The position numbers were made by a program, and so were the translations under genes. A stretch of 64,000 nt of DNA from assembly GCA_963971425.1 (NCBI GenBank), contig OZ020523.1, forward strand, positions 12,334,867 through 12,398,866, in the 5' to 3' direction. A model generated the notes under the pieces. It was not told the DNA's origin and made no database searches. It saw only the letters and a program-made list of their open reading frames with translations. Shown one piece after another: positions 1 through 64,000 of this stretch. Position 1 is the first letter of the stretch; every line of letters begins with the position of its first letter. The DNA comes from Bryoerythrophyllum caledonicum. Lineage: Eukaryota > Streptophyta > Bryopsida > Pottiales > Pottiaceae.

Positions 1-162
1 TTGCTCTGCTCCAGCCCTATTCTCCTTCCTCTGCCAATTGTCACGTGTCAATCCTGCAACCCCCTTTGCTCTGCTCCACCCCCTTGGCCCCCTTCTCTCC
101 CCCTTGCTCTGCTCTAACCCCTACTCTACTGCTGTAGCTAGCATCACGCACTCTATAAGTTT
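1..162. other. Pyrimidine-rich left edge, presumed 5' flank of a Tc1-like element
   Basis: The motif TTGCTCTGCTC recurs three times among C-rich stretches. No gene is visible. It precedes the first codons of the Tc1-like transposase, so it may be its 5' flank, but I could not place the left end of that element inside the window. Confidence 0.3.
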
Positions 163-332
163 ATGATGGCAATTTCAGATGAAATTCGTGCTCGCATCAT
201 AGGTTTGAGTGAGGGAGGATTTAGAGGAGTTCAAATTGCTGCTACTATTGGAGTTCCTATTAGAACAGTTACAAGGTTAGTAAAAACATTTAGAGAAGAT
301 GGAACCTACAAGCGCAAACCTTGCGGTGGAAG
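163..332 (+). pseudogene. Tc1/mariner-like transposase, N-terminal half (split gene)
   Basis: This is the first part of a Tc1/mariner-type transposase, a nuclear enzyme that cuts and pastes its own element. The translation from the ATG at 163 (MAISDEIRARIIGLSEGG...) is the paired-type helix-turn-helix that binds the element's ends: IIGLSEGGFRGVQIAATIGV followed by VPIRTVTRLVKTFREDG. The reading frame is intact up to KRKPCGG, where the MULE starts at 333. It resumes with GGGSHAKKLSDRDVRS at 13187, so one gene was split by the MULE. Family assignment rests on both halves together. No function is expected in this state. Confidence 0.85.
323..332. repeat. Target-site duplication of the MULE, left copy
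   Basis: GCGGTGGAAG at 323-332 is repeated exactly at 13187-13196, directly outside the two inverted ends of the element. A 10-bp duplication fits the 9-11 bp made by Mutator-like transposases. The bases 5' of the duplication differ (T on the left, G on the right), which fixes its length at 9-10 bp. Confidence 0.9.
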
Positions 333-382
333 CAGCGACGCTATCTTGTGAGCGGTGAGCAGCGAGCGGTGAGCGGTGAGCA
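333..382. repeat. MULE terminal inverted repeat, left
   Basis: The left end reads CAGCGACGCTATCTTGTGAG and the right end in reverse complement reads CAGGATTGCTATCTTGTGAG; 16 bp from GCTATCTTGTGAGCGG are identical. The next ~27 bp are 6-7 bp direct repeats of the type GAGCGG/GAGCA in both ends, with different order and number. Confidence 0.88.
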
Positions 383-1154
383 TAAAAAATCCTGAAATCT
401 GGATTTTTTTGGTCATTTTTTTGGGGAAAAAGTGAAATTAGTGATTTTTTCAGCAGATCATCCCATTTTGGTGACATATTTTCCATAAATTTCTAATTTT
501 AGAAACTACCCTATAGCCGTGGTGTACTGCGAAATTGCATGTTTTTTTCTTTATTTCGGTTTTTTAGAGTCCCCTGTTTTAGTTGAAAGGTGTGTCATAA
601 TTTTTTCCCATGAAGCTCCTACAATTTGTAAAGTGCCATATTGGAATGAAAAGCACATATTTACTTAGGTATAGGGTTTACGCATTGTGGTAGAATATCA
701 TACGAAGCGGACAATTTTTGACCGTACTTGCTAATTTATAATAATATTGATCTTCAGAATCAACGGGAATCACCTAGGTATTAAGTGGATATTTCACTGG
801 TATTAAATCGGTACCAAATTCGAATTACATGAGAGGGAAAATGTTTACTACGAAATGCACGAAAGTCACCTTTGCCTTCCATGCATATCATTCGCACAAA
901 TCGCCAGGACAATTCCCAGAATATTGGCATAGGCGATTTCTAATGACTTATGTATAAAATCGTCACCTTAAACCATAGAACACGCTAAGTACAGGATTCT
1001 ATTGCTCAGAATAATATAACGGAATATAATAACATATTAAACTAATTCATGACCATCAGCTACAGTCATGTAATCAGGTACGGACCGAGGATGTATAGAT
1101 GACGACCTCTTGAGCATTCAAGAGATATTAATAATTCTGGTTGCGACGCCTTCC
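383..1154. other. MULE subterminal region, no gene
   Basis: AT-rich DNA between the left end and the 3' end of the transposase gene. I see no coding region. Near 772-822 an ACCTAGGTATT...GGATAT...GGTATTA pattern resembles, in the same orientation, 12786-12835 near the other end. This may be a shared subterminal motif. Confidence 0.4.
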
Positions 1155-4100
1155 TCACGCTCGTTTAGTGATGTTAGCAAGCTCGAGAATGCGCATAACT
1201 TCGTTAAAGCTGTAGCTTGGAGCATGCATGAACAGGTCCTCTTTGTAATCCATCTTACATAGATAACGTAAGACGTAATATACATGCTTGCAATACTTCC
1301 ATTGCCCCTTCTTTCCCAACGCTTCGGATTGCATCTTCAAAAAATCTGGACATGAACATCCTGGGAGGTCTGTAAACGTGACGCAATAAGACTTGTCCTT
1401 CCCCGTGTCAAGAGTGATAACGCATCCCCATCCCGGATACGGTATGGCTAACAGATTCGAGACGTAGCAGTTATTCATAAGAGCTGCGCTTGACCACTTG
1501 TTACGTTGGTCAATTGTGGGAGCATCTGTTGTCCTACGAATTGCGTAGCCATTCCGAAAGCTGTGGTGAGAATTCGGATTTGCTGGAATGGGGAAGTGAG
1601 ATCGCGGAAGCGGCATGTCCATAGACACTTGGAATTGTCGTCGTGGTGAAAGAGCCCCACGCTGTTGCAATTGGAAACCTGCTTCCTCCAATGCTAAAAC
1701 CTCATGCACAGCCAAATTGGTGCCAAGTTTCACAGGCCACGATATTGGAACTGATGGCCAATCCATCACAAACGCTTTCTTCGACCCCTTTACACAGCGG
1801 CCTACATCATCTGGACAAAACCAGAACTCCGCAGTAACATTACGGGGTGATCTGTAATCCTTCTTCATATCCGAATAGGTGGGGGCAGGAGTTCCATGAC
1901 TTCCACATGAAACTTTGGTGTTGCAAGGCTCACCACTGTCAGCCTGCAATGCTTGGCATTTTCGAGCTGACTTTTTGGGGAGCCGAGCAATGTGCCACTT
2001 AGACGGATCACAGTCTGATTTGAGAACGGAGGTTGTATGTTGGACACCAGAGTCCTGTCCTCCAAGGGCGTCTTCGATGCGAGCCCGAGTCACCCTTTTA
2101 CCATCACGGGGAATTGAATAGTTCACCGTATCGGACCTGTGCGAATCGTGGGACGACCCGGGTGGCATGTCAAGCTTGCGCTTCGTGGATCCAAAAACCT
2201 CCGCACCTTCTAAGCCGCATGTCCTAGTTAGTAAGTCCTCAGCTCCGGGGAAGTTCCTAACAGCATCAGCTATGAGTTTAGGATCACCCAAACGTTGTGC
2301 GGAACGCAACCGAAGCGTACCTTTGTCCGGACCTTTTCCCGACGCACCGCCCTTCAACCATGCTCGATACGAAGAAATCTGCATAAAAGCACGGATGAGG
2401 TCGTCTACGGTTGCTGCGTATAGACACGTCATTGTGTTTCCGGATTGTTGGAGCCAACGATTGTGGACTGTTTCGGCAAGGTTACAGGAAGGCATGTCAG
2501 CCCTCTCGTCAAGCGTGAGATCCTGAGGAAAAACAACATTTTTCAATGAATAGGAGCTGATAACACTGAAGAATCTATTGGAATGTCAACAATATAAAGC
2601 CTGAAATACACTTACAAGCTGCATTGCGCCGCCCCATTGTCGATAACGGAAGTGCCAAAATGCCATCCAATCCTCGAGAGAACGACGTCCGATTTCGGTA
2701 GTGGCACCAGAGGACAACCACCACGCTCGAATGACGTTGTACTGAGCTTCAGCCTCGTCATGGGTCTTCGCATTTTTCCAGATTTTGCATAGGGCAATGT
2801 GTTGCTCTTGGAAGCCTGGAAGAATACTTCTAGAGGTAGCACGCTGAAGACACTTTGTCCAATGGAATAAGCATGTTCATTCCCTATTATCCATGGGCTT
2901 GTCCTTGTCGCCGCTGCCATAAACTCGTCGAACGGCATGCCAATTCGCACCAGCACTGTCAGCCATGAAGCCTTTGAAGTTCACATCTTCTAGGCCATGT
3001 TGTCTCATTGTATCATTTAGATTCTCCCAGAACAACTGCTGTGCTTGAGCATCCTCGGATTGCATATCGCACATGACGATTGTCATTACCTTACAGTACT
3101 TGCTGTCGTACACATGACATGCCATGGTAGTCCAATCCTTGACCCGTTTGACATGATCAAACATCAACCAACAATCTTCAAGGTCATTTCCGGGTTGCAT
3201 ACGCCTAACGAGGTCTACCCCACTTCCACATTGGTCGACAGACATTTTGAAAAGGAATACTTTACCTTGAGACTGGCCGGGAAACTTGTTTTCGTGAATG
3301 AACACGAATTTCGACGACTCTTTCAGCTCCATGATGTTGTCCATTACACCCTTCCCACCACTGTAGAACCTCTTGCACGTGGACACTAGATTCCTTATAT
3401 TCGGAGACGAAAGGGTCTCGAATTGATCGAGGACAGCATCCAAAGATGCTTCTTCAAGGTTGGGCAAGTTAGACTGTGGACGGATCAGGTAGTCGGAGAG
3501 GAAATTCTTGCTCGCGGCCATGACAATTGCAGAATTAGTAGCCTTGGGCGTACGTTGGACTTCTTTTGCTACGCAATCGTGCATGACGTCCATGGCATCT
3601 TGATCTACACCTTTCGAGATAGGATGAAGATGATGACCTAAATGAATTGCAGCGCGCGTCCGATCGTGATCGATAGATGTCACGTAGTATATACGTGCAT
3701 CACAAAGAGCAAGACAAATTGGAGGGGTTTGGCAAACCTTACATGAGAGCGTAGATTTCTCGGATGGTGCTCCCTTCACTGAAAATGGAGTGAACGCGAA
3801 CCCGCTCCACTCGGTCTGATTTGAGCACCCACCGTTTCGTGACTGATAATCACAACTGATGTTAGGGCACTGTAGATGCCCCGTACATACAGATTTTCGA
3901 TACGTCAGACCAAAATCGTTCTTGATATTTGTAGTCATTGTCTTGCACCACGTGTGACCATCGTGCTGTTTACTCATTCCATCTAGGCCCCCTCCGTACT
4001 GTGTAGGAATACCCTCTGGGAGCGGTGGAAGTTCAAATACCACGTCCCCATTATACTTTGGAGGCAAATACTTAACATGTTTCAAATCGAAACTATCGAT

Positions 4101-4718
4101 ATCAATTCTAGACAACTCAGACCTGGACCCTTTCCTATTACAGGTATGCCGTACATGAATTAGTATGCTCCTGACGTTGCGCGAGCCAGGATAAACGAGG
4201 GGCTTACCTGAGGAATAAGACGGAGACGCTTGAGCATATGATGGAACCAGTTTAGTATTAGTACGAGTACCTAATTCATGAGCTGAGGTCCATGGGATCT
4301 TTGACTCTGCAAGGTTCACATCAGATAGTTCATCTTCCTCTGTATCGCTAAGGACATGGACGCTTGGGTTAGACCTAGTGCCTAAACCGGGCACGAGTAC
4401 GGTATCACCAGAATCGGTCGGAGGAGTCATGACGGCTACGGACGCATGAGCGGCGAATTGAACATCTGTAACACCAAATACTTTGAATGAACCACGACAC
4501 AAGCTCCAAAAAAATCCTCCAATGTCACTGTCTTTCACTTGATAAATGGACTGCTCATGAATACCTTTGCTATCATAGACCTCTTGTTCAATGTGGACTG
4601 TGCCAGCCCGATAACCAAAACGAACACATAGCATTGACTCGGAGATACTGACTGTGCCATTGTCGCCAATGGGCACGACAAGTGGAGCACCGCCTTGATG
4701 AGAAGTAAGAGACGCCAT
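1155..4718 (-). CDS. MULE transposase with SWIM zinc finger (one in-frame stop)
   Basis: Transposase of the Mutator-like element; it would bind and cut the inverted ends in the nucleus. Two exons: 4718-2616 and 2522-1155, joined in phase 0 (donor GTAAG, acceptor CCTCAG), about 1,156 codons. The ATG at 4718 (MASLTSHQGG) is the first real start. In order I see an acidic linker (~residues 125-140), a zinc-knuckle region with spaced Cys ending GHHLHP (~300-390, like the WRKY/GCM-type fold of MULEs), the DDE core (VFIHENKFPGQ..., WLMFDHVKRVKDWTTM, NFKGFMADSAGANWHAV), a Trp-rich stretch (RAWWLSSG, ~680), and near the C-terminus a SWIM finger CxC...CxH (GCSCPDF...YCKHVYYVL). A TGA at 2877-2879 follows DNRE and interrupts exon 1; the same frame continues with TCLFHWTKC, so it is probably a CGA-to-TGA change. 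The catalytic residues are inferred from position. Confidence 0.82.
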
Positions 4719-5393
4719 GCACAACGACTATCAGAGGCGGTGTTAAAGGAGGGTGGGGTGCAATGACAACTGAATTGCGAAAGAGAGTAAGAACTAGCTT
4801 GCTGTGCTTGTTCAAATACTGAACTGGTAAAGAATTGATTACGGAGAGAATATATTTTCTTATATATAGCAACATACGTGGAAATCTATAAATTACGAAT
4901 GAGTGAAATTACGGCGGAAATACTTAAATCTATAGAGAGTGCTTCCATTCTAGCCTGTTGGTGGCTTGAGTGTACAATGACACTAGTTTATCTTCCAGAT
5001 TAAATTGGATTAAGAAAGGAGTGAGCTGGAATACCGATTACCAATTTTGTTAATTGTCTTGTTGTAGTTACATAATGAATACAACTTTAGATTTTCCGGA
5101 TCGTATATTTCCAAACATGAAGATGCTTAACAATAATTGTGCCCCGTAATTGACAGATGGATCAGCGGATTATATTGGAGAGCTATTGTAGGGCTTTGCG
5201 ACAGCGTGTAACAAACTAGATCTGAGAAGAGCTTAATATTAAATAGTAGATCTTTGGTGTAAACGGAAGCAAGATTGAGTAGAAGAGGGGCTCTATCACC
5301 GCAACGCAGGAGTATTGCACTGAGTTGTTTGGATGCATAGGGAGGCTCAGATGTTAAAAGAGAGTGCGGATGAGTGGTTTGGCTATCTTGTAG
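4719..5393. promoter_or_regulatory. Divergent promoter region between transposase and cargo gene
   Basis: About 675 bp separate the two start codons, which face away from each other. No other gene fits here. TATATATA at 4861-4868 lies about 140 bp upstream of the transposase ATG on its strand and is a plausible TATA box. On the other strand only a weak TATTAAATA lies near 5236, about 155 bp before the cargo ATG. Joint regulation of both genes is an inference from the arrangement. Confidence 0.45.
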
Positions 5394-8300
5394 ATGATGA
5401 CTAAGATAGGTGGCCGGAAGAAGCGAAGTACCAATTTCTCCAATCCGAAGCAGACGCGGGCTCGAAAGGATCGGCGCAGACAACAGTCATTGTTGGCTGC
5501 TCAGAACCTGGAAGTCGATACATCGGAATCGGGCGAACGTTTTCGGGCTTTGTCAAGTATCCACCACGGACCGCAGCCAGTCCAATCACAGATTCAGGTA
5601 TGTTTAAATATTCAATATATTTAGATCATTTTATGTGGCTGAATAGAAGAGAGTCCAATGGTTCATCTGATTCTGGCATCCTGTATTGATAATCAGGAGT
5701 CTTGCACAATCGTAAGTATTCATGAGCATTTTGAAGAGGCAAACACTATAGAAGGAAACTCCAGGAAAATGTATCAAAGATCTAGTACCAGTGAGACCTC
5801 GTTACAAGTGGATAAAGGTTCTGAAGACAGTGAAGGCCATTCTGACTGCCAAAATAGTGACTCAAGCGAAGAAAACGGGAGGCTGAGAAATCAATCACGA
5901 CCCACACTGGTCGGAGACGGTTCCTCATCAAAGGCATCCGGCAAAGGAGTAACGTCTCATCGAAGAAGCGTTGAGGACCTCGCGGACAAATTGTTGGAAC
6001 TTCAAAGGGACCCACTAAATCAGGTATGTCACAATTAGATAAATTTTCGATCAATCAGTTCCCGTTCTTGTACCTGTTCTAAGACCACGAGTGACTCTTA
6101 TCGTCGTGGTTCAGTTTAGTCAATGAGCTACCGACCTGTTATAGAGCTCCCGAGAATCAGTGCATTAATGACATACGTCACATATTTGGTTTCAGAACCT
6201 TACATATTCGATATTGGGCTCCCAAAAAGGCCATACTGCCTCCGATAATTAGGGTTTAGGATTAATGTGGGGCCCGTTGGTTCGTCTCATCGGTCGGTAG
6301 TCACTCATCTGCAGACGGCTCACGTTGCAACCTCGAGCAGGGTTCAGGATCTCCTTCTTCATCCGGGTTCGGTTCTTCAAGCATTCGAGAACTTCTCATG
6401 TTTTCACACCTGCTTCTCGGGAGATGTTCACTGAAATTTTGTTAGTCTTCATGGCGGAGTTGCTGAATGTAGTGAAAATCTCTGTCCTTGCAGGTTGCGT
6501 GCGCGGGGAGTAAGCGGCGGAGTTTGGTGGCAGCAGATTCGGAGCTGGAGAAAATGGCAGGACTTCAAGTACGTCTTCTTCACATCTCCGTGTTCCGTAT
6601 TTGCCATTCCTTGTAATTTGGTTGATCTCGGAGAATTCGTTAGGGTTTTGGTGCGCTTTTCCTGTGGTGTTGCACGGGCACGAAGAGAGAGTGTCGGTCA
6701 GAGGATGGGAAGTGCAGGATGGGCGCGACGTGAGAGTGTGCGTTGTGAGGTCCAGCGAATAAATTCCAAAGACTGTGTGTTTCGTTGAGGTCTTGGCTGT
6801 GGGGGTACGGGGTTGAATTCGTTTCCAGCTCTGCCTTGAGCGCAAGAAAGGATGTTAGTCTTGCTGTCAAGAGTGCGCGCGCGATGGACCTTAGCCAGCA
6901 GGGGAGGGAATCATGATATGTAACGAAAATCAGTGACCCCTAAAAATGGCTTTCGGATCCGAAAGCCATTTTCAGGGGGCACTGATTTTCGTAACATTTT
7001 GAGATTCCTGCCCCTGCTGGCTAAGTTCTTCGACGCGCGTGATTATCTTTCATTCCTGTGGTGGTGACGATCATAAGATCGTGTTCATGAGTTCGGTAAT
7101 TCATGCGTCGGTGAACCCAGTCTATGAGCTCAAATCATGCATACTGAGAGGAAGTGAGAGTGGGGTGAGTGGGTGGGAGGGTGATGGGTGGGTGAGGGAA
7201 GGGTGGGGAGTGTGGGTGCGAGGCTGGGATGTGTGGGTGGGGCTCGACGTGGGAGTGTGCGAGGGGTGGTCCAGGGAAAATATTCTCTAGTCTGACCTTG
7301 TTGTTGATCTCAAGGCCGGGGGGGTTAGGGTAAGATATTGTATTGAGCTCTGCCTCGTGTGCGTGCATGAACGGTAATCTTGTCGTTGCTCGTGCGCGCG
7401 CGATGGACCTTAGCCAGCAGGGGAGGGAATCATGAATTTTTACGAAAATCAGTGAGCCCTGAAAATGGCTTTCGGATCCGAAAGCCATTTTCAGGGGTCA
7501 CTGATTTTCGTAAAAATTTGAGAATCCTATCCCTGCTGGCTAAGGTCTTTGACTCGCATGGATATCTTTCATTCCTGTGGTGATCACGATCACAGGATCG
7601 GTTTCATGGATTCCGAAATTATTGCATCAGTGTTCGAGGTCTATAAGCTCATATCATGCATACAGGAGAGGGAGTGAGGGTGAGGAGAGTAGGTGGGAGG
7701 GTGATGAGTGAGTGAGGGAAGGGTGGGGAGTGTGGGTGCAAGGCTGGGATGTGTGGGTGGGGCTCGACGTGGGAGTGTGCGAGGGGTGGTCCAGGGAAAA
7801 CATTCTCTAGTCTTTGAGTGTTGTTGATCTCAAGGCCGGGGGGGGTAGGGGTAAGAGACTGTATTGAGCTCTGCCTTGTGTGCATGCATTTATGCTAGAT
7901 TCGTCGTTGCTCGTGCGCGCGCGATGGACCTTAGCCAGCAGGGGAGGGAATCTTGAATTTTTACGAAAATCAGTGACCCCTGAAAATGGCTTTCGGATCC
8001 GAAAGCCATTTTCAGGGGTCACTGATTTTCGTAAAAATTCAAGATTCCCTCCCCTGCTGGCTAAAGTCGTCGACGCGCGTGCATATCATTCTATCATTTG
8101 ATGGTCACGAACATGAGATCATTCTTATGTTCATGGATTCGATAATTCTTGCGTCGATGATCCAGAACTATGAGCTGGGAACGTGCAGCTTGTCGTGAGA
8201 GTGAGAGTGCGGATTGTGGGTGGGAGGCTGGGGTGTGTAGGCGGGGTGGGGAGTGGGTGTGGGATGGATGGTGAGGTCTAGGCTGGGGTGTGGATGGGTC

Positions 8301-11300
8301 ATTGGTTCGTTTCGTACCGAGCTATTTCATGACCATGGTTTGCCATACAAGTAGCAATTCATGCGGTAGAATTAAGTTGACTGGTCTGGTCTAGATATAT
8401 ATCTAGATTCATTTCAAGTATATGTGACAGGTGGATGCAGTTTGTTGCTTGGATTTCTTATGCATACTTATTGCAGGTTGAGAGTTTGGGACCCACAGCT
8501 TCTTCTTCGCGTGAGGATCTTGAGATTCTAGAGGACGAAGAACGCGTTGGTGAACTTGTTGATGAGCATGGGCTGGCTCCAACACTTCAATCTTTGCGGA
8601 GGTCCATCCGTGGGACCTCATACGACATCCTACAGAGCAGCATTTGCTCTTTCGGTGGTGATCTCCCAATTCCTCTCTGCCGAATGGTGCCCATGACTGA
8701 GGTGAGGTTACCTCTTAGAAGTGATGTCGAGAAGTTGAAGGGGGAGTTCGTCAATGGGTATCGGCCTGGTTCTGCTTGTTTTTATGTGTCGGTGAGGAGT
8801 TTCTCCCTTGTCGAGAAGCGGGTGCAACCAGTAGACAGGTCATCATGGTCAGAGCTTTGGATTGAAGAGGACCGGAAGTTCGAGGAGCTGTTGAAGACTC
8901 GACCGGAGTACTCGGCGTTTTCAGAGAAATTCTTCTTCGTGTGGGATGGCAATCATCGCCATATGGCTTGGACAGAGGTGATATCCCAACTGCACCCATC
9001 CGATGTCAGCTTTCATGTGCCCGTTAGAGCCGTGGTGATTGAGCCAACTATCGAGAACCGACACATCTTGCTCAACGTGATGACCGACTTGAACAGGTGC
9101 ACACGAATTTAGATACTCCTGGCATTCGTTTGTTTCAGCTGCTTTCACCATTGTACTTCATTTTTTGACATTGAAATTCTCTTTTGTCGAAGGCAAAAAG
9201 AATCAGACCACGTTGTGCAACACCTCACTCACGATCTAAAGCGTGTTCAGCATTTCGGGCTCTTAGAGTTTGAGCAATTAAAGGGGCTCATCAGCGATGA
9301 TGATTACGAACTGAGTGTCCTTGAGTGGTCAAAGAAGGGACAACGAAAGTGGTATCATATGACTCTCGAAGCATTTGTGAAGCTCATGTTTGAGGTACGT
9401 TATGATTATGATGAACATGTAGCTCTTGCCATTACTCTCCCTTCAATATTCTAGTTCAGAATATTGATACTGATCACGACCTTATGTTGTCCACAGCGGG
9501 ACCTGATTGCTGTTCAAGAGGAGCAGATCCAAAAGTTTAAGGATACCTTGGTCACGGGTGTCAGTGAGGATCGGCGTGGAAGTGCTGCAGAGTTGGTGAG
9601 CCGCTGCACTGAGGCTGTACAAAAGAAGAAGACGACTTGTCAGACCATGCTCACTCGGTTGTTGGCAATTGCCAACCCGGCAAACGGGGAGGATTTCTTC
9701 AAGGAGGTAGGGTATATGTATATACTCGATTCCTATCGATATCGAATTTTTAACTTCTGACCTTGTAGAGTCCACTCTAATTATTGATATTGGAGTATAG
9801 GTGAATCGGCACTATGATGTTTATCAGGTGCGGCCCGAGATGACTCCCGAAAAACTCCAGCTCATCGCTACAGCTAGGGTAGCTGCGAAGTTCAAGACGC
9901 GCTGGTGCAGGTGGTGGAACATGAGCAAGGGCAGTAGGATGGAGTATAACTTCCCCGCATCGCCCGCGTCTGACAAGGTTCTTCGAGGCTGGATTGACAA
10001 GGCAGCGTTCTAGGCTGGGGTAATGTTTAATTTTTCTTGATATTCTCATTATTTCCGAATGTTATCTTTATCATCAATTCTTAACTATGTGGATTTCGTT
10101 TCACAGCTAGAAGAAGAGTCTGAGAAACTCTACGCAAAGATTCTTCTTGAGGACAACATTGTCCTCCAGACTACCGGGCTTCCAAATCCCGTTCCTGCCA
10201 TTGGGAAATGGATTGAGGCAAAGAGCATGACGTTGTGGACAAAGGTGTTCTGTACTCTCATCGGCAAGGGGGGCTCCTACACGAAGGGCGAGGAGTTTAT
10301 GGCGCAAGACGGATGCGAGAAGGCTCTGAAGCGAGCTGTGATGCGATATTTTTGGAGGGTGCTCGTGGCACAGGGATCCTTGTTGCCCGGAGATCTACCC
10401 ACCCGTTTCACAAAGTGGATAGATACTTCTGCACCAGAGTGTATCTTCACAGATTCACAGAGGCGTCGGTTCTTTGTTCACCACCTCCTCCAATGCCCGT
10501 GGTACTTGGAGATGCGTGAGGTGGATCCCACACCTGGAGACGAGGTCCAGCTTCGAGTGGCATGCGAGTCCATGGCGGTGCCTCCTGTGGTTGGCAGCGT
10601 CCTTCCCTTGTTGGCGGCTCTGTTGGCAGCGTCTGAGGAGCAATCCGAGAAGGCCAAAGCCAAGGCTGCCGAGAAAGCCGCTAAGGCAGTAATCAAGGAA
10701 CAAGAGAGGGAGGCTGCAAGGCTGGAGAAGGAGAGTTCGAAGAAGGAGAAGAAAGAGACGAAGGAGAGGTACAAGGAGTTCGCGGCGTTGGTGGCGAAGG
10801 AAGGTCCCCAGAAGCTGTTTACTCAATTGGGGGGATTGGGGGGATTCGCAGTCCCTCCTGCGGTGACTTTGACGATGGGCGTTTCACCCTCAGCTAGCAG
10901 CCGACCTTCTACCTTTGATGTGAAGCCCTCTCAGACGGTGTATTCGATACCATTATTTGATCTTCCTCAGTCTTCTGCTGCTGTGAAGGTGATGTGTGAG
11001 AGTGCCCTCTCCATTATGTCTCAATTTGACAGCGTCGTTGTGGAGGATGACGAACCAGAGGCCTGGAAGGAGCTTCGCAAGTTTTTGAAGGAGCACTCGG
11101 GCTCACGGCATCGGCGACATGAGGATCTGGATTGTGCTCTAGGTTTGGCGGATATGGTACTCTTGGACGTACCAGAGGATTTACTGGTCCCCGACATTGA
11201 TGGCGGCATCGACGTACCAAATTGGAACAAGCTTCCAACCCGATTATCAGACGGAGGGAAGAAAGAATCCCATTGGATTTACCGGGCATTTGAGATAGTT

Positions 11301-12408
11301 GGGGCGTTGCTTCGTGACGGGGCGCCGCTTATCGTGTTCTACCCGGATTCGAAGTTCATCTCCAATGAACTTTCAGCCTGGGCCGATTGGGCAGGATTTG
11401 TCGAGGAGACAAAGTGGTTTGCCATCAACGGGCTACCACTTTTCCGCGATGGCCACCCTGGGCGCACTCACAAGTGCTTTCTTGTGAAGTGCTTCGTGAG
11501 GAAACTGGATCCCGCGGTTCCTTTCTCATTCTTTGATAGGATGGAGCTGCAAAGAGACGGGATTCATCTGTCTTCAGATAGTCACATGACCAATCTCATT
11601 ACTCATGAGACGTTGACTATGAGGGCCGATAGCGACGTACCATGGCGTGGTGCTCGCGAAAAGTCTACGAACCTCATGGAGGCTCTGATTGATCTCTGCA
11701 CACAGCACGAGGACATTGTCTTGGATCTCACAGCATCTACAGGTTAGTTCATTCCATTACAAAATTCTTTAGTTTTACCTTCGTATCATAGCTAACATCG
11801 TATGATTTGTTTTTTTGAATGAAGGGGCGTCTATTAAAGCCTGCAAGGCGCTAAAGCGGCACATTTTGGCACTGGAGGAGGACCGAGAGTTGGTGGATGA
11901 AGTCCTTCTTCCTTTGGTCCCGAACATTGTTGAGGTCGAGTCAGCACCGCCACCGGTGGTGGCAGAGGGCTCTCGCAAGCGCCCCTTGGAGGTTGATGAC
12001 GACGAGCCAGAGGTGAAGACCGTCCCCAAGAGACGTTGTGAGTAAGTCCTACCCTGATTCGGTTCTAGTTTTGGAATGCGGTTTTAGTTCTAGCTTGTCT
12101 CAAGCTTAAATTCTTAACGAGACTTTAATTTGTGCAGTCGGCCTTCGTCGTTGATGGCATCATTGTCAAGGACTCATGTTGGAGTGCTGTCTCCATTATT
12201 ATTGGAGGTGAAGAGCCCCACACGACGATTCCATTTGAATCCCTGGGATGCCCAGGTTGCAGACGCCATGGCCGCACAACATTCCCCTCCACGTCTTCAA
12301 ACGGTAGTCTCACGTAGAGTTACTACATGTCCGTTCATAGATGGGGAGGCTTACGTTAGTGGCTCGGAGCGTAGTGATAGTTTTTCTGACGATAGTGATT
12401 CCAGCTGA
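5394..12408 (+). CDS. ParB-like domain / DNA methyltransferase-like fusion protein, MULE cargo
   Basis: My exon model: 5394-5597, 5697-6023, 6494-6568, 8477-9096, 9193-9394, 9497-9706, 9801-10019, 10107-11742, 11825-12041, 12138-12408. All junctions are GT-AG and keep one frame, about 1,326 residues. The start ATG follows a stop and opens with a basic, NLS-like stretch (GGRKKR...RARKDRRRQQ). Then come a Ser/Glu-rich linker, a ParB/sulfiredoxin-like domain (~265-410) with WDGNHRHMAW matching the GxHRxxA signature, a Lys/Glu-rich coiled coil (~800-855), and a C-terminal N4/N6 methyltransferase-like fold: motif IV as LADMVLLDVPEDLL (~965), then VLDLTASTG...RHILALEED (~1160) as motif I. The order IV before I fits beta-class enzymes. 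The catalytic DPPY-type motif reads DVPE, so activity is doubtful. An in-frame TAG (10011-10013) lies in exon 7; a donor at 9978 would skip it in phase. The tail is acidic. The DNA-modification role is inferred. Confidence 0.72.
6872..7041. repeat. Palindrome 1 centred on GGATCC
   Basis: Two arms of ~80 bp mirror each other around GGATCC at 6955-6960. The arms share TTAGCCAGCAGGGG and ACGAAAATCAGTG with few mismatches and run out into CGCGCG sequence. A transcript of this intron would form a long hairpin. Confidence 0.9.
7392..7561. repeat. Palindrome 2 centred on GGATCC
   Basis: Same structure as the first, with centre GGATCC at 7474-7479, 519 bp after the first centre. The arms are almost perfectly complementary over ~75 bp. 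Confidence 0.9.
7912..8083. repeat. Palindrome 3 centred on GGATCC
   Basis: The centre is at 7995-8000, 521 bp after the second. This copy has the best arm match, from TTAGCCAGCAGGGGAGGGAA to its mirror at ~8035-8065. Confidence 0.92.
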
Positions 12409-13136
12409 CTTTTCGCGGAGGAATCTTGATTCCATTGCATTGGTTTATTGCTTTGTTTACCATCACACTACCAGCTGGTTGTCTTCAATATTGTCCCATC
12501 GTGAATCATCTTCATTCCTGTCAAAATCCCTTTCTTTTCACGTATGTCTTACATAAAACATCGTACGGCATGCTTCGATATTAAAAGATATCGTTCTATC
12601 TACGATTTAAAACTTGATTCATAATAAAAAAAACCTTTGTAACTTGGTTACATGTCCTCTAAGTTTATAGGCTTTGTATCTTAGGCATTGCTCTTTTTTA
12701 AACAACCGTTCGCTAAGAATTAGATTGTTTCAATTTAGAGTGGTTCGGACCCAACGGGTATCTCCATGGTATCTATTTTTTTCCACCTAGGTATTTCATG
12801 GATATCACCAAGGTATTATAAGGGTATGAACTAAGTATCACATGGATACTGCCTGCCACCCTAAACAATATTACTTCAATTTTTTCTGCTGTATTTCATA
12901 TTCTATTGACTTGTCGCGGTACCCTGAAATCTAAATCCTCACCCATAAGCGTCCCTTCCAATGAGGTGAGAATTGTTGCAATCAATCCTAAAAAACTCAT
13001 ACTTCCATACGTCCAAGTACATTGTCGTCGAAAATTTCAGTTTTTTTTTCATATGTCAACACAGTTTTAATAGAACCCGCGGCCATAGGCGACCCTTTCC
13101 AAATTCTTCAAAAAACAGTACCAAATAAATTGCAAA
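12409..13136. other. MULE right subterminal region, no gene
   Basis: AT-rich 3' flank of the cargo gene. No coding region is seen. A run of GGTAT/GGATAT motifs at ~12755-12860 resembles one near 775-820 at the other end. Confidence 0.4.
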
Positions 13137-13186
13137 AAATCAGTGCTCACCGCTCGCCGCTCGCCGCTCACAAGATAGCAATCCTG
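13137..13186. repeat. MULE terminal inverted repeat, right
   Basis: Mirror of 333-382. The end reads CTCACAAGATAGCAATCCTG in plus orientation, preceded by CGCTCGCCGCTCGCCG repeats, and is followed directly by the second GCGGTGGAAG copy. Confidence 0.88.
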
Positions 13187-14037
13187 GCGGTGGAAGTCAC
13201 GCTAAAAAGCTTAGTGATAGAGATGTTCGTAGTATTGTGCATTACTCAAAAATTCATCGTTGTTCTTCACTCTCAGAGATTACCAATGCATGTCCTACTC
13301 AAGTGTGTAGACGTACTATTCAAAAGGTCTTACATAAAAATGGCATTTTTAGTTGAATTGCAGTCAAAAAACCTTTTTTGACACCTCGTCACATGTCTCA
13401 ACGATTAGCTTTTGCTCAGAAGTACCGTGGATGGAGTGCAAAAGAGTGGGAGCGTGTTGTTTGAACAGATGAATCTACTTTTGAAATTGGAAAAAATTCT
13501 CGGCAAATTCATGTTTGGAGAAGTGCATACGAGCGTTATTCATCAAATTGTCTAGCTCCTACTTTTAAAAGTGGAAGGACTTCTTTAATGATTTGGGGTG
13601 CATTTGCCGGAGGACAAAAGTCAGAACTTGTCTTTATGCCTAAAGGTCAACGTTCTGCTAAGGATTTTATAGAAGTGGTTTACGATGCCAAATTGGTTCA
13701 TTTCATGGGTCAAATTCCACAAGGAGTGCTTATGGAAGATGGGGCACCCGTCCATAGGAGCAAAACATGTGAAGAATGGAGACAAAGCCACCTTCTCGAA
13801 AAGCTCAACTGGCCTGCAAACTCTCCCGATCTCAATCCAATCGAGAACGTTTGGAGGATGTTAAAAGATGTTGTGCAACATGGCAAACAATGCCCTAGAA
13901 GCTTAGATGTGTTGAAGGTAGTTCTTGAAAGAGAGTGGAAGTTAGTCAATGGTACAAAGCTCCTTCAACTATGTCATTCTATGCCCTCTAGGTTACTAGC
14001 AGTGATTGACGCTAATGGAGGACATACACGTTGGTAG
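13187..14037 (+). pseudogene. Tc1-like (DD34E) transposase, C-terminal half (split and decayed)
   Basis: Continuation of the transposase begun at 163. The frame from GGGSHAKKLSDRDVRSIVHYSK carries the rest of the DNA-binding part, then the catalytic triad: D in TDESTFEIG (~13468), D in MEDGAPVHRS (~13738) and E in SPDLNPIENVWRMLK (~13843). Exactly 34 residues lie between the second D and the E, which is the Tc1-type DD34E spacing, not the DD39D usual for plant mariners. Two in-frame TGA codons interrupt it, one after NGIFS (~13355; CGA-like) and one before TDES (~13461; TGG-like). The last codons (GGHTRW, stop at 14037) run into a tandem repeat. The gene is dead both by these stops and by the MULE insertion. 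Confidence 0.87.
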
Positions 14038-14560
14038 ATATGGAATAACTTTTTTGTGTACATCTTTTGGCTTTGAAATTTATCTCACATGTTACCAGCG
14101 AAGAGATGATCTTGTGCCAAAAATTTCACTATGTATCAACAAAAACTCAATCCTAAGGAGGGCGTCAAAGTTGGAAGTAGTAAAATGGTTTTCCCCTTTG
14201 TTTCTCAAAACTACACATGTTGGTAGATTTGGAATATTATTTTTTGTATGGGTCTTTTGGACTTGAAATTTTCCACACATGCAAACAACATAAAAATGTT
14301 TTTGCTCCAAAAATTTCATGGGCAAAAAAAATTTCCTCAATTCTTGGGAGGGTGTCAAAGTTGGCAGCTGTGACACTTTTCTCACAGCTATCCCATGTTG
14401 GTAGATCTTGCATAAGTTTTTTTGTATAAGTCTCCTGGACTTGAAATTTGGTATGCATGTTTTCAACATAAAGATGATGCTGTCCCCAAATTTTCATGGT
14501 AAAATAACAATTTCTCAGCTTTGGGGAGGGTGTCAAAGTTGGCAGCAGTGTAGGACACTA
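14025..14560. repeat. Three tandem ~180-bp repeats at the Tc1 relic's 3' end
   Basis: Units start at TTGGTAGAT near 14031, 14221 and 14398 (spacing ~190 and ~178 bp). Each contains a 'cttttggacttgaaattt' type line, a CCAAAAATTTCA line and a GGAGGGTGTCAAAGTTGG line. The first unit begins inside the last codons of the transposase, so the repeats may be the element's 3' region amplified in tandem. Confidence 0.8.
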
Positions 14561-17418
14561 TCCTTGGAACTACAAAACGGCCAATTTGAATGTCACCCTA
14601 TTGTACATGAAATACTACATAGTATCTGGCATTGTGTTCATAGGCATTCATTGTATTTGGTGTACATGGCAATGCATTCCAAGGTATTGCAACAATAAAG
14701 TGAAAATAAAAGTCTCGACAAATATAACCCTACTCTCAGTACAATTTTCAAAAATATATCTTCAATATTAAATTTTTAGAAAATTGCCGAACCACAATTT
14801 ACAACTCACAGGTACAATTTTTCCTTTACAGGTTAAAATGGTTTTCTTTGGAGTTGTTTGGCATACTTGTCCTTGCATATTTTTTTTTAAAGATGACATT
14901 TTTTTTTCTCTATTGGTCCAATGCGGGAAAAACTTATATTCCCACAAAACTGCTACTATGTCACATTTTCATACCATAGTCCACCCAACTATGGTAGGGG
15001 GGTGTCTTAAGACCTTACTGTATGGACACCCAAAAAAGTCCTTGGGGGAGATGACATGTCGGTTGAAGCACTTAAAGTAGAGAAGCACTTAGTGTAGAAG
15101 AGTGTTTACCCTTGAAAAGAGGAAATAGTTCTATTACACTAACCTATGTTTACCCTTGAAGAGAATGAACAAGCACTATATTTACCCCGCTCTCCTTTGG
15201 AGATCATAATTCTTCTTCTTCTTCACATCTTCAAAGCATCTCCCCCGCTTTTCAACACGGAAGAGGAGCAGGGTCTGGGGTGGTGGAGAGCCCCATTGCT
15301 TGTCAAACTTAGCCGGGGTTCTATCCGAGGGAGCCTCCGGCCTTGCCCCCGAACAATCCGCTGTCGGCCAAGCATTGGGCCCGGAGGTCCTCCCCGCAAG
15401 TAGTGCATTGGTTCTCTACAGGAAGTTTTTGAGGAGAGTTTGTCTGCTTCGTTGATGCCAAGGGTTTGTTGGTACAAGAGTAGAGGAAGTTGGAGAACTG
15501 GTGGGGCTAGCTAATGTATCTCCGAAGAGCTTCACGATTGTTGAGAATTGGTGGAGATGCTCTCACAATAATTTCACAATCACAATTGAGAACCTACCCG
15601 AAATAAAAGTGTCTTTTGGGGAAAAAGGTCCTTTAGGGGGGGTTAAAGTTGGTGAATTTAAGAACTTTCTAAAAGTTGGGGATTCTAAAAGTTGCAGAAA
15701 GTTCCTCCACGCCAACTGCACTTTTGCATTGGGTGTGACCTAAAAACAAGGTCACAGTGACACGTTTTTGGAGAATGGCTTGCTTTGGGAAGTCCCGTTG
15801 GACGCCACGTGGCATCCCTCACTCAACTACCTGTGTAGTTTCAATACAATCTATATTTGTCACAAGTGACAAGCTGGACTGGAAATAAAGAAAAAGTATG
15901 GAAGTTTACTCCACCAAGGTATTGGTCACTCCAGGCCTATTTCATACTGTTTTTATTTTTATTATTATGATTATTCTTTAGTTAAAATTTATGATTACAT
16001 TTATTAAAATGAAAATCAAGGTCTAGAGGTTCTTCTGTAAACTTACACAATGGAGTAGCAAAGAAATAATGAAATTCAAGACATCATAAGTGCAAAAAGT
16101 GTGAAACAAGCTCACCTAACATCATTGGAAAGATGGTACAACACAACCAACAAATATAACAAACAATGACTAACTCTCGTTAAATTCCCGTTCTTTGGTA
16201 AGATTGACATACCCAATGGTCATCTTATACCATCTTTCCAATACCCGGATTATGAAGTTTAGTGTAACCACCCTATATGATTTATAAATGCTATAAGCTG
16301 TTACTCTTGATGAATTGATTCTTACCAACTATTAGTTGACAATGATCACTCTCTTTGAGTAGTTGTGCTCTAACTAAAATTCTTCATCAAGAGTAAAAAA
16401 TCACATTACTTTGAAATCATATAGTGTGGTTACATTGAATATCAGAATCCGTGTAGTGCAAGGTGCTATGATCACACAAGTTTGATGAAGGCATCCTCAA
16501 TGATTTCATTGTAAATTAGGCCCTCAACCTCAATATCAAGGGACAATTAGAGAGTCTCTAAAAATAAGTGGCCACTTGAAGGGTGTTGCACCTCAACCCT
16601 ACCCTCTAAATAGACCCTCAACCTCGCTCTCTAAACCTCTTTTGCACCATGTGGCAACACCTCCTCATCTAATGGCACAAAGACCAAAAAGAATAACTGA
16701 ACTTTGAGCCAAAAGTGCTTCATTATGCTTTCTATACTCTACGAACTTGAAAGGTGGGAACCATGGTTTAACGACGAGGCCTTGCAGGGTGCCCTAATTT
16801 TTTTTACGATTTAATAAATTCTACACATCATCTACACAAAGATTACATTTCACCATTCACTTCTTTCACATAAATCATTGTAGTTCGTTATTGCCTCAAC
16901 CGATTGGAGATCAGGAAGAAAGGTTAGATGGAAGAAAGCAAAGCGCACAACCGCTCCAACGAGTGCAAATCAATCCAACGGTTCAATCAGCCGTGGCTCC
17001 CCAAAAACTCATCTCATCAACCACATTCTGATCCCATTAGTCGTTAAAGAGTTAAAGAGCCCTCAATAAAAAAAAGGGTCGTTTGAGGCGGAAGTTATGG
17101 TTAGTCCCTGGAAAGTCGAGGGTCCAGGATCGTTTCCAGGGGATACATTGAGGATGCTCTGATAATGCTCTCCCAGAGTCCACGCTGTTGCTAGTACTCC
17201 CATCCTCTTTCACTTCACGGTTACCGTTACCGGCAACAATCATTCCCAGAATGCAAACACTTCAATCTCACTCCCACCAATTCCTATTCACGTCAAAACC
17301 AAGAAGAAGAAGAAGAAGAAGAAGCAGAAGAAGAAGGAGACGTAGAAGAAAAGTGAATCCTTTGACCGCTTCCTGTCACTGTTCTCTGACCAGGAAGTGA
17401 AAACCATGATTGCAGAAA
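14561..17418. other. Gene-poor AT-rich region
   Basis: I see no credible gene. Around 15170-15560 is a GC-richer block ending GGTGGAGATGCTCTCA (15549-15564). That resembles the GAGCATCTCCACC end of Harbinger-like MITEs and shares lines (GAGTAGAGG.AGTTGGAGAAC) with 26445-26555. The part near 15630-15645 (GGTCCTTTAGGGG...TTAA) looks like one end of a TTAA-flanked MITE, but I found no partner end. Confidence 0.35.
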
Positions 17419-17522
17419 GTGACACACTCCGAAGCTCTTGCTAGAAATCTAGAAACCTGGAAAATCATTGGTGACACACTCCGAAGCTCTTGCTAGAGAT
17501 CTAGAAACCTGGAAAATCAGTG
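17419..17522. repeat. 52-bp tandem duplication upstream of the flippase gene
   Basis: GTGACACACTCCGAAGCTCT and the following 32 bp occur twice in direct succession (17419-17470 and 17471-17522) with about two mismatches. It lies ~350-450 bp before the flippase ATG, probably in promoter or leader DNA. A purine-rich GAA/AGA run (17300-17350) lies just upstream. Confidence 0.85.
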
Positions 17523-17866
17523 GTGACTGAGGCTTGTTTGCACTCCGGGAGAGGACTGAGGGATTCCGCGGTGAGGCTCGCCGTCTGTGATAGTCATGAC
17601 CTCGGTGGAAGCTGGTGGTGTCTGTCGGCGTTGAGTGTTGTTCTCCGGGATGAGATTTGAAGCAGCCTGGTGGATGGACAGGACGGATTTTGATCACTAC
17701 ATGGAAACTAGGGTGTTGTTTTTTCTGACCGGATGTGTGAGGATTGGATTTTCATGGAGCCTTCACCCTGGTCATGGCGAGGACGGGGGGTTTTAGAAGG
17801 AAGGGTGGACAGAAGAGGGGGTTAGGAGGAGGAGGAGGTGGGAGAAGACGAGAGGTTTAGGGTACC

Positions 17867-20800
17867 ATGGTTAGCGTTATGAAGTTCTGGAAGAGGAAGA
17901 GGCGGGCAGATTCAGGAGCGGATGGCGACGAGGAGGAGGAGGAGTCGCGTGTCGTCCAGTGCAATCAACCTGATCACGGCGCCTTCGGGTATGCACCTGT
18001 TGGTTTTTGGGAGTGGGATGCCCCACATTCGGGTTTTTGGTGTTGAGAGGTTGTTGTTTTCGTTGCGGTGCAGGTTTGCTGGGAACAGCGTGTCGACGAG
18101 GAAGTACTCATGGTGGAGCTTCGTGCCGCTGGCGCTGTTCGAGCAGTACCGGAGAGCGGCCTACTGGTACTTCACCGCCATGGCGGCGCTCTCGTTGGCG
18201 CCGTTCGCGCCCTACAGCCCCGTGAGTGTGTGGGTGCCGTTCCTCTTCGTGCTCCTCCTGGGCCTGCTGCGGGAGGCCTGGGAGGACGTGCGGCGCGGCA
18301 GGGGCGACAGGGAGCTCAACAACCGCCCCATCGACGTCCACGACGGGAGCGGACGCTTCGTGGAGAAGAAGTGGAAGGACGTGCTCGTGGGAGAGCTCGT
18401 GAAAGTGAAGGACGGGGATTATTTCCCCGCGGATCTGCTGCTCGTCTCGTCCACCGGGCCGGACGGGATCTGCTACGTCGAAACTATGAACTTGGACGGG
18501 GAGACCAACTTGAAGGTAAATCTCGACGTCATCAAATTCTCGACGCAATGAGCTCTAGGGGGGATATCTGAATGCGAGTGACACTGCAGGTGCGGCAAGC
18601 GTTGGAGGCGACGTGGGGCGTGGAGAGCAAGCTGCGTGACTTCAGAGCGGAGTTGCTGTGCGAGGGTCCGAATGCGTCCTTGTACACATTCTCGGGGCGG
18701 TTGAAAGTTGGGGAAAGCGAGCTCCCAGTGGGGCCTCCGCAGCTGCTGCTCCGCGACTCCAGCCTGCAGAATACGGGGAGCATCTTGGGCGTGGTGGTGT
18801 ACACAGGGCACGAGACGAAGTCGATGATGAACGCCACGCCGCCGCCGTCGAAGCGGAGCCGGGTGGACAAGTCGCTCGACCGAGTGATCTGGCTCATGTT
18901 CTTCCTGTTGCTGGGGATGGCGCTCCTCACGGCGCTGATTCTCGCGATCCGGTCCACTGCGCAGGGGACCAATCTGTGGTACCTGCGCCCCACGGAGTCG
19001 AACCCGTACTATAATCCCAACCGCGCTGTGGTGATGGGGATCGTCGGGTTCTTCAACGGGCTGGTGCTCTACGGGTACCTCATCCCTATCGCGCTCTACG
19101 TCTCCCTGGAGATCGTCCGCGTCGCGCAGGCCATCTTCATGGTGCACGACGCGAAGATGTACGACCCGGCGTCGGACAAGCGCGTCAGGGTGAAATCTCC
19201 GGGGCTGAACGAGGAACTGGGGCAGGTGGACACCATCTTCTCGGATAAGACGGGCACTCTCACTAGCAACCAGATGGACTTCTTCCGGTGCACCATCCGG
19301 GGCGTCATGTACGGGAAAGGCACCACGGAGGTCGAGAGGGCGGCTCAGAAGCTGGGCTTGCCCATGGGACAGTCTCTACCAGAGCCAACCCCGGAAAACA
19401 ACCCGTTCAAAGAGAAGGGGTTCAACTTCTACGACGAGCGTCTCCTGGGAGGAAAGTGGGTCGAGGAGAAGAACGCTGAAGCGATCCGGTTCTTCTTTAA
19501 CATTCTCGCGCTCTGCCATACAGCCATCCCGGAGGGCTCCTCTGAGGATCCTTCCACAATGCGCTACAGAGCCGAGTCGCCGGACGAAGCGGCTCTCGTT
19601 GTCGCGGCCAAGCAGTTCGGGTTCTTCTTCTACAAGAAGACCCCGACGTCGTTGTACGTGAGAGAGGGGAGCCAGAACCTCTCTTACGAGCTCCTGGACG
19701 TGCTGGAGTTTTCCAGCCTTCGGAAACGCATGTCGGTCATTGTCCGCTTTCCGGACGGCCGCTTGCTGCTCCTCTCCAAAGGCGCAGACTCCGTGATTTT
19801 CCAGCGCGTTGATAAGAAGAGGAGCGGGCCAGTTGCAGAGACCGCCAGACACTTGCGGCAATTCGGCGAGGTCGGGCTTCGCACCCTGGTGGTGGCGTAC
19901 AAGGAGCTTGACGAAGGCGAGTATCAGAACTGGCACGCACGCCACGCCGAGGCGCGCTCCATCATCGGGAAGGAGCGGGAGCTCCGTACCGAGGAGCTCG
20001 CTGAGGAGATCGAACAGGGCCTCACTGTCGTCGGCGGCACTGGCGTCGAAGATAAGCTCCAAGTCGGTGTCCCCGAGGCCGTCGATCGCCTCGCTCAGGC
20101 CGGGATCAACATCTGGGTCTTGACTGGCGACAAGGTCGAAACCGCCATCAACATTGGCTACGCTTGCAGGTACAATTCTGAAGTTACCGGTAGTCGTAGC
20201 ATGGTTCTGACTAGAGTAACGTTACTTGTATCCTAATCTTCAAGTCGTGCAGTTTGATAAGGCAGGGGATGGACAAGCTCATTGTGAGTCTGGAGGGTCC
20301 AGAAGCGCGAGCGATTGACGAGCGAGCTGAGAGGGAGAGCTGGTCACGTGATAGAATCACTGAGAAACAAAAGGAGTTCGTTGCGAAGAAGCTGTTGGAC
20401 GCTCTGGAGCTCGTGTTGGGAGGGCACGTCAACCCGCGAGGAACGAGCACCAGTTCGCGACAGAGCAGTTACTCGGAGAGCATGCAAAGTGCACTCTCCC
20501 GCAGCCTGAGCAGGAGTTTGTCGCGCAGCCTGAGCAACACCAGCGCCGGCGGCCGCCACTCGCGTACCCCGAGCGGTGGCGGACAGAAGTCTATATTTGA
20601 GATGCTACCGCTGGTGGATGGCCAGAAAGTGGGCGTGAACGGGGAAGGACTGGATCAAAGAGAGAATCTATTCAACAGGGACAGTAGTGCTGCATTGTCA
20701 CGCGGGTCGAGACGGAAACCGCCCGCTGAGCCCACTGAGTACGCGCTGGTGATAGATGGACACTCACTTGCGTTCGTCCTTGCCGAAGAAGAGCTGCAGG

Positions 20801-22148
20801 AACGCTTCTTGCAAGTCTGCATCAATTGCTCCTCCGTTCTTTGTTGTCGCGTGTCGCCCCGTCAAAAAGCCCAGGTCACCACTCTCGTCAGGAAAGGCCT
20901 TGGTCAGAACCGCCTCTGCTTGGCCATTGGCGACGGTGCCAACGACGTGGGCATGATCCAAGCCGCCAACGTCGGCGTCGGCATTCTCGGCGTGGAAGGA
21001 GCTCAGGTATGTACAACATCATCCTCCAACTTCATAATCTCAAATCCTTCTTGCATCATCAGGAAAAGCCCTGCCACCAATGAAGTTGATACCAGTTTCA
21101 TATAAACTTTCCACACAATGAGCCTCATATTAGGTGAAGTTACTATTTCCCAACACTGCTTTCCACAATGTAAAATCTCATATGCTGAATTTCGTTCTGA
21201 TTTACGTACTCTGAGTGAGGTACCTGAAAGCTTGTGATGTAATGTGCAGGCAGCAATGGCAGCTGATTTTGCCGTTGGACAATTCCGGTTTCTGGAGCGC
21301 TTACTACTTGTACATGGAAGGTGGTGTTACCGACGGATTTCTCTCATGGTACAGTAATGCCAAGCTTCTCTCTTCAGTTGTGGAGCGTTTCTTCAGAAAG
21401 AGCACTGATACGTGGTTGCTGTGGTGGACAGATCCTCTTCTTTTTCTACAAAGTGTGCATCATGGGATGGATCTCGTTCTACTCCAACATATTCGCCTAC
21501 TTCTCAGGGAACCCGCTCTACAACGACTGGTACGCGTCGTTTTACAACACGGTGTTCACAGCGCTGCCGATCATCGTGATCGGTGTGCTGGACCAGGACG
21601 TGACCCCCGCGGAGGCGTTCCGGTACCCGCAGCTCTACCGCTCCGGGCAGCGTGGGGAGCTTTTCAACACGAGGTTGATAATCTGGTGGCTGGCGAACTC
21701 ACTCTACTCCTCTGCAGTCATCTTCTTCTTCCCGCTCCTCATCTACTCGGGGCAGAGCGCGTTCCGACCTGGGGGGCAAGTGGCCGCAGCGCAGGAGTTC
21801 GGAGCGGCCATGTTCACGGTGCTCGTCCTGGTGCCCAACCTGCAGATCTACTCGGCGTTTCATTACTTCACGTGGATTCACCATGTCGCCATCTGGGCGA
21901 GCATTTTGAGCTGGTACCTGTTCATCGTGGTCTACGGGGCGTTGCCGGTTTCGTTTGCGGGGACTGCGTACAGGGAGTTCGTGGAAGCGCTGGCGCCCTC
22001 CGCGACGTACTGGTTGATGCAGCCGCTTGTGGTCATGGCAGCGTTGCTGCCGGACCTTGTGCTCCGCAGCTTCAAATGGTTTTACCTCCCATCAGATTAC
22101 CAAATTGTGATAGAGAAGCATAAGTCTGATCCTCTACATGAGGCTTAG
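17867..22148 (+). CDS. P4-type ATPase (aminophospholipid flippase, ALA family)
   Basis: Flips phospholipids from the outer to the cytosolic leaflet of membranes, normally with a CDC50/ALIS partner. Six exons: 17867-17988, 18074-18515, 18590-20169, 20253-21006, 21250-21348, 21432-22148; all joins keep frame and give 1,237 residues, within the plant ALA size range. Seen in order: an acidic N-terminus ([17 protein letters not shown]), TM1-2 after [13 protein letters not shown], the actuator loop DGET (NLDGETNLK, ~180-188), TM3-4 with PIALYVSLE, the phosphorylated Asp in SDKTGTLT (D407), nucleotide-binding motifs ([28 protein letters not shown]), GDGANDVGM (~941), then TM5-10. A Ser-rich insert with SRSL repeats (~775-815) precedes [10 protein letters not shown] and may be regulatory. 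Coding DNA is GC-rich against AT-rich flanks. The start is the ATG at 17867; no stop interrupts the model. I see no reason to call it a pseudogene. Confidence 0.93.
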
Positions 22149-23844
22149 ACGCTGGGCGACTATGGCCGGCTAAGAAAATGGCTTAATTCTACACGGCCAT
22201 AGTTCAATGTGAAAATCAAATTAGGAAAGGCAAATGTGGACACATGAGGATTGTGAGGTTGATTTAGACAGCCACGTGGCGAGGCATCTGTTGCTACTGT
22301 CCGAAAATAGCTATGGCCATCCAAACTCGGCCTGCTCGTCCTTAAAAGGGTTAGAGAATTTGTTGTAGCCTGTATAGAATTAGATTACCATTGTTGACCT
22401 TGGGACTTTCTTACACAAGCTATTGCTCACCTAGCAATGAAGAGGCCCTTTTTTGGTCTCCAAGCTATTGGGTGAGCATTCAAAATTGGATCTCGTCTTC
22501 TTGCACTCTGAGGTAGCGAGATGGTGTTTTTTTGTAGTAAGATGATCTTGGGTTTGGTTGGAGCTTACACAATTTAAGTAATGTATGGAGAGAATACTTA
22601 ATATTACATTTATTTATTAGCCCAAACAACAAGTGATTTCATATTTTTCCGATGAAATGTGAATTAGTTATGAATTCTCTGAGTGTTATGACATGTTTAG
22701 TTTGGTGGCTCTCAATAGGTAGTTTTTGTAAGCATTGACCAAAAGTAAGGGGTCATGACTTACAGTGATGGAATGGAAGTGTGGGGATATACCCCAATTT
22801 CTTAGGTGTCGGTTATGGGTTTTGGTCGGTTACCATGGGGTTACCTTAGTTTTTAACCCCTAGTCATTTTGCACCCATGTGATGTCATGGCCAAGACGCT
22901 GCATTATTGTTTACTACACTTGTTATGTGTCAATGTGAAGCTATCAACATAATGCATGTTTGAATTAATCTCATTTTCAGCTGCGCGTCGCACCAGTAAA
23001 CACAAAAGAATTCCATCTCAAAATCCTACCAAAATTCAAACTTTTGCAAAAACACAGAAAGTGAAACAGTAAATCAACTCTCTTGAAGCCATGTATGTCA
23101 TTCCGCTCTGCGACAAAACAACCCAATTTTGAGCCAGCACCTCTACAAATCTACTTTCTCACAACAAATGCAGATAATTCCAAACTCTCCTTCAACGGAA
23201 TCAATGAAAAGAAACTAGCATAGAATGGACAGATATCATGAGAAGATAACACGCAGAAGAACAAATAAATCATAATTGAAATAGTAGTATGAGTAAGACC
23301 TCTGAGTAGGTGATCCAAAAGAAGAAGCAGGTGAGACTGCACTCAATACACACGGATCTTCATAAAAAAGCCACCTCTCTTGGCAGGGTTTCTTGTTCCA
23401 GTGGAGCGATGTTCTCCTTTTTTATATATATTGTGAGTGCCTGCTGCTAGCTTCCGAGAGATTCTAGGTTTCGGAGTGTAAAGATTGACTGGAACAATTC
23501 CCTCCACCGCGTGTTGTAGTAGCCTGATGGTTATTGTGCTGTGTGCGCCACTCATCCCACGTTCACTCAGTTCCTCAAGTTCTACATCTCCTAAATCTCA
23601 AGTTTCGCTTCCTTGTAAAGTTTGACTGATCAGCTTCACTCTAGAGGACAGTGTTGATCGAACTGCCTAGCTCCTAACCTTCACAGAGAGATCGTATTGA
23701 GGGTGCTCCTACTTGAGGCAGTTTATTGATTGGGGGAGTGTGTGTGCGCTTCGGTTCTGCTTCGCATCTAACGTGGACCCCTACGTCGTGGCGCGCATGC
23801 TCATCCAAACCACGTTGAAGGGCTAGACTTGTAAAGAAAGTAAG
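22149..23844. other. 3' flank of flippase and gene-poor DNA
   Basis: No gene is recognised. 22620-22800 belongs to a dispersed repeat with copies near 42285-42490 and 54465-54660 (shared lines: AAGTGATTTCA..ATTTTTC, GACATGTTTAGTTTG-like, GACCAAAAGTAA). The rest shows nothing I can name. Confidence 0.4.
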
Positions 23845-24035
23845 TAGGTCCCGCTCAATCTCGGTCGATTTGTTGAAAAGAAAGTAGTCTCCATTTTTTT
23901 TTCGTGGGAAGATTCACAGTTTCGTATTCCCGAGCAGCGATATTGTCTGTGGACCAGTACGCGTCGGTCAGGCGAGTACGCCAATTCTCACCAGCTCTGT
24001 GTCTTAATACATGCTCATACACCTGAGACTTCCCT
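23845..24035. repeat. Dispersed repeat, copy 1
   Basis: Matches 48925-49130 along its length (GCAGCGATATTGTCTGTGGA, then CAGTACGCG and CTGTGTCTTAATACATGCTC in both). It may be non-coding sequence once linked to the purple acid phosphatase shard that follows at 24375, since both have relatives at 45.8-49.1 kb. Confidence 0.7.
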
Positions 24036-24374
24036 GCACTACTTGTGTCTGAAATAGTTTGCTCTTTGATTCTTGGTACTTCTTTTCCGTTTACACTCTG
24101 CAGTCACATCCACAAGTCTTAACCCCGTCATACGAGTAGTAGTCCTTGTGCGTTATGTTGCCCAATGCTTCATGTTTGTTGTCTGAGGTTTGCTGCAAGC
24201 ATCACCTGTGTGTTGTGACTGCCCCATCATGGTACTACCAGTCTACATTGTATGGGATTTGGTGGATTCTGCAATCATATTTTACTTGTGTAGCTCAACC
24301 AACCCATCCCTCTAAACCAAGTTAGTGACACTAATGACATTGAGTAGTTTCTCTTCAAGACTAGTGAGCGGAAG

Positions 24375-24548
24375 GTGTGAACGGATGCAGAATGGCGGTT
24401 AAGTTTGGGGCCTAAAGTATTTTCTCACCTCTTCTCCTGCTCTGCGTGAAGACACAGCGCAGCGCGTGGTGATATTTGGTATGAGACTGTGTACTGCATT
24501 TTTTCCTGAAGTCATACGATTCTTGCGCTGCTTATGCTACGATATAAT
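24375..24548 (+). pseudogene. Purple acid phosphatase exon shard
   Basis: About 170 bp closely match 45845-46025. The readable line is RMQNGG.VWGLKYFLTSSPALREDTAQRVVIFGM, which is the segment leading into the metallo-phosphatase domain of plant purple acid phosphatases (compare QRVVIFGDMG). It has one in-frame stop and no neighbouring exons, so it is a copied fragment. Confidence 0.65.
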
Positions 24549-24559
24549 CTAAGGACTGA

Positions 24560-26839
24560 ATTACATGGTGTTTTTGTAATGTATTATGCAGGTGACATGG
24601 GAAAGGTATGACGTTTCTGTGTTACTAGTTGATTCTCATTTAATCTTAGATTTCGAAATAGGATATTTTACCTTGAAGTGCATTTTGAGCACGTAGAGCA
24701 TTGTGTCGTGCCTCTAAATGCTCTAAATGCTTCGGCTGTCGTGGGATATTGTTATTTTTTCCGTTTTGACTTCAGCATTTTCTGAAAGGCACAAAATTCT
24801 GGTACCCTGCAGAATGAAAGAGATGGATCAATTGAATACAATCAGTTCCAGCATGGTGCTCTGAATACAACCGATCAACTTGTTAAGGACGTGGACAATT
24901 AGGACATGGTATTCCATATTGGATATTAGCTCATGCGAATGGGTACCACTCGAATCATCACTTTCTTATCTATGATTATTTGAACATTTGAACATGATTA
25001 GGAACATCATCATATTTGTTCAGGATTAGTAGCAAACTTTGGTTTTTTACATACAAGTTTGTCCATTCCCACAATGTGAGACATTTTGACTGAAATTACG
25101 GTCATTTTGACTGTGGTGCATGACATTTTGACTGAAATCACTCAAGTCATGCACCACATGCCAACCAGAAATAAAGCAAAATCCTGGTAAGACACGTTTC
25201 AGCGCTCTAGCGATTGTGGAGTCTGTTGAAATTGCTGTGCATGGATGAGCATGCTCATAAAGAACGGGCACAAGTTTTCAACGCTATGTTCATGTGCACA
25301 AAATATGTGCACAAGTTGTCGACACTATGTGCATATGTATAAAGTATGTGCACAAGTTTTTGACTCCTTTTCCGACACTTGCTCGTAATATGCTCAATTT
25401 TCCGACACTATACACATGTGAGTATAGTGTATGCACAAGTGTTGACAAATTTTTTGACACTTTCTTGTAAAATGAACTAGTTTTTCGACACTTTTTCCAA
25501 CATTTCACCAAAATTGTCGAAAAAATATTGTCAAAAAGAGCCAAATTTGTAGAAGTGTAGTGTGGCATTGACAAATGGGTTAAAGGTATTGTATCACTAG
25601 CAGCATTCATCGAGGTCAATCACTGTTGCATCTTAGCTTTGAACAATGCCCCGCTTTCGATTCATGATAGTACATGTTCACTCTTGTTGGCTATTGGATA
25701 TGGACGGATGAGCTTCGTCACATATCAACTAAAAACCTTCTTTACAGAACTAATTTAGAGCTTTCCGGTCTGTGAACTGAAGTTAGATGTAGTTTTATCC
25801 GCTTCTTGGAATGGTGAAGTAGGCGTCATGCAAACGATGAATCTATACCCACCTATAAACTCGTTACAAATAATTAAGATCGTCCAACTCTAGCTAATTT
25901 TTAATAATTATATATATATATATATATATTAGGACAAAAGGTCAACACTCATGGTGACTTTGTCTTACCCTCACAATTCAAATCGGACAATTTGTCCTTT
26001 AGGGATTACATTTCCACGCCAAGTGTCCTTTACAATTTCACATTGTTGTACTTATTCAGGTACAAAAGTGACAATGCACTAGGATTACAAGACTAATCAG
26101 GGGTTGATAAGAAGGGATCATCTTGTACATTTTAGGACTATTCGTATAGATTAAGTTTGAGTAGAAGAGGTGATCCTCTTTTGTCATCCTAATATTAACC
26201 ACTATTTTTTGTTGAAGTGGTTGTTCTTGAAAGCTCTACTGGAGCTTTTATTTTGAAATTGTGCATGCTTGAGATAACACGAAGTATCTTCTTTGAAACA
26301 CAATAAGGTATTGAGTGGAGAGTGTCAAACAATTTGAATGTTCAACTTGGATTTTGAATAGTTGGAAAGCGAATGGAAGTTTCGTTGATGCCAAGGTTTT
26401 TTCCCCAAAAATTTAGCAAGTTACCTTAGACAACATTTGAGAGTAGAGGTAGTTGGAGAACCGGTGGAGCTAGCTGTGGTGCCACCCACCTCCAACGGGT
26501 CTATAGACAGCTCCACTAGTTTGGAGAACCGGTGGAGAATCATGCTCTTAGTTATATAAATCCTCAAATTCTTAATAGGGATTCAATGTGAGACACCCCT
26601 ATAGAAAAAAAATACTAATATAAAAGTCCTTTCATGTCATAGATAGTGGTATTATAGACAAGAAGAATGATATTTCAATGGATTTTGGATGAATTTACAA
26701 TAATCAACTATTAGTTACATATCTTTCATACTTTATTTAATGATTGACAAATTTATGTGTTAAACTTGTGGTAAAACATACCATATTTGTACGTTATATC
26801 ATTTGAATTTCTATTATTATGGAAATTATCTGGTGGAAA
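24560..26839. other. Gene-poor region with simple and degenerate repeats
   Basis: No gene is seen. It contains short direct repeats of GACATTTTGACTGAAAT (25080-25140), degenerate GTGCACAAGTTT..GACACT repeats (25260-25520), a (TA)n run at 25909-25930, and a Harbinger-like MITE part near 26366-26555 ending GGTGGAGAATCATGCTCTTA. Confidence 0.45.
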
Positions 26840-28055
26840 TCTTCCACCATGAGTGATATACAAATCACTTGCTGGATTACCATGGTACACTTGTCACCTA
26901 AGGACAAAAGAAAGGGGAGAAACAACCACTTATCACAAACAACTACTCAAGCGGATGCAAACTTGGTTCTCTAGCTTACATAACAAACTTCACCAACATT
27001 TAATTGTACACTGCTCATCAAGGACTTAGAGAAATTATATTGCTAATCGTGCACAACTCCTCTTGCGTTCATGCTAATGCTCTTGGAACAATGGCGCTTG
27101 AAACATTGACCAGGGTAATAACTCACACTCAGTGTCTCTAGCTTAGTCTTGCTGATCTTATGTCACTCCATGATCAAATCACTCAAGCTAGCAGCATTGT
27201 AACAATTCTGCTATACACTGCTAACCACCACCAAAGAGTTTGAACCTTCCTAGAGTGATCCCCAGAGCAAAGATTGGCTCATGAAAGGCCAAAGAAAAAT
27301 ACATCCTTCATAATTAATTTGTAAAGGACCGGGCCTTGTACTTCATCAAAACCACCCCAAGATTGCCACTTCAAAATGAGATATTATTAGACTTATTCAA
27401 ACAACCATTTACTATTTTCAACCATACAATCTTCAAGCTAACTACTACAAGAAGATACCCTAAAATTTTCGTAAACTTTGACTATACGGATTGAAAAATA
27501 TAGCAATTGAAGAGTGAAAATTTGTTTATTCTTACTGTGCCCGGACAGGTTCAGCATACTTTGATTCAAGATAATTGCAAATTTTTGCACTTCCTATTGC
27601 ATAAACTCAGTGGATCTATGTTCTATGTTGTGTTAGGTCATTGCACGCCAAAATTCACATGTATTGGAGGTGTTTACGATAAGAAAAATAGACCTGCAAC
27701 TACTAGGGGTATAGAAAGTGGCCCTTTACTTGGAAGAATAATTTTATTCTTTAAATAAAAATATAATTGTTGGATCTTAAATCCGAATGGTGAATAGAAT
27801 TATTATGACTTACTCTAATTATAGAGTAACATATATTTCAAAAAAAGTAAAATCCTTAATTTCTATGCACTTTACAGTGAAAACAATGAAAGCTGCCAAA
27901 TACTTTCCTTCACTAATATTTGCCTCAAAAAATGCAATTGTCCACTCTAGAGTAGCACTATTCATTTCTATAGTATCCTACCCAACTGCCAAAAGAGTCA
28001 AGCTATTTATATTTGAAGCACCATTACTTTTTTCCTATAAGTCCAAATATATATG

Positions 28056-28104
<49 letters not shown>

Positions 28105-28756
28105 CCTCTAAATATAACCCGTATTCCTATTCTCACTCAATATTTCAAGAAATTATCTTCAAAAATGGATTTTTAGGAACCTGCCCAAAAATCAAATTTT
28201 GCCTTTCCGGGAGCAATTGTCCTTTAGGGTTTAACCAATTCCAGATGATTTAGGTTTTAAAGTAGGATTTGGGGTTTGAGGTGTCGTGAGGTTTGCTTGA
28301 ATGACCTGGTCCTCGAGAAAGAGGCTAAGTTTTTCAAGATGCATCTTCTGGTTGCCAAACATGATAGTGCTTTGGCTCAAATTCTCTTTGTCCTCGCTCC
28401 TCAGGTGAAATCCATCGCCGGTGCTTAGGTTGAAGCGTCCCCCCCACAACAACGACACGTCCACTTCGTGAGCGTCGAGCTCTTGTCAACGACGCTCTAG
28501 ATTTCAAGCTCTGCAGCTAAATTAGGGTTGAGCGCTAGAGATTACACGATACAAAAAAGTTCAGAGCTCGACAACTACTCGGAAGTATGGAACAACACCT
28601 CGTGGTGTTGGACATATTGGCTGAATGGTGGAAATGAAGACAATGCCTTGATAGCCGATGCGTTGCGAGCTAAAGTATCAGTTGTGGCTGCAATAGCTTT
28701 CGTTGCGACAAGACAAGGTTTCTTGTCATTAGGTTGGAATATTCTTCGAGAGGACA
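26840..28756. repeat. Segmental duplication, block A copy 1
   Basis: 26840-27313 and 28231-28756 align with 37265-38269 in the same order and orientation (for example GATATACAAATCACTTGCTG, CTCTTGGAACAATGGCGCTT, GGTTGGAATATTCTTCGAG). The 27318-28230 stretch is absent from the other copy and is a separate insertion. No conserved reading frame is obvious. Confidence 0.88.
27318..28230. mobile_element. TTAA-flanked MITE (piggyBac-type), 913 bp
   Basis: TTAA lies at both borders (27314-27317 and 28231-28234). The ends carry TAAAGGACC and its mirror CCTTTAGGG. The related duplicated block at ~37740 lacks it and shows the joined flanks around TTGT, a direct empty site. A (TA)n run sits at ~28045-28103. 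No transposase is encoded. Assignment to piggyBac rests on TTAA plus CCC-type ends in family members. Confidence 0.8.
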
Positions 28757-29567
28757 CAAAGAGTTTTGGTAGAATATAGAAAATGTATTAAAGTTTAGCA
28801 AGACTTTCACATTTGGATTGAGGATTCTTCAACTAACATCTTTCATTTGGAGGTCATTTCAATAACTAAACCTGATCATGTTCAAATACGAAACAATATA
28901 TATTGAATATTGTAGCCACTAGTGACACTCTTCGACGTTTAAGGATTAATGTAAGGTGGAGCGACCCAATTCCGATTACCCACCCACCCATTTCCGCTCA
29001 AACAATCTTTTAAAATTGAGTAACTAAAAATAGTCAGTCGTGGCATTGGGTCTTGAGGTATACAATTTTTGGTTGCACCACCCCACCCAAACTCCTCATT
29101 GTTGGCCTTGCCTCAAAAGTCTAAAAATGGGGTGCTAAATTGGGTCATACAGGTTATTGGAATTGCATGGAATGTCTCCTCTCTTTTACTCAATGTCACT
29201 TATTAATAGTGGCCAAAGGAGGGCACAAAATTCAACCCATCTTCTAACAACTACTACATACTCTATAGCACAATTATGGAGTTACTGGATTTTGGGCTTT
29301 TAAATTTTGTAACAATTTGACACCTTTGAGATTGAAGTTGAAAATATGTTCGTAGAGTTTCATTCCTAATTTTGCATCTTTCTCCACAGTTCCTTTTGAC
29401 ATACAATGTCAACTGAGACCTCATTTGGAATAAGTTATCTTAACCCCTAAAGGACCAAATGTCCCCCCAGGGTCATTTTGGATTTTGGGCATGTACCTAC
29501 AATTCGAAAAAAATCCTTTTGAATTGAATTTTTTTTTCAAGATAGGATCTGATAAGAGCTTCGTGGA

Positions 29568-29631
<64 letters not shown>

Positions 29632-31017
29632 TTGGATTCGTGGTTTGAAAGTTAGTACCACTTAAAGCCAAAAGTGGGACTTCGGGCACCTCCAAAATTT
29701 TTGACAAAAGTTTCTATTGACATTGAGATTTTTCACACATACAAATAATATTTCCTTATTTAGAAATTTTCAAAAAAAATTCTTGTCTTGAGTGTAAAAA
29801 TGCATTTTATTCCAAGTCAAACATTCTCACACATTATCAGGCAAGGGGGGAAAAAAACTTCATCTTTTCTACATAAAACCTAGAGATCTTCATATTTTTC
29901 ACTTTTTATTTTTTCAACAACAATATATGGTGAAAACCTTCTTATTGACCGTTTGGATTATCATTTGAATACATACGTAGTTCACAAAAAAATAAAACGT
30001 GAAATGGCAATTTTTGAACCTCCACTCCTTGCACACTTGTTTTGAATATGCTACACCCCTTTTTTACCTCTAAAAACTGGTGTGTTGGGAAATAACATCA
30101 TGCTTAAGACAATGGTAAAAGATTTAGACCTTGTGCAATGCAAAAATTTGATACAAAATGAAGTCAAAGTCAGCTGATCTACTCAACGCAGGGATGAAAA
30201 TGAACCATTGTTTTGACTTTAAACACTGAAATCTATCAATCCGTGCGGTGGATTGCAACCAAAATTGGATGGCATGTTTATATGGAAGTCTATTTAAAGA
30301 TCTTACGGTTGAAAATCCAAAATTCACTTTAAAATGTGATTTTCATGTCTCTTTTTGGCAGTGGCAGTTTTGGACTGGTTTCAGAGCGAATTAGGTCGTG
30401 GTCCTTAAGGGGTTAATTGGGTCGGGCCTTCACAATAAAGAAAACTAGAAATACAAGATCACCTCAGCGAGCATTTCACCATGACAACATAGGAATGGAC
30501 TTCATCAACCTTGTTTAAACTACACAAGGATATGCCCTTTCAGACTCCACCATGTTAGGCTTTTCAGTAAATTAGTTGCCAAAAGGTATGAACCAAAAGG
30601 TTACTGTTCATACCGCTCCCCTAAACCCCAATTTCATCACCATATCTTTCACGGAGCAGCTTTCCAGATCAATATTCGTGCTCAATGCAAAGATCAATAA
30701 CGCAACAACTGCAGCTCTAACTTGAACTACTACAAAGTTGCAGAGCACAAATCTAGTTCCCAGATCGTTGACGAGAATTCCAACCTTGAAATTCGGACTT
30801 GGGTTCTCAATTCTAGAACTGAAATACAACTTGTAGAGCTTCACAGACAAGAGGAAAATAGCAAGTCAGAGGTCTCCATCAACAAACGAATTAATGCAGA
30901 CCAAGTAAACATTGGCTTGAATGAGTTTTACTGGTTCTTCAGCTTCCTCAGAAGCTCCCCGATGGTTTCCAGGATGCAGATTGACTTACACCGAGTTGTT
31001 GGAACGTCCTTCGAGTC
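28757..31017. other. 2.26-kb segment present only in block copy 1
   Basis: Absent between the matching blocks at 38270, where GGAATATTCTTCGAG runs straight into TCTAGGG. It is bordered by 17-bp imperfect direct repeats (TTGGAATATTCTTCGAG at ~28740-28756 and TTGGAACGTCCTTCGAG at ~31001-31017). Inside lie a partial TTAA MITE (28787-28945, right end TTTAAGGATTAA), a complete one (29444-30412) and no recognisable gene. Confidence 0.65.
29444..30412. mobile_element. TTAA-flanked MITE (piggyBac-type), 969 bp
   Basis: The ends CCCCTAAAGGACC and, mirrored, GGTCCTTAAGGGG face each other between TTAA copies at 29440-29443 and 30413-30416. The interior is AT-rich, with a long (TA)n run at ~29571-29626 and no coding region. 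Similar interior lines recur at 57684-58560. Confidence 0.88.
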
Positions 31018-34000
31018 TAGGGTCTGCACTGTTGCAGTGAGGGTTGCGCAACGTGATCGGTGCTGTTGCGCGGTGGGCTGTGTGTTGGTACGTGATTCGG
31101 GGCTAGCATTCGCGTGTCGTTGCCTTGCACAAGCGCCGAGGTGCGTCTACAGTTCGCGTCGCCATCTGCAGTGCGGTGCCGGCCGAGTTTCTGTTGACCT
31201 GTTCAGAGCGCGTCGCTTTTAAGAGGAGCTTGCGGTTCGCGTGTTTCTAGAGGAGTTTTTCGCAGTGCATGTGCTCTGCAGTGCAGGGGGAGAGGCTCTG
31301 TGGCGGACGGTTTGGAGGGAGAGTTCAGCATGGAGATCGATTCTGTTGCGCGGTTCGTTGCATGCTGGTTCGTGATTCGGTGCTGGCAATCGCGTCTTGT
31401 TGCGTAGCGGGCGAGCTGTTGCTTCGGTGCAGTGCACTGCTGACGGATCTGTACAAAGCGTGTCACGGCTTGTCGCTTAAGGGGTAGAGTGTTTTTGCAG
31501 GAGAGTTTATTTCAGAGCGTACTCTTCGACGAGCAAAGGAAAGAGGCTCCTTGGCGCAGGGTTTGGAGTGACAGTTTCGCAACGAGATCGGTTTGATTTG
31601 GAGGCGGCAGTCGCGCCTCGTTGCCTTGCTTGAGCGGCGAGGTCCTTCCTCTGGGGAAGCGTTTCCATCTACAGTCCGGGGTTTTTGGGGCCGTTGAGAG
31701 CGGGTCGCCTCCTGTCAGTTGAGAGGAGCTCGAGGGTTGCGTTTCCCTGCAGGGATATTTTCAGTGTGAGCGTGAGCAGTGGGCTCTGCGTGGAGGACTC
31801 GAGCGTTCGCTAGCGGTTTACCTCCGCCCTTCTGTTGGAGTTGGCGGAGTGTTTGGACGTTGTTTTGGTTAGGATTTGGTGAGGAGCGCTTCCCCTTCGT
31901 CGCTACTTTTGCTTGTGGATTCGTTGATGTGGAAGTGTGCCGATCGTGGAGTAGAGTATCTGTGTCGATGTGGAGGGTTGTGCCCTGGATTTTGTCACGA
32001 TTTTGAGAGCAGCATCCATCCTTAGTTTCCTCTGTGGCCAAAATTAGGCGTGATTTGTGTCGATTCTCTTCTGGGTTTGATGGAATCGGTGCTCTATCTA
32101 CTCACACATTGGAACTTGTGGTTGCGCTTGCAGACATAAGTGAATACCTGTGTTGGCTTTGCTGCAGTGGATTGGAAGCTTGATTGGGCTGGTGTTTGGG
32201 TGGGATGGATGCATCTGAGGCCGGAGGAGCAGCATTGAGGCCGGAGGAGCAGCAGGTCACTTCCTCTGGTTTGGCGTATGTGACAGCAACTCATATCGAG
32301 CTTTCCAAGCGTCACTGGAGCGAGCTCCCGGAGTCCATGGGTGATGGCATCTCTCGTGAAGAGGCGGCTAAGGCAAAGCTCGATAATGTGGAAGCGTTTA
32401 AGATATGGGAATCACATCCGGAGTGGCGGGACTTCTTCAGGACATTTGGTTACTCTTTAGGAAAATGGGAAAGTGATGGGTCATTGGAGGTGGGTGAGAA
32501 GTGTGCAGAGGGTGCACAAGCCGAGCTTTTTCATGTCCGTGTCAAGTGGAGCAATGAAAAGAAGAATGAAAGGGACTTGAAGAGTGGACATGAGTATGTT
32601 TTGAAGGTCTTCAAGGAGGGGACCTTGGTGCGGGATTTGCAAGTCCAGTGGCCTGAGGGGTTGTTTCGATATAGAGATGAGAATTGGAAACTTTATGAGC
32701 TTGGGAAACCTCCAAGGGAGAGGCTCATTTGTGAAGTAAGGTGTGCAACTTTGTTGGAGGATGGGAGGTTTGCCTTCTTGATGACAAAGGAAGATGGAGA
32801 TTTGCGGAGTTTCATTGATCGTAAAATGGCTAAAAGTGATCATGGTTGTGGGCCATTTTCAAAAGAGGTTGGTGCGGAGATCATGTATCGTGTGGCAGAG
32901 GGGATGGATTGTCTGCATAGTTACAACATTGTCCATAGGGACCTCAAGTCGTCAAATGTCCTTGTGAGGACATCTCCAAGTGGGAAGTGGCTATATTGCT
33001 TTGTAGCAGACTTTGAGTCTTCTATTGGGGTGGTAGGAACAGGATTTTGGAGGGCTCCGGAAATCCTACAAGCTTGTAAGGAAAGAAATGTATGGAAGAG
33101 ACTAGAGTTGTTTACAAAGGAGGCTGACAGCTACAGCTATGGTATGACGTGCTACGAAGTATTGACTGGGAGGATGCCTTTTCAAGATCATCCCTTGAGT
33201 AACCAACCATCTTTATTGACGGATCTTGTGATTAACCAACACCTTCGGCCAAAGATGCCTGATTGTGTCGAGGATTGGGCACGGGAACTTCTACATTGGT
33301 GTTGGAAATCCAATTCTGGCAATAGACCATCATTTAAAGAGATATTGGGCTTTCTTGAAGCAAATTCAAATTCAGAATTTATTCGGGCCAAAGTGTCATA
33401 GGGTGAGGAATAGATGTGGGGACCTTGAGGAGTGAGGTCCATATGAAATGTAGTATGAATCCTCTTTTGAACTTTTCCAACATTGCAAAGGAGGTATGCA
33501 ATGATTATGAGTAGGTTGATTTGCATTGAGCTCTAGGTCCTCGCTTTCTTTGGGCTTAGTACATGTTTACATTGTGATAGAATCCAACTAAGAGGGGGCA
33601 TTTTGATTGGTTTTTGGCCTTAGTGGAATGGATATCTTCCTGTGAATTGGTACATTTTTGCAATTCGTGTGTGTCTTCAAGTTGGCAATATGTCTTGTTG
33701 TAGTAGTTTCTTTTGGTGATCAAAGCATCTATAGCAGGTGAGAACCAATGGTGCCTAGTGGTGGTGAGCCTCCAACAGAATGTGAGATATTATGCAATGT
33801 GCATGTTCACATGGAAAATGGTCTTCTTACATGGTATGTAAGTGTGGAATCAAAGATAGCCAAGGTTGAAGTATTGTACCCCTCTTTTTATCTGTATCAG
33901 TGCCTCTTTCTCGATAGCCCATGATGAATGGAAGAGTTAAACTAGAATCCTTGAAATAGGTACAGAAGAGCTTGGTGGTATCTCAAATGGACTTAGAAGT

Positions 34001-34030
34001 AGTTCTAGACTTGTTGGAGGAGTGAGGCAC
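31018..34030. repeat. Segmental duplication, block B copy 1 (contains kinase 1)
   Basis: Aligns with 38270-41330 from TCTAGGG.TTGCACTGTTGC through the whole kinase gene into the 3' flank (GGAAATGGTCTTCTTAC-like lines at 33812 and 41101). The ~1.19-kb part before the kinase start is also conserved with many small differences; it is probably promoter plus leader. GTGGTTGCGCTTGCAGAC near 32116 could be a leader intron acceptor. Confidence 0.9.
32205..33401 (+). CDS. TKL-type Ser/Thr protein kinase, copy 1
   Basis: A single-exon gene of 398 residues starting at MDASEAGG. Residues ~1-95 are a family-specific N-terminus (LSKRHWSELPESMGD...EEAAKAKLDN). The kinase domain follows: in place of a glycine loop stands EKCAEGAQAELFHVRV (98-113), the ATP-binding Lys is in VLKVFKEG (K134), the catalytic loop is HRDLKSSN (244-251), the metal-binding motif is DFE instead of DFG (269-271), then a very short activation segment SSIGVVGTGFWRAPEIL, and helix F in DSYSYGMTCYEVLTGRMPF. 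The motifs needed for phosphotransfer are present except for the Gly-rich loop and the DFG glycine, as in a kinase group I remember from bryophytes. Substrate and pathway are unknown. It ends FLEANSNSEFIRAKVS. A small in-gene duplication (GGCCGGAGGAGCAGCA twice, 32218-32255) extends the N-terminus relative to copy 2. Confidence 0.85.
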   Translation: MDASEAGGAALRPEEQQVTSSGLAYVTATHIELSKRHWSELPESMGDGISREEAAKAKLDNVEAFKIWESHPEWRDFFRTFGYSLGKWESDGSLEVGEKCAEGAQAELFHVRVKWSNEKKNERDLKSGHEYVLKVFKEGTLVRDLQVQWPEGLFRYRDENWKLYELGKPPRERLICEVRCATLLEDGRFAFLMTKEDGDLRSFIDRKMAKSDHGCGPFSKEVGAEIMYRVAEGMDCLHSYNIVHRDLKSSNVLVRTSPSGKWLYCFVADFESSIGVVGTGFWRAPEILQACKERNVWKRLELFTKEADSYSYGMTCYEVLTGRMPFQDHPLSNQPSLLTDLVINQHLRPKMPDCVEDWARELLHWCWKSNSGNRPSFKEILGFLEANSNSEFIRAKVS

Positions 34031-36729
34031 AAAATGTACCTCAACATTTATTTATTTTTGGTATTACAATTTGATGTTGCATTGTAATGGGTTTTTATCT
34101 AGTAGTTGAAAACCACTCTAATGTACACATAACCATCTTGTTGTCATGGAAATAGCCGACCCGATGCAGCGCAATGTAATTGATCATTGGTCACATGATT
34201 CCGACTTCGTAATCACCACTAAGTTATCAAAAGTTTCAACAATCGGCCTCGTTCCTTGGGTTCTAGCTGAGTTTTCCAATTGCCTCTGTATTGTTAAGAA
34301 TCTCGTTAAGAAGGGGCAAGAACTACAGTACACGCCCTTGCACGTGTGATCGGCGCTTGTCTCGAGCTTTATGGACCCTATTGGTTCCTAGTTGTACGAT
34401 TTTCTGGACATAATTGGTTTAACAGGACCCGAGGAATACTAACAGGCTTGTGAAGATAATGTTGACAAGATTTTCTCTTCCGGAAAGCTTTAATCCTCAA
34501 GACGTACGGTGCCTAAACTTTGTCCAGTGGCGAGCGCAACAAATTTATTAATTACATAACTATTGCTCTACAGAAACTGATAAGCTTCTAGCAGACCTGA
34601 TCCTCCCTAACGTGCGAGTTTAATTTCCAGTAGCGCAGCAATATTTACAAAATTTGAAAGCGGCACAAGAATGGAGCATTCTCTGTCGGTCACGCGCAAG
34701 CCACCGGGAGTATACATACATTTTACAAACGAGTGTATCTATCAATCAAGCATGATCATCTGGTCCCTCTTATTGTCGAAGCTCATGGAAACAAGAACCA
34801 GAAACTCCAAACCGGCATCAGGTTATGACAAGCACTTGTATTTTGAGTTCGAAAGCTGTTACGGTAGTCAAGGTCTGTCCAGCAGCTAAGTCATGCTCCT
34901 CCGCACTGCATCTGCAATCTTTTCACGGCAAAAACTAAGTCACAGGAAAGCGTAGAACATATCCATGATTTCAAGTAGTAAAGACAGTCATGACCAAACC
35001 CGAAGCTCTTACATAAGTAATCATGAAAGAGCAGAATAAAATCCCTGTATTCTCTGGCTGCTGTTCCCTCATATTTTGAGCAGTGTTCCGGTCCACTTGC
35101 AATCACAACCAGCAGCTCCCTTAAACTCCAATGCAGATACAATATTCCACAAACTCATCCCCAAGTGATAAGTTCATGAGGTACTCATGAACCTTGCAAA
35201 ACAATGAGAACGCTTCTCAACTAGTTAAACAAACATCATAGAACCTCTTTAGTTATTCATGAAACCAGATTTCGAAATTGAACTAAACTTTTGTCACTGA
35301 TATGAACGACAACAGCTCCAGGATGAAAATCTACACCACGAGAAAAAAAGGAAGACTTCATATCTTCCAGGGGCCTGGTTAGCGAACCCTCTAAACCCTT
35401 TACCGCGCAGGTATGTTTTCACAAAAACCATGCTTTCTGCTGATTTTTCCTTTTGAACTGAATTTGATGGAAATACAATGCCTAATATTAGTATCTAACC
35501 TTACAAAATTGAACTTAACTCATGAGTTGAACTTTGGGGAAATTTTGCACAACATCCAATAGTTGATAGAATAGATTGTAGTGTTTAAAGTTACCGTATA
35601 TTGGTAGTGAAAACTATGGATTTTGGAGGGTGTACTACTTTAATCATCAATAGATTCTTGCAAGAACTTGTGAACTTCGAACTAGAGTGGTTCACATGTG
35701 CACTAGGTTGATATCTTTGCATTGACATATCATATGTGAAGAAAATATATATACATGATTATTGGTGGTTTTTTTTGCTTTTTTCTACTTGATTGTATTC
35801 ATAATTGTTCCAACCTTATGCGAATATAAACGGAAGTCTTGTATGTGAGGAGAGAGATCAACAATCACAAAACAATGAAGAATGTCTTAAAGATGAAGTT
35901 CGATTAAAATTAAAGACCAAAATCAATGTGCATACAACATAGTATGTGGCATGGTATTCACTATACTCACTGTATTTTAGTATATTCAATGTAATTTGTG
36001 TTGTATTCCTAGCTTTTCCAAATGTTCTACAAATCCAAATCATGACCTAATTCTTGGAGAGTGTTCATGTAATGAGTGCGCAATTCTGAATCTCATATCT
36101 CAAAGCCTAATTCCTCATGCAAATTGAGTTTCAGCACCTCCGGAGTCCCATTTCGGGCTTCATGGGCGGGAAACGGGTAGTCAGGGACGTCGCAACCAAC
36201 CACGAGATGCTCTCACGCTAAAACAGAAAAGTTTCTAGAACACGCTCGATGGTCCGGCTGTCAAAGCTCAATGGCGCAGCTTCTTGGGCACGCTTTGCGA
36301 TCAACGGTTCAACGATTACAACGAGCGCCTCAGTATCGCCCGAGTATCACAAGGATACCAGACCAGTGTCATCCGTGCATCAGCCGAGAACGGCACATCG
36401 TGAACCGGCTTGTGATGAGTTCCTTACAGTTTGATCTGCGACCATGATTCGCTCTATCACATCCAGCTGCAAGTGGCCATGTCTACAACAGCGAGGCATT
36501 GCGCTGAAATGCTCTGGTACGCATCGGTCGCTGCCGCCACTTGCGCGTGTCAAGTTCCTTCATCGACTGCGGCCACCGCCTTCTTCAGAGTCTTGGTGAA
36601 AGTTCTTGCTGGTGGGCTCCTGAGTATCAGGCGGATGTTGGAGCGTTCCAGTTAGGAATTACCTGAGTGCTACACATGTATCACACGAATACATGGATGC
36701 TTTCGACGACGCTGGTACATGGATGCTGA
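34031..36729. other. Gene-poor region
   Basis: No gene can be supported. 34145-34375 (TTGATCATTGGTCACATGAT and following) is related to 36785-36990 and, for its first 50 bp, to 44880-44915. 36170-36660 is GC-richer and has short open frames without recognisable motifs. Confidence 0.4.
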
Positions 36730-36990
36730 TTTGACTACGTCGTGACACATTGACGCTTACTCTGTGATGTTGAGTTTCCGAACTCAGCGCAACGTGGTTG
36801 ATCATTGGTCATCTGAATCCGACTTCTTAATCAACACTAGGTTCACATGAAATATAGTACTAAAATCTGCCTGGTGCCTGGAGATCTAGCTGAGTTTTTG
36901 AGATGCCTCTCTATGGTAAAGAAGCTCGTGAAGTGGAGGAGAAACTACCCGCCCTTGCGCGTATGATCGCTTAATGGACCCTACTGCTTC
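36730..36990. repeat. Dispersed repeat related to 34145-34375 and 44820-44915
   Basis: TGATTTGACTACGTCGTGAC, GCAACGTGGTTGATCATT and a CGCCCTTGCGCGT.TGATCG line recur in these places. In the 44.8-kb copy the sequence is cut off at TTGATCATTAGAGCATCTCC, which looks like the entry of a Harbinger-like MITE end. Confidence 0.6.
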
Positions 36991-37264
36991 GAGGTTGTAT
37001 AATACTCTGGACATGGATTGTCTAGCTACCCTTACTTGATGTGAAGGATGCCGCTTCTCACCTGTGGACTGCATCAAGTCATCGGTAGAGCGGAGCTCCA
37101 GAGGAATGAGACATTTCCAAGTATGTAATCTCTTCCCCTGCACAGTCCTTGAACACGACGAAAAACGGTGTTGATGAGGTATTGGAGACACGAAATATAT
37201 AGGGAGGCTCGCCACGTCGGATGTCCAACACAACGGACTGCGACCGGCCCAGACATCCAACGTG

Positions 37265-38269
37265 GAAATCTCCCGCCATCAGTGATATACAAATCACTTG
37301 CTGGATTGCCATGGTACGCTTGTCACCTGAGTCAAGAAAGGGACAAAACAGTCACTTACCAGGAACAGTTTCTCAAGTGGATGCAACTTGGTTTCTAGCT
37401 TCTACGTAAGAAACCTCACCAACATCGAACGGTATACTGTTCATCAGAGACTTTAGAGAAATTGTACCGCTAATCCTGTGCTAATCCTCTTGCGTTGACG
37501 CTAATCCTCTTGGAACAATGGCGCTTGAACTATCACCCAGGGTTAACTCACGCTCAGCGTCCCAAGCTCAATGTTTCTGATCTCACATCACTGCATGGTA
37601 AAATCACTCAAGCTGGCAGCATTGTAACAGTTCTGCCATACACCGGTAACCACCATCAAAGACTTTGGACCTTCCTGGCATGATCCCTAGAGCGCAGATC
37701 AGCTCATGAAAGGCCAAAAAACAGTACATGTTTCAGAGTTGTCCAGTTCCAGAAGGTTCGGGTTTTAAAGGAGGGCTTCGGGTTTGGGGTGTCGTGACCA
37801 CTGTTTAATTGACCCGGCACTCGAGAAAGGGGCTGAGATTTTGGAGATTGGTACAGAGGAGCGCTCTGGCTCAAATTATCTTCGTCCTTCGCTCCTCACC
37901 TGAAATCCCTCGCCAATGCTCAGGCTGAAGCGTCCCCTCCACGACGATGGCGCGTCCCCTCCACGACGATGGCGCGTCCCCTTCGTGAGCGCCGCGCTCC
38001 TGTCAACGGCGCTCCACATTTTGAGCTCTGCAGCAAAATTAGGGTTGAGCGCCAGTGGTTTCGCGAAACAAAAAAGTTCCGAGCTCGACAAGTGCTCAAA
38101 ACTATGGAAGAACACCTCGCGGCGTTGGACATAATATCTGAATGGAGGGTATGAGACAACGCCATGAACATCGACCCGTTGCGAGCAAAATTTCAGTTCT
38201 GGCTGCCACAGCTTTCGTCCCGGCAAGACAAGTTTCGTCGTCTCTTGGTTGGAATATTCTTCGAGTCTA
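37265..38269. repeat. Segmental duplication, block A copy 2 (uninterrupted)
   Basis: Counterpart of 26840-28756 without the 913-bp MITE. It also shows a 22-bp tandem doubling (CCCCTCCACGACGATGGCGC, 37936-37979). It runs directly into block B copy 2 at 38270. Confidence 0.88.
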
Positions 38270-41200
38270 GGGCTTGCACTGTTGCAGTGAGGGTTGCCGC
38301 ACCATGATCGTTGCTGTTGCGCGGTTTGCTGTGTGTTGGTACTTGATTCGGGGCTGGCATTCGCGTATCGTTGGCCTGCACAAGCGGTGAGCTGCTTCTT
38401 GGGTGGAGCGTCGCCATCTACAGTGCGCTGCTGGCCGAGTTTCTGTTGACCTGTTAAGAGGAGTTGGTGGTTTGCGTATTTCTAGAGGATTTCTTCGCAG
38501 CACATGTTGTGTGGCGAGCAGGAGAAAAGGCTCTGTGGCGGAGGGTTTGGAGGGAGAGTTTCCGCATCGAGATCGTTTAGGTTGCGCGGTTTGTTGCATG
38601 TTGGTTCGTGATTTTGGGCTGTCAATCGCGTCTTGTTGCTCTGCGGTAGCAGTGAGCTGTTGTTTGGGTGCAGTGCACTGCCGACGGACCTGAAGAAGGC
38701 GCGTCGCGGCTTGTCGCTGGACAAGAGCTGGAGGTTAGCGTGTTTCTGGAGGAATTTATTGCAGTGCGTACTCCCCAAGGAGCAAGGGAAAGAGGCTAAT
38801 TGGTGCAGGGTTTGGAGTGAGATTTTTGCAACGATATCAGTTGAGATCGTTTGAGATCGGCTTGATTTGGGGGCGGCAATGGCGCCTCGTTGCCTTGCTT
38901 AAGCGGCGAGGTCCTTCCTCGGGGAAGCGTTTCCATCTACAGTCCGGGATTTCTGGAGCCTTTGAGAGCGGGTCGCCTCTTGCCAGTTGAGAGGAGATCG
39001 AGGTTTGCGTTTCCCTGAGGAGTATTTTCAGTGCGATCGTGAGCAGTGAGCTCTGCGTAGAGGACTCAAGCGTGCGCTTGCTATTGCGCTTTGCGTTTCC
39101 ATTGAAGTTGGCGGAGTGTTTGCACGTTGTTTTCTTTAGGATTCGGTGAGGAGCGCTTCCCCTTCGTCGCAACTTTTGCTTGTGGATTCGTTGATGTTGA
39201 AGTGTGCCGATCGTAGAGTAGAGTTTCTGTGTCGATGTGAAGGGTTGTGCCCTGGATTTTGTCACGATTATGGAAGCAGCTTCCATTCTTGGTTTCCTCT
39301 GTGGCCAGAATTAGGCGAGATTTGTGTCGATTCTCTTTGTCGGTTTGATGGAACCGGTGCTCTACCTACTCACGCATGGGAACTTGTGGTTGCGCTTGCA
39401 GACGACAGTGAATACCTCTGTTGCCTTTGCTGCAGTCAGTTGGGAGCTTGATTGGGCTGGTGTTTGGGTGGGATGGATGCATCTGCAAGCAAGTCTGGTG
39501 ATGTGGCGGCATTGAGGCCGGAGGAGCAGCAGGCCACTTCCTCTGGTTTGGCATATGAGACAGCAAGACATATCGAGCTTTCGAAGCGTCATTGGAGCGA
39601 GCTCCCGGAGTCCATGGGTGATGTCATTTCTCGTGAAGAGGCGGCTAAGGCAAAGCTCGATAACGTGAAAGCGTTTATGGTATGGGAATCACATCCGGAG
39701 TGGCGGGACTTCTTTGTGACATTTGGTTACTCTTTAGGAGAATGGAAAAGTGAGGGGTCATTGGAGGTGGGCGAGAAGTTTGCGGAGGGTGCACAAGCTG
39801 AGCTTTTTCATGCCCGAGTCAAATGGAGGGATGCAAAGTTGAATGAAAGGGTCTTGAAGAATGGACGTGAGTATGTTTTGAAGGTCTTCAAGGAGGGGAC
39901 TTTGGTGCGGGATTTGCAAGTCCAGTGGCCCGAGGGGTTGTTTCGCTATAGAGTTGAGGATATGAAACTCTCTGACCTTGGGGAACCTCTAGGGGATAAG
40001 ATCATTTGTGAAGTAGAGTGTGTAACTTTGTTGGAGGATGGGAGGTTTGCCTTCTTGATGACAAAGGAAGATGGAGATTTGCGAAGTGTCATTGATCACA
40101 AAATGGTTGAAAGTGATCATTGTTGTGGGCCTTTTTCAAAAGAGGTTGGTGAAGAGATCATGTATCGTGTGGCAGAGGGGATGGATTGTTTGCATAGTTA
40201 CGACATTGTCCATAGAGACCTCAAGGCATCAAATGTCCTTGTGAAGAAATCACCAAGTGGGAAGTGTCTATATTGCTATGTAGCTGACTTTGAGTCTTCA
40301 ATTGGGGTGGTAGGAACGGGATTTTGGAGGGCACCAGAAATCCTACAAGCTTGTAAGGAAAGGAATGTATGGAAGAGACCAGAGTTGTTCACTAAGGAGG
40401 CTGACAGCTATAGCTATGGCATGATGTGCTATGAAGTATTGACTGGGAGGGTGCCTTTTGAAGATCATCCCTTGAGCGACCAACCATCTTTATTGATGGA
40501 TCTTGTGATTGACCAACACCTTCGGCCAGAGGTGCCTGATTGTGTTGAGGATTGGGCCCGGGAACTTCTACATTGGTGTTGGAAATCCGATTCTGGTAAT
40601 AGACCATCATTTAAGGAGATTGGGTGTTCTTGAAGCAAATTCAAGTTTGTTTCATATCCAAATGGAAGTGTGAAAGAGGCTAAGGGATAGATGTGGGGAT
40701 CACGGTGAGTGAGGTCCATATGGGTGACATTAAGGATTGTTTTGCTTTCTTTTGCTTGCAACCTCAAGGAGGTTCATGATTGTACTTGGAATAATTGTTA
40801 ATAGTTTGGTTTTTGGTGAATTTGATTCTTGCAGATTTTTTTTGCACTTTGAATTTGTTTTCATTGTGATGTGCAATTTTGAGGGGCATTAAGATTGAAT
40901 TTGGACCTGATTGGGACGAACGTCTTTCTATGAAGTGTAAATTGTTGCAGTTTGTATAGGTGTTCAGGTAGGAGATTTCTCTTTGTTATAGTAGTTTATT
41001 TTAGTGAAAAAACCATCAAAGGTATGTGAGAACTAGTGTGGCTTAGTGGTGTTGAGCTTCCAAGGAGAATGTGAGATGTTTTGTAATGTGCAAGTTTGCA
41101 TGGAAATGGTCTTCTTACTTGGTATGCAAGTGTGGAATCCATTGAGCACTTTGTGTAGCTGGTCAAAGTTTAATTATTGTATCCCTGTTCTGATATAATA

Positions 41201-41330
41201 TATTGTTTTTGTTCATTAGATAGTAGTTAGTTAAATGGAAGAATTGAATTATTGGAATCTATGGAATTGTATAAAAAGCTTGCTGGTATCTCAAATAAAC
41301 TTAGAAGTAATTATGGCCACGTTGGAGGAA
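38270..41330. repeat. Segmental duplication, block B copy 2 (contains kinase 2)
   Basis: Counterpart of 31018-34030, including ~1.2 kb of leader and ~0.7 kb of 3' flank. Divergence is higher in the leader and 3' flank (insertions and deletions) than in the coding part, which suggests selection on the protein. Confidence 0.9.
39473..40633 (+). CDS. TKL-type Ser/Thr protein kinase, copy 2 (shortened C-terminus)
   Basis: Tandem paralogue of the kinase at 32205, 386 residues from MDASASKSGD. It keeps the same features: EKFAEGAQAELFHARV in the glycine-loop position, VLKVFKEG lysine, HRDLKASN, DFE, GVVGTGFWRAPEIL and YEVLTGRVPFEDHPLSDQP. Many differences from copy 1 are conservative (for example K/E, N/D). 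After RPSFKEI the frame differs: copy 1 has GAGATATTGGGC, here GAGATTGGGTGT. A 2-bp loss ends the protein at GCS instead of GFLEANSN..., removing about 13-15 residues beyond the kinase core. The kinase domain itself is whole, so the gene may still work. Confidence 0.82.
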   Translation: MDASASKSGDVAALRPEEQQATSSGLAYETARHIELSKRHWSELPESMGDVISREEAAKAKLDNVKAFMVWESHPEWRDFFVTFGYSLGEWKSEGSLEVGEKFAEGAQAELFHARVKWRDAKLNERVLKNGREYVLKVFKEGTLVRDLQVQWPEGLFRYRVEDMKLSDLGEPLGDKIICEVECVTLLEDGRFAFLMTKEDGDLRSVIDHKMVESDHCCGPFSKEVGEEIMYRVAEGMDCLHSYDIVHRDLKASNVLVKKSPSGKCLYCYVADFESSIGVVGTGFWRAPEILQACKERNVWKRPELFTKEADSYSYGMMCYEVLTGRVPFEDHPLSDQPSLLMDLVIDQHLRPEVPDCVEDWARELLHWCWKSDSGNRPSFKEIGCS

Positions 41331-42803
41331 GGAGAGGGCGGGGATCTTAACAACAATTTCTGTTCTTTGAGGCAATTATAGATAATGTAGGATTAATTCC
41401 ATAAACCAAATCAAACAAATTGGTCAAGACGCATGGTACGTGTACCTCACCATACATGCAACTTCAATATCTATAGAAATGGCTACCTCATTTGTTTAGT
41501 TTAAGACTTCATAGGAAAGAATGAGTACAATATGTTGTAACCTAGGTATGTAAGTGTGTCGTTGCTCCTGGTAATCTTTTATGAGAATCTACAAAGAAAA
41601 GTGATGCTTTGAGATCATGGTGGTGGACTATGGTCCAAACAATATGATGGTCGAAGGCATTGTTAATAAGGTAAACAAAAATCATGTTGTTTTTTTGAGG
41701 ACTTGGATTTATATGATTTATTGATGACACCAAGCTACTGGTTGGAATTGCATATGAAGGAATGTTCTTTAACACTATAGTTTTATATTCTGGTATTGAT
41801 GTTATTATGTAGAAGGCTTTTGAAGTGTCAAGAAGATGCCTTCTTTGTTGTTTATATGATATTTGCTTTAATTCATCCCTAAGTGTTCATAATTATTTTC
41901 ATTGAGTATACGTAAAGTTTGTTTATTTTGGAGGAATGAGTGGAAAGGAAAAATAAATACAAAATTGTTTTCCTTCTACAATTGGAAGATTGTTATCTAT
42001 ACATCAACATTTGCATGCTTAGATACTTTTTTATAGCATATGACCACATGGCAAAGTACTTTGAAAATTCATAACAACTATCGATGGTGATTATTTTTCT
42101 ATATCATGATGGTTTGGACACAATGGGTATTGATGGATATCACGGTTCACTTAGACTAATTTCTTGAAATTTCCCAAAAAAATGGGCACTATCCTTTTTG
42201 AATTAATAATGTACAAAACTAACCACTGCGTAAGGTAGTAGTATTGTCATTTTTTAGTTGATAGAAAACTGTATTATAATTTCAACCCAAGTGATTTCAT
42301 ATTTTTCTAATAGAGTGTGAAATTGTTATGAATTTTCAAAGTACTTTGCCATGTTTAGTTCATTTGTGCCACTAGGTTTCTCCTATTAGGAGTGACCAAA
42401 AGTAAAGGGGGTCATATCCAATTGCAAACCTTAGCTTTTTAGTTATGAATGAGTCAATGGGGGTGGAAATGGGGCGGAAATGGAATCATTTATAGAATGG
42501 TAGAATTGAGGAGAAAGTTGTAATTAGTATGTTTACCTTAATTAAAGTAATAACTTTGTTAATAAGAGAGTGTTTACTTTAAGACAAGGTTGAGAAGGCA
42601 ACATGATCACTATAATGTTCGCTACGGAATAATATGGTCAATTGAAACTTGAAAATTTTCATATGGCCATGTACTTTGGTAGATATAGTCACTAACGTGT
42701 AATTGGATCTACTAATGTATATATGACATATGTCTAATACAAAGATATTTCTAAAGCAACCATACACATGGCTACTTGAGTTTTTCTTAATGTTATAAAC
42801 TAA
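41331..42803. other. Gene-poor region with a dispersed repeat
   Basis: No gene is seen. 42285-42490 is a copy of the repeat also found at 22620-22800 and 54465-54660 (AAGTGATTTCATATTTTTC, GCCATGTTTAGTTCATTTG). Confidence 0.45.
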
Positions 42804-43540
42804 CCCCTAAAGGGCTAAGATTATGTTTCACCAAAACCACCCCAAAACTGCCTCTCTAAGATGAACCGTGCAAGACTAATAAAAACAATCTCTTCCAATA
42901 GAATCTCAAAGTTAACTACTACAAGAAAACACTTCAAACTTTTGTAATATTTGACCACACGGATTGTAAAATACATGCATTTGAAGATTGCATTATGGTT
43001 TTTTTCTTCTCTACACAGACAAGGTCACTATACTCGTACTCAAGGTTATGGCATATCTTTCCACTGTGCATTGTATACGTTTTATGAATCTATGTTCTAT
43101 CTTGTGTTGAGACAATGCATGCCCAAAATTGCAAGTAATGGAGGGTTTTGAATTTCAAACATACATTCAATTTTATATAGAGAAAACTTCCCAAGAAACT
43201 ACTATTTACCCACATATCTACTATGAATTTCAGAAATTCATGATTCAAATTGACATTGATGTCAGCTACTCAAAATCATTAGAATCCCAACTTAGGACCA
43301 TCACTTTGTTTATTTTTGTGCATTTGTTGATCTCCATATATTTAAAGGAACTTTTTTATCAAACACTTGGTTTTGACCGTCTAACCACTAAATACATTCA
43401 AGAATAACTACACTGCCCAATTCTCATTCATGGAGGAATCCTCTTGTAAAGAGCAAGCCAATACACTCTAATCCCTTCTATGATATTACAAAACATCATC
43501 TTCAAAACATGTCTTTAGAATTGTGATGTTTAAGGTCACA
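42804..43540. mobile_element. TTAA-type MITE, right end not found
   Basis: It starts CTAA|CCCCTAAAGGGC and shares interior lines with 27318-28230 (CAAAACCACCCCAA, CTACTACAAGAA, GAATCTATGTTCTAT..TGTGTT). I could not find its right end, so the end given is approximate. Confidence 0.55.
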
Positions 43541-44699
43541 AAGTTCAAATTTGGTTCTTTATCGTAGCATCTTCTAAAACAACATGTGATAGTAGAGTTT
43601 AGTCACAACTTTAGTGATACTAGTTCAAGAGGGTTTTATGGAATATAAAATAAAAATTGTGAATCCTACCACCATGTTAGTATTCCATTGCCATAAACTA
43701 AACTCATATAGGGCTCTTCAAGACACCAACTTCAAGACTTGAAACTAGCAAGTCCATGATATGAAGATTGCATTGAAAGCATTGTTTTGGAAATTTGCCA
43801 AATTTTTTAAAAAAGGCATGCTTAAATGCTTTGAGTGCACTATTTTGTGTAGATTTGAAAAAACCTACTATAGCACCATAGCACAGTGGTCATCTTTGAA
43901 ATAAAAATATGTTACTAATGAAAGAAAAGTCTTGCCACATTAATATTGATTTTATTTGTATTTCATTTTGTATCAAAACTTATTAATATTGGCCTTAAAT
44001 GGCTTACAAATATATTTTATTTTCTAATCCACATAATTATTCAAAAACAATTTTTTTCTCTTTTCATTTTTTTATAAGTGCGTACTATGTTGCTATGGTT
44101 GAATGGATTTTGGGATTCCATAAACACTTCAAAAGTATTGATTTCTAGTGTAATGAGTACTAAGGAAGGGAACAAAATCTTCTATTTTCAGTTTAGGCCG
44201 TATTTTCTCAATCAAGACTTATCAAGTAACTTACTCACAAGATTTACAAACCTTGACCGCACAGGTTGACAAAGTCTAGTTTCAAAGTGGAGAAAATGGT
44301 TTTTTATTTTTCTTGTGTTGATTGGATCAATAAGGCTTTGACTTCATGTAGGAAAAGTCCCTAGACACTAATTTAAGGATTAGGATTTCACAGTTGGATA
44401 TGAAAACAACGATATTCTTTTCCTTTTTTTTTCTACTTTTACACTAAACTACATTAGTTTTGTAGTGATATTAGTAAGAGGTAGTCGAGAATCCTTAGAA
44501 TTAAAATGTGAGCCTCAACTCCACCATGTCTATGGTAGTTTATGCCACCTAGGACAACTATTGACATTTAGAAATTCGTTTAGAAATCTCTAGATAATCA
44601 TACAATCCAAAGTTAAATATAGAATCCAAAGATAAATATGGCATTTGTGTAAGATATCAAATTTTTTTGGTGATACAAATATTTTTGGATACACATTTT
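43541..44699. other. Gene-poor AT-rich region
   Basis: No gene, no clear repeat border and no element recognised. Confidence 0.4.
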
Positions 44700-44915
44700 T
44701 TGCTTGCAGTAGCAGCACGTCTCTTGTGCACTCAGAGTGCGGCTCGGTGAGCAAAATCCAAGTGGTCATGCGTTCGATCTTGCTGTGGTGCTTCCTCCAG
44801 ATCACAATGGTTGTCAACCTCGGTTGCAGATTTGACCTACTACGTGGTGACACATTGTCACATACACCGTGATTCAGTTGGGCTACCCGATGCATCGCAA
44901 CGTGGTTGATCATTA
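44700..44915. repeat. Dispersed repeat ending at a MITE-like border
   Basis: The last ~90 bp match 36730-36810. It stops at TTAGAGCATCTCCACC (44914-44929), the typical start of a TTA-flanked Harbinger-like MITE. No matching second end was found nearby; purple acid phosphatase-like sequence follows almost at once. Confidence 0.5.
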
Positions 44916-44936
44916 GAGCATCTCCACCGGTTCGCA

Positions 44937-45968
44937 ACACCGGTGGAGGAGCGTTGAGAGTCTCGTATTTGCAGATTTCTCAAGGTTTTTGGCGCCTCTA
45001 TGAAAGAGATTGGAATGAAGGTGTCCCTAACAGCTCTTCGGGTGTGGAATGTGGCAAGCAGCCAGTTCTTGAGGCAATTTCCAACACTATATCTTTGGCA
45101 CACGCAAATGCGCCGGTGTACCCGCGGTTGGCTCTTGGATCCACTCAGGATCAAGTAAGTGGCTCCATACATTTGTAGCTCAAATGTTTCCACCATCTGC
45201 AAAACTAGATTTAAGTCTGGATTTTACACCGTAGTCGAGCTTGAATTAGCGAAAGTTGATACCTAGGTTACAACCTTCTTTCTCCCAAGTGGTGTCAGTC
45301 TTTGTAATTCTTTCTGGATTTGCTTGTGAATATTGTGCAGATGACAGTGACGTGGACAAGTGGTTATGGCAAGAAAGATGCTGATGCGGTGGTGCAGTGG
45401 GGTACCGAAGTGGGGAAGGAATCATGGATGTCGCCTGCTAGCACATTGACTTTCACACGATCTGATATGTGTGGTAGGCGTTTCAACTTTATAATAAATA
45501 CTTCGGTTTTTCGCTGTTACTGCAGCTCATCGCCTGCCCATATCTTTGAGTTGCAAGAACTAGCATCACACAAGAGTTGTGAAGGAGTATGGTGGGAAAA
45601 TGTCTGTTTCCCTGAAATGTCTTATTCCTGGAAGTATGATCCATTAAATGATTGCAGGACCACCAGCAAGAACTGTAGGATGGAGAGATCCAGGTTTTTT
45701 CCATACAGCTTATCTCAAAGAACTCTGGCCAAGCACCAGGTGGACATGGATTTGGCCTTGAAATTTTTATAAAATCTGTTCGATCAATCTGCTGAGGGCT
45801 ACTTCGGATCATTGACTTTAAGAGGACCTTTGTAATAACGCCAGATACTACTACAAGGTGGGCCATCGGATGCAGAATGGCGGTTATGTTTGGGGCCTAC
45901 AGTATTATCTCACCTCTTCTCCTGCTCTTGGTGACGACACAGCGCAGCGCGTGGTGATATTTGGTATG
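44937..45968 (+). pseudogene. Purple acid phosphatase, N-terminal exons only
   Basis: Exons of a plant purple acid phosphatase: ~44937-45154 (SQGFWRLYERDWNEG...YPRLALGSTQDQ), 45341-45473 (MTVTWTSGYGKKDAD...SPASTLTFTRSDMCG), 45658-~45735 (GPPARTVGWRDPGFFHTAYLKELWP) and ~45840-45968 (YYYKVGHRMQNGGYVWG...TAQRVVIFGM). The introns have GT-AG ends. These are the beta-sandwich domain and the linker of secreted metallo-phosphatases. The catalytic domain with its metal-binding motifs is absent; sequence similarity stops at ~46030, where a hairpin-ended insertion begins. There is also no start codon or signal peptide in view. I infer a truncated copy, part of which recurs at 24375. Confidence 0.78.
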
Positions 45969-46032
45969 AGACCGTGTACTGCAATTTTTCCTGAAGTCAT
46001 ACGATTCTTGCGCTGCTTATGCTACGATATTT

Positions 46033-46080
46033 GTACAGCAGGGGTTTTCACTAGAAGAAAACCCCTGCTGTAGCAACGCT
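46033..46080. repeat. Short perfect hairpin with CACTA-like line
   Basis: TACAGCAGGGGTTTTC and its mirror GAAAACCCCTGCTGTA flank TCACTAGAA. After CACTA the line continues with TAGCAACGC, a motif also present in the element at 50781-50961. It starts exactly where the purple acid phosphatase repeat breaks off, so it probably marks one end of a CACTA-like insertion. Confidence 0.55.
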
Positions 46081-47240
46081 TAGGGCGTTGTTATGAACAC
46101 TAGAATTGGCCCCCGCAATTCCCCATAGACGTTATCTAGAAACTACTTAAAATGTATCTTTTGTGAACAACTTTCGGGGAGGTGTTTATTGTCCACGTGT
46201 AGGAAACCTCAAATGGAACGTTTGAACCTACTTTACGCAGTGGCTTATCCACGACGGCAGCGAATTGCAGGTTTTAGCAAATTTACATTTTCTAATTAAA
46301 ACAGCCAATAGGAGATGCCCCTTTTGACGTTCAGGGATTGGGTCAAAAACAAGACGTAGGGCAGCTACGTCTTGTTTTATATCTTTGTTTCTGTCTTCTT
46401 CACAAGGGTAGTGTACGAATGCGTGTACGAATGCCTTGCAGTGTACTCAATTTCCCCACTGGTAGGTACTCTGCCGACTTGAAGACGCTACAAGATGAAA
46501 ACACGTAATAGAGTTACTACACATAAGTATTACCTCTCCTGCAACCATTACTTACCCACATTATTTGCATCGCTGGGACAAGTACTTCTCCAATCAGTGG
46601 AAACGGACCATATACATGCAAAATCAGTGGACAGCAATGAATCAAATACTTTTGCAGTTTTTGGAAATGAACATGAAAACCAAAATATGAAACAAACCCT
46701 GAGGTAAAACTTTGAAGGCCACAAACTGCAGAAAGTTAAAAGTAAAGGTCATTGATGATTTACTACGTAGCCAAACCTAGGTCTGTCGTCGCGCTCATCT
46801 CTTTTCTGTTGGCGCTCCCTCTTCTTATGCTTGCCGTCCCACTCTCTGTCATCGCGCTCTCTTCGCCTTCAACTTCGGTCTGGACTAAGGTTTGGGAGTC
46901 CCCGGCGTGAGTGTAAAGCAACCTCTTGAAGGACCTTTGGTGTCTGCAACTGTGCTCCCCCGTCCCCCACCTCCACCTAGGGTTGGCATTGCATCCTCCG
47001 CCTCTATACTCAGTGGTTGATTTCCATGCCATATTTCCCCACTGAAAAACGCTGTCCAATATCAAATACTCACATGGACTTTGTCTTGGTCCATAGCGGC
47101 TTAATCTATTGTACAACAATGCTTAGCTCCTTCTCCAACCTAGAAGTCATGAACACAGCATCTCGTAGTTGTGGGCCCATAACCTATTAAATTCTATGAT
47201 CTGTGAACAAAGCTTTATTCATATGCAGCAAAGTTGCAAC
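46081..47240. other. Gene-poor region
   Basis: No gene recognised. Open frames near 46763-47119 have no known motif and no splice support. Confidence 0.4.
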
Positions 47241-48114
47241 TGTACAATACCCTGTAACAAGTGTTGCAACCCCACTTTCAAACCTCACACTAAAACATTT
47301 ATCACACTCACTACAACGGGATGTTGACCATGAAATTTTGCATGTACCACCACTTGGACAAAAAGCATTTTTGGGCAAAATTTGGTATGTTAATAATGAA
47401 CGGTTTATGAAATAGAGCTAATTTGCTAACCTTTGGGCCTTTGTTAAAAAAAATCATATATGGTACCCAATAGCTGCCATGGATCCAAATTTTTGGTAGA
47501 AGGTAGAGTCGTAATGAGGAACAACATGGTGATATAAAAAATAATGGTATTCCTAGGTATTTTTGTATCCAGTTGCAATTCAAAATTTTAATAAGAAGGC
47601 GAAATTTTAGTTTAATTATACAATAAAGTTATTTTCAACTTTTCTCACTTTTTTTGTTACACCATGTTGTCATAGTAAGGAATAACTTGGTGTCACAAAA
47701 AGATGAGAAAAAAGGTCATTTAACACTTTATTTTGTAATCAAACTAAAATTTGGAATCATTATTAAAATTTTGAATTGCAACTGGACACAAAAATACCTA
47801 GGAATACCATTATTTTTTATATCACCATGTTGTTCCTCATTACGACTTCTACCTTCTACCAATAATTTGGATCCATGGCAGCTATTGGATACCATATATA
47901 ATTTTTTTTAACAAAGTCCCAAAAGTTAGCAAATTAGCTCTATTTCATAAACCGTTCATTTTTAACATACCAAATTTTGCCCAAAAATGCTTTTTGTCCA
48001 AGCGGTGGTACATGCAAAATTTCATGGTCAACATCCCGTTGTAGTGAGTGTGATAAATGTTTTAGTGTGAGGTTTGAAAGTGGGGTTGCAACACTTGTTA
48101 CAGGGTACTGTACA
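47241..48114. mobile_element. 874-bp foldback element
   Basis: The left arm (47241-~47640) and right arm (~47700-48114) are inverted copies of each other over ~400 bp with modest mismatch, separated by a ~60-bp loop. The ends read TGTACAATACCCTGTAACAA and, mirrored, TGTACAGTACCCTGTAACAA. No protein is encoded. A read-through transcript would fold into a very long double strand. I cannot assign a superfamily. Confidence 0.88.
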
Positions 48115-48379
48115 TCATGTACTCTCTGATCTAGTTATCAACTTCCTACATCTTCACTAAGCATGCTTGCTTACATTTAAGCTACGTTGACGATCGCTGA
48201 TACAAAAAGATCCTTCATAAGACACATCTACGATCAACATGTACTGTAGCTAACTTGAAGCTCAACCAACTGAAATCCAACAGACAGGAAGTTCAACCAT
48301 TTGGATGACTGTGTAACTTCAAGTTTTCACCTTCTAACATGGTTGTGGTCTTTACTCACGTAATAAAGGGGCTCGCTGT

Positions 48380-48633
48380 GGGGTTTGTAATCCCAAACCT
48401 TCCGAAACTCGTTACTTGTTCTGTGGTGGTCCATATTCTGGCCAGCCTAGGCACGATCCGACAGCGCAGGTCAATGGCTATGTGAAGGAAAATATGAGAT
48501 TCTTAGTCACTGACAAATTGGAGATCATTACGTCCTCCATGAACACAAGTATGAGCTTGCTGAAGAAGCTGGAACTCACTTCATTGGAAGACACGGAGAG
48601 CGACGAGATCACCGTAAGCATCACTCAGGTACT
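48380..48633 (+). pseudogene. DUF674-like gene fragment
   Basis: The line CGVCNPKPSETRYLFCGGPY...VNGYVKENMRFLVTDKLEIITSSMNTSMSLLKKLELTSLED resembles the repeat unit of plant DUF674 proteins (GYVKGP..FMVTDDL.VTP.SS.S..SLL). It closes at a possible donor (ACTCAG|GTACT, 48634). Only about 80 residues are present and no further units follow, so it is probably a fragment. Function of the family is unknown. Confidence 0.5.
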
Positions 48634-48924
48634 ATTCATGCCCTTGAATCTGACTATTTGATTGTCTTTTCGTTCTTCAGTTACTTCAGACTTTTTTAGT
48701 GGAGTGGAATGGTGTGGCTCGTAGGGCTTTCATTTATATATGTACGGCAACTGCCTTTATGCGTTTTCAGTGATCCATGAGTATGAGATGTTCCAGGATT
48801 CATAAACTTGTGTTCTAGATGAAATTGTTCACTGCGAAAATTCACGAACCATGACTCCATGAGGATAAAATCTTGGAAATAATCGTATGAGAATGACGGT
48901 TTCTCAGTACTCATTTCTCATAGA

Positions 48925-49130
48925 TGAAAGTAAGTACGTTCCGCTCATTCTCTGTCGATTTATTGAAAAAAGAATGTGGTCTCCATTTTTGCGTGAGCTC
49001 GCTGAGAGTGGGAGAATTCAGTGTTGTGTACTAGAGCAGCGATATTGTCTGTGGACCAGTACGCGACAGGCGAGTACGCCAGTTCTCACCTCTGTGTCTT
49101 AATACATGCTCAGACACCTGTAAGTCATTT
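48925..49130. repeat. Dispersed repeat, copy 2
   Basis: Counterpart of 23845-24035. With the purple acid phosphatase shard it suggests that a block of the 45.8-49.1 kb region and the 23.8-24.5 kb region share an origin. Confidence 0.7.
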
Positions 49131-50025
49131 ACTGTGCTCAACACTAAATCTCAATTTTAGTGTAATGACATTGAGTAGTTTAGAGACTAATTAGCGGAGG
49201 CTCTGAAGCGGTGTGAATAGTTCTCATAGACACTCTTTCTTTATATGTAAAATTTTGAAGGAAACAAATTACAATACATTACTTCCACTGAAAAAGCAGA
49301 AACAACATTCCAAGCTGAAGATGGAAAGTTTCATCTGATGAATCGTGCTTGTTGCTACAAAGGCCGCACAATTTCATTTTTTGCTCGGACATGTAATGAA
49401 TTTTGTTGCAGGAAGCCGTTGTTCAAACATACGCCGCCCCCACATTCCAATGACCATAACGATAATTGAAGTTACCAGCAGACTTTGACTGAAAGGCTGG
49501 ATGACCTATAACCACCAACTTAAGCTTGCTGACCTATTTATAGCGTTTGTATACGTGGTAAGAATTTTTTTGGGAATTCAAAATAGGATTTCATGAATAT
49601 TGCAATTGTCGTGACCATTTATTTCTTCATATTGAAATTGCTACAAATTTTTTAAATGGATAGTAAGCCGTGACCCATTCTCGACAGACAAAACTCTCTA
49701 CTTCCACAGTAAGTTGTGCTAATGACCACTTGTGCAAGAGACTAAAAACCGAGAGCTTTGAACCAATTATAAACTGACACCCAATCATATCTGACTTTCC
49801 TAAAATTTCGGAAATGGAGTGGGTGGCTACACCGTTCCCTGAATATAGTGTAGACTAGACTATTTGAAATTTCCTACACTAATTTCATTAAACGCAAATT
49901 AAAGTGGTCCACTTCAATTTTCCATCCACATCAAATCATGTCCATTAGAAATAGTGTGGCTTGTTTCAAAATAAAACACACGGGAATTGATGTGGATAAG
50001 TTTTTACAAGTTGTACTCAAAACCA
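49131..50025. other. Gene-poor region
   Basis: Nothing recognisable. It includes the 5' side of the AT-rich array that follows, with the line GAATTGATGTGGA that also occurs after the array (50452-50505). Confidence 0.4.
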
Positions 50026-50450
50026 AAATTATAATATAATAACATAATAATAACATAATAACATAATAATATAATAACATAATAAAATAATATAACATAA
50101 TAATATAATAACATAATAATAACATAATAACATAATAATATAATAACATAATAAAATAATATAACATAATAATATAATAACATAATAAAAATATAATAAC
50201 ATAATAAAAATATAATAACATAATAAAAATATAATAACATAATAATATTATTTAATAACATAAGAATATAAACATAATATTGAAATATAATATAACAGAA
50301 TATAATATTAACATAATAATATAACATAATGATATAATAATAACATAATAATAACATATATGAATAACATAATAACATATATTATAATATTTATATTATA
50401 TATAATAATAACATATATAATAATAACATATTAATACTATATTAATAACC
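50026..50450. repeat. ATAATAACATAATA minisatellite
   Basis: About 425 bp built almost only of ATAAT, AACAT and AAAAT blocks, with longer-order repeats (AATAACATAATAAAATAATA and similar). The strand is strongly T-poor and C-poor apart from single C in AACAT. Long hydrophobic frames read from its other strand are artefacts. Confidence 0.9.
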
Positions 50451-50780
50451 AAAATTGATGTGGTCCACATCAATTTTCATCCAAAACTAGAATTGATGTG
50501 GTCCACCTCAATTTTCATCCACATTACCTATACCTCCACACTATATTCAGTGAACGGTGTAGTGGTTTTGGCCCACATAAGACTGTTGATTCTGGGGTTG
50601 GTGGTGGTGATAGGTTATCCAACCTTAGAGCATCTACACGCCAGGACGGAGAATTTTCCGCCCAAAAAAGAGGGGACGAGAGGGAGAGCCTTTTATTGGG
50701 ACTGCATCGCGACATGGAGGGAAAACGTAAATAAAAAAATGGAGACTGACAGAATTGGCCACTGCTAGCGAGAACGGTGT

Positions 50781-50961
50781 CACTACAACAAAACAGGGTG
50801 TTTAGCAACGTTTTGAAAAATTCCTATGCAACGCCCGTCGCCTAGGGGCTTGCTTTTCAAAGAAGCAACAACTGTAGCGTGATTTTATGTACAAAGCAAG
50901 GCCCTAGGCGTTGCTTAGGAATTTTTCAAAACGTTGCTAAACACCCTGTTTTCTTATAGTG
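50781..50961. mobile_element. CACTA-like hairpin MITE, 181 bp
   Basis: It begins CACTACAACAAAACAGGGTG and ends with the mirror CACCCTGTTTTCTTATAGTG. The arms are ~65 bp and hold GCAACG motifs repeatedly. The flanking triplets (TGT left, GAT right) do not match, so a 3-bp duplication is not supported. Confidence 0.72.
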
Positions 50962-51272
50962 GATGGGATTTCTGACGCATGCCGTCACGCACCATACAGT
51001 AGGTGATGAAAGTGCAAAAGATAAAAGCGGCAATCAAAGTGTCACAGCCAATGGGGAAGTGTCACATGCTTACAAATGATTCGCAAAATTCCCCACCAAA
51101 ACTTAGCGTACGTACCCCATCACAACGAAATTCCCAGCGGGCGGGGCAAGAAACCAACAACCCGGCTAGCCATTTTGGCACTTCTCCGCTATCGGTGTGG
51201 ATAAGGTGAACTGAGAACCAAAAAAGAGGGGCTATCTTTCGGGGCCCCGTGCCTCGGTGAAAATACTCTTAT

Positions 51273-51509
51273 AACACCATATTCATCATATTGGGAAATT
51301 GGGAGCCTCCCAAAATATTATATGAAGCTTAAGTCGACCTAAACATGCAAATGTTTACTGAATTTACACAATGAAATTTGTCCTATATGTACAATATGGG
51401 TACATATTCAGCTCGAGTTGAGCTGAATGTGCACAAACAATTTGAATTGGGAAAACCATTCATACCTTTCAAAGTCCTGGAAATCTCCCAATATAATGAA
51501 TATGGTGTT
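51273..51509. mobile_element. 237-bp MITE, copy 1
   Basis: The ends AACACCATATTCAT and the mirror ATGAATATGGTGTT lie between TTAT at 51269-51272 and TTAT at 51510-51513. The interior matches 62041-62277 in inverse orientation, and both copies are 237 bp long. No gene. Superfamily unclear; a 4-bp duplication is unusual among common plant MITEs. Confidence 0.85.
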
Positions 51510-51513
51510 TTAT

Positions 51514-52850
51514 GGCTAATGTTGAGAGTGCTCCTGCAGTTGTCTTTAGTTCTTGGGCTACCTAGTAAAATAGGCTCTAGCCATAGTAAGTTGCCTAAAC
51601 AAGTAACATTTGATAGCTAGATAAACCTGGCAAATCTAGGGCATAATTGAGTTGCTCTCATGATTCCATTCATTATGTAGATTATCATTAGGTAAAAATT
51701 GAATACACACACATATATATATAATAGTGGTGTACTTGTTCTTTCATATGATATGATTCTTCATTTCTTTTGACCTCTCTTTTGTTAAGGGCTCAAGTGA
51801 CATTAATGGATTGTGGTGGATATTAAACAAGTGCAATATTGAATTAAATAGTCTAGTGGAAGATTTATTATTTTTGTGTTAAACAAGTATAAAAATAAGT
51901 TATAATTATGTGCAAGAAGCAATTAGCTTCTTCGCTACATTTTATTCTTGGTACATAAAGCAACAAACAAAAAATGATAAATTTTTCAAACATGATAGGT
52001 TTATTCATTATTATTACATGAAGTACATTTAAAATGAACCATTGTCTTTATTAAATATTTCAATTACTACGGTCTTTCAATCCCAATGGTCAAGGTTTAT
52101 ATTAATGATAATTTGTGAGTGTGTTACCTAAGTTGTCCCAATCAAGATCCTATGGCTGAAGCCTGAACCTAGTAGTAGATGTGTTTGGGAAAAAGAAATG
52201 TAATTAGAGATTAAGTTTACTTTTGTGAAACACCTTTTGCTAAATTTTGCTTATAGTTTAACGTTTGACTAAAATGTAATTACATACCAATCAAAACTTA
52301 GATTACATTCAAGAACATGAATTTATTGTAATAGAAATATCCAACATTCAATCATCAAGTATAAATTAAAATTTAGTAAGATGTTTTGTATATATCTTGT
52401 ATGCATGTCTCTGATTGAACGTAGTGATTTAACGGGTAGCAATTACTTCACTCAATGGGCACAAACAGGGTTCAAGAGGTCATTTACTTGTATGGGAATA
52501 ACAGTGGATCGAAGCATAGTACATGGGTTCAAACACAACAGTTCATTTAAAGTAGAATGTGTTAGATGTAGAATACTTACCATTTCACAACTTCTTCAAA
52601 ATGTAGGTGTAATTATGATCTAATTTTGAAATGCCATGTGACATTGGATCATGCTCAACACCAATACAAACTTTTGTAATTATCGTATATATCAATTATT
52701 ACACCTTATATGACAAATATTGTACATAGAAAACTTACTGTTGCAACCCAAATGTGGCACCTCATACCTTTAAAGGTCAATCTAGAAGTTGAAAAGTTGG
52801 ACTTATCCTCAACTTATACTTGTATAAGAAATCAGAAGATTGTCAGATCA
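51514..52850. other. Gene-poor AT-rich region
   Basis: No gene or element recognised. Confidence 0.4.
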
Positions 52851-52854
52851 TTAA

Positions 52855-53074
52855 CCCTTATACGTCAAAAAGTGCCACCGGTGGCCACAGTATTCTACAT
52901 GTATAGCATCATATATTAAAATGATATGGTTCACATATTGAAATGACCTCCAAATGAGATGTTAGTTGAACAATCTTTAATCCAACAATGTAAGTCTTGC
53001 TAAACTTAATACATTTTTTGGTATTCTACAGAGTATGATATGTGCCTGTACGGTTACTGAGTGACGTTGAAGGG
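52855..53074. mobile_element. Short TTAA MITE, 220 bp
   Basis: TTAA at 52851-52854 and 53075-53078. The ends are CCCTTATACGTCA and, mirrored, CCCTTCAACGTCA. The interior matches 57002-57226 and part of 28787-28945 in inverse orientation. Confidence 0.82.
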
Positions 53075-53094
53075 TTAATATCTCCTTTGAAGTC

Positions 53095-53340
53095 CATCTG
53101 AAGTTACCACAAGTTAATTTGCATACGTGTAAGTTAATTTGCATACAAGTAAATACATATTTAATCAATATTCATACACGTAAATTAATTTCATGTATGA
53201 ATATTGATGTATGAATATTGTATGAATATAACATTTTCAACATTTTCATATGAATATTGTATGAATATAACAAAATGTTGAGTATTTTCATCAATATTCA
53301 TACATGTAAATTTGCATACAAGTAAATACAACTCAATCTG
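53095..53340. repeat. Degenerate GTATGAATATT repeats
   Basis: Direct and inverted copies of GTATGAATATTG/CAATATTCATAC and TAAATTTGCATACAAGTAAA fill this stretch, which could fold on itself. Confidence 0.7.
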
Positions 53341-54464
53341 AAGTTACTTGCAATCTTCTTAATTTACTTACTTCTCAAACTACAATTAATCCGGAGGCCA
53401 CATGATCAAATCCAAATTTACATGTATGAATATAACCTTGAAGGTATATAACCTTGTATTTACTGTATGAATCATTATCCATCCCATCCACATAAACTTG
53501 TCATCTTAGGCCAATTCACCATTAGCATTTCATTGCATTGGTATGCAGGCTGCTCATCGCATACTTGTTGGTCAGGCTACAAGTCACTATGAATCTATGA
53601 TCAGTATCTGATGAAATAATATGGACGTGAAACTTCACCAATCTGGAATCCTAAGTCCTTTTGTCCAGACTCCAATCGTTGAGCATAAGAAATATTACAG
53701 TGGACTGAAGCATGGTACAAGGGTTCCAACACAACTGTAGTCTGTAAATTAGTGGAATGTGTTGGTACATTTTCACAGAGCTGAAGGATCATGGGCAAGG
53801 ATGATGCACTAGACCTGGGAGCAAAAGGGTTCAAAGACCAAAACAACACATAAAGCCCACATTGCATCAGGACTGTGTGGTTCTAATGAAATAGCCCGCC
53901 GAGCTCTCATTCCAACATTGAATTTGTGAATTCAGACTTTGAAAGAAACATGATGTTCTCATCCAAGTCCAACTTCACTGTACTCATCATGTACTGTAGA
54001 TGTGCTGCAGCAAGACCAACTGTTCACCAAGTGATGGCTAAGGGAGCTCAATTTGTACTGACAACTCTGGTTTTGTGTAACTCCTACCATGCCCTCACTG
54101 GCGGCTGTGCACTGTTGCCATCATCCATGTAACTTGAAGTTGAGATTTGAGATTCCAAATACTCCGTTCTGCAATGGCACGTTAGCCCAGGAAAAAACGC
54201 TCTAGAACCAACCTCAGCTTTGAACGTCACCACCCTGGACGCCAAGTTGAGGATGATGCACTTGAGAGAGAAGGTCGCGGGCTTCTTCACGATGCTGCGA
54301 GTGGGTGCAGGTGCTGGAACCGGAGCTGCAGACTTTGTTGGTGCGGGTGCCGTGTTTGCCAAGGCCACAATTGCCGAACCTATTATTACTGAACCAAGCA
54401 ATGTGCATATTTAGAAGAGATGAAAAGGTTAAAAGGTTATTTTTAGTTATAGTACTTAATATTA
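53341..54464. other. Gene-poor region
   Basis: Some open frames near 54084-54414 have Ala/Thr-rich translations on both strands, but none has a known motif. Nothing can be supported. Confidence 0.4.
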
Positions 54465-54660
54465 CAATTTTAGCCCAAGTGATTTCAAGATTTTCCAATA
54501 AAATGTAGACTAGTTATGAAATTTTGAAGTGGTTTGCCATGTTTAGTCTATTTGCACCACGAGGTAATCCCATTAATGTTGACAAAAAGTAAAGGATCAT
54601 GTCCACATGAAAAATCTTAATTTGCAACTGTGAACGAGTGAATTGGATGAAAATGGATGA
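54465..54660. repeat. Dispersed repeat, third copy
   Basis: Matches 22620-22800 and 42285-42490 (AGCCCAAGTGATTTCA, GCCATGTTTAGTCTATTTG, GACAAAAAGTAAAGGATCAT). Confidence 0.65.
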
Positions 54661-54744
54661 AAATGGGATCATTTGTAGTAGCATATTTCTTGGTAGTTTT
54701 CCCATGTTCCCAAGTAACTTTCATCGGTAAGACAACCTCAATAA

Positions 54745-54951
54745 CCCCTAATGGACCAAGTGACCATTTAAGGGTCAATTTTTTTCACTTTGATTACAAT
54801 ATCTTTCAATATATACGGTTGAAATTCACAATTTTTTATTTAACCATAATCATTACACATAAGTTTAGAAGAAGATCCTATGGTTACATTCTCAAAAAAA
54901 TTATGAACAATGAAGTAGATATTCCTCTAAAATGCCTCGGTCCTTTAGGGG
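54745..54951. mobile_element. Short TTAA-type MITE, 207 bp
   Basis: The ends CCCCTAATGGACC and, mirrored, GGTCCTTTAGGGG lie between ATAA (left) and TTAA (54952-54955). It is a deletion derivative of the CCCCTAAAGGACC family. Confidence 0.8.
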
Positions 54952-54955
54952 TTAA

Positions 54956-55512
54956 AGTGGCAATCTGAAGGCGCTAGTGGTAGTGTGATGACAAAACAAA
55001 GACCAAAGTGTGCTGTTTCATAGGATGGGTGCAGAGACCAGGTGCAGTAACACTGTAACAGTAAACATTCTTCAATGGACATGATGAGTACACTAAAGTT
55101 GGACAAAGACAAGAACATCAGTCTTTCAACAACGGAAAAGGAACATATTAGGAATTGGTATACAGTGTATAATCTTGAAGGGTAAAACGTCCACACTTCC
55201 ATCAGTTCAGCTAGTCGAGCTCTTCAAGTAGAGACAAGCTGCTAGAACACACTAGTCTTATTCTACAATTGTACGACACACTTATTCTGACTGTGAGAGG
55301 CAGAAACTAGAGCACCTTGTTCGCAGAGAATGCATACTCCTGTGTAGATTACCTTTTAGCCAAGGTCAGCCAGGGAAGGTTGGGATCCATGTTATACTGG
55401 ATGGAATGTTTGTAGTAGCCAACCTCACGTCTGAAAACTATATGACCCGATTGATTGTGAATAACAAAAAACGGGCTCATACCTGGCAGTTGGGTTCCAA
55501 AATCTCATAGCT
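54956..55512. other. Gene-poor region
   Basis: No gene or repeat border recognised. Confidence 0.4.
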
Positions 55513-56082
55513 CTAGATCTTGGGAAAAAGGTCCAACTTGGGTGGAGAATCCGCTAGAAAACCATCAATAATAATGACAAGAAGCCGCCCTCCACCTCCC
55601 CCACCGGCACCGGCACCAGCGCCTCCGCCACCTCCAGCACCTCCACCCCCAGCCCCTCCACCTCCAGCACGGACACCTGCAGCACCTCCACCTCGCGCAC
55701 CTCCACCTCCGGCACCTCCTCCTCCAGCACCTCCTCCTCCGGCACCGGCGCCAGCGCCTCCGCGACCTCCAGCACCGACACCTCCCGCACCTCCACGTCC
55801 CCCTCCGGCACCTCGAGCTGCACCTCCAGCACGTCGAGTAACTTCACGCAAGCCGCCTCCACCTGGAGCGCCTCGGCCTGTCGTACCTCCACCTCCGGCA
55901 CCGGCACTGGCACCTCCAGAGCCTCCGCCTCCACTCCCACTCCCACCCCGGCCACCTAGACCACCTCCGCTCTGACGCAGAGGCGGATCATTGTCACGTC
56001 CACCAACACCTCCACCCTGAGGATTCAAGTTTGCCATGGGCGATCGCCACTCACTAGCGCTTTTCCTGTCACAACGGAACAC
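55513..56082 (-). CDS. Low-complexity Gly-rich ORF (Pro-rich on the other strand)
   Basis: A GC-rich island in AT-rich DNA with repeats of CCTCCACCTCCGGCACCTCC type. Read on the - strand from MFRCDRKSASEW or from MANLNPQGGG (56037) it gives a Gly/Ala-rich protein of 174-189 residues with GGGGAGGGG runs and a C-terminal RLLVIIIDGFLADSP tail. Read on the + strand (55520-55975) it gives a Pro/Ala-rich protein of ~151 residues (PPPPAPAPAPPP). Both are open because of the repeat itself. The - strand has more non-repetitive sequence at both ends, hence my choice, but neither may be a gene. No signal peptide or domain is seen. Confidence 0.3.
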   Translation of the reverse strand: MFRCDRKSASEWRSPMANLNPQGGGVGGRDNDPPLRQSGGGLGGRGGSGSGGGGSGGASAGAGGGGTTGRGAPGGGGLREVTRRAGGAARGAGGGRGGAGGVGAGGRGGAGAGAGGGGAGGGGAGGGGARGGGAAGVRAGGGGAGGGGAGGGGGAGAGAGGGGGGRLLVIIIDGFLADSPPKLDLFPKI

Positions 56083-56997
56083 TTTGGCTCGTCAGATATG
56101 AAACTCATGGCCGCAAATTTGAAAACGCGTGAGCTGGCCAACATCACTCTTCATGAGATGCAGACACTCTTATATGCTGCAACTGTACAAGAAAATCAAC
56201 ACCACATCCAAGAGATTATGCTACCAGGACACCCTGGGCACCAAAGACTCTTTCTAGATCATAATTTCTAGACTGGATCATAGACAACCAGGATGTCAGG
56301 CCATCGAAAGTTGGAAGAATGTAGCAGCCTACCAGAATGACCGGCGTCTGTCGATATTGGGAAGAACGTCGCCTCTTTTATAGCAGCTGATCATCTGCTG
56401 ATCACTTGCGATTCCAAATGCGATTTTTACTAGGTTCTCATGCTGATCATGAATCGTAGAAATAGTCGTAGCGAAACGGTCACTTCCTTTTACAGGTTTT
56501 CCATTAGATTCTCGTCATAAGAACAAGGACTAAAACCAACATGAGGACTTAGTCGCTTTTGTTTCCAAGAGCCGTTATGATCAAAGGTGCAGCATTATTC
56601 ACCAGTGTATTGTGAATAATATTGCAATAGCTCAGTTGATTTGCTCATTTGACCTTCAACAAAAATGTAAGATCATCTGAGGGCCAATCATTTAATTTCG
56701 TTTTTCTCGTTTAGAAGTGTACTATTTTTCGTGGTCTAAAATTATCCACTGCTGAGATTTTTCATCTGCTGCTGTAGATTTCATCCCCTCTTGTAGATTT
56801 CATCCATTTATTAATTTTCAATCTCCGAATGCACTCGTCATAATCAACCAGAGTACTCCCATAGGGGTTCCATGCCCATGGGTTCAACATCGGGGTTCCA
56901 TGTCCACTTTACATATAGAGTCACTAGACGATTTTGCTTAGATGCTCATTTTCAAAAGTCTTGATGCAATGTGGTCTTTATATGTTGTTTTGGGCTT
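56083..56997. other. Gene-poor region
   Basis: No gene recognised. Confidence 0.4.
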
Positions 56998-57001
56998 TTA
57001 A

Positions 57002-57226
57002 TCCTTAAAACGTCAGTTGGTAACTGTATATAGAGGCACATATTTTACTCTCTAGAATACAAAAAATATCAAAGTTTAGCAAGACTTACACCTTTGGATT
57101 GAAGATTCTTCCACTAACATCTTTCATTTAGAGATCATTTCAATATCTAAACCTTATCTTGTTTAAATATGACACCCTACATGTAGAATATTGTCGTCAT
57201 TAAAGGCATCTCCTGGCATTTAAGGG
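57002..57226. mobile_element. Short TTAA MITE, 225 bp
   Basis: TTAA at 56998-57001 and 57227-57230. The ends are TCCTTAAAACGTCA and, mirrored, CCCTTAAATGCCA. Interior lines (TTTAGCAAGACTTACACCTT, CTAACATCTTTCATTT) recur at 28790-28945 and, inverted, at 52855-53074. Confidence 0.8.
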
Positions 57227-57683
57227 TTAACTGTAAGTTCTTAATAAGACTTCAAAATGAACATGTCATGACTTTTGGTTGCAATCCACTGCACACAATA
57301 AAGATTATAGCATCTGAAGTGAGAGAAGAAGTTATCCGTCCAACTGGTAGCCCACTTTGACTAAGCATTTTTTGGAACTTTTACACTGAAGAGTGTTCAA
57401 ACCCTTTACCACTATGACCCAAGTGAAGTATGCTATTTGTGTGCTAAATTTTAGGTTGAATCAAGGGATGAAACGTGTTGGAATAAACAAATTTTTGCAT
57501 GGAGGTACAAAAAAGTGACAATGGATTCAAAAAATTGAGTGGTGATTTTTGTTCATACAAGTTTACATATTTGAGAATTCCAATTGTTCAAATTGGACAT
57601 TCCTTTTTTCACTAACTTAAAGGGGGGGGAATGGATAAAAATAATAAAGCATATCATTTCACTTCATTTATTGAATTATTTAT

Positions 57684-58560
57684 CCCCTAAATGACAAAGT
57701 CCCAAGGTGGGACTTTGCTAATCTTGGGGACGTTCCCATAGTTGTAATTTGTATTTCCAAATCTTGAAATTTTGTACAAGGATGCAAGAAGACAAGAGGT
57801 ATATGGTAATATAACTCTTATTATCATCGGACCTATAGACAAAAAGTTATGCCATCTTAAAGAAAAACCTTTGGAATGCGAGCACATTGGCCAAATGTAA
57901 AAACTTTTGCTAGGAGACTCTATTAAATGTGAGATTTTCAATACTAGCAAGTAATATTACTTGCTTTCATATGGTGGAAATAAAATTCTTATCTTTAGTG
58001 AAAAATAACAATCTAACCCAAAACATTGAGACACATTGTTGGGCATGGTATCCAAGGAAATTCTTCTTTTCCACAAAAAACTTAGAGCTCAGATCCGTAT
58101 TTTTTACTTTTTATTTTCCCCAACAATATGTGATGTAAACCATTGTATTGACCATTTGGATTATCATTCTAAAAACATATTAAGTTTACAAAAAAATGTA
58201 ACCTGACTTGGCACTCTATCAACCTCCGCTCCTTGAACAATTATTTTGAATATGCTACACCCCTTTCATACCTCTCAAAATTGGAATACCAGAAACTAAT
58301 ATCACGCTTAACATGTTGGACCTTGGTAATGAATTTAGACCTTGAGTGGTGCAAAAATTCGACACCAAGCAAAGTCAAAGTCAATTGATCTTATTTGTTC
58401 AATCAAAGTATATGAAAGTTTGCGAGTATGTTAAATAAGTCTTACTTGAAATCCTACAATGAGTATTTGAAATTAAAGCTTTTGTTTCCTTTCTTACTCA
58501 TTGCACTAGCATCGACAATTTTAAAATGTTTTTGGAGTAAAATTATCAAAGAAATTCAGG
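57684..58560. mobile_element. TTAA-type MITE, right end lost
   Basis: It begins TTAT|CCCCTAAATGAC. Interior lines match 29444-30412 (ATTGACC.TTTGGATTATCATT, AATTTAGACCTTG..TGGTGCAAAAATT). No mirrored right end is seen, and the end given is approximate. 59200-59428 is a further fragment of the same family. Confidence 0.6.
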
Positions 58561-59428
58561 AGTTAATCAATATATGGTAAGGGAGTGCTTGAAAATGGAG
58601 TTCCTCCATAAAATGTTGGGCCATGTCATCACACCCACTTTTACCCCAAAAGTGAAGGTGGTGAACCTCTCTTGATCTGCATGTCCACCAGGTTGTTTCT
58701 TTGTACCTCACAAGTTGGCTCGATTGCTACAAACATCCTGATTCCTGCTGCTGGTTAAGTTAATGGGAGCCTGGACAAGCTGTTGGTTCTGGACCCTTTA
58801 GAGTCGACTCCCGAGGTGGTTGTTTCTCGGTCAATTTTGGTGCTTTTTGGGGTATAGCTCCTTATGTGTAAGTTAGATGCACTTTTTTTGTTGGGGATAT
58901 GCTTGGCGCTAGTTCATACACTTCAAATGGAACAATTTCCGGGGGCATTGGTGCATGCATTGGAGAGCTACAATGATTCTTGTGAAGTGGGGTCAATGTG
59001 AAATGTATCATATGTATAGATATCGTTGTGCATTATCTACTAGTTGTTGGGCAGGTTCCTACTGTATCAATTTATAGCATTATTTTTAAAAAAATTACTA
59101 TAAATGGACATTACTAAAAGCTTTGTGTGAATCTAATTTTTTTCCAAAATCCGATATTTAATGAAAATGTTATAGGGTTTTGAAGTTCAAATAGGGAGAG
59201 TGGGCACGTCGAGCAATTCCAAAAACTTTTGCTAGGACACTCTATTGAAAGTGAGATTTTCAATTCCTGCGGTCAAAGTTTATGAAATCTTGTGAGTATG
59301 TTACTTAATAAGTCTTAATTGAGATCCTATGGTTGAAAATAAAAACAAAAGTTTTGGTTTTCTTCCTTACTCATTGCACTAAAACAAGCAATTTTGAAGT
59401 GTTTTTGGTTTGAAAATGGCTTGGTAAT
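58561..59428. other. Gene-poor region with a MITE fragment
   Basis: No gene. 59200-59428 repeats lines from the preceding MITE (CTATTGAAAGTGAGATTTTC, GAGTATGTTA..TAAGTCTTA). Confidence 0.4.
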
Positions 59429-59432
59429 TTAA

Positions 59433-60290
59433 CCCTTTTACGCCGAGCGCTTTTCGCGGCTTTTTTGCCAAAATAAGTTTGCCAGATGCTAAAATTGCGG
59501 CTAGTGTCATCTCTAGAAACGGATGACAAATCGCACCGTTGAACACAAAGTTGAGCCTCTAATGCATCACTATTCCAAATTTGGGCCTGATCTGACCTCT
59601 TTTAGAAGTCGAGTGGGAGAGAATATAAAGGAGTATTTGCCTGAATACATGGAGTTGGTTGAGTCTACAATGCCAAAAGAATTTTTCAAAGCAAGTATGT
59701 TCTTTCGAGCTTTTGTGTTGACACATGTCCAATCTTTTATGCATGGTAGGATGGGAACTTTTGGGAGCAATGTGAGAACAAAATGGTGAACGCCATCATA
59801 GTCCTAGTCATGTGGAATTCAGCTGACATTGGCCGTTCATCCGGAAAATTAGACTATTCACTAAGTACCGACTTACACCAAAACAACAAAACTCAACATG
59901 AAAGTGGCATTGCAACTTTAGGGTGGAGTTGGTCGAGAGCAGATGCGTGTAGAACGTCATCTACTTGTGCGAGGACTCGCCCACGGCGCGCACTTGCGAG
60001 AACCTTGCAATCTTTGCTTCCAAAACATCATCTTTCCCTTCGTTGTGCTCATTTACGAGCTTCCATCTTCCCCTTCCAATTTCAATCATCTATCTTCCAT
60101 CGTCCCCTTCGTTGTTTCCACACAATCTCTAAACTTCAAAAATTACTTCACAACATATCCATAATGTCAATGCAAATGAGGAGCTCAGTGGATCTAGACG
60201 AGCTCATCAACAGCACTTGCAAGAATTCAAGAACATTTGAGAATTAAAAAATGTCATTGAGACACACATTGAGCCACAAATTGAACAGTC
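59433..60290. other. 3' part of the piggyBac element, unrecognised ORFs
   Basis: An open frame on + at 59523-59789 (MTNRTVEHKVEPLMHHYSKF...) and another at 59783-60247 have no motif I know. They may be chance frames in non-coding element DNA. Confidence 0.3.
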
Positions 60291-60592
60291 ATTGAGCCAC
60301 ACATTGCATAAACATTGAGCCATAATGTGTGTAGAGTTGGTCGTTCACGTCCACTCCCCGCATCTTGGCCGTGTAGAGAATTTGCATGGGTGATGTCCCC
60401 ACCTGCACAAAGATGATAAAAGTTAAATTAGAATCACTATATTGCAGCAAGGTTGTACACTTGGATTCTAAAATGAACCAGTTATGACTGTAATAACCAC
60501 AACAGAATCTAGAATGTAGACCATAGGACTGTAGTTCACTTGTAACAAGCATTAATTTTGTAAGATTGACCATTGTTTGATTGCCCTCTTAA

Positions 60593-61433
60593 CCCCTAAA
60601 GTCGAAATCGACCAGAATGTGGTCGATCTGACTCTGGTCAGGCTCTCAGTTACTAAATTTAGGTCGTTTGAAGTTCAACTTTTGGAAGGTTGTAGAGTTT
60701 TCCCATACCTTTGAAATGACACCATTCATGCTTCAAAATTCCTCATACTGCAGGAGATATTCACGGTCAAAGTTTGAAAACACTGTTAGGGCATGCTGAA
60801 ATCTGCCCAAAACTGCGGTATATGCTCATTTATTCTCAAAATCTGCCCAAAATCAATTAGATCGCAGTAACTTCAAAAATTCACCAAAAATTGAGCTTTT
60901 ACTTTTTTTCGAATTTTGTTTTTCGTACATGTAAAAGAGGTAGTAAAGCATGATCTCACCGTTTGGATTTTCAATCCAATAATTTTTTACATGCCTTTTT
61001 AATTGTTGAAAATGGGCATTTGTATTTGTATTTCAGCATACCTCCATGTGAAAAATTAAGCATTTCTTTAGGTTTTATAGGTCCTATAAGGGTAAAAATT
61101 ATATAGACATATTCCTTACTCACATAGGAACAAGAATTTGAAGAGCCTCATGTCAAATTTCCTTTCAAAAATGGTTTTTTTGGCCCCCAAAACATTAGTT
61201 TTCCATTCTACAACAAGGAAAAAATATTTTTTTTCAACTTTGAACATTACGATCTCACAAATGGTGAGGAATTTGAATCTAAGATTCGATATGCATGTAC
61301 ATGTACAAGTTAGGTACTAGATCTTACGGTTGCTTACTCGAAAATTTGTCAAAAGTTAAAAATTTTCACCTTGCATTGAAAGAGGGCAGTTTTGAGGGTT
61401 TTTGGCAGTTTTGAGGGCTTTCGACTTTAGGGG
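60593..61433. mobile_element. TTAA MITE nested in the piggyBac element, 841 bp
   Basis: TTAA at 60589-60592 and 61434-61437. The ends CCCCTAAAGTCGAAA and the mirror TTTCGACTTTAGGGG match perfectly over at least 15 bp, the best-kept ends of this family here. No coding region. Confidence 0.9.
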
Positions 61434-61512
61434 TTAAACATACAGATAGCAGCTACTGAACATATAGATTGGGTTGTATGAACAGGAGTCATATGGAACT
61501 GGTGATGTATGA

Positions 61513-61608
61513 CGCCCATTCCTACTCACACTTCCCTACATATACAAAAATGACATACCACGCCCATTCCTACTCGCACTTCCCTACATATACAAAAATG
61601 ACATACCA
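61513..61608. repeat. 48-bp tandem duplication
   Basis: CGCCCATTCCTACTC and the following bases up to GACATACCA occur twice (61513-61560, 61561-61608) with one mismatch. Confidence 0.9.
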
Positions 61609-62040
61609 CGTCATGAAATCACATTGTTTGATCATTCCAGCACAAAAGGATTGGCATGAAAACAGAGGCAACCTCCTCACATTCACTGAAACATAATTAG
61701 TGTCTTTGACCAGGGATCATAACTAGTAGCTCCAGTGATTTTTTATTTGTATGAAACCAAAAAATCAAAAAAGAAAGAGGAAAAGGAACGATGACATAGC
61801 AACAAGATCAATTGCAAACCTCAAACCTTGTCCAAGTACTCTTTGAATACACTTCAAAACAGAAACCAAACCAAAAGAAACAAGGAACAACATACCAGGT
61901 TCTTGAAAAACAAAAATGCAATTTGAACTTAGCATGGGTGATGCATGTACCTGAATGACGGCTGTCTACATGTCGGGTCACATATCAGCCTGGTTCAATA
62001 GGATCTACTTTGTTGACAACATATGGACGACCTTGCAATC

Positions 62041-62277
62041 AACACCATATTCATTACATTGGGAGATTTCCAGGACTTTGAAAGGTATGAATGGTTTTCC
62101 CAATAGAAATTGTTTGTGCACATTCAGCTCGACTCGAGCTTAATATGTACCCATATTGAACATACAGGACAAATTTCATTGTGTAAATTCACTAAACATT
62201 TGCATGTTTACGTTGGCTTAAGCTTCATATAATATTTTGGGAGGCTCCCAATCTCCCAATATAATGAATATGGTGTT
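62041..62277. mobile_element. 237-bp MITE, copy 2, nested in the piggyBac relic
   Basis: Same length and ends as 51273-51509, in inverse orientation. The flanks AATC (62037-62040) and AGTC (62278-62281) fit a 4-bp duplication with one change. It interrupts the transposase between MAAIH.MD and DCKVVHMLST. Confidence 0.85.
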
Positions 62278-63021
62278 AGTCCATCTAATGAATGGCAGCC
62301 ATTTCACGGTCACGGTGTACTAGCGTCCCACGCGGCTTCTTGTTGCCATAATTGAGTGGCGTCGGGAATCCTTTTCTCTTCGCACGCACGGTCCCGATGC
62401 AATAGAATCCACGCCTCGACATGTCTTTAAAGAGCATGGAGCTCAAAAAGAAATTGCCCATTGAGATGCAATGCCTCAATATTCCTTCCAACCCCAGCGT
62501 CAGCCTTGTTACAACGCCGTATCCACTTCCTGGGTTTGTTGCAGCCACAACTTCACGTGGATTTGAAGCTGGCACCTCTCCATCTTTAGCATGGTTCATC
62601 AAAGTGGAATGACTTGATGTGGCTCCAACATATACCTCAAAATTATACATATATTTAGTTTCACTACAACATAGAGCCCATACCTTGATGCCCTATCTAC
62701 ATGGTTTCGAGGGTATGTACTATTTGAACTTACAGTACCTACCCGCATGTGCCACCATGCACTCATCCACTGCTAGATACTCATTGGGATGTTGCATGAT
62801 TAGGAAATTGGTTTGCATGCGATTGGTTAACCATTGCACCTCGGCAAGCGGGTCAAAAAGAGGCGAATCTTTGTCCATTTTGACTTTGTCTTTATTGCAC
62901 ACTTAGATGCACCGCAAGATAGCCAGAAAGCGATCACGCCGCATTGTCCATGAGATCAGTGGACAATGTTGATCGGCACAACCACGTCGCCAGTAGTCAC
63001 GAATGGTTGAAAGTTGCTTTA

Positions 63022-63712
63022 GAGCATCTTCACCCCGCACCACAAACCACCAAACTGGCGGTGCGGGGTGGTTGAATGCCCACACCACATGCCCCAAAAC
63101 GGGGCATCGGTGCGGGACTTTCCCGTTGTAATGAGCCCCCAACGCGGAACTGGGGTTGGGCACCCAACTCCCCGGGGTTTGCAATTCCGGCTCCCCCACT
63201 CCCCGCATGCCACGTGGCATGCGGGGAGTGGAGCGGTCCGAATTTAAAATTTTAAAATTTTAATTTTTGAAATAAAAATTTAATTTTTGAAATAAAAATT
63301 TAATTTTTGAAATAAAAATTTAATTTTTGAAATAAAAATTTAATTTTTGAAATAAAAATTTAATTTTTGAAATAAAAATTTAATTTTTGAAATAAAAATT
63401 TAATTTTTGAAATAAAAATTTAATTTTTGAAATAAAAATTTAATTTTTGAAATAAAAATTTAATTTTTGAAATAAAAATTTAATTTTTGAAATAAAAATT
63501 TATTTTTTTTAATTTATTTTTTTAATTTATTTTTTTAAAATTAATTTTTTATTTTAAAAAATTAATTTTTTTTTTTTTTTTTAAAGCTGCCGGCCAGCTG
63601 CATCTCCACCTCCAGGTGCGGGGAGGGGAGGATAACTCCTCCCCGTCTACCTTGGCCTACACCAAAATCTCCCTCTGGCGTGGGAGTTTACCCGCTAGGG
63701 GTGGAGATGCTC
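63022..63712. mobile_element. Harbinger-like MITE, 691 bp, nested in the piggyBac relic
   Basis: The ends GAGCATCTTCACCCC and the mirror GGGGTGGAGATGCTC lie between TTA at 63019-63021 and TTA at 63713-63715; TTA duplications and GAGCATCT-type ends are typical of the PIF/Harbinger group. Removing it brings LMGI and KQLSTIRDYW of the piggyBac protein next to each other. The interior holds a satellite (63261-63500) and no gene. Confidence 0.88.
63261..63500. repeat. 20-bp satellite, 12 perfect units
   Basis: TAATTTTTGAAATAAAAATT is repeated 12 times without a visible change, inside the Harbinger-like MITE. T/A runs follow up to ~63580. Confidence 0.97.
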
Positions 63713-64000
63713 TTATACCCATCAAAATTAAGATACCCAGCCATGTGCGAAGCTCTTGCCCGGTCATTGGCATCCAACTAGGGCCTCCCTTGTTTTGGAT
63801 CTAGTTTTGGAATCCATTGTGCCTGCATATCGATTTGTCTCCAATAAGACCTTTCAAAGAACAGCAACATCCCAAAACTTCAAGAACAAGTCAACTGGTT
63901 TGTACTCCTCGAACCCCATGTGTGTAGTTGGTCCTGGAAGTGATCCTTGAAAGTTGGGGCGATTTGGCTTCAATATACCCGTCAAGAGATTCCAATTATG

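Follow-up and report, generated by a model that had tools for sequence, protein, structure and literature searches.

Within the window, the whole 64,000-nucleotide stretch of DNA that we analysed and that is probably from a plant, there is a transposon copy with two divergently transcribed genes, one for a transposase and the other for what we term the cargo protein. The intron that separates exon 3 of the cargo gene from exon 4 in the gene model holds a tandem array of three palindromes, each with a 20-bp dyad within it (Table 1).

Table 1. Positions of the transposon, its genes and its palindromes in the window.
Feature	Position	Strand	Remarks
Whole transposon copy	333..13186	.	12,854 bp; inverted ends and 10-bp target duplication
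Target duplication, left copy	323..332	.	GCGGTGGAAG
Target duplication, right copy	13187..13196	.	GCGGTGGAAG
Left terminal inverted repeat	333..379	+	outer CAG, then GCTATCTTGTGAGCGG and GAGCGG-type subrepeats
Right terminal inverted repeat	13140..13186	-	
Target gene, 5' part	164..332	+	decayed Tc1/mariner-type transposase gene
Target gene, 3' part	13197..14037	+	DDE_3, with stops
Transposase exon 1	2616..4718	-	ATG at 4718
Transposase exon 2	1155..2522	-	C-terminal CxC...CxH (SWIM-like) stretch and stop
In-frame TGA, transposase	2877..2879	-	window copy
Cargo exon 1	5394..5597	+	8/10 sampled copies, 43-99% identity
Cargo exon 2	5697..6023	+	4/10 sampled copies, 87-99%
Cargo exon 3	6494..6568	+	4/10 sampled copies, 76-96%
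Palindrome 1	6887..7028	.	arm 71 nt; 20-bp dyad GGCTTTCGGATCCGAAAGCC at 6948-6967
Palindrome 2	7402..7551	.	arm 75 nt; 20-bp dyad at 7467-7486
Palindrome 3	7907..8088	.	arm 91 nt; 20-bp dyad at 7988-8007
Cargo exon 4	8477..9096	+	predicted ParB-CTPase-fold domain, Box II-like WDGNHRHMAW
Cargo exon 5	9193..9394	+	
Cargo exon 6	9497..9706	+	
Cargo exon 7	9801..10019	+	in-frame TAG at 10011-10013 in window copy
Cargo exon 8	10107..11742	+	charged coiled-coil-like stretch; first part of methyltransferase-type domain (DVPE motif)
Cargo exon 9	11825..12041	+	AdoMet-motif continuation (TASTGAS..., LALEED); basic stretch SRKRPLEV...PKRRC
Cargo exon 10	12138..12408	+	with stop

Mutator-like elements (MULEs) are marked by a target duplication of 8-11 bp, terminal inverted repeats and a transposase domain of the MULE/Mutator type. 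Here the two 40-nt arms, at 340-379 and 13140-13179, show 90% complementarity, and the outer seven nucleotides are CAGCGAC on the left and AATCCTG on the right, with the perfect 10-bp duplication directly beyond. Allowing up to three mismatches, the 16-mer GCTATCTTGTGAGCGG is found in the 64-kb window at the two ends only, and two matches were reached in 2 of 100 shuffles. The 10-mer GCGGTGGAAG has a third plus-strand occurrence at 4022, within the transposase gene, which we take as a chance match. When the flanks were joined in silico a 116-amino-acid frame ran across the insertion site, and further on in the same frame there is a DDE_3 stretch (PF13358, E = 1.1e-15). The interrupted gene is a decayed Tc1/mariner-type transposase gene with stops, and no ordinary host gene. 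The inverted ends, the perfect duplication and the target frame resuming across the site bear out the initial annotation, which had read the locus as one insertion unit.

The transposase frame of the window copy (exon 1) has 58 homologues at E <= 0.001. In the sampled copies e3, e6 and e7 the transposase frame runs for 1156 residues with the final stop as its only one, and the gene is under purifying selection. The in-frame TGA of the window copy is read through in those homologues of the transposase alignment (A4) that cover that place. A SWIM zinc finger is frequent in MULE transposases, though not universal. The SWIM profile gave 9.2 bits on the window transposase, against a cut-off of 19.6 (E = 1.2), and no Pfam domain of the MULE/Mutator type was found there at E <= 10. 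Transposase_mut matched the core of homologue P0030 at E = 0.02 (14.2 bits, cut-off 21) and did not match the core of a second; in the alignment it matched 2 of the 28 members, at best with E = 0.034. A D..D..CxxH pattern was recognised by eye only, and a PDB sequence search with the transposase returned nothing (best E 0.2). A divergent transposase is present as annotated, and the SWIM/MULE type given to it is plausible, with weak profile matches pointing that way.

The ten-exon cargo gene, divergent from the transposase, was also found as annotated, except that one exon junction is shifted by one base. With the end of exon 9 set at 12041, the frame comprises 1,326 codons. Its TAG corresponds to a tryptophan codon in the homologous loci L001 and L002. 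The gene is full-length, with an exon structure common to the subfamilies and a second species. Across these subfamilies and the second species, which also has the transposase, its dN/dS is about 0.1-0.17, and the cargo gene is under purifying selection.

The structure model and the sequence profiles together show a predicted ParB-CTPase-type domain joined to a domain apparently derived from an N6/N4 methyltransferase. Assignment to the ParB fold comes entirely from the model of the ParB-exon part, which also matches sulfiredoxin, serine kinases and SbnI at lower Z; Pfam searches on 23 ParB-exon members gave weak, scattered rows and did not find a ParB family. Read by eye, the Box II GxxR appears as GxHR in 19 of the 22 lettered rows of alignment A2, one further row being gapped. 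Canonical ParB proteins have helix-turn-helix and C-terminal dimerisation domains; neither was identified in the cargo protein, of which the ParB-exon part was modelled. The joined methyltransferase part matches PF01555 (N6_N4_Mtase) over residues 174-228 with 31.6 bits, above the cut-off of 26.7, and all six A6 members match at E <= 5 (best 1.3e-7); exon 8 alone falls below the cut-off at 13.1 bits. The CcrM model matches at E = 2e-5, far under its own cut-off, and a PDB sequence search with the methyltransferase part found DpnA (E = 3e-4), while the exon-8 profile found nothing there (best E 0.15). Fold and family therefore support a cargo of bacterial type, as had been claimed. The protein is probably nuclear.

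N6/N4 methyltransferases carry the catalytic motif [DNS]PP[YFW]. At the corresponding place all ten A5 rows have D[VIM]PE, which by its position would be motif IV. The initial annotation had also envisaged a DNA-modifying cargo; base modification is doubtful because the motif is D[VIM]PE and not DPPY. PHROGs gave nothing convincing (best row E 0.0031, with homologue P0029, to a family of unknown function). Pattern-based profile searches of viral contigs with cargo exon 8, the ParB exon and the transposase found no relative of any of the three, and a viral origin was rejected on these grounds.

There are 57 dyad motifs across all ten sampled copies, the window copy and L001, and in the 64-kb window they are confined to the element. 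The dyads are conserved, with matching changes on both sides. In the six closest copies a single fixed 20-mer accounts for 32 of the 57 motifs. The independent evidence of covariation therefore comes from a set of ten distinct 20-mers, in which four different perfect dyads occur. Past pair 10 the symmetry declines to 34-46 of the 57.

At all ten long end pairs that we read there was a unit of this kind, either whole or broken into pieces. By-eye reading gave target duplications of 9-10 bp at nine of the ten, and three of these duplications contain a single mismatch. Each of the 10 copies has the array along with the cargo and the transposase. The cargo and transposase searches each scored part of their candidates, giving at least 78 cargo matches. 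For 40 of the 78 listed (window included) a divergent transposase lies within 13 kb upstream, and for none is there a transposase within that distance upstream on the same strand or downstream on either strand. The other 38 are unpaired with their borders unread, and 36 of these rank 32nd or lower. A check for cargo genes outside elements showed none, though 38 of the 78 matches could not be placed and may include some. The proposal that two short elements flank a host gene was rejected, given the unit at ten of ten end pairs and the divergent transposase near 40 of 78 matches. Cargo and transposase are on separate contigs in the species of L001. Two matches labelled as a cyanobacterial MAG are not regarded as bacterial because both loci retain the cargo introns.

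These observations support and strengthen the view that the cargo regularly belongs to a multicopy element, and the transposon family is large and recently mobile. The window copy itself is not autonomous, contrary to what had been suggested, because each of its genes holds a nonsense codon (TGA in the transposase, TAG in the cargo). Neither of these codons was in the initial annotation, nor was the palindrome array at 6887-8088. Among five copies read closely (the window copy, e3, e6, e7 and e9), both frames are open in e7 only.

We infer that the cargo protein binds the dyads and has a nucleotide switch, and that the outcome is anti-silencing or help in transposition. The ParB-like protein would bind the 20-bp dyads as a symmetric dimer, load onto the element's own DNA and act there in cis, and this action would keep the element expressed and mobile, in the manner of VANC on the motif arrays of VANDAL. 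To a MULE-like two-protein family working in this way we give about an even chance. An anti-silencing role, for which the initial annotation had argued by inference, is still hypothetical, though the conservation of the site array adds to its plausibility. We put forward more tentatively that the transposon has its own parS/ParB-like system, in which a nucleotide-switched ParB clamp with a repurposed methyltransferase domain loads at the intron dyads and spreads along the element, stopping silencing or driving transposition. The protein and its sites would coevolve from one subfamily to another.

The array could alternatively serve the transposase or be a source of hairpin RNA. If the cargo were a second transposition protein, helping to choose targets, pair the ends or reintegrate the element as has been suggested for MURB, the dyads would be the loading site of a transposition complex and silencing would not be involved. 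The co-occurrence of cargo, transposase and array, the purifying selection on both genes and the precedent of MuDR, with two genes and one protein apparently needed for integration (PMC6446971, in part), are all consistent with this. However, the dyads are located far into the element, with no TCGGATCCGA near the inverted ends in 10 copies, and we consider this explanation rather unlikely. It is less probable still that the palindromes act as RNA, with long hairpin transcripts yielding small RNAs to control the element itself or competing copies, and the ParB-like protein doing something else. The window palindromes are near-perfect over 142-182 nt and intronic, stretches of 153-164 nt fold as RNA at -110 to -146 kcal/mol, L001 likewise has long palindromes, and weaker inverted repeats (59-89%) persist in e2, e8 and e10. 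Yet the diverged subfamilies e2, e5, e8 and e10 have no palindrome with an arm of at least 18 nt, in a scan omitting AT-rich ones, and still retain the 20-bp dyad, in which both sides have changed; nor was there any Rfam match at the gathering threshold. Host genes are frequently captured by MULEs (PMC6446971, in part), but a captured passenger of no benefit to the element is disfavoured as very improbable by the full-length gene, its common exon structure and its low dN/dS across subfamilies and species, and by the lack of any cargo copy shown outside an element, though 38 of 78 are unplaced.

The finding joins bacterial partition and CTP-switch proteins with the anti-silencing of plant transposons. 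If the ParB-like protein does load on the dyads, it would be a transposon-encoded, sequence-specific clamp working on eukaryotic chromatin. VANC-like self-targeting would then have been reached a second time by an independent route, and the naturally paired variants of protein and site could go directly into specificity-swap tests.

A search of one literature collection found no paper pairing 'Mutator-like' with 'ParB', and no such element among the best matches listed. Pack-MULEs carry gene fragments only and have no transposase gene. The present element resembles them in being MULE-like with non-transposase coding sequence, but it encodes a transposase itself, and its cargo gene is complete and under selection; both genes are in the window, with one nonsense codon each, and both are found, whole or in pieces, in all ten sampled copies. 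Bacterial-type amino-methyltransferase domains occur in eukaryotes in the bdelloid rotifer N4CMT and the Marchantia 4mC methyltransferase (PMC8885841, in part, which is also a partial source for the catalytic motif). N4CMT has an active SPPY motif and the Marchantia enzyme acts genome-wide, whereas the cargo has D[VIM]PE and is borne by a transposon. Phage and prophage fusions of ParB-CTPase and N6_N4 methyltransferase likewise combine these two types of domain in a single protein and are linked to mobile elements (PMC12704722, in part). The cargo differs in its introns, its eukaryotic DNA transposon, its long middle part and its changed catalytic motif. In that survey sulfiredoxin is the most common eukaryotic form, and its main text contains no word starting with 'transpos' or 'plant'. 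VANDAL elements of Arabidopsis are likewise DNA transposons that bear an additional gene, and its product could act on the DNA of the element itself. Loss of methylation has been shown for VANC, which is not described as ParB or methyltransferase in the excerpts of PMC5735166, whereas our element is known from sequence alone and its cargo has predicted ParB-fold and N6_N4_Mtase domains. The VANC target motifs are tandemly arrayed in non-coding parts, including introns of accessory genes, and diverge together within the family (PMC5735166, in part). Our element too has its motif arrays in non-coding DNA, with the 57 motifs described above, each a 20-bp dyad in place of the 9-base same-orientation site of VANC.

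The element is bounded by a perfect 16-bp end motif within 40-nt arms of 90% complementarity, and no third site for this 16-mer was found in the 64-kb window with up to three mismatches allowed. Seven bases separate the end motif from the duplication GCGGTGGAAG, CAGCGAC on the left and CAGGATT on the right, read inward. Joining the flanks creates one continuous Tc1/mariner-type transposase frame with a DDE_3 domain. That frame is itself broken by stops, and the insertion target was therefore an old transposon. Tc1-like elements have been reported in moss and some angiosperms (PMC4054914). The host is probably a moss-like plant.

Features of the element and of the surrounding window (window coordinates), with flanks of the dyads in the ten copies read, the window and L001
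Feature	Position	Basis, count or remark
Element	333-13186	inverted ends and target duplication
In-frame TGA in transposase	2877-2879	C-to-T type
Array between cargo exons 3 and 4	6887-8088	
Nonsense codon	10011-10013	C-to-T type
P-type ATPase gene frames	17883-22148	Cation_ATPase; flippase-like by eye
Two similar kinase-like frames	32184-33401, 39452-40633	tandem, ~7 kb apart; kinase by eye
G+C-rich palindrome	63191-63236	23-nt arms, 3 mismatches; unlike the element's dyads
Dyad flanks GGCTT-/-AAGCC		32 motifs
Dyad flanks GTCCC-/-GGGAC		8 motifs
Dyad flanks GACCC-/-GGGTC		5 motifs
Dyad flanks GGGTC-/-GACCC		2 motifs

The transposase comprises 1,156 residues in two exons and has 58 relatives at E ≤ 0.001. 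The best Pfam result is Transposase_mut (E 0.02) for the core of one homologue, and the SWIM score of the window protein lies below the Pfam cut-off. It is plausibly MULE-like, judged from the target-duplication length, the end structure and the motif pattern. The window copy contains one in-frame TGA and the e9 copy also has one stop, while the frames of e3, e6 and e7 are complete, with the final stop only. Of the two nonsense codons in the table, one sits in CG and the other, on the opposite strand, in CAG context. Judged from these two sites, deamination at methylated cytosines, as expected when a plant transposon is silenced, would account for both.

Allowing up to two mismatches, the end motif matches the source assembly (437,360,962 bp, 894 contigs) at 1182 places on the forward strand and 1184 on the reverse, against 45 and 44 for a reversed-pattern control. 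Pairs were counted among the first 100 matches listed, all mismatch-free and on contigs 1 and 2; these include at least 16 neighboring +/- pairs 6-26 kb apart and at least five ~0.2 kb apart. Ten long pairs (e1-e10, 6.7-15 kb) and one short pair were read. Stretches of cargo and divergent transposase are present in all ten long pairs, decayed or partial in e1, e4 and e10. In these three, identity is 27-60% for most of the cargo-side transposase stretches and rises to 74-87% towards the C-terminus. Such distant pieces, found beside cargo remnants and between ends of the element's type, may represent composite elements or a second, related lineage; e10 has two transposases and is composite. By eye, exact 10-mer duplications lie just outside the CAG ends of e1, e2, e6, e7 and e9, those of e3, e4 and e5 match at 9 of 10 bases, that of e8 is 9 bp, and none is seen outside the CAG ends of e10. 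Copies e6 and e7, inserted at different sites, show 52 mismatches over 14,963 positions and no gap.

The short pairs, at contig 1 5081748-5081950 and four further places, have end motifs just ~0.2 kb apart and are probably miniature (MITE-like) elements moved by the element's transposase. In the one of the five that was read, no coding match was found and no duplication was detected by script.

A search with cargo exon 8 gave 78 matches, window included (77 of 3710 candidates scored), the last two being parts of one copy; those other than the window have 70-99% identity. With the transposase frame as query there were 72, again counting the window (71 of 2915 candidates scored). A divergent transposase match lies within 13 kb upstream of 40 of the 78 cargo matches, and of 28 of the best 30 (exceptions ranks 19 and 23). 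Within the same distance none of the 78 has a same-strand upstream match, or a downstream match on either strand. Twenty-nine of the best 30 reach an element-type inverted end (at most one mismatch in the 16-mer), beyond which the flank differs in each copy; the window, e3, e6, e7 and e9 are among them. The check suggested in the initial annotation, whether the cargo lies between such ends in other copies, comes out positive for all ten long pairs, nine with 9-10 bp duplications. Thirty-eight of the 78 cargo matches lack a transposase pair; 36 of these rank 32nd or lower, and some may lie outside elements.

Cargo with the same introns as in the window is found on CADCWO010000058.1 (L001) and CADCWO010000134.1 (L002), from a MAG labelled as a cyanobacterium (Synechococcales). 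Because of the shared introns a bacterial origin was rejected, and we take the contigs to be eukaryotic contamination, from a second species. The same record has an open-frame transposase with 77% and 87% identity to the window's two exons; thus cargo and transposase co-occur again, there on separate contigs. No element-type inverted end was found on these MAG contigs. Intron-bearing eukaryotic transposon genes in the record lie at loci L001, L002 and L061 (G001 contig 80).

Between window and L001 (1023 cargo codons, exons 4-9) amino acid identity is 0.67 and dN 0.23, with dS saturated at ~2; L001 and L002 (762 codons) give dN 0.027 and dS 0.326. Comparing the window with e2, e8 and e6, dN/dS is 0.12, 0.15 and 0.17 for the cargo and 0.07, 0.14 and 0.23 for the transposase, dS being saturated for e2 and e8. 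These values indicate that the cargo gene has been conserved as a protein.

Three palindromes, each near-perfect and with arms 71-91 nt long, lie in the window array. Close copies have two (e1), six (e9) or seven (e3, e6, e7), spaced by ~520 bp. L001 has four related palindromic repeats directly upstream of exon 4, three with the exact core. Alignment of the array region between window and L001 scores 65 vs a maximum of 30 in 100 shuffles, falling to 21 once the window palindromes are removed; six other introns compared score within shuffled ranges. Long-arm palindromes, AT-rich ones left out, were not found in e2, e5, e8 and e10, and e2, e8 and e10 have weaker inverted repeats (59-89%).

Each of the ten copies has the core TCGGATCCGA two to seven times, whereas shuffling five of them gave a mean of 0.008 per element. 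In the 64-kb window the core is confined to the array. Its flanks differ by subfamily yet remain symmetric, and 47 of 57 motifs are perfect 20-bp dyads. The imperfect ones are five in e2 (GACCC-/-GGGTA) and five with one or two mismatched pairs. Pairs 6-10 from the center are complementary in 55, 57, 54, 57 and 52 of the 57 motifs, and pairs 11-15 in 40, 40, 34, 46 and 41. Because a single sequence accounts for 32 of the 57, the independent evidence is a handful of distinct dyads. Covariation of this kind is compatible with a site that a symmetric dimer recognizes, and would also be compatible with a short hairpin.

The main rival explanation is that cargo and array have a role in transposition itself. 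parS sites are palindromic. ParB proteins load onto them, and their fusions with N6_N4 methyltransferases show enrichment in phages and prophages (PMC12704722). A table of MULE groups gives other extra domains, e.g. SET and OTU, and 'methyltransferase' is absent from the main text of that paper (PMC6446971). VANC targets are motif arrays in non-coding DNA of its own elements, accessory-gene introns included (PMC5735166). Our element has the anatomy of such a VANC-type system, built with a ParB-type protein whose binding, nucleotide use and effect are putative.
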